Shown here in pieces: positions 1-40,669 of a stretch of 40,669 bases of DNA (position 1 is the first letter of the stretch; each line of letters begins with the position of its first letter). This DNA is from Elusimicrobiota bacterium (GTDB taxonomy: Bacteria > Elusimicrobiota > Elusimicrobia > UBA1565): contig JACRDU010000027.1 in assembly GCA_016218495.1 (NCBI GenBank), positions 1 through 40,669 on the forward strand. The letters are read 5' to 3'. Under the pieces are notes generated by a model. It was given only the letters and a program-made list of their open reading frames with translations. It had not been told where the DNA came from and did not search any database. Both the position numbers and the translations under genes were made by a program.

Positions 1-14
1 CAATACCGAGACGC

Positions 15-140
15 ACGATTCTACCGCTTCAGACGTGCAATTCAACCGCTCGCAGGCATGTTAGCCTGCGAGCCCGGGCCCCCCCGCGGGGGGCACGTGT
101 CGTTGGGGGTACAACTCGTCAAAAGTCCGGGAACATGGAG
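15..140 (+). repeat. Left copy of structured terminal element
   Basis: Ordered blocks are ACGATTC (15-21), GACGTG (32-37), TTCAA (41-45), a hairpin with 10-bp arms (48-73), a GGCC/C-run/G-run hairpin (77-93), TCGTTGGGGG (100-109) and GAACATGGAG (131-140). The same blocks, in the same order and at nearly the same distances, occur on the minus strand at 40640-40511. I infer a diverged copy of one repeated element, possibly the end of a mobile element. The alignment was made by eye. Confidence 0.6.
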
Positions 141-153
141 CTTGGGGCGCCTC
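126..153 (+). repeat. 28-base direct repeat, copy A
   Basis: It matches 873-900 at 25 of 28 positions; the first 17 bases (TCCGGGAACATGGAGCT) are identical. The two copies bracket the VapBC pair on either side. Copy A forms the right end of the structured element at 15-140. Confidence 0.8.
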
Positions 154-178
154 GCCGCATTCGCCGGCGAATGCGGCG
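153..178. repeat. Perfect 26-base palindrome
   Basis: Arms 153-165 and 166-178 are exact reverse complements with no spacer (CGCCGCATTCGCC and its complement). It lies about 85 bases downstream of the end of vapC, directly after direct repeat A. It could be a protein-binding site, a recombination site or a transcription stop for vapBC; no T-tract follows on either strand. Confidence 0.75.
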
Positions 179-263
179 CGGGTTCAGCGACGCGTCAGGC
201 GGCGCAGTCCATTCTCAGGGTCCGATGATGTCCCGCGCAATGAGTATTCATCGGCCTATCTCT

Positions 264-635
264 TCAGCCGTTCATGCCGTCGTCGAGAAGGTTTAGCCGT
301 TTCGCCTCACGACACAACGCCTTGTCTTTGCTCCAGACCCTTGCCCCAGCGAGCCTCGCCGATGCCAGCAGATGCGCATCCACAGAGCCGAGTCCCGTGC
401 CATGCAAGCGTTGGTTTGCTATGAAATCGAGCACTTCCGAATGGTCGGCCACGGGTGCTAAAGAAAGAGCGTGGAGTAGATTGAGGGTCTCTTTGCGGTG
501 CGGGAGATTGCCGCAAGCGAGCTCCTCAATTATGAAGGGGTGGATTAGAACGGCGCCCTCATTCAATATGGTGACCAATCCTGGTTCCGATTTCTGAAGA
601 TGGTCGGCCCAAACGGATGTGTCTACCAGAATCAT
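264..635 (-). CDS. vapC: VapC-type PIN-domain ribonuclease toxin
   Basis: A 123-residue PIN-domain protein, predicted to be the toxin of a type II toxin-antitoxin pair that cleaves RNA when its antitoxin is lost. The N-terminus MILVDTSVW is typical of the family. The acidic metal-binding residues are all in place: D5, E38 (in EELACG), D86 (in GSVDAHLLAS) and D104 (in WSKDKAL). Its ATG overlaps the stop codon of the antitoxin gene by four bases (ATGA), so the two are translated together. Length is usual for the family. Base composition is more AT-rich than the genes to the right, which with the flanking direct repeats suggests an acquired cassette. RNA target unknown. Confidence 0.9.
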   Translation of the reverse strand: MILVDTSVWADHLQKSEPGLVTILNEGAVLIHPFIIEELACGNLPHRKETLNLLHALSLAPVADHSEVLDFIANQRLHGTGLGSVDAHLLASARLAGARVWSKDKALCREAKRLNLLDDGMNG

Positions 636-817
636 CGCCGCCTGCGGCCCGCGCGGAAGTGCGGGGCAGAGCCGCCGAGCGCCGCAAGACGCTCTCTGGC
701 CTTCTTTTCAATTAACGCCTCGAGCCCCGCGTGAATTAGGGCGGTCTTTTCATGAGTGCCGGTCAATTCTATGGCGCGCTTCAAAACAGCGTCTTTAATT
801 ATCAGTGTTGTTCTCAT
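632..817 (-). CDS. vapB: VapB-type antitoxin
   Basis: A 61-residue protein beginning MRTTLIIKDAVLKRAIELTG, followed by a helix-rich segment ending in RAGRRRR. This is the pattern of short VapB antitoxins of the DUF2191/Arc-like type: an N-terminal strand for dimerisation and DNA binding, then a helix, then a tail that covers the toxin active site. Position directly upstream of and overlapping vapC supports the call. No Shine-Dalgarno sequence is visible before the ATG at 817, and the likely -10 box lies only about eight bases upstream, so the transcript may be leaderless. The complex probably represses its own promoter. Confidence 0.85.
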   Translation of the reverse strand: MRTTLIIKDAVLKRAIELTGTHEKTALIHAGLEALIEKKARERLAALGGSAPHFRAGRRRR

Positions 818-824
818 ACATATA

Positions 825-853
825 AGTATGCATCATATATATGATTTTGTCAA
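825..853 (-). promoter_or_regulatory. Predicted vapBC promoter and operator
   Basis: On the minus strand, a perfect TTGACA (853-848) is followed after 17 bases by CATACT (830-825). The region is very AT-rich, and short inverted repeats (GTATG/CATAC around 815-830, and an AT-alternating stretch at 834-843) overlap the -10 box, as expected for VapBC autoregulation. Confidence 0.6.
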
Positions 854-863
854 GGATCAATCG

Positions 864-888
864 GCTCCATGTTCCGGGAACATGGAGC
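864..888. repeat. 25-base inverted repeat at repeat copy B
   Basis: Arms 864-875 and 877-888 are exact reverse complements (GCTCCATGTTCC and GGAACATGGAGC) around a single G. The right arm is part of direct repeat copy B, so this copy carries an extra inverted half that copy A lacks. It lies upstream of the vapB promoter, at the junction with the broken M23 gene. Confidence 0.8.
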
Positions 889-900
889 TAGCGGCGTCTC
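873..900 (+). repeat. 28-base direct repeat, copy B
   Basis: It matches 126-153 at 25 of 28 positions, mismatching at 890, 892 and 897. With copy A it encloses about 720 bases containing only vapBC and its promoter. Confidence 0.8.
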
Positions 901-926
901 TGCTTTCCTCTACCAGGCGCTGAACC

Positions 927-1220
927 TCAACAATCAACAGCGGTGGCATTTCTGTCGATGACCCTGCCGACACTGACCGCATACACGGTTGTGCCGGCGG
1001 AGGTTGGTCCTGTAGAGATATCAACGCCGCCATTGAAATGTGGGCATGGTGCTGGGCACCCCGTCTGAGCCTCATCACGAAAGTCCCCGATACTGCCTGA
1101 GATTGCATGCGGTCCATTGCTGTTTCCAAAGGGCCAGGGCGCATCGCCCGCATAGCTTGAGGCAGCGAAAGACAGCGTCGCTCCGAGCAGGCCCACCCGA
1201 AATCTAGCGTGCGATCTCAT
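927..1220 (-). pseudogene. Truncated M23-peptidase-like gene
   Basis: About 97 residues from the ATG near 1220: a signal peptide (MRSHARFRVGLLGATLSFAA, then SSYAG) followed by the opening of an M23/LytM-type fold, GSIGDFRDEAQTG then HFNGGVDI and TTVYAVSVGRVI. In functional M23 enzymes the segment reads H-x-G-x-D with a zinc-binding His; here the matching residue appears to be Asn. The frame stops at 927, before the second half of the domain with its HxH motif. It starts inside the last codons of the upstream propeller gene, so it was probably co-translated with it. The break lies just to the right of direct repeat B. Alternatively it encodes a short secreted non-enzymatic protein. Confidence 0.5.
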
Positions 1221-2568
1221 AGGTAAGAAGGGCGTTTCGAAGTGGCACGGAGACAAGCCTGCCGTCAGGGGAAACTGAAAGGAGCCCGCCGTTCTTTCTT
1301 CCCGGCTGAAACTCGACGTTCCCGAGATTCAGAACGTCAAGCAACTGCCCACTCCCATCCAGAATCGCGACCCTTGCGCCTAGTATCCCGCCTCCGGAAT
1401 CAAGGTCTAGGAACGCCACCGCCACTCTTGAAAGGTCGGGCGCGGCCTCAACTCCCATACCAAGAGCGGTTTTACCACCCTCAGGAACGAGGTCTCCAAG
1501 CAGTCGGACCGCGAGGACCCCCCCATTCGCAACGTCAAAAAACGTCAATCGCTCTGCTCTGTCTTCGCCCCGCGCAAGGACAACCGCCTTACTTCCATCC
1601 TGCGAGGCCCGCAACTGTGCCCCCAGGACATCCAGGTTGGACGGCACTTCGGCCACCAGGTTCCCGTCCCCGGAGTAATGCCGGAGTCCTCGTGGCTGAA
1701 GCAACATCACCGAATCCCGCGCAGCCGGAAAGGATGCCTGGGACTGGCCCGGAATCTGCCATAGCATTGTGCCCGAACGGTCAAAGAGAAAGGTCGAGAA
1801 GGAACGGCCCAGATGCGAAACGATGAGCGCGCGGTCTCCGGAGGGCGAGAACACGATATCGGCAACATGGTGCCCCTGCGGCCACATCGTCTGACCAATC
1901 TCTGTCGCCCAGGAGTTGACGACTCCCTTTGAGTTCATGAAGTGCGGGGGAGGAGGGGGCGGGCTCAGTCGATCATAACTCACCACGACATAGTCTCCTG
2001 ATGGAGAGGGCCACGTTCTTCCAGAATAGGGGAAGTCCGGAATCCAAAGCGACTTCTTGCCCGACTGGCCGTAGATGGAGTACTCGCCTTTCCGATAAAT
2101 CTTGCCGGAGGGATCGTACTCCCACCGACGCAGAACCTCCATTACTCGACCGAGTGGGTCCACCGACCCGCCCCCGATTTCCAGGTCCCGATTGATTTCA
2201 AGCAGCGGCTCATAGCGCCCCGAATTGGCGCGGCGCAGAACCCTGCCATCAGTGTCCGTCGCAATCAGTTGTGGGACGGGCAGCCCATTCTTGCTCGGGA
2301 CGTTTAGACTGTGTTTCACCACGACTGGAAAGACCTCGACTGCCACCAACCTTGCGACTCCACGCTCACCAGCTTTCGGGGGGAATCGATCTGAGCCCAT
2401 GCTTGCATACGACCGGTAAGAAGGAGCTAGCAGCAGACACATTGCTCCAAGGAGGTTGTGCACGCGGAGTACTCGCCGCTGGCTGTTTCGGCGACCGACT
2501 TGTTGGGTCTGGCTCGATTTGAGCTCATCAGTCCCATGCCTACGCTGAATTGACCTCCGACTCCCCAT
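1204..2568 (-). CDS. Secreted beta-propeller-like protein of unknown role
   Basis: 454 residues. After a basic N-terminus there is a hydrophobic segment (VLRVHNLLGAMCLLLAPSYR) that looks like a signal peptide or anchor, so the body is probably outside the cytoplasm. The body repeats short S/APDG-type turns, for example WPSPSGDYVVVSY, FSPSGDRALIVS, APDLSRVAVAF and SVSPDGRLVSVP, the hallmark of WD40/TolB-like propeller blades. A poly-proline stretch lies about mid-protein. No catalytic motif is seen. A Shine-Dalgarno (GGGGAG) precedes the ATG at 2568, and a promoter lies upstream. The gene is more AT-rich than the chromosome to its right and its 3' end overlaps the broken M23-like gene. Confidence 0.6.
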   Translation of the reverse strand: MGSRRSIQRRHGTDELKSSQTQQVGRRNSQRRVLRVHNLLGAMCLLLAPSYRSYASMGSDRFPPKAGERGVARLVAVEVFPVVVKHSLNVPSKNGLPVPQLIATDTDGRVLRRANSGRYEPLLEINRDLEIGGGSVDPLGRVMEVLRRWEYDPSGKIYRKGEYSIYGQSGKKSLWIPDFPYSGRTWPSPSGDYVVVSYDRLSPPPPPPHFMNSKGVVNSWATEIGQTMWPQGHHVADIVFSPSGDRALIVSHLGRSFSTFLFDRSGTMLWQIPGQSQASFPAARDSVMLLQPRGLRHYSGDGNLVAEVPSNLDVLGAQLRASQDGSKAVVLARGEDRAERLTFFDVANGGVLAVRLLGDLVPEGGKTALGMGVEAAPDLSRVAVAFLDLDSGGGILGARVAILDGSGQLLDVLNLGNVEFQPGRKNGGLLSVSPDGRLVSVPLRNALLTYEIAR

Positions 2569-2586
2569 AAATCTCCCCTCCCGCCC

Positions 2587-2627
2587 ATCATAACCCAGAA
2601 CCTCAGCCTGTCAGTTACACCGTGTAA
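2587..2627 (-). promoter_or_regulatory. Predicted promoter with inverted-repeat operator
   Basis: On the minus strand, CTGACA (2614-2609) and TATGAT (2592-2587) are separated by 16 bases and point toward the propeller gene. Immediately upstream of the -35 box lies a 13-base inverted repeat, TTACAC-C-GTGTAA (2615-2627), a plausible regulator-binding site. Confidence 0.5.
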
Positions 2628-2649
2628 TGTCACCGTCTCAAAATAAGCC

Positions 2650-3417
2650 CTAAGCGCCTCGCTTCCGCGTCCGCGGCCGCTCGAGCTGATATCCCAGCTC
2701 GACCTTCTTTACCGTCACCGGTATGCCGAGCGCCTTCAGCCTCTTCTTGAGCCTATGCGCCGTCGTCGCCACCAACCCGAGGCTCTCCCCGCGCGGCCAG
2801 ACCTGGCGCAGCAGATGCTCCGGAGAGGCCGGCCCGTCGTGGTCGAGCAGCGCCGCGAAGAGGAAGAGGCACACCCGGGAGCGGAGCAGGCAGTCGCGCC
2901 CGTCCACGACCACGCTCTGCTTAGGGACGTCGATGCCTATGCCGTCCTTGTCGAGCACCAGGCCCATCCTGGACGGGACCTTCGCGCTGAGCTCGTGGCG
3001 GGTCATCGCCATGAGCATCTTCCAGTCCCAGGCCTTGGTGAAGAAGCCGTTCGCGCGCAGCGCGTCGGAGGCGTTCCAGAGGGAGCGGTTCAGGTCCTGT
3101 TCGGCCGTGATCATGATGATGCGGGTGTCGGCGGTGCGCCGGTCGTTGCGCAGGGAGCGCAATACTTGGAAGCCGTGCAGGGCGGGAAGGTTGAGGTCCA
3201 GCAGGACGAGGCGGGGCCGGATCGCCATGGCGGTCTTGAGGGCGCTGATGCCGTCGATTACCAGGGTCGAGCCGACACCGATGGAGGCGAGGGCTTTGAT
3301 GAGGAACGGCCCGTAATTGCGGTCGTCGTCGACGATGGGGACGGCGGCCCGGTCGAGCCGCGGCGGGACCGCGTCGGCGGGGGGCGGGACATGGGGTGCG
3401 ATGCTGTCGTGCGGCAA
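2650..3417 (-). CDS. OmpR-type response regulator
   Basis: 255 residues: a receiver domain (about 25-145) and a C-terminal winged-helix DNA-binding domain (about 170-245). Receiver residues are visible: the acidic pair in IVDDD (D30/D31), phospho-acceptor D74 in LLDLNLP, T104 in IIMITAE and K128 in FFTKAW. The C-terminal part, with LLRSRVCLFLFAALL and a VATTAHRLKKRLK helix, resembles the Trans_reg_C fold. No histidine kinase is adjacent, so its signal is unknown. The start chosen is TTG at 3417, behind a GAGGAG about ten bases upstream; the first 20 or so residues are proline-rich and outside the fold. It is the last gene of the minus-strand run that begins with pepA or earlier. Confidence 0.8.
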   Translation of the reverse strand: MPHDSIAPHVPPPADAVPPRLDRAAVPIVDDDRNYGPFLIKALASIGVGSTLVIDGISALKTAMAIRPRLVLLDLNLPALHGFQVLRSLRNDRRTADTRIIMITAEQDLNRSLWNASDALRANGFFTKAWDWKMLMAMTRHELSAKVPSRMGLVLDKDGIGIDVPKQSVVVDGRDCLLRSRVCLFLFAALLDHDGPASPEHLLRQVWPRGESLGLVATTAHRLKKRLKALGIPVTVKKVELGYQLERPRTRKRGA

Positions 3418-3430
3418 GCGATGGCGCTCC

Positions 3431-4273
3431 TCACCGCAGTATAGCCCCGCCCGCCGGATCGCGCGAGTCCGGGTACGCCCACCCTCTATGCACGGCCGGC
3501 CGCTCCTCGGGGGGCAGCGCCGAATAGAGCGCGTTCACGACGAAGAGCGCGTAGAACGGCGAGTTTCGTACCTCGAAGGCGCGCAGCAAGGTCTCCACCC
3601 CCCCCACCGCCACGCCGAAGGCGATGCGCCGGGCGCGGCCGTCGGGGGTGGTGGCCGGGTCGGGCACCATGCTGAAGGTGAACAGGCAGAAGATGGCCCC
3701 GGTGGCGGGCGCGGCCAGCGAGAGGAAGCGCCTGTCCTGCACGAAGCTGAGGACGGCCGCCCCGGCGAGGAAGGAGGCCACATAGGTCAAGGACAGGTCC
3801 AGCCGGCGCGAGCGGAAGGTGGACAGAAGCCCCAGCCCCGCCACGACGGCGGCTCCGGCGCGATAGCCCCCCCAGCGGTCGTCGCCGATGGCCATCCAGG
3901 GCGAGGCGAAGAGCAGCATGACGACGATGGCGAAGTTGAGCGGGTTGAAGATGTGGCGCGGCCCGCTGCGCAGGAAGTGCTTCGAGCCGATGGCCAGGAC
4001 GCCGATGGCGGCGTAGGGCCAGACCAGCGGCGTGTCGCACATCAGCGCCATCCCGAAGGCCGGGAAGACGGCGCTCAGCGGGAAGAGCGGCACCTTCCAC
4101 AGCGCGCGCGCCAGGAAGGCGTCGAGCAGCAGGCAGACCGCCAGGCCCGTCGCCACCTGCTCGGGCCGGCGGCTGAAGCCCGGCGAGAGCAGCGCGTAGA
4201 CGGTATAGCTGCCGAGGAAGAGGATCCCCGTCCAGCGCGGGTCGCGCCAGGACGGGAAGATCGTCTTCCCCAC
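3431..4273 (-). CDS. Stand-alone RnfD/NqrB-like membrane protein
   Basis: 280 residues with about eight hydrophobic segments. RHIFNPLNFAIVVML and FSMVPDPATTPDGRARR match conserved stretches of the NQR2/RnfD/RnfE family, the membrane subunits of Na+/H+-pumping flavin complexes. In true RnfD and NqrB a threonine in an SGAT motif holds covalent FMN; the corresponding stretch here (PATGAIFCLF) seems to lack that threonine in the right place. No rnfA, B, C, E or G gene is nearby. It starts at GTG one base after the stop of the transaldolase/isomerase gene, so it is probably co-transcribed. Function outside an Rnf complex is unknown; membrane location is well supported. Confidence 0.75.
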   Translation of the reverse strand: MGKTIFPSWRDPRWTGILFLGSYTVYALLSPGFSRRPEQVATGLAVCLLLDAFLARALWKVPLFPLSAVFPAFGMALMCDTPLVWPYAAIGVLAIGSKHFLRSGPRHIFNPLNFAIVVMLLFASPWMAIGDDRWGGYRAGAAVVAGLGLLSTFRSRRLDLSLTYVASFLAGAAVLSFVQDRRFLSLAAPATGAIFCLFTFSMVPDPATTPDGRARRIAFGVAVGGVETLLRAFEVRNSPFYALFVVNALYSALPPEERPAVHRGWAYPDSRDPAGGAILR

Positions 4274-4274
4274 G

Positions 4275-7016
4275 CTACACCGTGGAGCGAGCCGCGGCGG
4301 CGGCCGACGCGGCCAGGCGCAGCAGCGCCGAGTCCGGGTCGCCCTTGAGGCGGATGTAGGCCGCGCGCCGGCCCGCGCCGCACAGGGCGCGGAAGTCGCC
4401 CAGCGCCTGCGCCCCGCAGAGCTGGCCGAAGCTCAGCCCCGCCCCCGGGATGTCTGCGTCCGGCCCGCTATCGCGGGCCAGCACCAGGAACAGCCCGGTG
4501 GCCGGCCCGCCCTTGTGGAGCTGGCCGGTGGAGTGCAGGTAGCGCGGCCCGTAGCCGCCCTGCACCGACATCCCGGCGGGCTCGGCGATGGCGCGCCGCA
4601 GCGCCGCCAGCTGGTCGGCGTGGCGGCCGTCGGAGGGCAGGTAGGCCAGCACGGCGCCGTAGTCCCCGGGGCGCGCCAGGGCCAGGAAGCGCCCCAGCGC
4701 CTCTTCGGGCGAGGCCGCCCCCGCGGCCGCCTCGGCCGCGGCGGGCGAGAAGCCCACGCTCCAGGACTCGTCTTCGGCCGCCGGAGCGGGCAGGGTCAGC
4801 GCGCCCTTCTCCTTGAGCTCGGCCAGGGCGGCCTGGGTCATCTCCTTGGCGGCCTGCACGTCGGGCTGGTCGAACGGGTCGACGCCCAGCTCGCGGCCCA
4901 GCACGGCGGTGGCGAACTCCCAGCGGAAGAACTCGGCGCCCAGCGCCTCGGGGGAGTCGAGCTCGAAGCGCAGCAGCGGCCGTCCGGCGGCCTCGAAGGC
5001 CCCGGCCTGCGCGGCGGCGGGACCCACGTCGCCGGTCCGGGAGACGAGGATGAAGAGCTTGTCGTCGGCGTAGCGGCCGCCCTCGCGCACCGGCTCGGCG
5101 GCCACGGGCACCACGCCCTTGCCCTCCTTCCCGACGCTTTCGGCGATGAGCTGCTCCAGCCACAGCCCGAAGCTGTCGAGCCTGGGCTCGGACAGGACGA
5201 CGAGCTTGTCGCGCCCGGCCCGGGCGTGCTCGGCCAAAGCGCGGCCAAGGGCCAGCCCCGGGTTCTCCGGACCGTCCGTGCGGCAGGCCTCGGCCATCGC
5301 CGCGGCGCGCTTGAGGAGCGCGCGCGCGTCCCAGCCGCACAGCGCGGCGGGTACGAGCCCGAACAGCGACAGGGCGGAGAAGCGCCCGCCCACGTCGGGC
5401 GGGTTGAGGAAGACCTTGCGGAAGCCCTTCTCCTTGGCCAGGGCCGCCAGCGGCGAGCCGGGGTCGGTGACGGCGCAGAAGCGGCTGCCGGCGTCGCCGC
5501 GCTCGGCGGCCCGGGCGTAGAAGTAGTCCATCAGCCGCGCCGGCTCCACCGTCGAGCCCGACTTGCTCGAGACGATGTAGAGCGTCCTATCCGGCGGGGC
5601 GGCCTGTTCGCAGGCCTTCACCGCCGAGGGTTCGGTAGAGTCGAGCACATGCAGGCGGGGGGGTCCGGCCGCCGGGTCGCCGACGGTGCGCAGCACCTCG
5701 CAGGCCAGGCTCGAGCCGCCCATGCCGAGCACGACGACGTGCTCGAAGCCGGCCGCGCGGACCTCTTCGGCGAAGGCCTCGACCGCCCCCAGGCGCTCGG
5801 GCATCGACGCCGGCAGGTCCAGCCAGCCCAGCGAGTTCCCGATGATGGCGCGGTGCTCGGGCGCGTCCTTCCAAAGCGCCGCGTCGCGGGCCCAGATGCG
5901 GGCGGCGACGGCGTCGGCGGGCGGGACGGCCAGCATCGCCTCGGCCTTCTTGGCCAGGTGGCCGAGCAGGCCGGCGAAGGCGTCGGCGAAGGACTTCACC
6001 CCATCGGCCTCCAGCTTGTCGGTCACCGCGGACAGGTCGACGCCGCGCCGGGCCAGCTCCTCGAGCGTGCGCCGGGCGTCCTCGAGCGCCGCGTCGACGG
6101 TGCGCGCGACGGCGCCGTGGTCGCGGAAGGCGTCCCAGGTGGCCGGCGGGATGGTGTTGACGGTGTCGGGCCCGATGAGCGTTTCGACGTAGACCACGTC
6201 GCGGTAGTCGGGGTTCTTGGTGCTCGTCGAGGCCCACAGGGGGCGCTGCAGGCGCCCGCCCTTGGCCGCCAGGGCCGCGAAGCGCTCGCCGCCGAAGACC
6301 TGCCGGAACAGCTTGTAGGCGGTCTTGGCGTTGGCGATGGCGGCCTGGCCGCGCAGCGGGGAGTCGGGCGGCAGCAGGGCGTCGACGGCGGAGTCGATGC
6401 GGCTGATGAAGAAGCTGGCCACCGAGGCCACCTGGGGCAGGGGCTCGCCCGCCGCGGCGCGGCGCTCGAGGCCGGCCAGATAGGCGTTCATCACCGACAT
6501 GTAGCGTTCCAGCGAGAAGATGAGGGTGACGTTGACCGGGATGCCGGCGGCCACCGTCTCCGCGATGGCGTCCAGGCCTTCCTTGGTGGCCGGGATCTTG
6601 ATCATCACGTTCGGCCGACCCACCTCGGCGAACAGGCGCTTGGCCTCGGCTGCGGTGCCGGCCGCGTCGTAGGCCAGGGTCGGGGAGACCTCGAGGCTGA
6701 CGAAGCCGTCGGCGCCCTGCGAGGCGTCGAAGACTGGGCGCAGCACGTCGGCCGCCTCGCGGATGTCGGGGACGGCCAGGCGTTCGAAGAGCTCCTTGGG
6801 GTCGCGCACGCCGGCGGCCAGGGCCTCGCGCAGGGCCGAGTCGTAGGCCGAGCCCTTGGTCATGGCTTTCTCGAAGATAGACGGGTTCGAGGTGACGCCC
6901 TTGAGGCCGTCCTCCTCCACCAGCCGGGCCAGCTCGCCGGAGCGCAGCATGTCGCGGCTGATCATGTCGTACCACGGGCTCTGGCCGGACTCGGAAAGGC
7001 TCTTGAGGGGGTTCAT
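4275..7016 (-). CDS. tal-pgi: Fused transaldolase / glucose-6-phosphate isomerase
   Basis: 913 residues joining two sugar-phosphate enzymes. Residues 1 to about 365 are a transaldolase: TSNPSIF at 42-48 and the Schiff-base lysine K140 in VMIKIPAT. Residues about 375-913 are a glucose-6-phosphate isomerase: GMGGSS (431-436), the sugar-phosphate loop SKSGST (484-489) and GGRFS (543-547). The fusion links the non-oxidative pentose-phosphate pathway to glycolysis through fructose-6-phosphate and is known as a bifunctional Tal/Pgi family. The ATG overlaps the folE stop by four bases (ATGA), indicating translational coupling. Both halves look intact. Confidence 0.95.
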   Translation of the reverse strand: MNPLKSLSESGQSPWYDMISRDMLRSGELARLVEEDGLKGVTSNPSIFEKAMTKGSAYDSALREALAAGVRDPKELFERLAVPDIREAADVLRPVFDASQGADGFVSLEVSPTLAYDAAGTAAEAKRLFAEVGRPNVMIKIPATKEGLDAIAETVAAGIPVNVTLIFSLERYMSVMNAYLAGLERRAAAGEPLPQVASVASFFISRIDSAVDALLPPDSPLRGQAAIANAKTAYKLFRQVFGGERFAALAAKGGRLQRPLWASTSTKNPDYRDVVYVETLIGPDTVNTIPPATWDAFRDHGAVARTVDAALEDARRTLEELARRGVDLSAVTDKLEADGVKSFADAFAGLLGHLAKKAEAMLAVPPADAVAARIWARDAALWKDAPEHRAIIGNSLGWLDLPASMPERLGAVEAFAEEVRAAGFEHVVVLGMGGSSLACEVLRTVGDPAAGPPRLHVLDSTEPSAVKACEQAAPPDRTLYIVSSKSGSTVEPARLMDYFYARAAERGDAGSRFCAVTDPGSPLAALAKEKGFRKVFLNPPDVGGRFSALSLFGLVPAALCGWDARALLKRAAAMAEACRTDGPENPGLALGRALAEHARAGRDKLVVLSEPRLDSFGLWLEQLIAESVGKEGKGVVPVAAEPVREGGRYADDKLFILVSRTGDVGPAAAQAGAFEAAGRPLLRFELDSPEALGAEFFRWEFATAVLGRELGVDPFDQPDVQAAKEMTQAALAELKEKGALTLPAPAAEDESWSVGFSPAAAEAAAGAASPEEALGRFLALARPGDYGAVLAYLPSDGRHADQLAALRRAIAEPAGMSVQGGYGPRYLHSTGQLHKGGPATGLFLVLARDSGPDADIPGAGLSFGQLCGAQALGDFRALCGAGRRAAYIRLKGDPDSALLRLAASAAAAARSTV

Positions 7017-7636
7017 TGTGACTCTGGTCTCCTGGCGAGGGTGAGGAACTCCTCGCGGGTCCGGGCGTCGGAGCGGAAGCAGCCCAACAGCGCGCTCGTC
7101 ACGGTGGGCGAGAGCTGGCTGTGGGCGCCGCGCATCTCCATGCAGAGGTGGCGCGCCCGGATGACGACGCCGACGCCCTTAGGCTGCAGCTTGCGCGTGA
7201 GAGTGTTGGCGATCTCCATCGTCATGCGCTCCTGCACCTGCAGGCGCCGCGCGAACACGCTGACGATCTTGGGTATCTTCGAGAGCCCGACGACCTTCTT
7301 GTCGGGCACATAGCCGACCGTGGCCTTGCCGAAGAACGGCAGCAGGTGGTGCTCGCACAGCGAGTAGAACACGATGTCCTTGACCACCACCATCTCGCTG
7401 TACTCCACGTCGAACAGCGCGTTGTTGATGATGCGGTCGACGTCCTGCCAGTAGCCCGAGGTCAGCTCCTTGAACGCCCGGGCCACGCGCCCGGGCGTCT
7501 TCTCCAGGCCCTGCCGCGTGGGGTCCTCGCCCAAAGAGAGGAGCGTCCGCCGCGCGGCGTCCTCCATCACCAGGAGGTCGGCCGCGTCCGGCGGCCGACA
7601 CTCCTGGCGCGTGCGGCCTTTGGGCGGCCGCTTCAC
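7013..7636 (-). CDS. folE: GTP cyclohydrolase I
   Basis: Converts GTP to dihydroneopterin triphosphate, the first step of folate and pterin synthesis, in the cytoplasm. With a GTG start at 7636 it has 207 residues. Family signatures are LGEDPTRQGLEKTP, the zinc ligands C94 and H97 in CEHHLLPFFG and C165 in RHLCMEMRG, and HSQLSPTV near the C-terminus. The GTG start overlaps the pepA stop (GTGA) and keeps an N-terminal helix before GEDP; an ATG at 7567 would give 184 residues and leave that helix short. The end overlaps the tal-pgi start. The 5' choice is inference; the identity is firm. Confidence 0.93.
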   Translation of the reverse strand: MKRPPKGRTRQECRPPDAADLLVMEDAARRTLLSLGEDPTRQGLEKTPGRVARAFKELTSGYWQDVDRIINNALFDVEYSEMVVVKDIVFYSLCEHHLLPFFGKATVGYVPDKKVVGLSKIPKIVSVFARRLQVQERMTMEIANTLTRKLQPKGVGVVIRARHLCMEMRGAHSQLSPTVTSALLGCFRSDARTREEFLTLARRPESQ

Positions 7637-9090
7637 AAGGCGGCCAGCCAGTCGAGCGTGGTCCGCACCAGGGCCCCGGTGCCGCCGGGAGGGCAGATGG
7701 CGTTGCCCGAGCCGGTCCAAGCGGGGCCGGCGATGTCGAGGTGGACCCACGGGGTCTCCCCGACGAAGTGCTTGAGGAACAGGCCGCCGACGATGGTCCC
7801 CGCCTCGACCCGGACCGTGCCGATGTTGAGCAGGTCGGCGATCTTGCTCTTGACCATGTCCTCGTACTGCTTGGGGAGCGGCAGCTCCCAGGTTGCCTCG
7901 TCGCAGCGCTTGCCGGCGGCCGCGACCTTGGCCAGCAGGGCCTTGTCGTTGGTCATCGTCGCCGTGATGCCGCTGCCCAGCGCCACGAGCTGGGCCCCGG
8001 TGAGGGTGGCGAAGTCGAGGATGGCCTGCGGCTTCTCCTGCGTCGCCCAGTGCAGGGCGTCCGCCAGGACCAGGCGCCCCTCGGCGTCGGTGTTGAGGAT
8101 CTCGACGGTCTTGCCGTTCATGGCCTTGACCACGTCGCCCGGCTTGATGGCGTCGGGGCCGGGCATGTTGTAGGCGAGGGCGGCGTAGCCGTGCACCTCG
8201 GCCTTGAGCTTGAGGCGCGCGAGCACCTTGAAGACCCCGAACACCAGGGCCGCGCCGGACATGTCGTCCTTCATGGTCTCCATCGAGGCCGGGGGCTTGA
8301 GCGACAGCCCGCCCGAGTCGAACACGACGCCCTTGCCGACGACGGCCACCTTCTTGCGGGGCTTGGCCCCCTTGGGGGTGTAGGTGAAGTGGACCATGCG
8401 CGGCTCTTTCGTCGCGCCGCGCGAGACGGCCAAGAGCAGGCCCATCCCCAGCTTCTCGGCCTGCTTGCGGTCGATGACCTCGACCTTGACCTCGGGGCCG
8501 GCCAGCGACTTGGCGATGTCGGCCATCGCCTCCGGGGACTTGTCGGACGGGCCGCGGTTGACCAGGTCGCGCGCGAAGCAGACCGCCTCGGCGCCCAGCG
8601 CGGCGCGCTCGACGGCGGCCTGGGCCTTGTTGCGCTCTCCGGCGTTGGCGGCGGCGAAGCGCACGCCCTTGAGCTTGTCCTCGGACTCGGCCTTCTTGTA
8701 CTCGGTGAACTGGTAGGACCCCAGGAGCAGGCCTTCCGTGCAGACGGCGGCCTGGGGGCCGGCCAGCAGCCACAGCGATTCGAAGCGGCCTTTGAAGGCC
8801 TTGAAGAGGCCGGCGGCGGCCTTCCGGTACGCGTCGGCGTCGGCGTCCTTCTTCTTGCCCAGGCCGATGAGGACCAAGCGGCGCTCCTTGGCCCCGTCGT
8901 TGAACTTGAGGCTGGCCGTCTCGCAGGCCTTGCCGGTGAAGCCCTCGTCCTTGGCCGCGTCGGACAGGGCCTTGCGCGCCTTGGGGGAGAGGAAGGCGGC
9001 CGCGGGGCCGCCGTCCTCGGTGGCGAAGACGGCGATAGGGTCCGGACCCGCCTGGAACTCGGAGAGCAAACCGACCTTGATATCAAGCAT
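7633..9090 (-). CDS. pepA: Leucyl aminopeptidase (M17, PepA)
   Basis: 485 residues. The N-terminal part (1 to about 160) is the variable macro-like domain and the C-terminal part is the catalytic M17 domain. The two-metal site is complete and correctly spaced: K253 and D258 in GKGVVFDSGG, K265, D276 in MKDDMSGAA, and D335, E337 and R339 in the signature NTDAEGRLVL. It removes N-terminal residues from peptides in the cytoplasm, a natural partner of the peptide importers further right. A strong AGGAGG lies four bases before the ATG. It is nine bases downstream of the aquaporin gene and overlaps folE by four bases. Confidence 0.95.
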   Translation of the reverse strand: MLDIKVGLLSEFQAGPDPIAVFATEDGGPAAAFLSPKARKALSDAAKDEGFTGKACETASLKFNDGAKERRLVLIGLGKKKDADADAYRKAAAGLFKAFKGRFESLWLLAGPQAAVCTEGLLLGSYQFTEYKKAESEDKLKGVRFAAANAGERNKAQAAVERAALGAEAVCFARDLVNRGPSDKSPEAMADIAKSLAGPEVKVEVIDRKQAEKLGMGLLLAVSRGATKEPRMVHFTYTPKGAKPRKKVAVVGKGVVFDSGGLSLKPPASMETMKDDMSGAALVFGVFKVLARLKLKAEVHGYAALAYNMPGPDAIKPGDVVKAMNGKTVEILNTDAEGRLVLADALHWATQEKPQAILDFATLTGAQLVALGSGITATMTNDKALLAKVAAAGKRCDEATWELPLPKQYEDMVKSKIADLLNIGTVRVEAGTIVGGLFLKHFVGETPWVHLDIAGPAWTGSGNAICPPGGTGALVRTTLDWLAAL

Positions 9091-9099
9091 GACGCCTCC

Positions 9100-9765
9100 T
9101 CACGGCCTATCGAACACAAAGCGGGTCAGGAACGCGGCGGCGGCCGCCCCTGCGGCCGGGCCGAACCAGTACACGTAGTGGCAGGTCCAGAAGCCGCTGG
9201 CCACGGCCGGGCCGAAGGCCCGGGCAGGGTTCAAGGCCGCCCCGGTCAGCGGGCCGGCGACGAGGGCGGCCGCGCCGGCGGCGGCCCCTACGACGAGGGC
9301 GCGGGCGGCCACCGAGCGTCCCCCCCCCATGGCGGCCAGCGCCAGGAAGAAGGTGAGCACGGCTTCGAGGAGGGTCGCGCCTCGGAAGCCCAGCCCCGCC
9401 GGGACGGGCGTGCCCAGATGCGGCGGCAGGGCCGCCGGGAGGGTGGTCTCGAATATCTGGGCCAAGAGCAGCCCCGCGCAGGCGGCCCCGAGCAGCTGGC
9501 AGACCAAGGACAGCGCGGCCTTGACCCAGTCGATGCGCCGAGCGGCGGCCAAGGCCAGTGTCAGCGCGGGGTTGAAGAGCCCGGGCGAGTGGCGGCCGAG
9601 CATGCCGAACATGGCCGCTACGCCCAGGCCCTGGGCCAGCGCGACGCCGGCCGGCCCCAGCGCGCCATGGGTGGCGGAATCCGCGCAGACGGCCCCAGCC
9701 GCGAGGAAGACCCAGCCGAAGGCCCCGACGAACTCAGCGATGAAGGCGCGCAGATTCCCGGCCAA
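9100..9765 (-). CDS. Aquaporin-family (MIP) channel
   Basis: 221 residues with six hydrophobic segments and the two half-helix signatures FNPALTL (NPA at 65-67) and LNPARAFGP (NPA at 179-181, arginine at 182). The second motif reads NPARAFGP rather than the NPARDFGP of glycerol facilitators, so a water-type aquaporin is more likely. It acts in the inner membrane. The start appears to be TTG at 9765, five bases after the mrp stop, with no strong ribosome-binding site, so expression may depend on translation of mrp. Confidence 0.88.
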   Translation of the reverse strand: MAGNLRAFIAEFVGAFGWVFLAAGAVCADSATHGALGPAGVALAQGLGVAAMFGMLGRHSPGLFNPALTLALAAARRIDWVKAALSLVCQLLGAACAGLLLAQIFETTLPAALPPHLGTPVPAGLGFRGATLLEAVLTFFLALAAMGGGRSVAARALVVGAAAGAAALVAGPLTGAALNPARAFGPAVASGFWTCHYVYWFGPAAGAAAAAFLTRFVFDRP

Positions 9766-9770
9766 GGGGG

Positions 9771-10850
9771 CTAGCTCGCCACCGTCTCGATGTCAAGGAT
9801 GCGGCGGCGGTGGTTCTGGAGGCTGACCTGCGCGGCGACCTGGCGCGCCACGCTGCGCAAGGCCGCGGCCGTCGGGCTGTCCGGGCGGGAGAGGGCCAGC
9901 GGCGTGCCGACCTCCCCGGACTCGCAGACGGCTCCGTCGAGCGGCACCGCGCCCAGGAAGGGGATGAGGTGCTTCTCCGCCAGCGCCTTGGCGCCGCCCT
10001 CCTTGAACGGATGGCTGAGGTGGCTGCAGTTCGTGCAGACGAAGCCGCTCATGTTCTCGACCAGGCCCAGGAGCGGCACGTTGAGCTTCTTGAACATGGC
10101 CACGGCCTTGCGCACGTCGGAGATGGCGATGGACTGCGGCGTGGTCACGATGACGGCCCCGACCAGCGGCACGGTCTGGCACAGGCTCAGCTGCACGTCC
10201 CCGGTTCCCGGCGGCAGGTCGACGATGAGGTAGTCCAGGTCCCCCCAGCGCACGTCCTTGAGGAACTGGGTGATCGCGCCGTGCAGCATGGGGCCGCGCC
10301 AGATGGCCGGGGTGTCGGGGTCCATCAGGAAGCCCATCGAGAAGACCTTCACGCCGTGGTTCTCGGCGGGGTCTATCTTGTCTTCCTGGTCGGCCACGGG
10401 CTTGAAGCCTTCCACGCCGAGCATCTGCGGCTGGTTGGGACCGTACACGTCGGCGTCGAGCATGCCGACCTTCGCCCCGTCCTTGGCCAGGCAGACGGCC
10501 AGGTTGGCCGCCACGCTGGACTTGCCCACGCCGCCCTTGCCGGAGCCCACGGCGATGATGTTCTTGACGCCCGGGGGCAGCACGCGCTCCAGGCGCAGGT
10601 CCTTGTTCACGCTGGCCGTCATGTTGATGGAGACCTCGGACACGCCGGGCACCTTGGCCAGGGCCGCGCGGGCTTCCTTCTCCATCCCGTCCTTGAGCGG
10701 GCAGGCGGGCGTTGTCAGCACGTAGTCGAACGAGACCTTGCCGCCCTCGATGGCGATGTTCTTGACCATGTCCAGCGTGACGATGTCCTTGCCGAGCTCG
10801 GGCTCTTTGCAGGTGCGCAGCGCGTCGAGGATCTGTTCCTTCGTGGGCAT
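9771..10850 (-). CDS. mrp: Mrp/ApbC-type Fe-S cluster carrier ATPase
   Basis: 359 residues. An N-terminal MIP18/DUF59 domain (about 1-85) is followed by a P-loop ATPase domain with the deviant Walker A GKGGVGKS (104-111), LDADVYGPNQPQML, DLPPGTGD and the CxxC pair C272/C275 (VCTNC) that binds a bridging Fe-S cluster in the dimer. It delivers Fe-S clusters to apo-proteins in the cytoplasm. The ATG at 10850 is chosen because AGGA sits seven bases upstream; a TTG five codons earlier is also open. It follows a probable terminator of the preceding operon. Confidence 0.93.
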   Translation of the reverse strand: MPTKEQILDALRTCKEPELGKDIVTLDMVKNIAIEGGKVSFDYVLTTPACPLKDGMEKEARAALAKVPGVSEVSINMTASVNKDLRLERVLPPGVKNIIAVGSGKGGVGKSSVAANLAVCLAKDGAKVGMLDADVYGPNQPQMLGVEGFKPVADQEDKIDPAENHGVKVFSMGFLMDPDTPAIWRGPMLHGAITQFLKDVRWGDLDYLIVDLPPGTGDVQLSLCQTVPLVGAVIVTTPQSIAISDVRKAVAMFKKLNVPLLGLVENMSGFVCTNCSHLSHPFKEGGAKALAEKHLIPFLGAVPLDGAVCESGEVGTPLALSRPDSPTAAALRSVARQVAAQVSLQNHRRRILDIETVAS

Positions 10851-10863
10851 GCCGAATCCTAGC

Positions 10864-10894
10864 AAAATGCCCCGCGGGACCTTAAGGGGCGGGG
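10864..10894 (-). terminator. Probable rho-independent terminator
   Basis: Minus strand: stem CCCCGC (10894-10889) with GCGGGG (10875-10870), loop of 13, followed by C-A-TTTT. It begins at the base after the stop codon of the 10895-11608 gene and ends just before the mrp ribosome-binding site. The six-pair stem is all G/C but the T-tract is short. Confidence 0.5.
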
Positions 10895-11608
10895 TCAGGG
10901 CGCCGGGACCAGGGCGTCGTCGGGCGAGACGGGGCCGAGCAGGCCGGGCATCAGGCCGAAGCGGAAGTCCGGGCCGCCCCCCGAGGAGAGCCAGGCCCGG
11001 AACGCCTCGCCGCGCATCGCGCGCCCCGGCATGGCGCCGTCGAGGGCGACCACGACGGCCGCGCGCGCGCAGCCCTCGTCGGCCATCGTGCGCTTGAGCT
11101 GCTCGTCCTTCTCGCCGCGGCAGTGCACGAGGTAGTCGTGCAGGGTGGGGTAGGGCAGGGGGGCGCCGTCCGCCCCGCGCCGGAAGGAGCCTTCCGGCAG
11201 CAGGGTCCGGCTGGCGCAGCGCGCGTCGACGGCCCAGCGCTCGCCGTCGAGCTCGGCGGCCAGGTCGGCGCGGCGCCGGGTGGGGTCGGACTCCAGCGGC
11301 GAGATCTTCGCGAACCCCAGCGCGCTCAAGAAGCAGGCCGCCCGCAGCTCGGCCAGCGCGGAGTCCACGCGGTGCCCGCGCAGGTCGTCCGCGCCGAGGT
11401 CCGTGCGGCGCAGGAGCTCGTCGGGAGGAAGGCCGGTCGCGGAAGCCGCGCCGGCGAGGAGGGCCTTGATCCGTGCGACCGTGTCGTCGGGCTGCGTCTC
11501 GAGGGCTGAGAGGGCCCGGCCCGAGAGCCCGGCGGCCGCGCAGGCGAGGCAGTGCTCGACGAGGAGCGCCGGCAGTCCGGAGGAGCGCAGCGCGTCCAGG
11601 CGGCTCAG
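10895..11608 (-). CDS. Unrecognised protein, possible degenerate PD-(D/E)XK-like fold
   Basis: About 237 residues when started at the CTG at 11608, which overlaps the PorV-gene stop as CTGA. No ATG, GTG or TTG is available near the junction in this frame. The first 95 residues look helical and include paired cysteines (HCLACAAAG). Then a helix (LAELRAACFLSALGF), a strand with an acidic residue (ADLAAELDG), a strand ending DARC (RWAVDARCAS) and another strand (AAVVVALDG) follow in the order of restriction-endonuclease-like folds, where D...ExK would be expected; here the last part is D-A-R. The fold guess is inference from pattern only. Third gene of the surface-protein/PorV operon; a terminator follows at once. 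Confidence 0.5.
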   Translation of the reverse strand: MSRLDALRSSGLPALLVEHCLACAAAGLSGRALSALETQPDDTVARIKALLAGAASATGLPPDELLRRTDLGADDLRGHRVDSALAELRAACFLSALGFAKISPLESDPTRRRADLAAELDGERWAVDARCASRTLLPEGSFRRGADGAPLPYPTLHDYLVHCRGEKDEQLKRTMADEGCARAAVVVALDGAMPGRAMRGEAFRAWLSSGGGPDFRFGLMPGLLGPVSPDDALVPAP

Positions 11609-12582
11609 AAGCTCAACCCCACCGAGAACCGGTGGGTGTGGCCGAGCGCGCCGAAGGGCACCCAGCCGTAGTCGACCGACCAGCCCTGGATCACGACGCC
11701 CAGCCCCGCCGACAGCGACGAGACGCCGTCGAGCTCGTCGGAAGAGATGCGGCCGTCGTAGCCGAAGCGCCCGCTGAAGGAGAGCTCCTTGCCCGCGGGC
11801 AGCGTCAGCTCGGTGCCGAAGGCCGGGTACCAGTCGTTGTCTCGCGGGAAGGCCAGGTCGAGGCTGACTACCCACTCCGGCAGCAGTCGCAGCGCCTGGC
11901 CGAAGCGCACGTCGGTGGGCAGCGGGTCGCGCTGCTCGTGGAAGCGCAGCTCGCCGCCGAGGTTGCGCGCCGCCAGCGCGGCCGTGTAGGGCTTGCCGAG
12001 GACCTCCAGGCGCAGGCGCGCCCCGACGTCGGCCGAGCCGGTCTTCGCCGAGGCCTGGATGCGCGAGTCGACGTACTTGAGGGAGATCCCCAGGTCAAAG
12101 AGGTCGGTCAGGGTCCCCCCCCAGCCGGCCATCAGGGCGATGTCGCGGGGGGTGAACTCCCCCCCGGTCGGCGCGGCGGTGTTGTCGACCTCCGTCATGC
12201 TCCCGGCGTTGAGGTAGAGCACGCCCAGCGCCAACGTGCCCAGCCCGCTCGGGCGCAGGAAGCGCCGCTTGGGCTTGATGGCCGGCTGGACCGGATGGGC
12301 GTAGGCCGCGAAGCTGACCATCACGTCCTGATAGAGGAGCCCCTGGGTGGCCGTGCCCTGGCGGCGCTTGAGCTGGGAGAGGCCGGCGGGGTTGTAGTAG
12401 AGCGCCGCGCCGTCTTCGGCGGCGGCCGTCATCGCCTGCCCCATCGCCGCGCCCCGGGCGTCGCCGCCGAGCTTCAGGAACTCCCCGGCCGAGGTCCCGG
12501 CGAAGTCGGAGTTGAACGCGGCCCTGGCGCTCCCGCCGAGGAGGGCCGAGGCGGCCAAGGCGGCGAGCAGGGCCTTCCTCAT
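11605..12582 (-). CDS. PorV/UPF0164-family outer-membrane beta-barrel
   Basis: 325 residues with a signal peptide (MRKALLAALAASALLGGSARA). The mature start AGEFLKLGGDARGAAMGQA followed by ALYYNPAGL is the signature of the PorV/PorQ-UPF0164 family, related to FadL-type barrels. The rest consists of alternating strands and ends in a typical barrel C-terminus, HRFSVGLSF. In Bacteroidetes PorV shuttles C-terminal-domain cargo of the type IX secretion system at the outer membrane. Here its ATG overlaps the stop of the large modular surface protein (ATGA), suggesting a dedicated partner. No other type IX component lies in the window. Confidence 0.82.
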   Translation of the reverse strand: MRKALLAALAASALLGGSARAAFNSDFAGTSAGEFLKLGGDARGAAMGQAMTAAAEDGAALYYNPAGLSQLKRRQGTATQGLLYQDVMVSFAAYAHPVQPAIKPKRRFLRPSGLGTLALGVLYLNAGSMTEVDNTAAPTGGEFTPRDIALMAGWGGTLTDLFDLGISLKYVDSRIQASAKTGSADVGARLRLEVLGKPYTAALAARNLGGELRFHEQRDPLPTDVRFGQALRLLPEWVVSLDLAFPRDNDWYPAFGTELTLPAGKELSFSGRFGYDGRISSDELDGVSSLSAGLGVVIQGWSVDYGWVPFGALGHTHRFSVGLSF

Positions 12583-15500
12583 CTCTCCACCGCGAACTTG
12601 ATGATGGTGTCGGAGCCGTCGTCGCCGCGCACATAGGCGAAGTAGACCCCGCTGGCGATGCGGCGCCCGGAGGCGTTGGTCCCGTCCCAGATGACGGTGC
12701 CGACGTTGACCGCGTTGAAGAGGAGCTCGCGGACCAGCTCGCCGGAGAGCGTGAAGATGCGGATGTTCCCGGAGGAGGGCAGGTTGTCGATGGCCAGCCC
12801 GGTGCGGCCGGCGAAGGAGACGGAGTCGAACTTCCCGCCGCTGCCCGGCTTCCACGGGCGGGGATAGAGGCGGACCTGGTCGGTGTTGGGCTTGATCCCC
12901 GTCGGCCCGAACAGCGCGAAGATCGAAAAGTGGGAGGTCTGGCCCAGCACCCTCTTGTTGGCGAGGTCGACGGTGGAGGGCAGGGCCTCCCAGCGCGTCA
13001 CCGCGGTGTTCAGCGTGTACATGCGCAGGTTCTCGGCGGGGATGGCGGGCGAGGTGCCGTCCACCAGCCCGTTGCCGTCCGTGTCGGGGTACGGGATGCC
13101 GAGGGTGACCATGGAGCCGAGGTTCGAGGTGCGCGGGACGCCGCCGACGTTGGCGACGACCTCGATGAGGCTGCTCGGGACCAGGGTCTGGCCGGTGGGC
13201 GGAGAGGAGAGGCCGTCGGTCAGGGTCCGAACCGAGACGGTGATCGGCACGGTCAGCGGGGAGGACGAGATGAGCAGGACGGCCGGGCTGCCGAAGGCGT
13301 TGGGCGGCACGGTGATGCGGACCTCCTGGTTCGGGGAGGCCGGGGCGACCACGGAGGGCTGGGAGGACTGCGTGTCGGCGGCCACCTGGGCCGCGTTCAG
13401 GGCCGAGGTCAGCACATGGACCTCGTCGATGGTGCCGTTGAAGGCGCGGTCGAACGAGGAGGCGGCCGTGCGGCGGTTCCCGATGGACAAGGACTGCGTG
13501 GAGGCCAGGCGGCTGGCGGGGGCCGTCATCGCGGAGGACAGGGTCCCGTCCACGTAGATGGAGAGGCTGGGGCTGCCGCCGGACAGGTAGACGCCCACCA
13601 CATGGGTCCAGGCGCCCAGGCGCAGGGTCTGGGTCGAGAAGGCGGTGAAGAGGCTGCCGGAGGCGTTGCGGACCCCGAAGCGCCAGCGGCTGGTCGAGGA
13701 GACGTCGAGCATGAACGTCTCCCACGCCCCCGTTCCCTTGACGACGATGCCGGCGTCCTGGACCTGGGCCAGGGAGCCGGGAAGGACCCAGGCCTCCACC
13801 GTCAAATCGCCGGTCGTGGCCAGCGACGCCGAATGGGCGGCCTGCACGACGCCGCCGGTCAGGCCCGCGAAGCGCAGAGCGTTGCCGAGCCCGCTCATGC
13901 CCGTCGTGAAGACGGGCGTCGAGGCGTTGATGACCCCGCTGAGCGTGCCGTGGTTCCCATAAGAGGTGGAATCGGCGGCGCTGGTCCCCGAGCTTTCGTC
14001 GAAGTGCCAGGCTCCGACCGTCGCCGCGGGGAAGTCGTAGGGGGACGCCGGCGAGTTGTTGGACGAGATCGCGCCGAAGCGGTCGGTGACGAAGGAGACG
14101 GCGGCGTCGAACCCGCTCGATGAGCCGCTGAAGCCCGACGCGCGGACCCGGGCATAGTAGGTGGAGGCCGGCAGCAGGCCCGTGACGTTGGTGTCCGTCC
14201 CGACCACGCTGAGCACGGCGAGGAGGGTGCCGGTGAAGCCGTTCTCCGAAGAGACCTGGACCTGGAAGGAGGTCCCCCCGGGGTTCCCGTTGGCGTTCCA
14301 GGTCAAGCGGGCCGTGGCCGTGGAGACGCTGGCCACCGCCGTGCCGGTCGGAGGGTTCGGGAGGGTGAAGGCCGTGGCCGTGTCGCCGAAGGAGCCGGAC
14401 CCCGACGGGTTGTTGGCCCTGAGCGCCGCCCCATAGGAGGCGTTCGGGGACAGGTTGTTGACGGTGAAGGAGAGCGCCCCGGTCACCGCCAGGTCCGTGC
14501 CGGTGGAGCTGCGCAGGGTGTAGCTGGTGGCCGTGGGGACGGCGGTCCACGACCAGGTGATGGCGGAGGCCGTCACCCCGTTGCCGGAGAGCGAGCCGGG
14601 CGCGGCGGGCAGGGTGGCGAAGGTGGCCGAGGCGAACCCGGAGTAGACGGTGCCCGGGGTGTCGCTGTCGCTGGAGCGGCCGTTGAGGGCCCGCACCCTG
14701 ATGTAATAGGTCGTCTGCGGCGAGAGGCCGACCAGGCCGGTCGTGACGCCGGTGAGGTCGTTGGAGATGGGCACGCGGGTGGAGAGGACGGTGGCGAAGT
14801 TGTTGGTCGAGAGGCTCACCTCGAAGCGCGTGTAGGCCTGGTTGGTGGAGGACCAGGAGAAGACCGCGCTCCCGGTGGAGATGGAGCCTATCGTCGGTCC
14901 CGTGGGGTCGGCGGCCTGGGTGTAGGCGCTGGTCGGGGAGCTCAGCGGGCTCTCTCCGAAGTCGTCGATGGCGCTGACGCGCAGGCCCTGCAGGGTGTTG
15001 GCTCCCAGCAGGGTCTGAGTGAACGCGGTGGTGGTCTGCGGCCCGGCCAGCAGCGCCAGGTCGGAGGCCCGGTAGACCTTGAACGCCCCGGCCGTCGTGC
15101 CGGCGGCGCGCTTGCACAGGCGCGTGCCGCGCGTCCAGCTCCAGTCGAGCTGGGAGACCGAGGGGGCGGAGCCCGCCAGCAGGAGCGGGGTGTCGGGGAC
15201 GGATTCCACGACGGTGATGCCGTTCGAGACCCGGCGCGTGTTCCCGACCTTGTCTTGGAAGGAGAAGGTGACGGTGTTCGCGGAGCCGCTCCGGAGCGCG
15301 AGGCTGGAGATGTCTATCAGGGCGGTGGTCGTCCCGCCGTCGGCGTAGGCGGCCGGGGAATAGTGGGTGGCGGGGACGAGGTCGGTGCGCGTGGGCAGCA
15401 CCGAGGCCGTGCTGGTGGATTTGAGCGAGAAGACGCCCGAGTAGAAGTCGGCCTCGATGTCGTTGTCGCTGAGGGCCTGGTTGAACACCCGGACCTCGTC

Positions 15501-16370
15501 GATGCGGCCCGCGAAGGCGTTCAGCGCCGAGGGCCGCCGGCCGACGAAGAGGTTGTAGTTCGTCAGCATGGGCGGCGGGCCGGTGATCGTGAAGGAGGCT
15601 ATGGAGACATGGTTGTGGTACAGCTTGGCCACCGAGCCGTTGAAGGTCAGGGTGACGAGCTGCCACTCGTTCGCCTTGACGAAGCCCCCCGAGCTGATGA
15701 TGACGTGGTTCGCCCCCGTCGTGTCGACCAGGTTGGCGAAGAGGTCCCCCGCGTTGCTGACCGAATGCCAGAACACGACGCCGGGGCTGGTGCCGTTGTT
15801 CCATTCCAGGATGGGGGCCAGGGAGGTGTTGGATGGATAGATCCAGGCCTGTAGGGTCATCTGGTCGGTGGTGCTGTTGAGCGTCGGGCTGGCGTTGATC
15901 TTGATGAAGTCGTTGGAGCCGTTGCCGTCGAAGACGTAGCAGTTGTCCCCGCCCAGCCCTGTGTGGCCGTTGGGGGACGCGCAGGCCGCCAGGTTCGCGC
16001 TGGTCAGGCCGGGGTTGATGGACCCCGGGGCGGTGCTGACGATGGTCTGGTCGACCCCGGCCCCCAGGCCCTCGTCCATGTGCAGGTGGACGACCAGGCT
16101 CGTCGGCCCCGCGTTTCCGCCCACGTGGGCCGTGCGGCCGACGCGCAGGCCCATGCCGGCGTTGAGGGCGGCCGTGGTGTCCTGGTCCCGGACCCGGACC
16201 CGGAAGGAGACGACCCCGGTGGAGGTGAACGACGCGTTCTCGAGGTAGTTCCCTTCGCAGTCGGTGAAGGAGAAGCTGCTGATGGTCGGTGCGACGGTGT
16301 CTGCCGCCGCCGCGGGGCGCGCGGCGGCCAGCAAGGCCAGCAGGAGGGGCAGGATGCGCGCAAAGCGCAT
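12579..16370 (-). CDS. Large modular surface protein: LamG, Fn3 and FlgD-like C-terminal domains
   Basis: 1263 residues from the ATG at 16370, with a signal peptide (MRFARILPLLLALLAAARPA). In order: a LamG/concanavalin-like domain (about 80-290, with VVHLHMDEG and MTLQAWIYPS), several fibronectin-III repeats (about 370-770, with recurring LSPQTTYYIRVRA-type ends), a second LamG domain (about 780-1000, with GAWHFDESSGT and LTVEAWVLPGS), a beta-rich region with YPDTDGNGLVDG, and a C-terminal FlgD/type-IX-like Ig domain containing IRIFTLSGELVREL, IWDGTNASGRRIASGVYF. It is probably exported to the surface for adhesion or glycan binding. An alternative TTG/ATG 13 codons upstream is less likely. 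First gene of a three-gene operon. Confidence 0.8.
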   Translation of the reverse strand: MRFARILPLLLALLAAARPAAAADTVAPTISSFSFTDCEGNYLENASFTSTGVVSFRVRVRDQDTTAALNAGMGLRVGRTAHVGGNAGPTSLVVHLHMDEGLGAGVDQTIVSTAPGSINPGLTSANLAACASPNGHTGLGGDNCYVFDGNGSNDFIKINASPTLNSTTDQMTLQAWIYPSNTSLAPILEWNNGTSPGVVFWHSVSNAGDLFANLVDTTGANHVIISSGGFVKANEWQLVTLTFNGSVAKLYHNHVSIASFTITGPPPMLTNYNLFVGRRPSALNAFAGRIDEVRVFNQALSDNDIEADFYSGVFSLKSTSTASVLPTRTDLVPATHYSPAAYADGGTTTALIDISSLALRSGSANTVTFSFQDKVGNTRRVSNGITVVESVPDTPLLLAGSAPSVSQLDWSWTRGTRLCKRAAGTTAGAFKVYRASDLALLAGPQTTTAFTQTLLGANTLQGLRVSAIDDFGESPLSSPTSAYTQAADPTGPTIGSISTGSAVFSWSSTNQAYTRFEVSLSTNNFATVLSTRVPISNDLTGVTTGLVGLSPQTTYYIRVRALNGRSSDSDTPGTVYSGFASATFATLPAAPGSLSGNGVTASAITWSWTAVPTATSYTLRSSTGTDLAVTGALSFTVNNLSPNASYGAALRANNPSGSGSFGDTATAFTLPNPPTGTAVASVSTATARLTWNANGNPGGTSFQVQVSSENGFTGTLLAVLSVVGTDTNVTGLLPASTYYARVRASGFSGSSSGFDAAVSFVTDRFGAISSNNSPASPYDFPAATVGAWHFDESSGTSAADSTSYGNHGTLSGVINASTPVFTTGMSGLGNALRFAGLTGGVVQAAHSASLATTGDLTVEAWVLPGSLAQVQDAGIVVKGTGAWETFMLDVSSTSRWRFGVRNASGSLFTAFSTQTLRLGAWTHVVGVYLSGGSPSLSIYVDGTLSSAMTAPASRLASTQSLSIGNRRTAASSFDRAFNGTIDEVHVLTSALNAAQVAADTQSSQPSVVAPASPNQEVRITVPPNAFGSPAVLLISSSPLTVPITVSVRTLTDGLSSPPTGQTLVPSSLIEVVANVGGVPRTSNLGSMVTLGIPYPDTDGNGLVDGTSPAIPAENLRMYTLNTAVTRWEALPSTVDLANKRVLGQTSHFSIFALFGPTGIKPNTDQVRLYPRPWKPGSGGKFDSVSFAGRTGLAIDNLPSSGNIRIFTLSGELVRELLFNAVNVGTVIWDGTNASGRRIASGVYFAYVRGDDGSDTIIKFAVER

Positions 16371-16379
16371 ATACGGGGC

Positions 16380-16408
16380 AGTATAACAGGGCGGGTGTGG
16401 TGAATCCA
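16380..16408 (-). promoter_or_regulatory. Possible promoter of the surface-protein operon
   Basis: Minus strand: TATACT (16385-16380) lies only nine bases before the ATG at 16370, with a weak TGGATT (16408-16403) 17 bases upstream. If real, the transcript would be nearly leaderless; no ribosome-binding site is visible before this ATG, which agrees. Confidence 0.35.
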
Positions 16409-16419
16409 TTGCGGCGATG

Positions 16420-17934
16420 TTAACGGCCCGAAGGGCGCTTGAGCCAGGCCAGGGCCTCGGCCCTGGTCCGGACCTTCCCCTCGGCCTGGGCCTCTTCCAG
16501 GGCGCGCAGGACCTCCCCGACCTCGGGGCCGGGCTTGAGCTTCAGGGCCTTCATCACGGCGGTCCCGTCCAGCAGGCGTTCGGGGCGGGACTGCGCGGGC
16601 GAGCGGAACCAGCGGTCGAGCAGCAGATGCACGACGCGCAGATGGTGGAGGGTCTTGGCGGCGTCCCCCTTGGCCCAGCGCGGCAGCGGCGCCCCGGGCT
16701 CCTGCGCCGACGCGGCCAGGCCCCGTTCCACCGACTCCGGGTCGAGGTAGCTGGAGTGGTCGGCCCAGCAGACGACGAGCTGGCTGACGCCCTTGGGCCC
16801 CAGGTCCCGGAAGAAGCGGTACACGGCCTTGTCGGTGACGGAGTCGTTGGCGGCCAGGTTGCCCGGGCGCAGGTGGTTGAGGACCCAGGCGCCGACCCAG
16901 TCCGTCTCCTCGCGCGAGAAGCGCAGCCGCCCGAGGATCCCCGCGCTGCGCTCGGCCCCCACGGCCTCGTGGCCGAAGAAGCGCAGCCGCCCCGCCCGGC
17001 GCTTGGCCGTCTCGGGCTTGGCCACGTCGTGGAGCAGGGCGCCCAGGCGGAGCAGCGCGGCGTGGCCCGGCGTCCCGCCGGGGCAGGATGCCAGGGTCTC
17101 CCGCACCCCGGAGGCGTGCCGCGGCCAGACCCGCTCCAGAGAGGCCAGCAGGAAGTCGACGCGCGCGACGGTGGCCAAGGCGTGGGTGAGCACCCCCCCG
17201 CGGCCGTAATAGGCCAGCGCGCAGCGCCGGGACGGCTCCAGCTCCGGGAAGACGGCGGTGAGCAGGCCCGCCCCGTCGAGGTCCCTGAGCCAGCGCGCGG
17301 AGTCGGCGTTCGCGAGCAGGCCCATCAGCTCGGTCCGCACGCGTTCGGCGGCGCAGCGGGCCAAGAGCGAGCGGCGCGCCTTGGCCCAGGCCACGGTCCG
17401 CGCCTCCGGCGTGAGCCCGCACTGCGCGGCGATGCGGAAGACCCGCAGGGTCCGCAGCGGGTCCTCGTCGAAGGCCTCGGGGCGCACGGCCTTGAGCGCG
17501 CGGCGGGACGCGTCGGCCAGGCCTCCGAAGGGGTCGAGCAGGCGCGGGGCGTCCGCCGACAGCGGCACCGCCATGGCGTTCACGGTGAAGTCGCGCCGTC
17601 CCAGGTCGGCTTCGATGCCGGGCCCCTGCACGCGCGCCACGTCCACCTGCCGGGCGGGCGCCCCGGCGCGGGCGGGCACGACGAGCCTGTAGACCTCGCT
17701 GCCCTCGTCGAGGGTGACGAAGGCCGCCCCCAGGCGCTTGGCCAGGCGGCGCGCGTCGGGCGCCGCCGGACCGAGGACCGCGAGGTCGAGGTCGGCCAAC
17801 GGGGCCGAGGAGCCGAGCGCCAGGTCCCGGAGGGCGCCGCCGACGACCCAGGCGCGCTCCGGTCCCGCCAGGGAGCCGAGCGCGGCGCGCGCCAGCGGGT
17901 CCTGGACGAGGCGGGTGAGCTCCGAGGTCTTCAC
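16420..17934 (-). CDS. cca: CCA-adding tRNA nucleotidyltransferase with HD domain
   Basis: 504 residues. Class II nucleotidyltransferase head: VVGGALRDLALG (GG at 32-33, RD at 36-37), catalytic DxD D48/D50 in ADLDLAV and RRDFTVNAMAV. An HD phosphohydrolase-type domain follows near residue 295 (ALLHDVAKPETAKR). It adds or repairs the 3' CCA of tRNAs; a poly(A) polymerase of the same superfamily is a possible alternative. The start is GTG at 17934 overlapping the acyl-CoA ligase stop (GTGA). Being last in a peptide-transporter operon is unusual for this gene. Confidence 0.88.
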   Translation of the reverse strand: MKTSELTRLVQDPLARAALGSLAGPERAWVVGGALRDLALGSSAPLADLDLAVLGPAAPDARRLAKRLGAAFVTLDEGSEVYRLVVPARAGAPARQVDVARVQGPGIEADLGRRDFTVNAMAVPLSADAPRLLDPFGGLADASRRALKAVRPEAFDEDPLRTLRVFRIAAQCGLTPEARTVAWAKARRSLLARCAAERVRTELMGLLANADSARWLRDLDGAGLLTAVFPELEPSRRCALAYYGRGGVLTHALATVARVDFLLASLERVWPRHASGVRETLASCPGGTPGHAALLRLGALLHDVAKPETAKRRAGRLRFFGHEAVGAERSAGILGRLRFSREETDWVGAWVLNHLRPGNLAANDSVTDKAVYRFFRDLGPKGVSQLVVCWADHSSYLDPESVERGLAASAQEPGAPLPRWAKGDAAKTLHHLRVVHLLLDRWFRSPAQSRPERLLDGTAVMKALKLKPGPEVGEVLRALEEAQAEGKVRTRAEALAWLKRPSGR

Positions 17935-19523
17935 GCGGCGCGCTTGGCGAGCTCGCCCTCGCGCAGGACCCGCTTGAGGACCTTCTGGAGCGCGTTCTTG
18001 GGCAGCTCCTTGGAGATCTCGATGTCCCGGGGGCGCTTGTAGGCGTCGAGCTTCTCGCGGCAGAAGCGGTGGAGCTCGGCCGTGTCGGCGGAGGCTCCCT
18101 GGCGCAGGACGATGAAGGCCTTGATGCGCTCGTCGTTGTCGGCCTCGGGGATGCCCACGACGGCCGCCTCGGCGACGTCGGGGTGCGTGGCGATGACCTG
18201 CTCGACCTGCGCCGAGAAGACCTTCAGGCCCTTCACGATGATCATGTCCTTCTTGCGGTCGCGGATGTGGACGAACCCGTCCGAGTCGACGATGCCCACG
18301 TCCCCGGTCTTGAACCAGCCCTCAGGCGAGACGGCCGCGCGGGTGGCCTCGGGGTCGTGCAGGTAGCCCTTCATCACGTTGGGGCCCTTGATGCAGATCT
18401 CCCCCTCCTCTCCTTGGGTCAGCGCGCGGCCGGCGTCGTCGACGATGCTCACGCTGACGTCCTTGATGGGCAGCCCCACCGAACCGGCCTTCTGCCGGCC
18501 CAGCGGGTTGATGGTCGCCACCGGCGAGGTCTCGGTCAGGCCGTAGCCCTCCACGATGCGCAGGCCGAAGGCGGCCTCGAACTCGCCGAGGGTCTGCGGG
18601 GACAGCGGCGCCGACCCGGAGACGGCGATGCGCACCTTGCGGAAGAACCACCACTTGAGGACCCAGGCCTTCATTCCGGTCGCCTGCTTGGAGAGCAGGG
18701 AATAGATCTGGGGCACGGCGGCGAAGACCGTCACGCCGTGGCGCGCCATCTGCTGGAGCCAGGGCTTGGGCGGCGTGATCGACGGTATGACCACGTTCTT
18801 CCCGCCAAGGCAGATCGGGATCAGGACGTTGGCCGTCCAGGCGAAGGTGTGGAACATCGGCAGCAGGGTCATCGACACGTCGTGCTCGTCGAGGCCCATG
18901 GCCTCGATGGAGGACAGGCAGTTGGAGGCCAGGTTGGCGTGCGTCAGCATGACGCCCTTGGGCTTGCCGGTCGTCCCCGAGGTGTAGAGGACGGCGGCCG
19001 TGTCGCCGGCGGCGACCTCGACGGTCTCCTCGTAGGGTGGGCAGTCCTCGATGAAGTCCCAGAAGTTCTCGGTGGCCCCGGGGTTGGGCTCGCCGCGGCG
19101 GTCGCCGGTCCGGCGCCGCTCGTCGGTGGTCCACACGTGGGTCACGCTCGGGGCCGACTTGCGCGCGTCCAGCACGCTCTTCACGAACTCGCGCTGGGTG
19201 ACGATCCCCTTGGCCCCGCAGTGGTTGAGCATGTACGCCAGCTCCTCGGGCTTCGAGATCAGGTAGTTGATGGGGACGGCCACCCCCCCCATCCGGCACA
19301 GGCCCAGGTAGGTGACGACGAAGGCCGGGTCGTTGCGGTGGATGATGGCGACGTGGTCGCCCTTGGCGATGCCGGTCTTGCGCAGGGCGGCCGCGGCGCG
19401 CAGCACCAGATGGCGCAGGGCTTCATAGCTGATGGACTCCTCGGCGCCGTCCTTGGCGGTCGACAGGGCGGTCGCCGTCGGGCGGCGCGCGGCGGAGCGG
19501 TCGAGCAGGTCGTTGAGGTTCAT
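17931..19523 (-). CDS. Long-chain acyl-CoA ligase (AMP-forming)
   Basis: 530 residues of the ANL (acyl-CoA synthetase) superfamily. The AMP-binding loop YTSGTTGKPKG is at 180-190; VEGYGLTETSP, GWFKTGDVG and DRKKDMIIVKG, with the C-terminal lysine segment YKRPRDIE...ALQKVLKR, follow in order. It activates a fatty or other carboxylic acid with ATP and CoA; the exact substrate cannot be read from the sequence. A charged insert near 133-148 (TDERRRTGDRRGEPNP) looks like a surface loop. The ATG overlaps the upstream permease stop (ATGA) and the end overlaps cca (GTGA). Confidence 0.9.
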   Translation of the reverse strand: MNLNDLLDRSAARRPTATALSTAKDGAEESISYEALRHLVLRAAAALRKTGIAKGDHVAIIHRNDPAFVVTYLGLCRMGGVAVPINYLISKPEELAYMLNHCGAKGIVTQREFVKSVLDARKSAPSVTHVWTTDERRRTGDRRGEPNPGATENFWDFIEDCPPYEETVEVAAGDTAAVLYTSGTTGKPKGVMLTHANLASNCLSSIEAMGLDEHDVSMTLLPMFHTFAWTANVLIPICLGGKNVVIPSITPPKPWLQQMARHGVTVFAAVPQIYSLLSKQATGMKAWVLKWWFFRKVRIAVSGSAPLSPQTLGEFEAAFGLRIVEGYGLTETSPVATINPLGRQKAGSVGLPIKDVSVSIVDDAGRALTQGEEGEICIKGPNVMKGYLHDPEATRAAVSPEGWFKTGDVGIVDSDGFVHIRDRKKDMIIVKGLKVFSAQVEQVIATHPDVAEAAVVGIPEADNDERIKAFIVLRQGASADTAELHRFCREKLDAYKRPRDIEISKELPKNALQKVLKRVLREGELAKRAA

Positions 19524-20404
19524 TTCTGCCTCGGGTCGAGGATGTCCCGGAAGGCGTCTCCGAGCAGGTTCCAGCCGAGAACGAACAGGAAGATGGCCGT
19601 CCCGGGGATGACCACGGTGTGCCAGTAGGCCAGCGGGCTGCCGGACGCGCCCAGGATCCAGTTGCGCGACATGCTGATCAGCTGCCCCCAGTCGGCGTAG
19701 CCGACGGGGGCGCCCAGGCCCAGGAAGGAGAGCGCGGCCGCCGAGAGGACGACCGCGCCCGTGTTGAGCGACGCTACCACGAGCACCGGGTAGATCGAGT
19801 TCGGGATGACGTGCCCGAAGAGGATGCGCATGTCGCCGGCGCCCAGCGCGCGCGCGGCCAGGACGAACTCGCGCTCCTTGACGGTGAGCACGTCGCCGCG
19901 CACCAGCCGGGCGTAGGAGGGCCAGGACACCGCGGCCAGCGCCAGCACCACGTTCTCGAGGCCGGGCCCGCGGACCGTGACGATGACGACGGCGAGGATG
20001 ATGCTCGGCAGCGCCATCACCACGTCGGTCAGGCGCATCAGGAGTTCGTCCACCCAGCCGCCGTAGAAGCCCGCCAGGCCGCCGACCAGGACCCCGACGG
20101 CGAGCGAGACGAAGACGACCTTGACGCCGATGTCGAAGGCCGTGCGCGAGCCCCAGACGATGCCGTAGTAGAGGTCGTACTGCTGCTCGGTCGTGCCGAA
20201 CCAATGGCGCGCGCTGGGCCGGAGCGGGTCGGGGCTGTAGCCGTCCTGCGGGATGAGGTAGGCGTCCCGGGCCTGGGGCGGCGGCGGGGCCAGCACGGGG
20301 GCGGACGCCGCGACGAGGGCGAAGAACGAGAGCAGGCCCAGGCCCGCCAAAGACAGCGGCTTGCGGCGCAGCGCCATCCAGGCGTCGGCCAGGAACGCGC
20401 TCAT
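19520..20404 (-). CDS. dppC: Peptide ABC transporter permease, DppC type (system 1)
   Basis: 294 residues, an inner-membrane permease of the binding-protein-dependent peptide/nickel transporter family. There is an N-terminal membrane segment (LAGLGLLSFFALVAASAPVL), the periplasmic stretch typical of DppC (HWFGTTEQQYDLYYGIVWG), and an EAA-type loop for the ATPase (EREFVLAARALGAGDMRI). It overlaps dppB upstream (ATGA) and the acyl-CoA ligase downstream (ATGA). No ATPase gene follows within this transcript. Confidence 0.9.
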   Translation of the reverse strand: MSAFLADAWMALRRKPLSLAGLGLLSFFALVAASAPVLAPPPPQARDAYLIPQDGYSPDPLRPSARHWFGTTEQQYDLYYGIVWGSRTAFDIGVKVVFVSLAVGVLVGGLAGFYGGWVDELLMRLTDVVMALPSIILAVVIVTVRGPGLENVVLALAAVSWPSYARLVRGDVLTVKEREFVLAARALGAGDMRILFGHVIPNSIYPVLVVASLNTGAVVLSAAALSFLGLGAPVGYADWGQLISMSRNWILGASGSPLAYWHTVVIPGTAIFLFVLGWNLLGDAFRDILDPRQK

Positions 20405-21426
20405 CTGTACCGGATCCTCGGGTCGACCACGGAGTAGAGGATGTCCGCGGCCAGGTTGCCGAGCACGAACAGGGTCGAGGTGAGCAGCGCCACCCCCATC
20501 ACGGCCGGCACGTCGAGCTGTAGCGCGGCCTGGGCCACCCAGCGGCCTATGCCGGGATAGGCGAAGACGGTCTCGGTTATCAGCACGCCGCCGAGGAGCT
20601 GGACGAAGAGGATCGAGGCGATGGTGATCACGGGGATCCAGGCGTTGCGCCGGGCGTGGCCGTTGACGACGGCGCTCTCCGGCAGGCCCTTGGCCCGCGC
20701 GGTGCGGACGTAGTCCTTCCCCAGCTCCTCGAGCATCGACGAGCGGGTGACCCGGACCAAGAGGGCCATCGTGACGTAGGTCAGCGTGGCGGCGGGCAGC
20801 ACGAGGTGCGCGAGGGCGTCGACGAACACCCGGGGCTCCCCGTTGAGCAGCGAGTCCAGCAGGATGAGCCCGGTGTAGGAGGCGAACCCGCCGCCGTTCA
20901 CGACGAGGTCCGAGGACAGGGAGATGCGCCCGGGCGGGAAGAGCTGGAACATGCCGTAGAAGACCATCAGCAGGGTCAGCCCGAGCGCGAAGGAGGGCAG
21001 CGAATAGCCGGTGATGGAGATGAAGCGGGAGAGCTGGTCGATGAAGCGGTCCTTGTGGACCGCCGAGAGCGTCCCCAGCCAGATCCCCAGAAGCATGATG
21101 GGGACGAAGGACAGCACGGAGAGCTCGACGGTCGCGGGGAAGAACGCGCGCACGGCCTGGGTCACGGGCATCTTGGCCGTCTCCGAGTAGCCGAGGTCGC
21201 CCCGCGCGACGCGCCCGAGCCAGCGCACGTACTGCTTGTGGAAAGGGTCGCGCAGGCCGTAGGACGAGATGACGGACTCCAGCGCCGCGAGCTGGCGCGG
21301 GTCCTTGATGTAGAGCGAGGCGCGCATCTCCGGGGAGAGCGTCTGGAACAGCCCGAAGAGCAGCATCGTCACGCCGGCCAGGACCAGCGGCAGCATGGCG
21401 AGGCGCTTGAGGATGAAGCGGGTCAT
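20401..21426 (-). CDS. dppB: Peptide ABC transporter permease, DppB type (system 1)
   Basis: 341 residues with six membrane segments. The N-terminus MTRFILKRLAMLPLVLAGVT and the EAA-type loop KDYVRTARAKGLPESAVV are standard for DppB/OppB. It forms the import channel with the DppC subunit encoded next to it. The gene begins ten bases after the binding-protein stop and overlaps dppC by four bases. The stretch GVLITETVFAYPGIGRW is highly characteristic of the family. Confidence 0.92.
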   Translation of the reverse strand: MTRFILKRLAMLPLVLAGVTMLLFGLFQTLSPEMRASLYIKDPRQLAALESVISSYGLRDPFHKQYVRWLGRVARGDLGYSETAKMPVTQAVRAFFPATVELSVLSFVPIMLLGIWLGTLSAVHKDRFIDQLSRFISITGYSLPSFALGLTLLMVFYGMFQLFPPGRISLSSDLVVNGGGFASYTGLILLDSLLNGEPRVFVDALAHLVLPAATLTYVTMALLVRVTRSSMLEELGKDYVRTARAKGLPESAVVNGHARRNAWIPVITIASILFVQLLGGVLITETVFAYPGIGRWVAQAALQLDVPAVMGVALLTSTLFVLGNLAADILYSVVDPRIRYR

Positions 21427-21436
21427 CGTCGCGGCG

Positions 21437-23248
21437 CTATTCCTTCCAGAGGCTGTAGAACGGGGAAAGGTAGGGCGAGTCGGGCCAGACGGGGTTGTAC
21501 TGGAAGCCCTTCAGCCAGCTGCGCTGGGTCCGGTAGCTGACGCTGTCGAGCACGAAGAGCGTATGGGCGTCCTCGTGGGCGATGGCCTGCAGGCGGTGGT
21601 AGAGCTTGGCCCGCTTGCCGGGGTCCGTCTCCCCCATGGCCTGCGTGACCAGGCGGTCCGCCTCGGCGTTCTTGTAGCGCTGCAGGCGCGGGTAGTTCCC
21701 CTGCGAGTGCATGAACGGGTGCGCGAAGTTATGCGCGTCCGGGTAGTCCGGCGCCCAGCCGAGGACGAACATCGGCAGCTTGGAGGCGTTGGACTGGTCG
21801 AGGTAGGTCGACCACTGGATGGCGCGGGTGTCTATCTTGAACTTGGGGTTTATCGACTCCACCGAACGCTTGAGCATGTTCGCGATGACCTCGCGGGGCG
21901 CGTTGCCGGAGTTGAAGGACAGCGTGAACTTGAAGCCCTTCTCCCAGAGCTTCCCGCCGAAGGCCTTCTTGAAATGCGCCTCGGCCTTCTTGAGGTCGTA
22001 GGCGTAGACGGGCTGGTCCGGGTTGTGCCCGAGCAGGCCCTTCGGGATGAAGCCCGTGGCGCGCGAGCCCTTGCCGCGGTTGACGTCCTTGATGAAGCCG
22101 TCCGCGTCGAAGGCGTGGGCGAAGGCCAGGCGCACGTCCTTGTCGGCGAAGAAGTCCCCCGGGATGCCTTCGCCGTCGAGCTTGCCGGAGCCGATGTTGG
22201 GGTTGCCCTGGGTCTCGATCTTGAAGACGAAGAAGACCGTCGGGTTCATGTCGATGCGCGGCAGGTCGTCGATCAGCTCCACCCCGTCGATCGACTCGAG
22301 CAGGGGCTTGGACAGGCGGTCGGCGTATATGGAATCGGCGTCCCCGGCGGCCAGCATCAGCTTGCGGGTCTGGAACTCGTCGATGCCCCGGATGACCACC
22401 GTCTTGAGCCTGGCCGGCCCGCGCCAATAGCCCTCGAAGCGCGAGAGCACGATCTCCTTGCCCTTGGAGTCCCAGCGCTCGAGCTTGAACGGCCCCGTCC
22501 CGTCGGGCCGGTCGTGCAGCGCCTCGGAGGTCTTCTGGGGGTTGTTGTGCTTCTCCCAGTCCTCCTTGCTGCCGTCCCAGCAGGCGGCCGCCTTGGCACT
22601 GTCCTTGGCGACGACCAGGCCCCAGGAGGCGAGCACGGTGAGGATGGGCGCGAAGGGCTTGTGGAGCTTGAGCTGGACCGAATCGCCCTGGACCGTCACG
22701 GCGGCGGCGACCTTGTCGTAGACGCCGGCGATGACCTTGCCCTTCTCGTCCCGGGTCGAGGACAGCCCCGTCACCGGTTCGAGCAGCAAGGACGACGGGC
22801 CGCCCGCCCGGTCGTAGAGCATGAAGCGCATCAGGGAATAGCGCACGTCCTCGGGGGTCAGGGTCGCTCCATGGTGGAACTTCACCCCTTTGCGGATGGG
22901 GAAGGTATAGGTGCGCCCGTCGGCGGAGACGAGGCCGTTCGCCCGGCTGGGGACCTGCTGGGCGATGACGGGCTCGAGCTCCGAGGTGCTGGAGCCCTTG
23001 TACGTGACCAGCGGCTCGTAGACGTTGAGGAGGATGGAGTGGCTGGCGGAGTCGTAGGCCCAGGCCGGGTCCATGGAATCGATGTCCTGGATGGTCGCAT
23101 GGATGTAGGTGTCTTTGTTGGGGACCGCGGCGGCGCCCGTCGGGGCGGGGGCGGGACCCGGCTCGGCATCCCGCTTCCCGCAGGCGCTGAGGGCGGCGAC
23201 GAGGAAGACGGCCAAAATCGCGAGGGCGGCATAGCCTTTCCGGACCAT
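21437..23248 (-). CDS. dppA: Peptide-binding lipoprotein, SBP family 5 (system 1)
   Basis: 603 residues. A lipoprotein signal peptide with lipobox LSAC (lipidated C23) is followed by a family 5 solute-binding fold: IHATIQDIDSMDPAWAYD, YTFPIRKGVKFHHGATLTPEDV and SFNSGNAPREVIANMLK. It captures oligopeptides or related ligands in the periplasm for the DppBC channel. A clear TAAGGAG ribosome-binding site precedes the ATG at 23248, and TATCAT (23280-23275) may be a -10 box, though no good -35 is seen. It is first gene of the operon dppA-dppB-dppC-ligase-cca. Confidence 0.9.
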   Translation of the reverse strand: MVRKGYAALAILAVFLVAALSACGKRDAEPGPAPAPTGAAAVPNKDTYIHATIQDIDSMDPAWAYDSASHSILLNVYEPLVTYKGSSTSELEPVIAQQVPSRANGLVSADGRTYTFPIRKGVKFHHGATLTPEDVRYSLMRFMLYDRAGGPSSLLLEPVTGLSSTRDEKGKVIAGVYDKVAAAVTVQGDSVQLKLHKPFAPILTVLASWGLVVAKDSAKAAACWDGSKEDWEKHNNPQKTSEALHDRPDGTGPFKLERWDSKGKEIVLSRFEGYWRGPARLKTVVIRGIDEFQTRKLMLAAGDADSIYADRLSKPLLESIDGVELIDDLPRIDMNPTVFFVFKIETQGNPNIGSGKLDGEGIPGDFFADKDVRLAFAHAFDADGFIKDVNRGKGSRATGFIPKGLLGHNPDQPVYAYDLKKAEAHFKKAFGGKLWEKGFKFTLSFNSGNAPREVIANMLKRSVESINPKFKIDTRAIQWSTYLDQSNASKLPMFVLGWAPDYPDAHNFAHPFMHSQGNYPRLQRYKNAEADRLVTQAMGETDPGKRAKLYHRLQAIAHEDAHTLFVLDSVSYRTQRSWLKGFQYNPVWPDSPYLSPFYSLWKE

Positions 23249-23360
23249 ATTCTCTCCTTAATAGGCGGCCTGGGATGATACTTCATCTAGGCCCTTCGGG
23301 GCATCCCTGCGGGGGTCCAAATCCCCTGTCAGAAGCGGGAGTGGGCGGGCATCCTCAGGG

Positions 23361-23915
23361 ATGATGAAGACCCTCCTGCTCTCCTGCCTTGCCGCTCTGG
23401 CCGCGTTTCCGTGCGCCGCGCAGGAGGGGCTGCGTACCTCCGAGCGCGCCGAGCTCCTGGCCATGTTCGCCGGGCCGGCTGGGCTGGGCGTGGTCCAGGT
23501 GGCTCGCGCGGGCTCCATCCTCCGGACGGCCGTGCCGCTGTTTCCCGTCTACCTCGGCTTCGCCGCGCAGCTGGGCTTGTCGGGCTCCGACCCTTGGGGG
23601 ACCATCGAGCGCATCAGCGTCCCCTCCGAAGGCTCCGATATCGAGGCCCCCGACGACCTGCGCGACGCCCTCGGCGCCATGCCGGCCATGGCCTCCGGCG
23701 CGGCGCACCTCCCCCCCTTCTCCCTCTTCAAGGCCGAGGCACCGGCCGAGCCGGTCCCGACCGCGCCCGCCGGCTGGCTGGTGCTGACCCGGCGCGAAGG
23801 CAGCGAGGTCCGCGTGCTCAAGACGCAAGAGGAGCTCGTGCGCTGGACCTCGGTGGCCGAGCTGCAAAAGCGCACCTTCGACGCGCTGGCGAAGTCCCCC
23901 GCCGTCCCCAAATAA
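23361..23915 (+). CDS. Small secreted protein of unknown function
   Basis: 184 residues with a clear signal peptide (MMKTLLLSCLAALAAFPCAAQ). The mature part has no motif I recognise; it contains a hydrophobic stretch VPLFPVYLGFAAQLGL, a proline/alanine-rich segment (about 130-142) and an acidic-basic C-terminal third. Tandem ATG codons follow AGGG, so the start may be at 23361 or 23364. It is divergent from dppA and 49 bases upstream of the HNH endonuclease gene on the same strand. It is probably real because of the signal peptide, ribosome-binding site and typical codon use. Confidence 0.6.
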   Translation: MMKTLLLSCLAALAAFPCAAQEGLRTSERAELLAMFAGPAGLGVVQVARAGSILRTAVPLFPVYLGFAAQLGLSGSDPWGTIERISVPSEGSDIEAPDDLRDALGAMPAMASGAAHLPPFSLFKAEAPAEPVPTAPAGWLVLTRREGSEVRVLKTQEELVRWTSVAELQKRTFDALAKSPAVPK

Positions 23916-23964
23916 TCCTGGAACCATTTCCCCCCTTCGCGCGTACTAGCTTCAGGGTGCGCGC

Positions 23965-24984
23965 ATGGAAGACCTGTCGCAGGTAACGGACGACGGGCTG
24001 GAAACGGCGCTGAAGGAAGGGACGGCGCGGGAGCGCCGCTGCTGCGTCGCGGCGCTGTCGCAGCTGGGCGAATTCGACGCCCGCGGGCTGCCTGAGGCGG
24101 CGGGGTATCCGACGCTGTACGCCTTCTGCGTGGGAGAGCTGGGCTGGTCGGAGCATACGGCCTACGAGCGGGTGCAGGCGGCGCGGGCGCTGCGGCGCCT
24201 GCCGGGGCTGGGGACGCTCATCGAGGCCGGCGCGGTCAGGCTGGCGGCCATCGTGGTCCTGGGGCCGTACCTGGCCTACGACAACTACGAGGAATTGCTG
24301 GCCGAGGCCCGGGGCCTGGGCCGCAAGGAGCTCGAGACGCTGGCGGCGGCGCTGGACCCGCGCCCGGACATCCCGGACGCGGTCGAGCTGGCGGCCGCTG
24401 AGGGGGCCGATGCCGCGGCGGCCGCGCCCCGCGAGGCGCGCGATTCCGTGCAGGCGCTGAGCGCCGAGCGCGTCCACTTCGGCTTCACCGGCAGCGTGGA
24501 GCTGCGCCGCAAGATCGAGCGCGCGCGGGCGCTGCTCTGGCACAAGGACCCCTCGGGCCGCCTCGAGGCCGTCATCGACACCCTGGCCGACTACTACCTG
24601 GACCGCAAGGACCCCGACCGGCGCACGGGCCTGGCCGCCAGGGCTCCGGGCTCCGCCGCCGTCGGCGCGGGGCGTGCAGGCGCGGGCCGTCCAGACGGCT
24701 CTGGCCGCGCCGAGGGCGCGGCGCCGGAAGACCGCCCGGCGGCGGCGCGCTCCCGCCTCATCCCGGCCGCGGTCAAGGAGGAGGTCTGGGAGCGCGACGA
24801 GGGCCGCTGCGCCTACGTGTCCGACGGCGGCCGCCGCTGCGAGGAGCGCGCGGGGCTCGAGTACGACCACATCGTCCCCTGGGTCCTGGGCGGCCGCTCC
24901 GACTCCGCCGTCAACATCCGCCTGCTCTGCCGGTCCCACAATCAGCACGCCGCCGCCCGCCTAGGCTTGGGGAGGGCGGAATGA
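23965..24984 (+). CDS. HNH endonuclease with DUF222-like helical N-terminus
   Basis: 339 residues. Residues 1 to about 215 form an all-helical region of the kind found in multi-copy HNH proteins. A low-complexity Ala/Gly/Arg linker (about 222-262) leads to a C-terminal HNH domain: RLIPAAVKEEVWERDEGRC, C282 and C292, the D301-H302 pair in YDHIVPW, N317, C322 and H325. All metal and catalytic residues expected for the domain are present, so it probably cuts DNA. AGGG sits seven bases before the ATG. The stop overlaps the start of a decayed paralogue. The family is often linked to mobility or self-homing, but no target is visible. Confidence 0.85.
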   Translation: MEDLSQVTDDGLETALKEGTARERRCCVAALSQLGEFDARGLPEAAGYPTLYAFCVGELGWSEHTAYERVQAARALRRLPGLGTLIEAGAVRLAAIVVLGPYLAYDNYEELLAEARGLGRKELETLAAALDPRPDIPDAVELAAAEGADAAAAAPREARDSVQALSAERVHFGFTGSVELRRKIERARALLWHKDPSGRLEAVIDTLADYYLDRKDPDRRTGLAARAPGSAAVGAGRAGAGRPDGSGRAEGAAPEDRPAAARSRLIPAAVKEEVWERDEGRCAYVSDGGRRCEERAGLEYDHIVPWVLGGRSDSAVNIRLLCRSHNQHAAARLGLGRAE

Positions 24985-25783
24985 GCGCCCCGGATTCTCT
25001 GCCAACTGCCCACGTGGGCAGTTGGGCGATGGCGGTCTTCGAGCAGTGCCATGGTTTGAGCGATGAAGAGCTGGCCGTGCGCCTCAAAAAACTGTGTGGT
25101 GTCCGGCAGAAGGTCTCGGGAGTGCTGGTGGCCTACCTGTCTGAATTCGCGGGGCGGCGGCTGTATGCCCCGGCGGGTTTCAGTTCGCTCTTCGTCTATT
25201 GCGTCAAAGAGCTGGGGCTCTCCGAATCCTCCGCCTACAAGCTCATCCTAGCGGCCCGCGCCGCCAGCCGTTTCCCAGGCATCATCGCTCTATTGGCGGA
25301 GGGACGCCTCAACCTGAGCGCAATCAGAATTCTGGCCCCCCACCTGTCTCCGGACAACTGGGAGAAGCTCCTCACCCAGGCCGAAGGGATGAACGCGCGG
25401 CAGCTCGAAGTCCTGGCGGTGACGCTGTCCCCCAAGCCCGACCGCCGGGACGTCATCCGGGCTCTCCCCCAGCCTCCGGCCGACCTCCCTCTGACACAGG
25501 GCCCCCCGCCCTGTCCGCCGGAGGTCCATTCCGCCCCGCCTCTCCCGCTCCGGCCCCGGCTCCCCGCGCGCGCATCGAGCCGTTGAGCCCGGAGCGCGTC
25601 CTCTTCGGCTTCACCGGCAGCGAGCGCCTGCGGGAGAAGATTCAGCGCATCAGGCAGATCCCCTGGCACACGAATCCGGCGGGGCGGCTCGAGCTGCTGG
25701 TGGAGGCGCTGGCCGACTTCTATCTGGCGCGCAGGGACCCGGGAAGGAAGAAGCGGCAGCGGCCGCTCGGGCGCGGCCGCTAA
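24981..25783 (+). pseudogene. Frameshifted, truncated HNH-family paralogue
   Basis: The first frame (24981-25586, 201 residues) repeats the helical N-terminal region of the upstream gene: YLSEFAGRRLYAPAGFSSLF matches QLGEFDARGLPEAAGYPTLY. Homology then continues in another frame from about 25570 to 25783, where ERVLFGFTGSERLREKIQRI matches ERVHFGFTGSVELRRKIERA. The frame change lies in a proline-rich linker, roughly 25500-25580. The copy ends before any HNH domain, so catalysis is lost. Its start overlaps the upstream stop (ATGA). The first half is less GC-rich than the neighbour. The stop overlaps the stop of the convergent dppC gene. A short non-catalytic N-terminal protein could still be made. 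Confidence 0.75.
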
Positions 25784-26682
25784 CCCACCTTCTTCGGGTC
25801 GAAGGCGTCCTGCAGGGCGTCGGTGAGCATGTTGAAGGCCATCACAAGCACGAAGAGCAGGATGGTGGCCCCGGTGACCTCCCACCATTTGCCGGCCAAG
25901 AGGTCCAGGCGGGCGTTCGAGATCATCACGCCCCAGCTGGGCTCGCCGGCTATCCCTAGGCCCAGGAAGGACAGGATGACCTCGTTCTTGACCGCGGCGA
26001 TGAAGTCCAGCGACAGGAAGACGAAGATCAGGTGGCTCAGGTTCGGCACGATGTCGCGGAAGATGATGCTCCACTTGGACGCCCCGTAGGACTCCGAGGC
26101 CAGCACGAACTCCAGCTCCTTGAGGCGCCGGACCTCGGCGCGCACATTGAAGTAGACCCCCACCCAGAAGGTGGCCGCCAGCGCCACCACCACGCCGGTG
26201 AACCCCCGTCCGAACGCGTAAGAGATGCTGACGATCCAGAGGATGAACGGCACGGAGTTGATGGCGGTGTAGAGCCACAGCAGGGCGTCGTCGACCAGCC
26301 CCCCGAAGTACCCCGAGATGCAGCCCAGCACCACGCCGACGGCCACCGACAGGACGGCGACGATGACGCCGATGGCGAAGGCCTGCTTGATGGAGTAGAC
26401 GAGCTTCACGGCCACGTCGCGGCCCTGGATGTCGGTGCCGAACAGGGAGCGCGCCGCAGCCTTCGTCCCGTCGGCAAGGGTGCGCTGGTAGGCCGCTCCG
26501 GGGCGGACGAACTGCGGGCCCACCGGAGTGGTGGCCTGGGCCAAGGTGCAGAACAGCCCCAGCTTGACCCCGAGGGCGACCAGGCCGAAGAAGCCCACCA
26601 CGGCCAGCCCGGCCATCCCGAAGCGGTCGCGCCGGAGCTTGCGCAGTGATTTCCGGAAGAGCGATTCCCCGTGGGCGTTCAT
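25780..26682 (-). CDS. dppC: Peptide ABC transporter permease, DppC type (system 2)
   Basis: 300 residues. N-terminal cytoplasmic part and membrane segment (MAGLAVVGFFGLVALGVKL), the family stretch SLFGTDIQGRDVAVKLVYS, and an EAA-type loop LEFVLASESYGASKWSII. Inner-membrane half of the second peptide transporter channel. It overlaps its dppB partner upstream (ATGA) and ends tail-to-tail with the decayed HNH copy, sharing overlapping stop codons and leaving no room for a terminator. Confidence 0.9.
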   Translation of the reverse strand: MNAHGESLFRKSLRKLRRDRFGMAGLAVVGFFGLVALGVKLGLFCTLAQATTPVGPQFVRPGAAYQRTLADGTKAAARSLFGTDIQGRDVAVKLVYSIKQAFAIGVIVAVLSVAVGVVLGCISGYFGGLVDDALLWLYTAINSVPFILWIVSISYAFGRGFTGVVVALAATFWVGVYFNVRAEVRRLKELEFVLASESYGASKWSIIFRDIVPNLSHLIFVFLSLDFIAAVKNEVILSFLGLGIAGEPSWGVMISNARLDLLAGKWWEVTGATILLFVLVMAFNMLTDALQDAFDPKKVG

Positions 26683-27629
26683 GAGAGCTTGATGCGCGGG
26701 TCGACCAGGCTACTCAGGACGTCGGCCACGGTGTTCGCCACCACCACCAAGAGCGCGATCAGCATCGTGAAGGTCTTGATGACCGGGTAGTCGGCGGACT
26801 CGATGGCGTGCAGCAGCTTGTAGCCCAGCCCGGGGATGACGAAGAAGGACTCCAAGAGGAAAGAGCCCGCTATCATGAACGGGATCACCACCACCACGCG
26901 CGAGATGATGGGGATGGCGATGTTCTTGAGCACGTGCTTGAAGAGAATGGTCCGCGTGCCCGCCCCGTAGGCCTTGGCCGTCCGGATGTACTCGCGGTTC
27001 ATCTCCTCGACGGCCACCGCGCGGAAGAAGCGCGTGTCGTAGCCCAGCGCCACGAAGCAGGAGATGAGGTTCGGCAGCAGGATGTAGGGCAGGCAGGCGA
27101 AGAAGCCGCGCTCGTAGCCGGTGATGGGGAAGGAGGCCAGGCCGTGCTGGTTCGGGACGAAGGCCAGGAAGTACTGCGCGAAGATCATCACCGCCACGTA
27201 GGAGATGGCCATCCCGACCGTGGCCCCCGCCACGATGAGCTTGTCGAGCAGGGTCCCCCGCCAGTAGGCGCAGACGAGCCCCAGGACGATGGAGATGCCG
27301 GAATAGAGCGCCAGCGCCGGCAACGTGATGGCCACCGACGGCCCGATGCCCTCGAGGAACATCCGGGAGATCGGCTCCTTGGCCGACATCGAGAAGCCCA
27401 GGTCAAAGGTGAGCAGCTGCTTCATCCCCTCCAGGTACTGCACCGGCAGCGGCTTGTCGAGCCCCAGCTCGCGGCGCAGCGACGCCACCTCGGCCGGCGT
27501 GGCGTTCTTGCCCAGGTACAGATAGACCGGGTCGTCCCCGATGACGTTGAAGATGCAGAAGACGAGGATGGAGACCCCGAGCAAGGTCGGGACCATCGCC
27601 GCCGTCCGCCTGAGGATGTAGGTCAGCAT
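26679..27629 (-). CDS. dppB: Peptide ABC transporter permease, DppB type (system 2)
   Basis: 316 residues with six membrane segments. It begins MLTYILRRTAAMVPTLLGVS, the standard DppB start, and has the EAA-type loop REYIRTAKAYGAGTRTILF and SFLLESFFVIPGLGYKLL. It forms the channel with the adjacent DppC. It lies four bases after the binding-protein stop and overlaps dppC. Sequence is clearly different from the system 1 DppB, so the two transporters are not a recent duplication. Confidence 0.92.
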   Translation of the reverse strand: MLTYILRRTAAMVPTLLGVSILVFCIFNVIGDDPVYLYLGKNATPAEVASLRRELGLDKPLPVQYLEGMKQLLTFDLGFSMSAKEPISRMFLEGIGPSVAITLPALALYSGISIVLGLVCAYWRGTLLDKLIVAGATVGMAISYVAVMIFAQYFLAFVPNQHGLASFPITGYERGFFACLPYILLPNLISCFVALGYDTRFFRAVAVEEMNREYIRTAKAYGAGTRTILFKHVLKNIAIPIISRVVVVIPFMIAGSFLLESFFVIPGLGYKLLHAIESADYPVIKTFTMLIALLVVVANTVADVLSSLVDPRIKLS

Positions 27630-27633
27630 GCGC

Positions 27634-29439
27634 CTATTTGGCCTCCGGCCAGCCGCGCAGGCGGACGTACTTGGCGTGGTTGGGGATCATCTCCTCGGGC
27701 TTGAAGTTCAGCGTGTCCGCGGGGATGAGGTAGTCGCGCGTGCGCGCCATCGAGCCGTGGAACGGCTGGTCCTCGAGGATGATCCTGTTGATCTTCTGGT
27801 AGATGGCGTCGCGCGCCGGGCTGGGCGGCATCGGCAGGGACTGCTCGTAGAGCCGGTTCACCTCGGGCTTGTCGTAGTTGTAGTTGTTCGACCCCGGGCT
27901 CTTGTTCGGGCCGTAGGCCAGCTGCACGAAGTTCTGCGCGTCCGGCCAGTCCCCGCCCCAGGCCAGGCCCATGATCTGGCAGCGCTTCTCCTTGAGCTTC
28001 TTCGTCAGCTCGGCGAAGCGCATCGCCTCGTAGTTGATCTTCACGCCGATCTTCTCGGCGTTCTTGATGAAGAACGAGGCCTGCTCCACGCTGCGGGCGT
28101 CCTCGGAGCCGCACTCCTGCAGCTCGGGCAGGCCCTTGCCCTCCGGGTAGCCGGCCTCGGCCAGGAGCTTCCTGGCGCGCTCGAGGTCCTGGCCCTTGTA
28201 GGGGTTCTTCACCTTGGGGTCGAAGCCCTGGACGCCGGGCGGGACGATGCCCGCGTAGACGACGTTGAGGCCGTTGTAGAAAAGGTCGTTCTCCGCGTCG
28301 ATGTCGTGGGCCAGCGCGAGAGCCTGGCGGACCTTCTTGCCCTTGCCGTCGCCGCCCACGACCGGGTCCTCGTAGTTGAAGCCGCGGTAGATGAGGTCGA
28401 GCAGGAACAGCGGGTAGTAGGCGTACTTCTTGGCGTATTCGTCGGAGAGCACCCGGCGTCCCTTCGCGTCGCGCTCCCAGACCTTCTTGTTGCCGTCCTT
28501 CGAGGCGACCTTGAAGACCTCCTCGGTGAACTCCCCGGGGACGCGGCCCCAGGCGAACTTCCCCGCCCGGAACTGCAGCCAGTAGGGCTGGGTCTGGGAG
28601 AACTCGTGGACGATCACCTTGTCGGCGAACGGGAGGCGTTTGCCGGCGTCGGCCAGGCGCCCGGCGGCCTTGTCGTCCTCCTCCCCCTCGCTCGGATAGG
28701 CGTCCTCCCGGTACTTCTCGTTGCGCACCAGGGTATAGCGGGCGTTCTTCTGCCACTCCACCATCCTAAACGGCCCCAGGCCCACCGGGTGGTTGGCGAA
28801 GTCCTCCCCATAGAACTGTGCGCACTCCAACGGGTGCGGGGCCATGGATTCCTTGGCGAGGACCCACAGAATCTGCGGGAACGGGGTCTTGAGGCGGAAG
28901 CTCACCGTATGGCGGTCGACGGCCTTCAGGTCCGGGATTTCGGCGGCGTAGTCGAAGGGCTTGTCGGCGGCGGCCTTGCGCAGGCCGTCGAGCCCTTCGA
29001 TCATCCCGCCGACCAGCCACCAGGTATTGGACTTCATCTTGGGGTCGGCCTTGCGGTAGAGCGCGTGGACGAAGTCCTTGGCCTCGAACTCGCGCCCCTT
29101 ACCTCCCGTCGCCTTGAAGCAGGCGTCGTCGGGGTAGAAGATGCCGGGCTTGAGCTTGATGGTGTAGGTGCGCCCGTCCTTGGAGACCTCGGGCATCGCC
29201 GCCGCCAGCGCGGGCTTCAGCTTGAACGGGCGGGCCAGGTACTCGTACTCGTAGAGGGTGTCGTAGAGCAGGCCGACCAGGTCGGCGTCGTACATCGAGC
29301 CCACCAGGTTCGGGTCGGCCGAGCCGGCCACCGCCAGCGCGCCGTATTCGAGCACGCGCCCGCCGGAAGGGGTCCCGCCTCTCGAGCACGCGGCGAGCGC
29401 GCAAGCCGACGCCGCGGCGATGATTGTTTTCGTTCTCAT
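27634..29439 (-). CDS. dppA: Peptide-binding lipoprotein, SBP family 5 (system 2)
   Basis: 601 residues. Lipoprotein signal MRTKTIIAAASACALAAC with lipidated C18, then a family 5 solute-binding protein: YTIKLKPGIFYPDDACF, NHPVGLGPFRMVEW, VRQALALAHDIDAEN. It delivers ligand to DppB/DppC of system 2. AGGAG lies just before the ATG at 29439. Unusually, a charged segment EGEEDDKAAGRLADAGKR (about residues 257-274) forms a likely surface loop. The two binding proteins share the fold but little visible sequence, so different ligands are likely. Confidence 0.9.
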   Translation of the reverse strand: MRTKTIIAAASACALAACSRGGTPSGGRVLEYGALAVAGSADPNLVGSMYDADLVGLLYDTLYEYEYLARPFKLKPALAAAMPEVSKDGRTYTIKLKPGIFYPDDACFKATGGKGREFEAKDFVHALYRKADPKMKSNTWWLVGGMIEGLDGLRKAAADKPFDYAAEIPDLKAVDRHTVSFRLKTPFPQILWVLAKESMAPHPLECAQFYGEDFANHPVGLGPFRMVEWQKNARYTLVRNEKYREDAYPSEGEEDDKAAGRLADAGKRLPFADKVIVHEFSQTQPYWLQFRAGKFAWGRVPGEFTEEVFKVASKDGNKKVWERDAKGRRVLSDEYAKKYAYYPLFLLDLIYRGFNYEDPVVGGDGKGKKVRQALALAHDIDAENDLFYNGLNVVYAGIVPPGVQGFDPKVKNPYKGQDLERARKLLAEAGYPEGKGLPELQECGSEDARSVEQASFFIKNAEKIGVKINYEAMRFAELTKKLKEKRCQIMGLAWGGDWPDAQNFVQLAYGPNKSPGSNNYNYDKPEVNRLYEQSLPMPPSPARDAIYQKINRIILEDQPFHGSMARTRDYLIPADTLNFKPEEMIPNHAKYVRLRGWPEAK

Positions 29440-29448
29440 GTGCCTCTC

Positions 29449-30437
<989 letters not shown>

Positions 30438-30441
<4 letters not shown>

Positions 30442-31457
30442 GCTTCGGCCGCCGCGGGCGCGCGCTCGCCGGCCGCCAGCGGCGTCAGGCAGGCCGCGCG
30501 CCGGCCGGGCGCCAGGTCGCTGAGCACGGGGTCGGAGGACCGGCAGGCGTCGGCGGCCTTGAAGCAGCGCTCGGCGAAGCGGCAGCCGGCGGGCAGGTGG
30601 TGGATGTCGGGCACCATGCCGGGGATGGCGAAGAGGGGCTTGCGCACGCCGCCGCGCGAGGCTTCGAGGTCGGGGATGGAGTCGATGAGGCCGCGCGTGT
30701 AGGGGTGCTTGGGCGCGGCGAAGAGGTCGCGGATGGGGGCTTCCTCCACGATGCGCCCGCAGTACATCACGTTGACGCGGTCGCAGGTCTCGGCCACCAC
30801 GCCCAGGTCGTGGGTGATCATGATGACGGCCATCCCGGTCTCGCGCTGGAGCTTCTTGATGAGCTCGAGGATCTGGGCCTGGATGGTGACGTCGAGCGCC
30901 GTGGTCGGCTCGTCGGCGATCAGGATGCGCGGGGAGCACGACAGCGCCATCGCTATCATCGCGCGCTGGCGCATCCCGCCGGAGAGCTGGTGCGGGTAGC
31001 TGTCGGCGCGCTTGGCGGGGGCCGGGATGCCCACGTGCTCGAGCAGCTCGACGGCTCGGGCGCGGGCCTTCTCGCGCGAGAGGCCCTCGTGGCGCAGCAG
31101 GACCTCGGCGAGCTGGTTGCCGACGGTGTAGACCGGGTTGAGCGCCGTCATCGGGTCCTGGAAGACCATGGCGACCTCGGAGCCGCGCACGGCCTGCATC
31201 TCGCGCTCGGAGAGTTTCATGACGTCGCGCCCTCCCAGCACGATGCGCGAGGAGGGCAGGATCCGCCCGGGAGGGGACGGGACGAGGCGCATGAGGGAGA
31301 GCGAGGTCACCGACTTCCCGGAGCCGGACTCCCCCACCAGGCCCAGGGTCTCCCCTTCCTCCAGGTGGAAGGAGACCCCGTCCACCGCACGGGCCACCCC
31401 ATGTTCGACGTGAAACTCGGTGACGAGATTCTGGACTTCGAGGACCGTTTTTCCCAC
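30438..31457 (-). CDS. dppD: Peptide ABC transporter ATPase, DppD type (system 2)
   Basis: 339 residues. Walker A GESGSGKS (42-49), Q-loop [11 protein letters not shown], signature [15 protein letters not shown], Walker [15 protein letters not shown] and switch histidine in MITHD. The C-terminal extension carries the four-cysteine pattern ([15 protein letters not shown] and a later RRAAC). It pairs with DppF to energise uptake. The start is GTG at 31457, 31 bases after the stop of the system 1-type dppF, so the four ATPases are probably on one transcript. Confidence 0.92.
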
Positions 31458-31488
31458 CGCCGCGGATTATAGGAAATCCGGGCGCGAC

Positions 31489-32505
31489 TTAAGCTTCGAT
31501 GAGCGCCGCCGCGCTGGCCGCGTCCGCGAACGGGGCCACCGGGCAGGCCGCCCAGTGCGCGGGGCGCACCTCGGCCAGGGCGGGGTCGAGGGCGGCGCAG
31601 TCCGGCCGCGCGTAGCGGCAGCGGGGATGGAAGCGGCAGCCGGAGGGCGGGGCCAGGGGGCTGGGCACGTCCCCGGCCAGCAGGATGCGCTTGCGCCGCT
31701 TCTCCAGCGCGGGGTCGGGGACGGGCACGGCCGAGAGCAGGGCCTCTGTATAAGGATGCTGGGGGTCGGCGAAGAGCGTCTGGGTCTCGCCGTGCTCCAC
31801 GATGCGGCCCAGGTACATGACGGCCGTCCGGTTGCACAGGTGCCGCACCACCGAGAAGTCGTGGGCGATGAAGAGGTAGGTCAGGGAGAACTCCTTCTGC
31901 AGGTCCTGCAGGAGGTTCAGGACCTGGGCCTGGATCGACACGTCCAGCGCCGAGACCGGCTCGTCGAGCACCACCAGCTTCGGGTTGAGGGCCAGGGCGC
32001 GCGCGATGCCGACCCGCTGGCGCTGCCCGCCGGAGAACATGTGCGGGTGGCGCTCCAGCGCGGCCTTGGGCAGGCCGACGACATCGAGGAGCTGCTCGAT
32101 GCGCCGCCGCCTCTGGGCGCGGTCGGGGAGGATGCCGTGGATGGAGAAGGGCTCCTCGAGGATGCGCGCCACCGTCATGCGCGGGTCCAGGCTGGAGAAC
32201 GGGTCCTGGAAGACGATCTGGATGTCCCGGCGCAGCCGCCGCAGCTCGCCGCCGGGCAGGGCCAGCACGTCGCGGCCCTCGAAGAGGACCTGCCCCGCGG
32301 TGGCCCGTTCGAGCTTGAGGATGGTCCGGCCCAGGGTGGTCTTGCCGCAGCCGGACTCGCCGACGATGCCGAAGGTGTCCCCCTTGAAAACGGTGAAGGA
32401 CACCCCGTCCACCGCGGCGATGCGGCGCTTCGGGCCCAGGAAGGTCTCGGCCGGCACCTCGAAGTGCTTGGCCAGGCCCTTCACCTCGAGCAGGGGAGCG
32501 CTCAC
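31489..32505 (-). CDS. dppF: Peptide ABC transporter ATPase, DppF type (second pair)
   Basis: 338 residues starting at GTG 32505, which overlaps the dppD stop (GTGA). Walker A GESGCGKT (49-56), Q-loop VFQDPFSSLDP, signature [15 protein letters not shown], Walker [14 protein letters not shown] and switch histidine FIAHD. The C-terminal four-cysteine pattern is SGCRFHPRCRYARPDC plus WAAC. With the dppD upstream it forms a second complete ATPase pair that has no permease next to it; the natural customer is the permease pair of system 1. Confidence 0.92.
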   Translation of the reverse strand: MSAPLLEVKGLAKHFEVPAETFLGPKRRIAAVDGVSFTVFKGDTFGIVGESGCGKTTLGRTILKLERATAGQVLFEGRDVLALPGGELRRLRRDIQIVFQDPFSSLDPRMTVARILEEPFSIHGILPDRAQRRRRIEQLLDVVGLPKAALERHPHMFSGGQRQRVGIARALALNPKLVVLDEPVSALDVSIQAQVLNLLQDLQKEFSLTYLFIAHDFSVVRHLCNRTAVMYLGRIVEHGETQTLFADPQHPYTEALLSAVPVPDPALEKRRKRILLAGDVPSPLAPPSGCRFHPRCRYARPDCAALDPALAEVRPAHWAACPVAPFADAASAAALIEA

Positions 32506-33491
32506 CGCGGCGCCGCCGCCGGCGAATCGACGAGCCAGCAGTTGGACATCCGGCCGCCCGCCAGCGGGAAGGCCGGGGGGTCGTCGGCGCGGCAGCGCTC
32601 CAGCGCCTCGGTGCAGCGCGGAGCGAAGGGGCAGCCCTTGAACGGGACGGCCAGGTCGGGCGGCTGCCCGGGGATGGAGGCTAGGCGGTCCTTGCGCAGG
32701 TAGATGGACGGGACCGAGCCGAGGAGGGCCCGGGTGTAGGGGTGCTTCGGGGACTTGAAGATGTCCTGGACCGGGGCCTTTTCCACCGCGCGCCCCGCGT
32801 ACATGACCACCACGTCGTCGGCCATCTCGGCCACCACGCCGATGTTGTGCGTGATGAGGATGAGGGCCATCTTGAACTCGCGCTGCAGGGACTTCATCAG
32901 CTCGAGTATCTGGGCCTGGATGGTGACGTCGAGCGCCGTCGTCGGCTCGTCGGCGATGAGCACGTCGGGGTCGCAGGCCAGCGCCATCGCTATCATCGCG
33001 CGCTGGCGCATCCCGCCGGAGAATTGGTGCGGGTAGTCGTCGACGCGCTTCTCGGGGGCGGGGATCCCCACCTTGCGCAGCAGCTCCACCGCGCGCGCGC
33101 GGGCCGCGGCCGCGGAGGCGCCCTTGTGGAGCACGACCGACTCCGAGATCTGCGCGCCCACCCGCATGACGGGGTTGAGCGAGGTCATCGGCTCCTGGAA
33201 GATCATCGCCAGGCGGTCGCCGCGCAGGCGGCGCATCTCGGGGTCGGGCAGGGTCAGGAGGTCGCGCCCGCGGTAGAGGACCTCCCCCGCCGTCACCCGC
33301 GCCGGCGGCACGGGCAGGAGGCGCATCAGCGACAGGGCATGCACGCTCTTGCCGGAGCCGGATTCCCCCACCACGGCCAGGGTCCGCCCGGCGTGGAGGT
33401 CGTAGGACAGGCCGTCCACGGCCCGGACCAGGGAGTCTGGGGTTCGGAACTCGGTCCGCAGCCCGCGGACCGAGAGGATGGGCTCGTCCAG
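32502..33491 (-). CDS. dppD: Peptide ABC transporter ATPase, DppD type, apparent CTG start
   Basis: 329 residues if started at CTG 33491. The family N-terminus (ILSVRGLRTEFRTPDSLVRA) is only complete from there: a stop lies just upstream at 33503-33501, no ATG, GTG or TTG lies between, and a perfect AGGAGG (33502-33497) is five bases before the CTG. A GTG at 33419 would cut off the first strands of the fold. Walker A GESGSGKS (42-49), signature [15 protein letters not shown], Walker [15 protein letters not shown], switch histidine LITHN and the C-terminal four cysteines (GCPFAPRCTEALERC and SNC) are all present. Confidence 0.88.
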   Translation of the reverse strand: MDEPILSVRGLRTEFRTPDSLVRAVDGLSYDLHAGRTLAVVGESGSGKSVHALSLMRLLPVPPARVTAGEVLYRGRDLLTLPDPEMRRLRGDRLAMIFQEPMTSLNPVMRVGAQISESVVLHKGASAAAARARAVELLRKVGIPAPEKRVDDYPHQFSGGMRQRAMIAMALACDPDVLIADEPTTALDVTIQAQILELMKSLQREFKMALILITHNIGVVAEMADDVVVMYAGRAVEKAPVQDIFKSPKHPYTRALLGSVPSIYLRKDRLASIPGQPPDLAVPFKGCPFAPRCTEALERCRADDPPAFPLAGGRMSNCWLVDSPAAAPR

Positions 33492-33496
33492 GAGGG

Positions 33497-33502
33497 CCTC
33501 CT
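33497..33502 (-). promoter_or_regulatory. Ribosome-binding site for the CTG-started dppD
   Basis: AGGAGG on the minus strand, five bases before CTG 33491. Its first bases overlap the TAG stop codon of the Lrp-like gene, so ribosomes finishing that gene arrive at this site. Confidence 0.7.
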
Positions 33503-33734
33503 AGATCGCCGTGGTGACCAGCGTCTCCGTGGAGAGCACGCCGGGGATGGAGCGGATGTCCTCGACCACGGTGTTGGAGAGGCTGGGCAGGTCCTCGGTC
33601 TCCATGTCCAGGACCAGGTCCCAGCGTCCGAAGACCGCGGAGACATGGGCGACGCCGCGCGTCTTCTTGATGGTGGCCAGCGCGTCCTTCTCCTTGCCCG
33701 ACATCAGCCGTACGAGAACCAGTCCTGTGACCAT
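33501..33734 (-). CDS. Stand-alone Lrp/AsnC-type ligand-binding (RAM) domain protein
   Basis: 77 residues: MVTGLVLVRLMSGKEKDALA, then VAHVSAVFGRWDLVLDMETEDL and a C-terminal IRSIPGVLSTETLV. This is the alpha-beta RAM domain that binds amino acids in Lrp/AsnC regulators, here without a helix-turn-helix. Such one-domain proteins occur widely and probably form oligomers that sense amino acids or modulate a partner. It is the first gene of the ATPase/transporter operon, nine bases before dppD, so a link between amino-acid level and peptide import is plausible. GGAG lies nine bases before the ATG. Confidence 0.85.
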   Translation of the reverse strand: MVTGLVLVRLMSGKEKDALATIKKTRGVAHVSAVFGRWDLVLDMETEDLPSLSNTVVEDIRSIPGVLSTETLVTTAI

Positions 33735-33772
33735 GGTGTTTCGCTCCGCCGTCGAGGTAATTGCGTCGGCGA

Positions 33773-33780
33773 AGTATACT
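33773..33780. promoter_or_regulatory. Palindromic -10-like site between divergent genes
   Basis: AGTATACT is its own reverse complement and gives TATACT on both strands, in the gap between the Lrp-like gene and dtd. It could serve as the -10 of both divergent promoters. No convincing -35 box was found on either side. Confidence 0.3.
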
Positions 33781-33845
33781 AAAATCGCAGTCGTGACCGA
33801 GCATAGCGCAGGGAATGGTCGACCGCTTGTCCGTAGGGAGCGACC

Positions 33846-34289
33846 ATGAGGCTCCTGCTCCAGCGCGTGTCCCGCGCCCAGGTCCGCGTGGCCGGCGAAG
33901 AGCCGCGCGGCGTGGGCCGCGGCCTCGTGGCCTTCGTCGGGGTCGGGCCCAACGACGACGCCGCCGCGGCGCGGCGCCTGGCCGAGAAGACCGCCGCCCT
34001 GCGCATCTTCGAGAACGAGCAGGGCCGCTTCGACCTCTCCGTCTCGGACGTCCGGGGCGGCGTCCTGGTGGTCAGCCAGTTCACCTTGTTCGGGGACTGT
34101 TCCAAGGGCCGGCGGCCCGATTTCACCGGCGCCGGCGCGCCGGCCGCGGCCGAGCCGCTCTACCGCGCCTACGCGGAGGCGCTGGCCGCCCGCGGGCTCG
34201 AGGTCAAGACGGGCACCTTCGGCGCGCACATGGACGTTGAGCTGGTCAACGACGGCCCCGTCACGATATGGATCGACTCCGAGTCCTGA
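33846..34289 (+). CDS. dtd: D-aminoacyl-tRNA deacylase
   Basis: 147 residues, the usual length. It hydrolyses D-amino acids (and glycine mischarged on tRNA-Ala) from tRNA in the cytoplasm. Both active-site motifs are visible: SQFTLFGDCSKGRRPDF (the SQFTL motif, about 78-94) and NDGPVTIWID near the C-terminus (the NxGPVT motif). GGAG sits seven bases before the ATG. It begins the plus-strand operon; the next gene starts inside its last codons. Confidence 0.95.
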   Translation: MRLLLQRVSRAQVRVAGEEPRGVGRGLVAFVGVGPNDDAAAARRLAEKTAALRIFENEQGRFDLSVSDVRGGVLVVSQFTLFGDCSKGRRPDFTGAGAPAAAEPLYRAYAEALAARGLEVKTGTFGAHMDVELVNDGPVTIWIDSES

Positions 34290-34753
34290 CCTTGGCGGCC
34301 GCCGCCGCGCTCTGCGCGCTCCCCGTCGCCGCCCAGGTCGGCGCGGGCGCCTCGTTGGCCCCCGACGGCGGCCTCTTCGACGCGTCCAAGGGCAGCACGG
34401 AGGCCGCCCGCACCCCGCTGGCGCTGGCGCTGTCGCTGGCCTTCGACGCGACGACCTGGGCCGCCGTGGGCGTCTCCTCTCCCAGCGTCGAGGTGCCCGA
34501 GCTGCTGGCCCGCGGCTATTACCGCCTCGAGGTCCTGGAGCTGGTCCTGATGGCGAAGGCCTCGGGCAAGAGGCTCTTGGACCTGCGCACGCGCCGCACC
34601 AAGGACGGCCGGACCCTGCGCCAGCTGGCCGAGGAGTCCGGCGTCTCCTACGACGAGGTCTCCGACCAGGCCCATGTCCTCGCCGGCGCCGTCGAGCGGC
34701 GCGTCGAGGACCTGAAGACGGTCGGGCCGCTGCCGCGGACCGGAGGACCATGA
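34268..34753 (+). CDS. Small secreted protein of unknown function
   Basis: 161 residues. A signal peptide (MDRLRVLTLAAAAALCALPVAA) is followed by a Gly/Ala-rich stretch and then a helix-rich charged half (LLARGYYRLEVLELVLMAKA, then LDLRTRRTKDGRTLRQLAEE). The latter part has the look of small periplasmic proteins with a repeated helix, but I recognise no family. It overlaps dtd by 22 bases in another frame and the DUF192 gene by four (ATGA), so it is probably translated with both. Confidence 0.65.
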   Translation: MDRLRVLTLAAAAALCALPVAAQVGAGASLAPDGGLFDASKGSTEAARTPLALALSLAFDATTWAAVGVSSPSVEVPELLARGYYRLEVLELVLMAKASGKRLLDLRTRRTKDGRTLRQLAEESGVSYDEVSDQAHVLAGAVERRVEDLKTVGPLPRTGGP

Positions 34754-35265
34754 AAGGACTGCTCTGCGCCGTACTGCTGCTGTCGGGCTGCCGAGGGCCG
34801 CAGGCCCCCGATGAGGGACGCCCCGTCCCCGGCGCGGAGCTGGCCGTCCCCGTCCCCAAGGCCGCCCCCGGGCCCGTCGCGGTCCGGGTGTCGTTCCCGG
34901 ACGGCTCCTCCATCGCGGCGGAGGCGGCGGACAGCCCCGAGGAGCGCGAGCGCGGCCTGATGGACCGTCTGAAGATGGGCCCCGATGACGGGATGCTCTT
35001 CATCTTCGATGCCGAGCAGCAGCTCGGCTTCTGGATGAAGAACACCTTCGTCGACCTCGACATGGTCTGGCTGGACGCTCAGGGGAAGGTCACCGCCGTG
35101 CACGCGGACGTGCCCCGCTCGAAGCCGGGGATGCGCGACGACGAGGTGGCCACCCGCTCCGGCTGGGGCCTCTATGTCCTGGAACTGGCCGCCGGGCAGG
35201 CCCGCCGCCGCAAGGTGGTGAAGGGCTCAACGCTGGGCCTGGAGTTCTCGGAGGCCGCGCGTTGA
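34750..35265 (+). CDS. DUF192-family lipoprotein
   Basis: 171 residues. Lipobox LSGC gives a lipidated cysteine at 14, then a Pro/Ala-rich linker to about residue 45 and a DUF192 domain: ERERGLMDRLKMGPDDGMLF, FIFDAEQQLGFWMKNTFVDL, DMVWLDAQGKVTAVH. DUF192 proteins are small beta-barrel proteins of unsettled function, usually secreted. Its ATG overlaps the upstream stop (ATGA) and its end overlaps the M20 peptidase start (TTGA). Confidence 0.88.
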   Translation: MKGLLCAVLLLSGCRGPQAPDEGRPVPGAELAVPVPKAAPGPVAVRVSFPDGSSIAAEAADSPEERERGLMDRLKMGPDDGMLFIFDAEQQLGFWMKNTFVDLDMVWLDAQGKVTAVHADVPRSKPGMRDDEVATRSGWGLYVLELAAGQARRRKVVKGSTLGLEFSEAAR

Positions 35266-36632
35266 GCCTCCTCCTCGCCCTGCTGCTGGCCGCGCCGGCC
35301 CACGCCGCCAAGCTCTCCCCCGCCGGGGAGGACGCCGCCGCCCTGCTCAAGGCGCTGGTCCGCGTGGACACCTCCAACCCGCCCGGCTCCGAGCGCGGGG
35401 CCTGCGCCGTCCTGGCGGCCTACCTCAAGGCGGGCGGCGTCCCCTATGAGCTGCTGGAGTCGACCCCCGGCCGGACCAACCTCGTGGCCCGGCTCAAGGG
35501 CGACGGCTCGCGCAGGCCGCTGCTGCTGCTCTCCCACCTCGATACGGTCGGCGCCGAGACCGGCCGCTGGAGCTTCTCCCCTTGGGCCGGCGACGAGAAG
35601 GACGGCTACGTCCGGGGCCGCGGGGCCATCGACGACAAGTCGATGGCGGCCGTCTTCGCCGTCGTCGTGCGCCGCCTGGCCGCCTCCGGCGCGCGCCTCA
35701 AGCGCGACGTCGTCTTCGCGGCCACGGCCGACGAGGAGTCGGGCGGGCGCTGGGGCGTGCGCTGGCTCCTCGAGAAGCGCCCGGAGCTGCTCGACGCCGA
35801 GCTGGGCTTCAACGAGGGCGGGACCACCTTCACGCGCGGCGGGCGGGTGCGCCTGCTGGCCGTCCAGGTCCAGGAGAAGGAGTACCTGGACCTGGCCTTG
35901 GTCGCCCGCTCCTCCGGCGGCCACGCCTCCGTCCCCGACCCCGACAACGCGGTGATGCGCTTGGCCCGGGCCCTGGTGCGCCTCGACGAGTGGCGCCCCG
36001 CCCACCGCCTCTCCCCGGTGACCAAGGCCTATTTCCACGGGCTGCGCGGCCTGGAGACCCCCGAGCTCTCGTCGGCCTTCGACGACCTGCTCGCCGAGGA
36101 CGAGGAGCGCGTCGAGCGCGGGGCCGAGGCCCTGCGTGAGAACCCCTACTACAACGCCATGGTCACCGACTCCTTGTCGCCCACCCTGCTCAGCGCCGGG
36201 GTCCGGGAGAACGTCCTGCCCTCCGAGGCCCGGGCGAACCTCAATGCGCGGCTGCTCCCCGACACCGACCCTCGGGCCTTCCTCGAGGAGCTGCGCTCCG
36301 CCGTCGAGGACTCCGGCGTCAGCGTGGAGCCCCTGTCGGCCTCCGACGGACCGGCCCCGGCGGCGGCGCCCTTGGAGGGCCCGGTCTGGGACGCGGTGCG
36401 CAAGGCCGTCTCGGCGGAGAGCCCGGGGGCGGCCGTGGTGCCGTCCTTGTCTGTGGGCTCCACCGACGCCGGCGTCCTGCGCAGGCGCGGGGTGGCGGTC
36501 TACGGCCTGGAGTTCCCGCTGGCCCCCGACGACCAGGCCCGCATCCACGGCCACGACGAGATGATGCCCCTGTCGGGGCTGGACTACGGCGCGCGGGTGG
36601 TCGAGCGCATCGTCGCGGACCTCTCCCGGTGA
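35262..36632 (+). CDS. Exported M20-family metallopeptidase
   Basis: 456 residues with a short signal peptide (MSLLLALLLAAPAHA). Co-catalytic metal site: H92 and D94 in LLLSHLDTV, D124 in RGAIDDKSMAA, the E158/E159 pair in TADEESGG, E in FNEGGTTF, and the late His in ARIHGHDEMM. A dimerisation insert (about 190-340) separates the two halves of the catalytic domain. It probably hydrolyses small peptides or acyl-amino acids in the periplasm, upstream of peptide uptake. The start is TTG at 35262, overlapping the DUF192 stop (TTGA). Confidence 0.9.
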   Translation: MSLLLALLLAAPAHAAKLSPAGEDAAALLKALVRVDTSNPPGSERGACAVLAAYLKAGGVPYELLESTPGRTNLVARLKGDGSRRPLLLLSHLDTVGAETGRWSFSPWAGDEKDGYVRGRGAIDDKSMAAVFAVVVRRLAASGARLKRDVVFAATADEESGGRWGVRWLLEKRPELLDAELGFNEGGTTFTRGGRVRLLAVQVQEKEYLDLALVARSSGGHASVPDPDNAVMRLARALVRLDEWRPAHRLSPVTKAYFHGLRGLETPELSSAFDDLLAEDEERVERGAEALRENPYYNAMVTDSLSPTLLSAGVRENVLPSEARANLNARLLPDTDPRAFLEELRSAVEDSGVSVEPLSASDGPAPAAAPLEGPVWDAVRKAVSAESPGAAVVPSLSVGSTDAGVLRRRGVAVYGLEFPLAPDDQARIHGHDEMMPLSGLDYGARVVERIVADLSR

Positions 36633-38146
36633 CCCCGCGCGCCGCCCGGGCCGCCGCCTTCCTCTCGGGCGCCTGCGTCCTGGTGCTGGAGCTGGTCGGC
36701 TCGCGCCTGCTGTCCCCGGTGTTCGGTTCCTCCCTCTATGTCTGGTCCTCCGTCATCACCGTGACCTTGGCGGCGCTGGCGGCCGGCGCCTGGGCCGGCG
36801 GCCTGCTCGCCGACGGCCGGGACTCCCAGCGTTGGCCGGCGCGCCTCTTCGCCGCGGCGGGCCTTTGGCTGGCCGCCGCCCCGTTCGCGCGCAAGGCGGT
36901 GCTGGGCGCGGCCGCCGGCCTGGGCCTCAAGGCCGGCTCCTTGCTGGCGGCCCTGGTCCTCCTGGGCCTGCCCTTGGGGGCCCTGGGCGCGGTGGCTCCC
37001 CTGTGCGTGCGCCTGTGCGCCGCCAGCCTCGCCGGCGTCGGGCGCGCGGCGGGTTCGGTGTCCGCCCTGGGGACCTTCGGCAGCGTCTTGGGCGCCCTGG
37101 CCGCGGGATTCTGGCTGCTGCCCGCCTTGTCCGCCGCCCTCCTCCTCGAGGCCGTGGCGGGCGTCCTCTTCGCGGCGGCGGCCTTGCTCTCCTGGGGCGC
37201 CCGCGGCGCGGCCGGGGCGGCGGGGGCCGCCGCGCTCTGCGCCCTCCTGTCCTACGCCGTCCCCCCCAACGGCTCGCGCCGTGCCAAGGTGCTGGCCGCC
37301 GAGGACTCCCTCTACGGGGCGGTGCGCGTCGTCGACCGCCTGGACTGGGGCCGGCGCGTGCTCTACATCGACGGCGTGGCCAATACCGTGGCCAGCCTGC
37401 CCGGCCTGCACAACACCTCGGAGTACATGCTGGCCTTCGAGGCGGCGGCCGCCTCCGCCGCCGGCCGCGGCGCGCGGCGCGCCCTCCTGGTCGGCCTGGG
37501 CGGCGGGGCCCTGGTGAAGCGCCTGGCCACCTATAACATCGCCACCGACGTGGCGGAGCTCGACCCCGCCATCCTGCGCCTGGCGCGGGACTGGTTCGAT
37601 TTCAAGCCGACGGGAGAGGTGTGGCTGGAGGACGGACGGCGCGTGCTGGAGCGGCCCGGGGCGGACTACGACCTGGTCTACCTCGACGCCTTCGCCGGGG
37701 ACCAGACCCCGGAGCAGGTCTTCTCCCTGGAGGCGTTCCAGGCGGCAAGACGGCGCCTCAAGCCCGGCGGGATGCTGGTCTTCAACCTCATCGGCCGGGC
37801 CTCGGGGCCGGAAGCCGGCTTCGCCCGCGCGGCGCTGCGCACGCTCCGCGAGGTCTTCCCCGAAGTCCGGATGCTGGTGCCGAACCTGGGCCTCCCCCCG
37901 GACGCCGAGGTGGTGAACCTGGTCTTCTACGCCTCCGACGCCCCCTTCGCCCCCGACCCGGCCGGATTCTCCCAGCGCCCGGAGCTGGTGGCCTGGTGGA
38001 AGACGGCCTCGTCGCAGTGGGTGGACCCGGGCGGCGGCGGGGCGCTGGTCACCGACGACTTCAACCCGGTCGCCATGCTCTCCGCTCCCGGCATGGCGGA
38101 GATGCGGGCGATGATGCTCTCCCACGGGGAGGGCGTGGACCTGTGA
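36629..38146 (+). CDS. Membrane-anchored spermidine-synthase-like methyltransferase-fold protein
   Basis: 505 residues. About seven hydrophobic segments cover residues 5-215 (SGACVLVLELVGSRLLSPVF is typical of this fused family). Residues about 220-480 form a spermidine-synthase-like Rossmann domain: ALLVGLGGGALVKRL (nucleotide/SAM loop), DVAELDPAILRLARDWF and DLVYLDAFAGDQTPEQV. These membrane-fused homologues are common, and whether they make polyamines is unproven; the usual catalytic Asp region reads LDAFAGD. The start is GTG overlapping the M20 stop (GTGA); the end overlaps the next gene (GTGA). Confidence 0.85.
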   Translation: MTPRAARAAAFLSGACVLVLELVGSRLLSPVFGSSLYVWSSVITVTLAALAAGAWAGGLLADGRDSQRWPARLFAAAGLWLAAAPFARKAVLGAAAGLGLKAGSLLAALVLLGLPLGALGAVAPLCVRLCAASLAGVGRAAGSVSALGTFGSVLGALAAGFWLLPALSAALLLEAVAGVLFAAAALLSWGARGAAGAAGAAALCALLSYAVPPNGSRRAKVLAAEDSLYGAVRVVDRLDWGRRVLYIDGVANTVASLPGLHNTSEYMLAFEAAAASAAGRGARRALLVGLGGGALVKRLATYNIATDVAELDPAILRLARDWFDFKPTGEVWLEDGRRVLERPGADYDLVYLDAFAGDQTPEQVFSLEAFQAARRRLKPGGMLVFNLIGRASGPEAGFARAALRTLREVFPEVRMLVPNLGLPPDAEVVNLVFYASDAPFAPDPAGFSQRPELVAWWKTASSQWVDPGGGGALVTDDFNPVAMLSAPGMAEMRAMMLSHGEGVDL

Positions 38147-38991
38147 GCGCGGCGGCGGCCCTGGCAGTGGGGCTGGCCACGGGGACGGTCTTCTCGACGA
38201 CGGGATTCTCCGAGCCGGAGAGCGCGCTGTGGGACCCGGGGGCGAAGGCCTTCTACGTCTCGAACATCGCGGGCCGTCCCGACGGCAAGGACGGCAAGGG
38301 CTGGCTGACTCGCCTCGACGAGCTGGGGCGCATCTCCAATCCCTCCTGGGTGTCGGGCTTGAACGCCCCGAAGGGGCTGGCGCTCTCCAGAGGCCGTCTC
38401 TATGCGGCCGACATCGACCTGGTGGCCGTCATAGACCCGGACGCCGGGAAGGTCATCACCCGCATCCCTGTCCCCGGAGCGGTCTTCCTCAACGACGTCG
38501 CGGCGGCTCCGGACGGCTCGCTCTTCGTCTCGGACTCGGTGGGCGGGGCCATCTACCGCATCTCCCCCGACGGCAAGGCGCAGGAATGGGCGAAGGGCGA
38601 CTGGCTGGAGAATCCGAACGGCCTCTCTGTCAGGGGCGGCCGCCTCTATGTGGCCCCCTGGGGCCTCAAGGTCGTTCCCGGGCGGCTGTACTGGCTGGAT
38701 ATCAGGACGAAGAAGCGCTACGACGTCTCCCCCTCCCCCCTGGGCCGTCTGGACGGGCTGGAGCCGGCCTCGGGCGGGGGCTGGCTGGTCACCGACGCGG
38801 AGAAGGGGCGGCTCTACCGGGTGGACTCGGACGGCTCAGCGACCGTCCTCAAGGAAGGCTTGAAGGGCCCGGCCGACCTGGGCTACGACGCGAAGCGGCG
38901 CTGGATCGTGGTCCCGCTGCTGGGCGAGGACCTGGTGGAAGGCTACGACCAGACCAAGCTGCCGGTCCCGCCGCCCGGCCGCCCCTTCTGA
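38143..38991 (+). CDS. SMP-30/gluconolactonase-like beta-propeller protein
   Basis: 282 residues from GTG 38143. A hydrophobic N-terminus may be a signal peptide, then propeller blades: ALWDPGAKAFYVSN, GLALSRGRLYAADID, DVAAAPDGSLFVSDS, GGWLVTDAEKGRLYRV. The metal triad of SMP-30 lactonases (E, N, D) could be the Glu in SEPES, the Asn in FLNDV and the Asp in GRLDGLE. The substrate is unknown; sugar-lactone hydrolysis is the family's usual activity. Last gene of the plus-strand operon, one base from the convergent gene, with no terminator between. Confidence 0.78.
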   Translation: MSAAAALAVGLATGTVFSTTGFSEPESALWDPGAKAFYVSNIAGRPDGKDGKGWLTRLDELGRISNPSWVSGLNAPKGLALSRGRLYAADIDLVAVIDPDAGKVITRIPVPGAVFLNDVAAAPDGSLFVSDSVGGAIYRISPDGKAQEWAKGDWLENPNGLSVRGGRLYVAPWGLKVVPGRLYWLDIRTKKRYDVSPSPLGRLDGLEPASGGGWLVTDAEKGRLYRVDSDGSATVLKEGLKGPADLGYDAKRRWIVVPLLGEDLVEGYDQTKLPVPPPGRPF

Positions 38992-38992
38992 G

Positions 38993-39493
38993 CTACTTCT
39001 TCTCGGGCGGGGGCTCGCTCATGTACATGGGCCGGTCCTCGGTGTCCGGCGTCATGTCGTAGTCGGGCAGCTCCTCGCGCGGCGCGGGGCGCCTGCGGAC
39101 GTTCTTCCTCGGCGGGGCGGCTTCCAGGTGCAGCCTGACGAGCTTGGCTCCCAGCGCCTCGAAGTCGACGGCGTCGCCGCGGCGCAGCTGGTCGAGGTGC
39201 AGGGGCCGCTCGTCGGGCATGAAGGTGAGCACGGCCGCATCAGGCACGGCGAGGGCCATGTCCTCCTCGTCCTCCAGGGCGATGACGAGCTTCCTGGCCT
39301 TGGCGTCGACGGAGGCTACGCGTCCGCGGGCCCGGCGCTTGACGGCCTCGGGCTTGAGGGCGGGCTCGTCGAGCTCGATGGGCGGGGCGTCCTCGTCGAT
39401 GAGGACGCGCCCTTCGACGAACGGCGAGGCGGGCAGGGGCTGGGGGTCGCGGGCGTGGGCGGAGACGGCCAACAGCAGGAACAGGGCGGTCAT
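38993..39493 (-). CDS. Small secreted protein with an OB-like domain
   Basis: 166 residues. Signal peptide MTALFLLLAVSAHA. The middle part (about 55-125: RGRVASVDAKARKLVIAL, LTFMPDERPLHLDQLRRGD, AVDFEALGAKLVRLHLE) has the strand pattern of DUF5666-like small barrels (G-x-V-x-x-V-D, then L-x-x-L-x-x-G-D-x-V). The C-terminal 40 residues are charged and proline-rich with a MYMSEPPPEKK tail. A weak TTGACG / TAACCT pair (39528-39523 and 39505-39500, 17 apart) lies upstream. Function unknown. Confidence 0.6.
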   Translation of the reverse strand: MTALFLLLAVSAHARDPQPLPASPFVEGRVLIDEDAPPIELDEPALKPEAVKRRARGRVASVDAKARKLVIALEDEEDMALAVPDAAVLTFMPDERPLHLDQLRRGDAVDFEALGAKLVRLHLEAAPPRKNVRRRPAPREELPDYDMTPDTEDRPMYMSEPPPEKK

Positions 39494-39543
39494 GGGTTTA
39501 GGTTAAGCCCGCAAGGTGCGCCCGTCAAGGGCGGGTATTCCGC

Positions 39544-39822
39544 TCAGCGGGACCAGGGCCAGATGCCGTGGGGGCACCCGCACTTCGGGCAGGGGACGTT
39601 CGAGCAGTCTATGGTGGCGACGAAGCACTGGACGAGGACGAAGGCGGCGGGCAGCCAGGGCAGGACCAGCCAATAGTAAGGCGCCCCCAGCAAGGGCACG
39701 GCGCCGCCGGCGGCGAACAGGACAGCGGCGATGGATAAGAAGGTCCCGGGGCTCTCCTGTCCCCCCATCCCGGAGAGGAGGTGGTTGGCGGCGAAGCGTT
39801 CCCCGCAGGCGCGGCATTTCAT
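39544..39822 (-). CDS. Small zinc-ribbon membrane protein
   Basis: 92 residues. A CxxC pair at the N-terminus (MKCRACGERF, C3/C6) and CPKCGC near the C-terminus could together bind one zinc; between them are two hydrophobic segments (FLSIAAVLFAAGGAVPLL and WLVLPWLPAAFVLVQCF). Not assignable to a named family. Its ATG overlaps the parE stop by four bases (ATGA), so it is translated with the toxin. Confidence 0.65.
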   Translation of the reverse strand: MKCRACGERFAANHLLSGMGGQESPGTFLSIAAVLFAAGGAVPLLGAPYYWLVLPWLPAAFVLVQCFVATIDCSNVPCPKCGCPHGIWPWSR

Positions 39823-40160
39823 GTGAATCGTGTCCGTCCGGATATCGGCGGGGCGTCCAAAGCCTGTTTCGGGAGCTTGCGGCGGCCGTGGAAGACCGCC
39901 GTGATTTCGACGGCTTTGTCGGCCAAGCGATAGATGACCCGATAGTCCCCCACGATGACCTCCCTCGGCGGGGAATCGAGGTCTGCCAGTTCAGGCACGG
40001 TACGCCCGGATTCCGGGAAGAGGGACAGTCGTCCGACCTTGGCGAGCAGGCGGCGCGCGAAAGCCAATGCCCGTTCCGGGGAATCTAGGGCGATGCGCGC
40101 GGCGATGTCATCGAGGTTGTGCTCCGCCTCTGCCGACCAGCGGACCGCACGCCGGCTCAC
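39819..40160 (-). CDS. ParE/RelE-superfamily toxin
   Basis: 113 residues: AVRWSAEAEHNLDDIAARIA (N-terminal helices), LFPESGRTVPELADLD, REVIVGDYRVIYRLADKAVE and ITAVFHGRRKLP, which is the ParE-type arrangement of two helices and a sheet. ParE toxins act on gyrase and RelE toxins on ribosomes; the target cannot be told from the sequence. The start is GTG overlapping the antitoxin stop (GTGA). Downstream it overlaps the zinc-ribbon gene. Confidence 0.88.
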   Translation of the reverse strand: MSRRAVRWSAEAEHNLDDIAARIALDSPERALAFARRLLAKVGRLSLFPESGRTVPELADLDSPPREVIVGDYRVIYRLADKAVEITAVFHGRRKLPKQALDAPPISGRTRFT

Positions 40161-40435
40161 GCGCGGAGCCGTCCCAAGATGGACTGTGCGACGGCCGCAT
40201 GCGGGCGCGAGCGGCCGGCGTCGAGGTCGGCGACCCCCCGCCGATGGGCGGCGCGCAGTCCGGCGGCGTACTCCAAGCGCTCGAAGGTCTCGAGGTCCAT
40301 GAGGACGGCCACCGAACGGCCTCTCTGGGTCAACAGGATCGGCTCGTGCCGGTCGCGCAGCTGCTTGAGGACTCGAGCGCTGTCTTTGCGGAAGTCCGAG
40401 ATCGGCTTAACGCCGTCTTGCGGGTGGATATCCAT
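40157..40435 (-). CDS. Phd/YefM-type antitoxin
   Basis: 92 residues starting MDIHPQDGVKPISDFRKDSA. The Phd/YefM fold is clear: VLKQLRDRHEPILLTQRGRS and VAVLMDLETFERLEYAAGLR, then a C-terminal tail expected to bind the toxin. The ATG at 40435 is preferred over one 29 codons upstream because GAAGG lies eight bases before it and because the predicted promoter falls inside the longer version. The pair Phd-ParE likely represses its own promoter. Confidence 0.88.
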   Translation of the reverse strand: MDIHPQDGVKPISDFRKDSARVLKQLRDRHEPILLTQRGRSVAVLMDLETFERLEYAAGLRAAHRRGVADLDAGRSRPHAAVAQSILGRLRA

Positions 40436-40450
40436 TGGAGTACCTTCAGT

Positions 40451-40500
40451 TGTACTGTCTAATGTACTCTTAGGATACCCTTCCATCCCCATCCCGTCAA
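40451..40500 (-). promoter_or_regulatory. Predicted promoter and operator of the Phd/ParE pair
   Basis: Minus strand: TTGACG (40500-40495), 17 bases, then TATCCT (40477-40472). Just downstream, between the -10 and the gene, two copies of TGTACT on the plus strand (40451-40456 and 40463-40468, 12-base period) look like an operator for the antitoxin. Confidence 0.6.
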
Positions 40501-40510
40501 GGGGCGCGCA

Positions 40511-40640
40511 CTCCAAGTTCACACACTGTGCGAAGTAGGCCCCCGACGGATTGCTCAGGCCCCGCGGGGGCCCTCGCGGGCTCGGGGCTACCCGCCCCGA
40601 GCGGGAGGCTTGAACGCCTCACGTCAGCACCTCGAACCGT
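40511..40640 (-). repeat. Right copy of structured terminal element
   Basis: Read on the minus strand: ACGGTTC (40640-40634), GACGTG (40625-40620), TTCAA (40614-40610), a hairpin with 8-bp arms (40602-40595 and 40587-40580), a GGCCCC/GGGGCC hairpin (40572-40558), TCCGTCGGGGG (40550-40540) and GAACTTGGAG (40520-40511). This is the same order and nearly the same spacing as the left copy at 15-140, in inverted orientation. A further small hairpin lies at 40605-40620. Confidence 0.6.
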
Positions 40641-40669
40641 CCAGGACTGGGGAAGTCCATGGCGATGAG
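40619..40669 (-). CDS. Possible C-terminus of a gene entering from the right
   Basis: The last 16 codons before a TGA at 40621-40619 read LIAMDFPSPGRFEVLT. The frame is open to the window edge. Its stop lies inside the structured element, as the 3' end of a transposase or similar gene would. Too short to identify. Confidence 0.25.
   Translation of the reverse strand, partial: LIAMDFPSPGRFEVLT

What the first reader, a model, noticed from the sequence alone, without database searches (positions are those of the whole stretch)
10895..16370. Operon of surface protein, PorV-like shuttle and an unknown third protein
A LamG/Fn3 protein with a FlgD/type-IX-like C-terminal domain is coupled by ATGA to a PorV-family barrel, which is itself coupled by CTGA to an unrecognised gene. 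In type IX systems PorV receives cargo through such C-terminal domains, so this may be a dedicated cargo-shuttle pair, with the third protein an added component not described for that system.
Basis: partly seen in the sequence, partly recalled or inferred. Interest (0 to 1): 0.6.

Follow-up and report, generated by a model that had tools for sequence, protein, structure and literature searches.

The report
Cargo and private T9SS-like carrier pair
This operon pairs a large surface protein with its own outer-membrane carrier, one of about 19 such pairs in this Elusimicrobiota genome; its phylum also encodes a divergent relative of the type IX secretion channel, a system thought confined to Bacteroidota and their kin, while the operon's third gene is an unrelated nuclease-fold protein found only in this genus.

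Summary
In detail: three co-directional genes (16370-10895, minus strand) joined by ATGA and CTGA. Gene 1 is a LamG/Fn3 protein with a type IX-like C-terminal domain (CTD), gene 2 a PorV-family barrel, gene 3 unrecognised by Pfam, NCBIfam and PADLOC. The genome is Elusimicrobiota. The pair is one of about 19 CTD-cargo + barrel pairs in this genome, and 34 of 40 PorV genes sampled from 40 relatives have a CTD protein directly upstream. The phylum encodes a single-copy SprA-like channel (130/150 genomes, syntenic, full length; its profile hits only SprA in the PDB, E 6e-22). It is missing from this MAG together with its conserved neighbours, probably an assembly gap. I found no sign of the GldL/GldM motor (inconclusive) and only CTD tails, no PorU sortase domain (one exception in a contaminated MAG). 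The third protein is not a secretion component on present evidence: conserved in all three genomes of the genus, absent from 94 other relatives, beside no other PorV here, predicted PD-(D/E)XK nuclease-like fold with Arg where the catalytic Lys should be. Novelty: a SprA/PorV/CTD module outside the FCB group, one private carrier per cargo.

The parts
12579..16370 (-). Surface/cargo gene, 1263 aa: signal peptide, two LamG domains, three Fn3 domains, C-terminal type IX-like sorting domain
   Evidence: conserved in G001 and G002 at 61-62% identity
12582..12857 (-). C-terminal domain (last 92 aa), type IX/PorU-PorZ/FlgD-like Ig fold; Lys near the end (K in IIKFAVER)
13380..13853 (-). Second LamG (Laminin_G_3) domain, residues 840-997
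12579..12582 (-). ATGA stop/start overlap between cargo and barrel genes
   Evidence: the same 4-nt overlap at most other pairs of this genome
11605..12582 (-). PorV-family outer-membrane barrel, 325 aa with signal peptide
   Evidence: NF033709 140.5 bits; AlphaFold2 pLDDT 85.7; top Foldseek match is translocon PorV 8gl6_F, E 1.1e-12
11605..11608 (-). CTGA stop/start overlap between barrel gene and third gene (CTG start; TTG and ATG in congeners)
10895..11608 (-). Third gene, 237 aa, cytosolic-looking; PD-(D/E)XK nuclease-like fold with E87, D115, D128-x-R130

Best explanation
The first two genes are one of about 19 two-gene modules in this genome, each made of a secreted protein with a type IX-like C-terminal domain and its own FadL/PorV-type barrel. 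Proposed working: the cargo enters the periplasm by Sec; its folded CTD is captured by the loops of its own barrel docked at the side opening of an SprA-like channel; the barrel-cargo complex leaves the channel sideways and the barrel then keeps the uncleaved cargo on the cell surface. Shown here: gene order, the pairing rule, co-divergence, and sequence/fold homology of CTD, barrel and the phylum's SprA-like channel to type IX parts. Inferred: binding, export, lateral exit and permanent anchoring. The third gene is a genus-specific passenger of the operon with a restriction-endonuclease-like fold, probably a cytosolic nucleic-acid-binding or nuclease-like protein rather than a secretion component.
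For: Pairing: 19 CTD proteins in this genome end directly before a barrel gene; 34 of 40 PorV genes from 40 relatives have a CTD protein directly upstream, and no CTD match occurs elsewhere in those loci or in six SprA loci. Co-divergence: Mantel r 0.42, p 2e-4 over 18 pairs. Barrel: profile A4 matches F. johnsoniae PorV at E 1.9e-37; the only other chain listed is a FadL homologue at E 0.013; the predicted fold is closest to translocon PorV. CTD: profile A2 ranks the PorU tail (1.5e-7) and PorZ tail (6.8e-7) above FlgD (1.2e-5), and also finds the NucA tail solved in the translocon (0.0023). A Lys/Arg is present in 16 of 17 CTDs six residues from the end, as in type A CTDs where a near-invariant Lys close to the C terminus contacts PorV (PMC10994853). 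Channel: SprA model hits in 89/97 class members in colinear blocks; A3 finds only SprA in the PDB, E 5.7e-22; 130/150 genomes of the phylum carry it, beside lptF/lptG and mostly comF. In one genus SprA and PorV are lost together (12/12 against 1/12, p 1e-5). Precedent: type B CTDs with cognate, adjacently encoded PorP/SprF carriers in Bacteroidota (PMC12618676, PMC9143113).
Against: No SprA gene is on the assembled contigs of this genome; its neighbours lptF, lptG and comF are missing too, which points to a gap but does not prove it. SprA-like proteins score under the curated cut-off. GldL and GldM were not detected (no positive control for either). PorU was found only through CTD tails. Six of 40 PorV genes lack an upstream CTD gene. 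The co-loss lies in reduced genomes, in which outer-membrane genes are lost generally (PMC11257099). No binding was tested or modelled.
Confidence: 0.75

Rival explanations
1. The barrels are not carriers but FadL-type transporters or anchors that hold surface proteins delivered by another route; the SprA-like protein serves something else, such as outer-membrane or lipopolysaccharide assembly, given its place beside lptF/lptG.
For: FadL is the next fold match after PorV; sprA sits beside lptF/lptG in the genomes read; no motor or sortase was found.
Against: The barrel profile finds F. johnsoniae PorV at E 1.9e-37 and one FadL homologue only at 0.013; SprA, PorV and CTD homologues occur together in one phylum and are lost together in reduced genomes; the pairing rule.
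Confidence: 0.15
2. The third protein is a real part of the module, for example a cytosolic factor acting on cargo mRNA or controlling expression of the operon.
For: The start/stop overlap with the barrel gene is kept in all three genomes although the start codon changes; the order is conserved and purifying selection is visible.
Against: Found in one genus only; no other pair in this genome has it; predicted nuclease-type fold.
Confidence: 0.12
3. The third protein is an active PD-(D/E)XK nuclease of a defence or repair role that hitch-hikes in the operon.
For: Most top fold matches are nucleases of this superfamily: XisH, AF1548, PaqCI, HamA, Hjc.
Against: The catalytic Lys is Arg in all three orthologues; no PADLOC match; top Z is 8.6, only slightly above the usual background.
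Confidence: 0.3

Closest known systems
Type IX secretion translocon (SprA-PorV-CTD) of Flavobacterium johnsoniae
   Same: Homologues of channel, carrier barrel and cargo CTD; conserved Lys near the CTD end
   Different: Phylum outside the FCB group; many private PorV-type carriers instead of one shared PorV; no motor or sortase detected; SprA-like protein about 1,800 aa against 2,403 in F. johnsoniae
Type B CTD + PorP/SprF cognate carrier pairs (SprB-SprF; Fjoh_3952-3951-3950)
   Same: Carrier gene directly downstream of its cargo gene, many cognate pairs per genome, sometimes a third gene
   Different: Here the carrier is PorV-type and the CTD type A/PorU-PorZ-like; the third gene of the window is not PorE-like. 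One pair of this genome (contig C48) does have a PorP/SprF-like barrel
NCBIfam NF033709 PorV/PorQ family
   Same: Barrel scores above the curated cut-off
   Different: The family model says nothing about pairing or function
PD-(D/E)XK nuclease superfamily (XisH, Hjc, HindIII)
   Same: Predicted fold and D...D-x-R arrangement of the third protein
   Different: Arg in place of the catalytic Lys; extra N-terminal helical part; no sequence-level match

Membership tests
Type IX secretion system | SprA/Sov outer-membrane channel | tested here: met
   Met as a homologue in the phylum: 89/97 class and 130/150 phylum genomes, E to 7e-24 with TIGR04189 but under its 200-bit cut-off; only SprA matches in the PDB. 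Absent from this MAG's contigs, as are its neighbours
Type IX secretion system | PorV-type carrier | tested here: met
   140.5 bits against NF033709, E 1.9e-37 to FjPorV, fold; under the cut-off of the PorV equivalog model (53.5 of 250 bits)
Type IX secretion system | Cargo with a C-terminal sorting domain | tested here: met
   Best PDB matches are PorU and PorZ tails; another cargo of this genome (C155) passes the CHU_C and FlgD_ig cut-offs; the window's own tail is under the cut-offs
Type IX secretion system | GldL/PorL and GldM/PorM motor | tested here: inconclusive
   GldL best E 0.0016 in 3/97 genomes; GldM none in 57; no positive control, and a short protein as diverged as SprA could be missed
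Type IX secretion system | PorU sortase (found in Porphyromonas-type systems) | tested here: not met
   NF033707 matches almost only its CTD tail region; the one listed hit in its catalytic region is in G080, a MAG with 14% contamination
Type IX secretion system | GldK/PorK, GldN/PorN, PorT, PorW/SprE, PorE | not tested
Cognate CTD/carrier pairs | Carrier gene directly downstream of cargo gene, repeated in the genome | tested here: met
Cognate CTD/carrier pairs | Specific binding of cognate partners | not testable with these tools
   no complex prediction offered; only indirect co-divergence
PD-(D/E)XK nuclease superfamily (third protein) | Core alpha-beta fold | tested here: met
   model pLDDT 82, pTM 0.84; fold matches
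PD-(D/E)XK nuclease superfamily (third protein) | Catalytic (D/E)-x-K | tested here: not met
   D128-A-R130 invariant in all three orthologues

The most novel reading that the evidence does not exclude
Elusimicrobiota run a stripped-down type IX-like export system, without PorU-type sortase and perhaps without the GldLM motor, in which every surface protein brings its own PorV-type barrel that is both carrier and permanent anchor; this would place the SprA/PorV/CTD module outside the FCB group.
Probability: 0.45. Interest if true: 0.8.

Novelty: new variant of a known kind. Interest (0 to 1): 0.62.

Why it matters
[quoted passage not shown] A conserved SprA-like channel, around twenty PorV-type barrels per genome in many lineages and matching cargo tails in Elusimicrobiota would move the origin or spread of this system outside that group, and the many paralogous pairs in one genome are a natural set for learning how a carrier recognises its cargo. 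Loss of channel and barrels together in the reduced genomes would fit a surface role.

Tried and rejected
(1) 'No type IX system here', suggested by the SprA search of this genome alone, was overturned by the search of relatives. (2) PorU hits in 81/97 genomes were rejected as sortases: they cover only the CTD tail, bar one. (3) A plain FlgD/flagellar reading of the CTD was rejected: PorU and PorZ tails rank above FlgD. (4) The paper search with the truncated stem and whole-word matching is void and not used. (5) Pfam gave nothing for the SprA-like protein of G001, so Pfam alone would miss it. (6) A regular-expression count of CTDs (27/40) was replaced by a profile count (34/40). (7) The promoter and terminator scan found nothing useful.

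Full report
What is in the window. On the minus strand, a tRNA nucleotidyltransferase/poly(A) polymerase-type gene (17934-16420) is followed after 49 bases by the surface gene (16370-12579), the PorV-family gene (12582-11605), the third gene (11608-10895) and, 44 bases on, an Mrp/ApbC gene (starting at 10850). The surface protein has two LamG and three Fn3 stretches and a C-terminal domain that matches FlgD_ig and the type IX tail model weakly and the PorZ tail at 5.7e-12. The barrel passes the PorV/PorQ family cut-off.

Where it comes from. The nearest named genome is 'Elusimicrobia bacterium NC_groundwater_827'; the window's MAG has 4.15 Mb in 165 contigs and is 95.4% complete. The order surface-PorV-third is conserved in the two other genomes of the genus.

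The pair is one of many. This genome has 27 PorV-family matches. After gene calling around them and a profile of their upstream tails, 19 barrel genes follow directly on a CTD protein, most with a 4-base overlap. Barrels with readable upstream sequence but no CTD protein are those of contigs C30 and C110, plus a weak match on C155; several others are cut by contig ends. Cargo lengths run from under 200 to more than 5,000 aa and include a subtilase, Kelch repeats and Fn3 domains. In 40 relatives, one PorV gene each, 34 have a CTD protein directly upstream, and not one CTD match falls elsewhere in those loci or in six SprA loci. The sample took mostly the best-scoring PorV gene of each genome, so it is not random. 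CTD and barrel distances correlate over 18 pairs (Mantel r 0.42, p 2e-4), as expected if pairs are copied and diverge as units; correlation alone does not show binding.

The channel. The SprA model found nothing in this MAG but rang in 89 of 97 relatives with colinear blocks in reading frames mostly of 1,750-2,050 aa, under the curated cut-off, and in none of 14 control genomes in that run (an earlier run at a looser threshold rang once, in Thermus). Six full-length proteins aligned find only F. johnsoniae SprA in the PDB, in three colinear blocks, E 5.7e-22. In most of the seven genomes read, the gene lies beside lptF/lptG and a comF-like phosphoribosyltransferase gene (the families were checked by Pfam only in G001). 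Across the phylum 130 of 150 genomes carry it; the gaps fall almost wholly in one family with reduced genomes, where two genomes keep decayed pieces with in-frame stops. In that family's largest genus, PorV matches occur in 12 of 12 genomes with the channel and in 1 of 12 without (p 1e-5). Endosymbionts also lose other envelope genes (PMC11257099), so this supports but does not prove a functional link. In the window's own MAG the neighbours lptF, lptG and comF are missing as well, which makes an assembly gap likely.

Comparison with the solved translocon. The barrel profile matches FjPorV at 1.9e-37; the AlphaFold2 model (pLDDT 85.7) is closest to translocon PorV, then FadL. The CTD profile matches PorU and PorZ tails first, then FlgD, then tails solved in the translocon. 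PorU and PorZ keep their tails after secretion (PMC11285876), which fits a system in which no PorU sortase is seen and the cargo stays on its carrier. In F. johnsoniae a near-invariant Lys close to the CTD end contacts PorV (PMC10994853); here Lys or Arg fills a position six residues from the end in 16 of 17 tails. Correspondence with that Lys was judged from its place near the end, not from a structural alignment. Cognate, adjacently encoded pairs are known for type B CTDs with PorP/SprF carriers, and one F. johnsoniae pair has a third, PorE-like gene (PMC12618676, PMC9143113). The variant here is a PorV-type carrier per cargo, in a phylum for which I found no report of a type IX system (open-access papers only).

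The third protein. 237 aa, no obvious signal peptide, no family match, present in 3 of 97 relatives, all one genus, and in no other genus in a scan of about 85,000 species genomes, a scan that depends on short conserved stretches. Orthologues are 60-63% identical with dN/dS about 0.4-0.5. The model (pLDDT 82 for the best of five, the other four near 50; pTM 0.84) aligns mostly to PD-(D/E)XK fold proteins (top Z 8.6). Invariant E87, D115, D128 and R130 fit the motif except for Arg in the Lys place. Nothing ties it to secretion.

Conclusion. The pair is best read as a type IX-like cargo and private carrier. Full membership in the type IX system is not claimed: channel, carrier and signal are met as homologues, the motor is inconclusive and the PorU sortase was not found. 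The third gene is a genus-level addition of unproven function.

Noticed in passing
G000 contigs C122, C7, C109, C48 (L031:12046-13410, L043:2959-4488, L046:14324-15874, L050:6638-8659): Several PorV-type barrels carry C-terminal TPR repeats, a fusion not present in the window's barrel; TPR is also a part of PorE in Bacteroidota.
   Followed up: partly
L050:6638-8659 (G000 C48): One paired barrel is a PorP/SprF-type protein (PF11751, 47.6 bits, over the cut-off) with TPR repeats, preceded by two CTD genes in tandem, so the genome holds both carrier types.
   Followed up: partly
G108:C1:953515-953796, G198:C13:21599-23773: Decayed SprA-like pieces with in-frame stops in reduced genomes of family f16 (probably Endomicrobiaceae), suggesting recent loss of the channel.
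   Followed up: partly
G096:C1:112984-118098: Full-length SprA-like gene in a single-contig 1,643,562-base genome, probably Elusimicrobium minutum by its size (from memory), which would be a cultured test organism.
   Followed up: partly
G000 C127:8001-12197 and C35:4261-6039: CTD proteins without a PorV-family match directly behind them (orphan cargoes), like the orphan type B cargoes of F. johnsoniae.
   Followed up: no
window 19520-23248 and 25780-33419: Two clusters that read like oligopeptide-type ABC transporters on the minus strand.
   Followed up: no
window 4275-7016: A 913-aa protein that starts like a transaldolase and is long enough to be a fusion; not searched.
   Followed up: no
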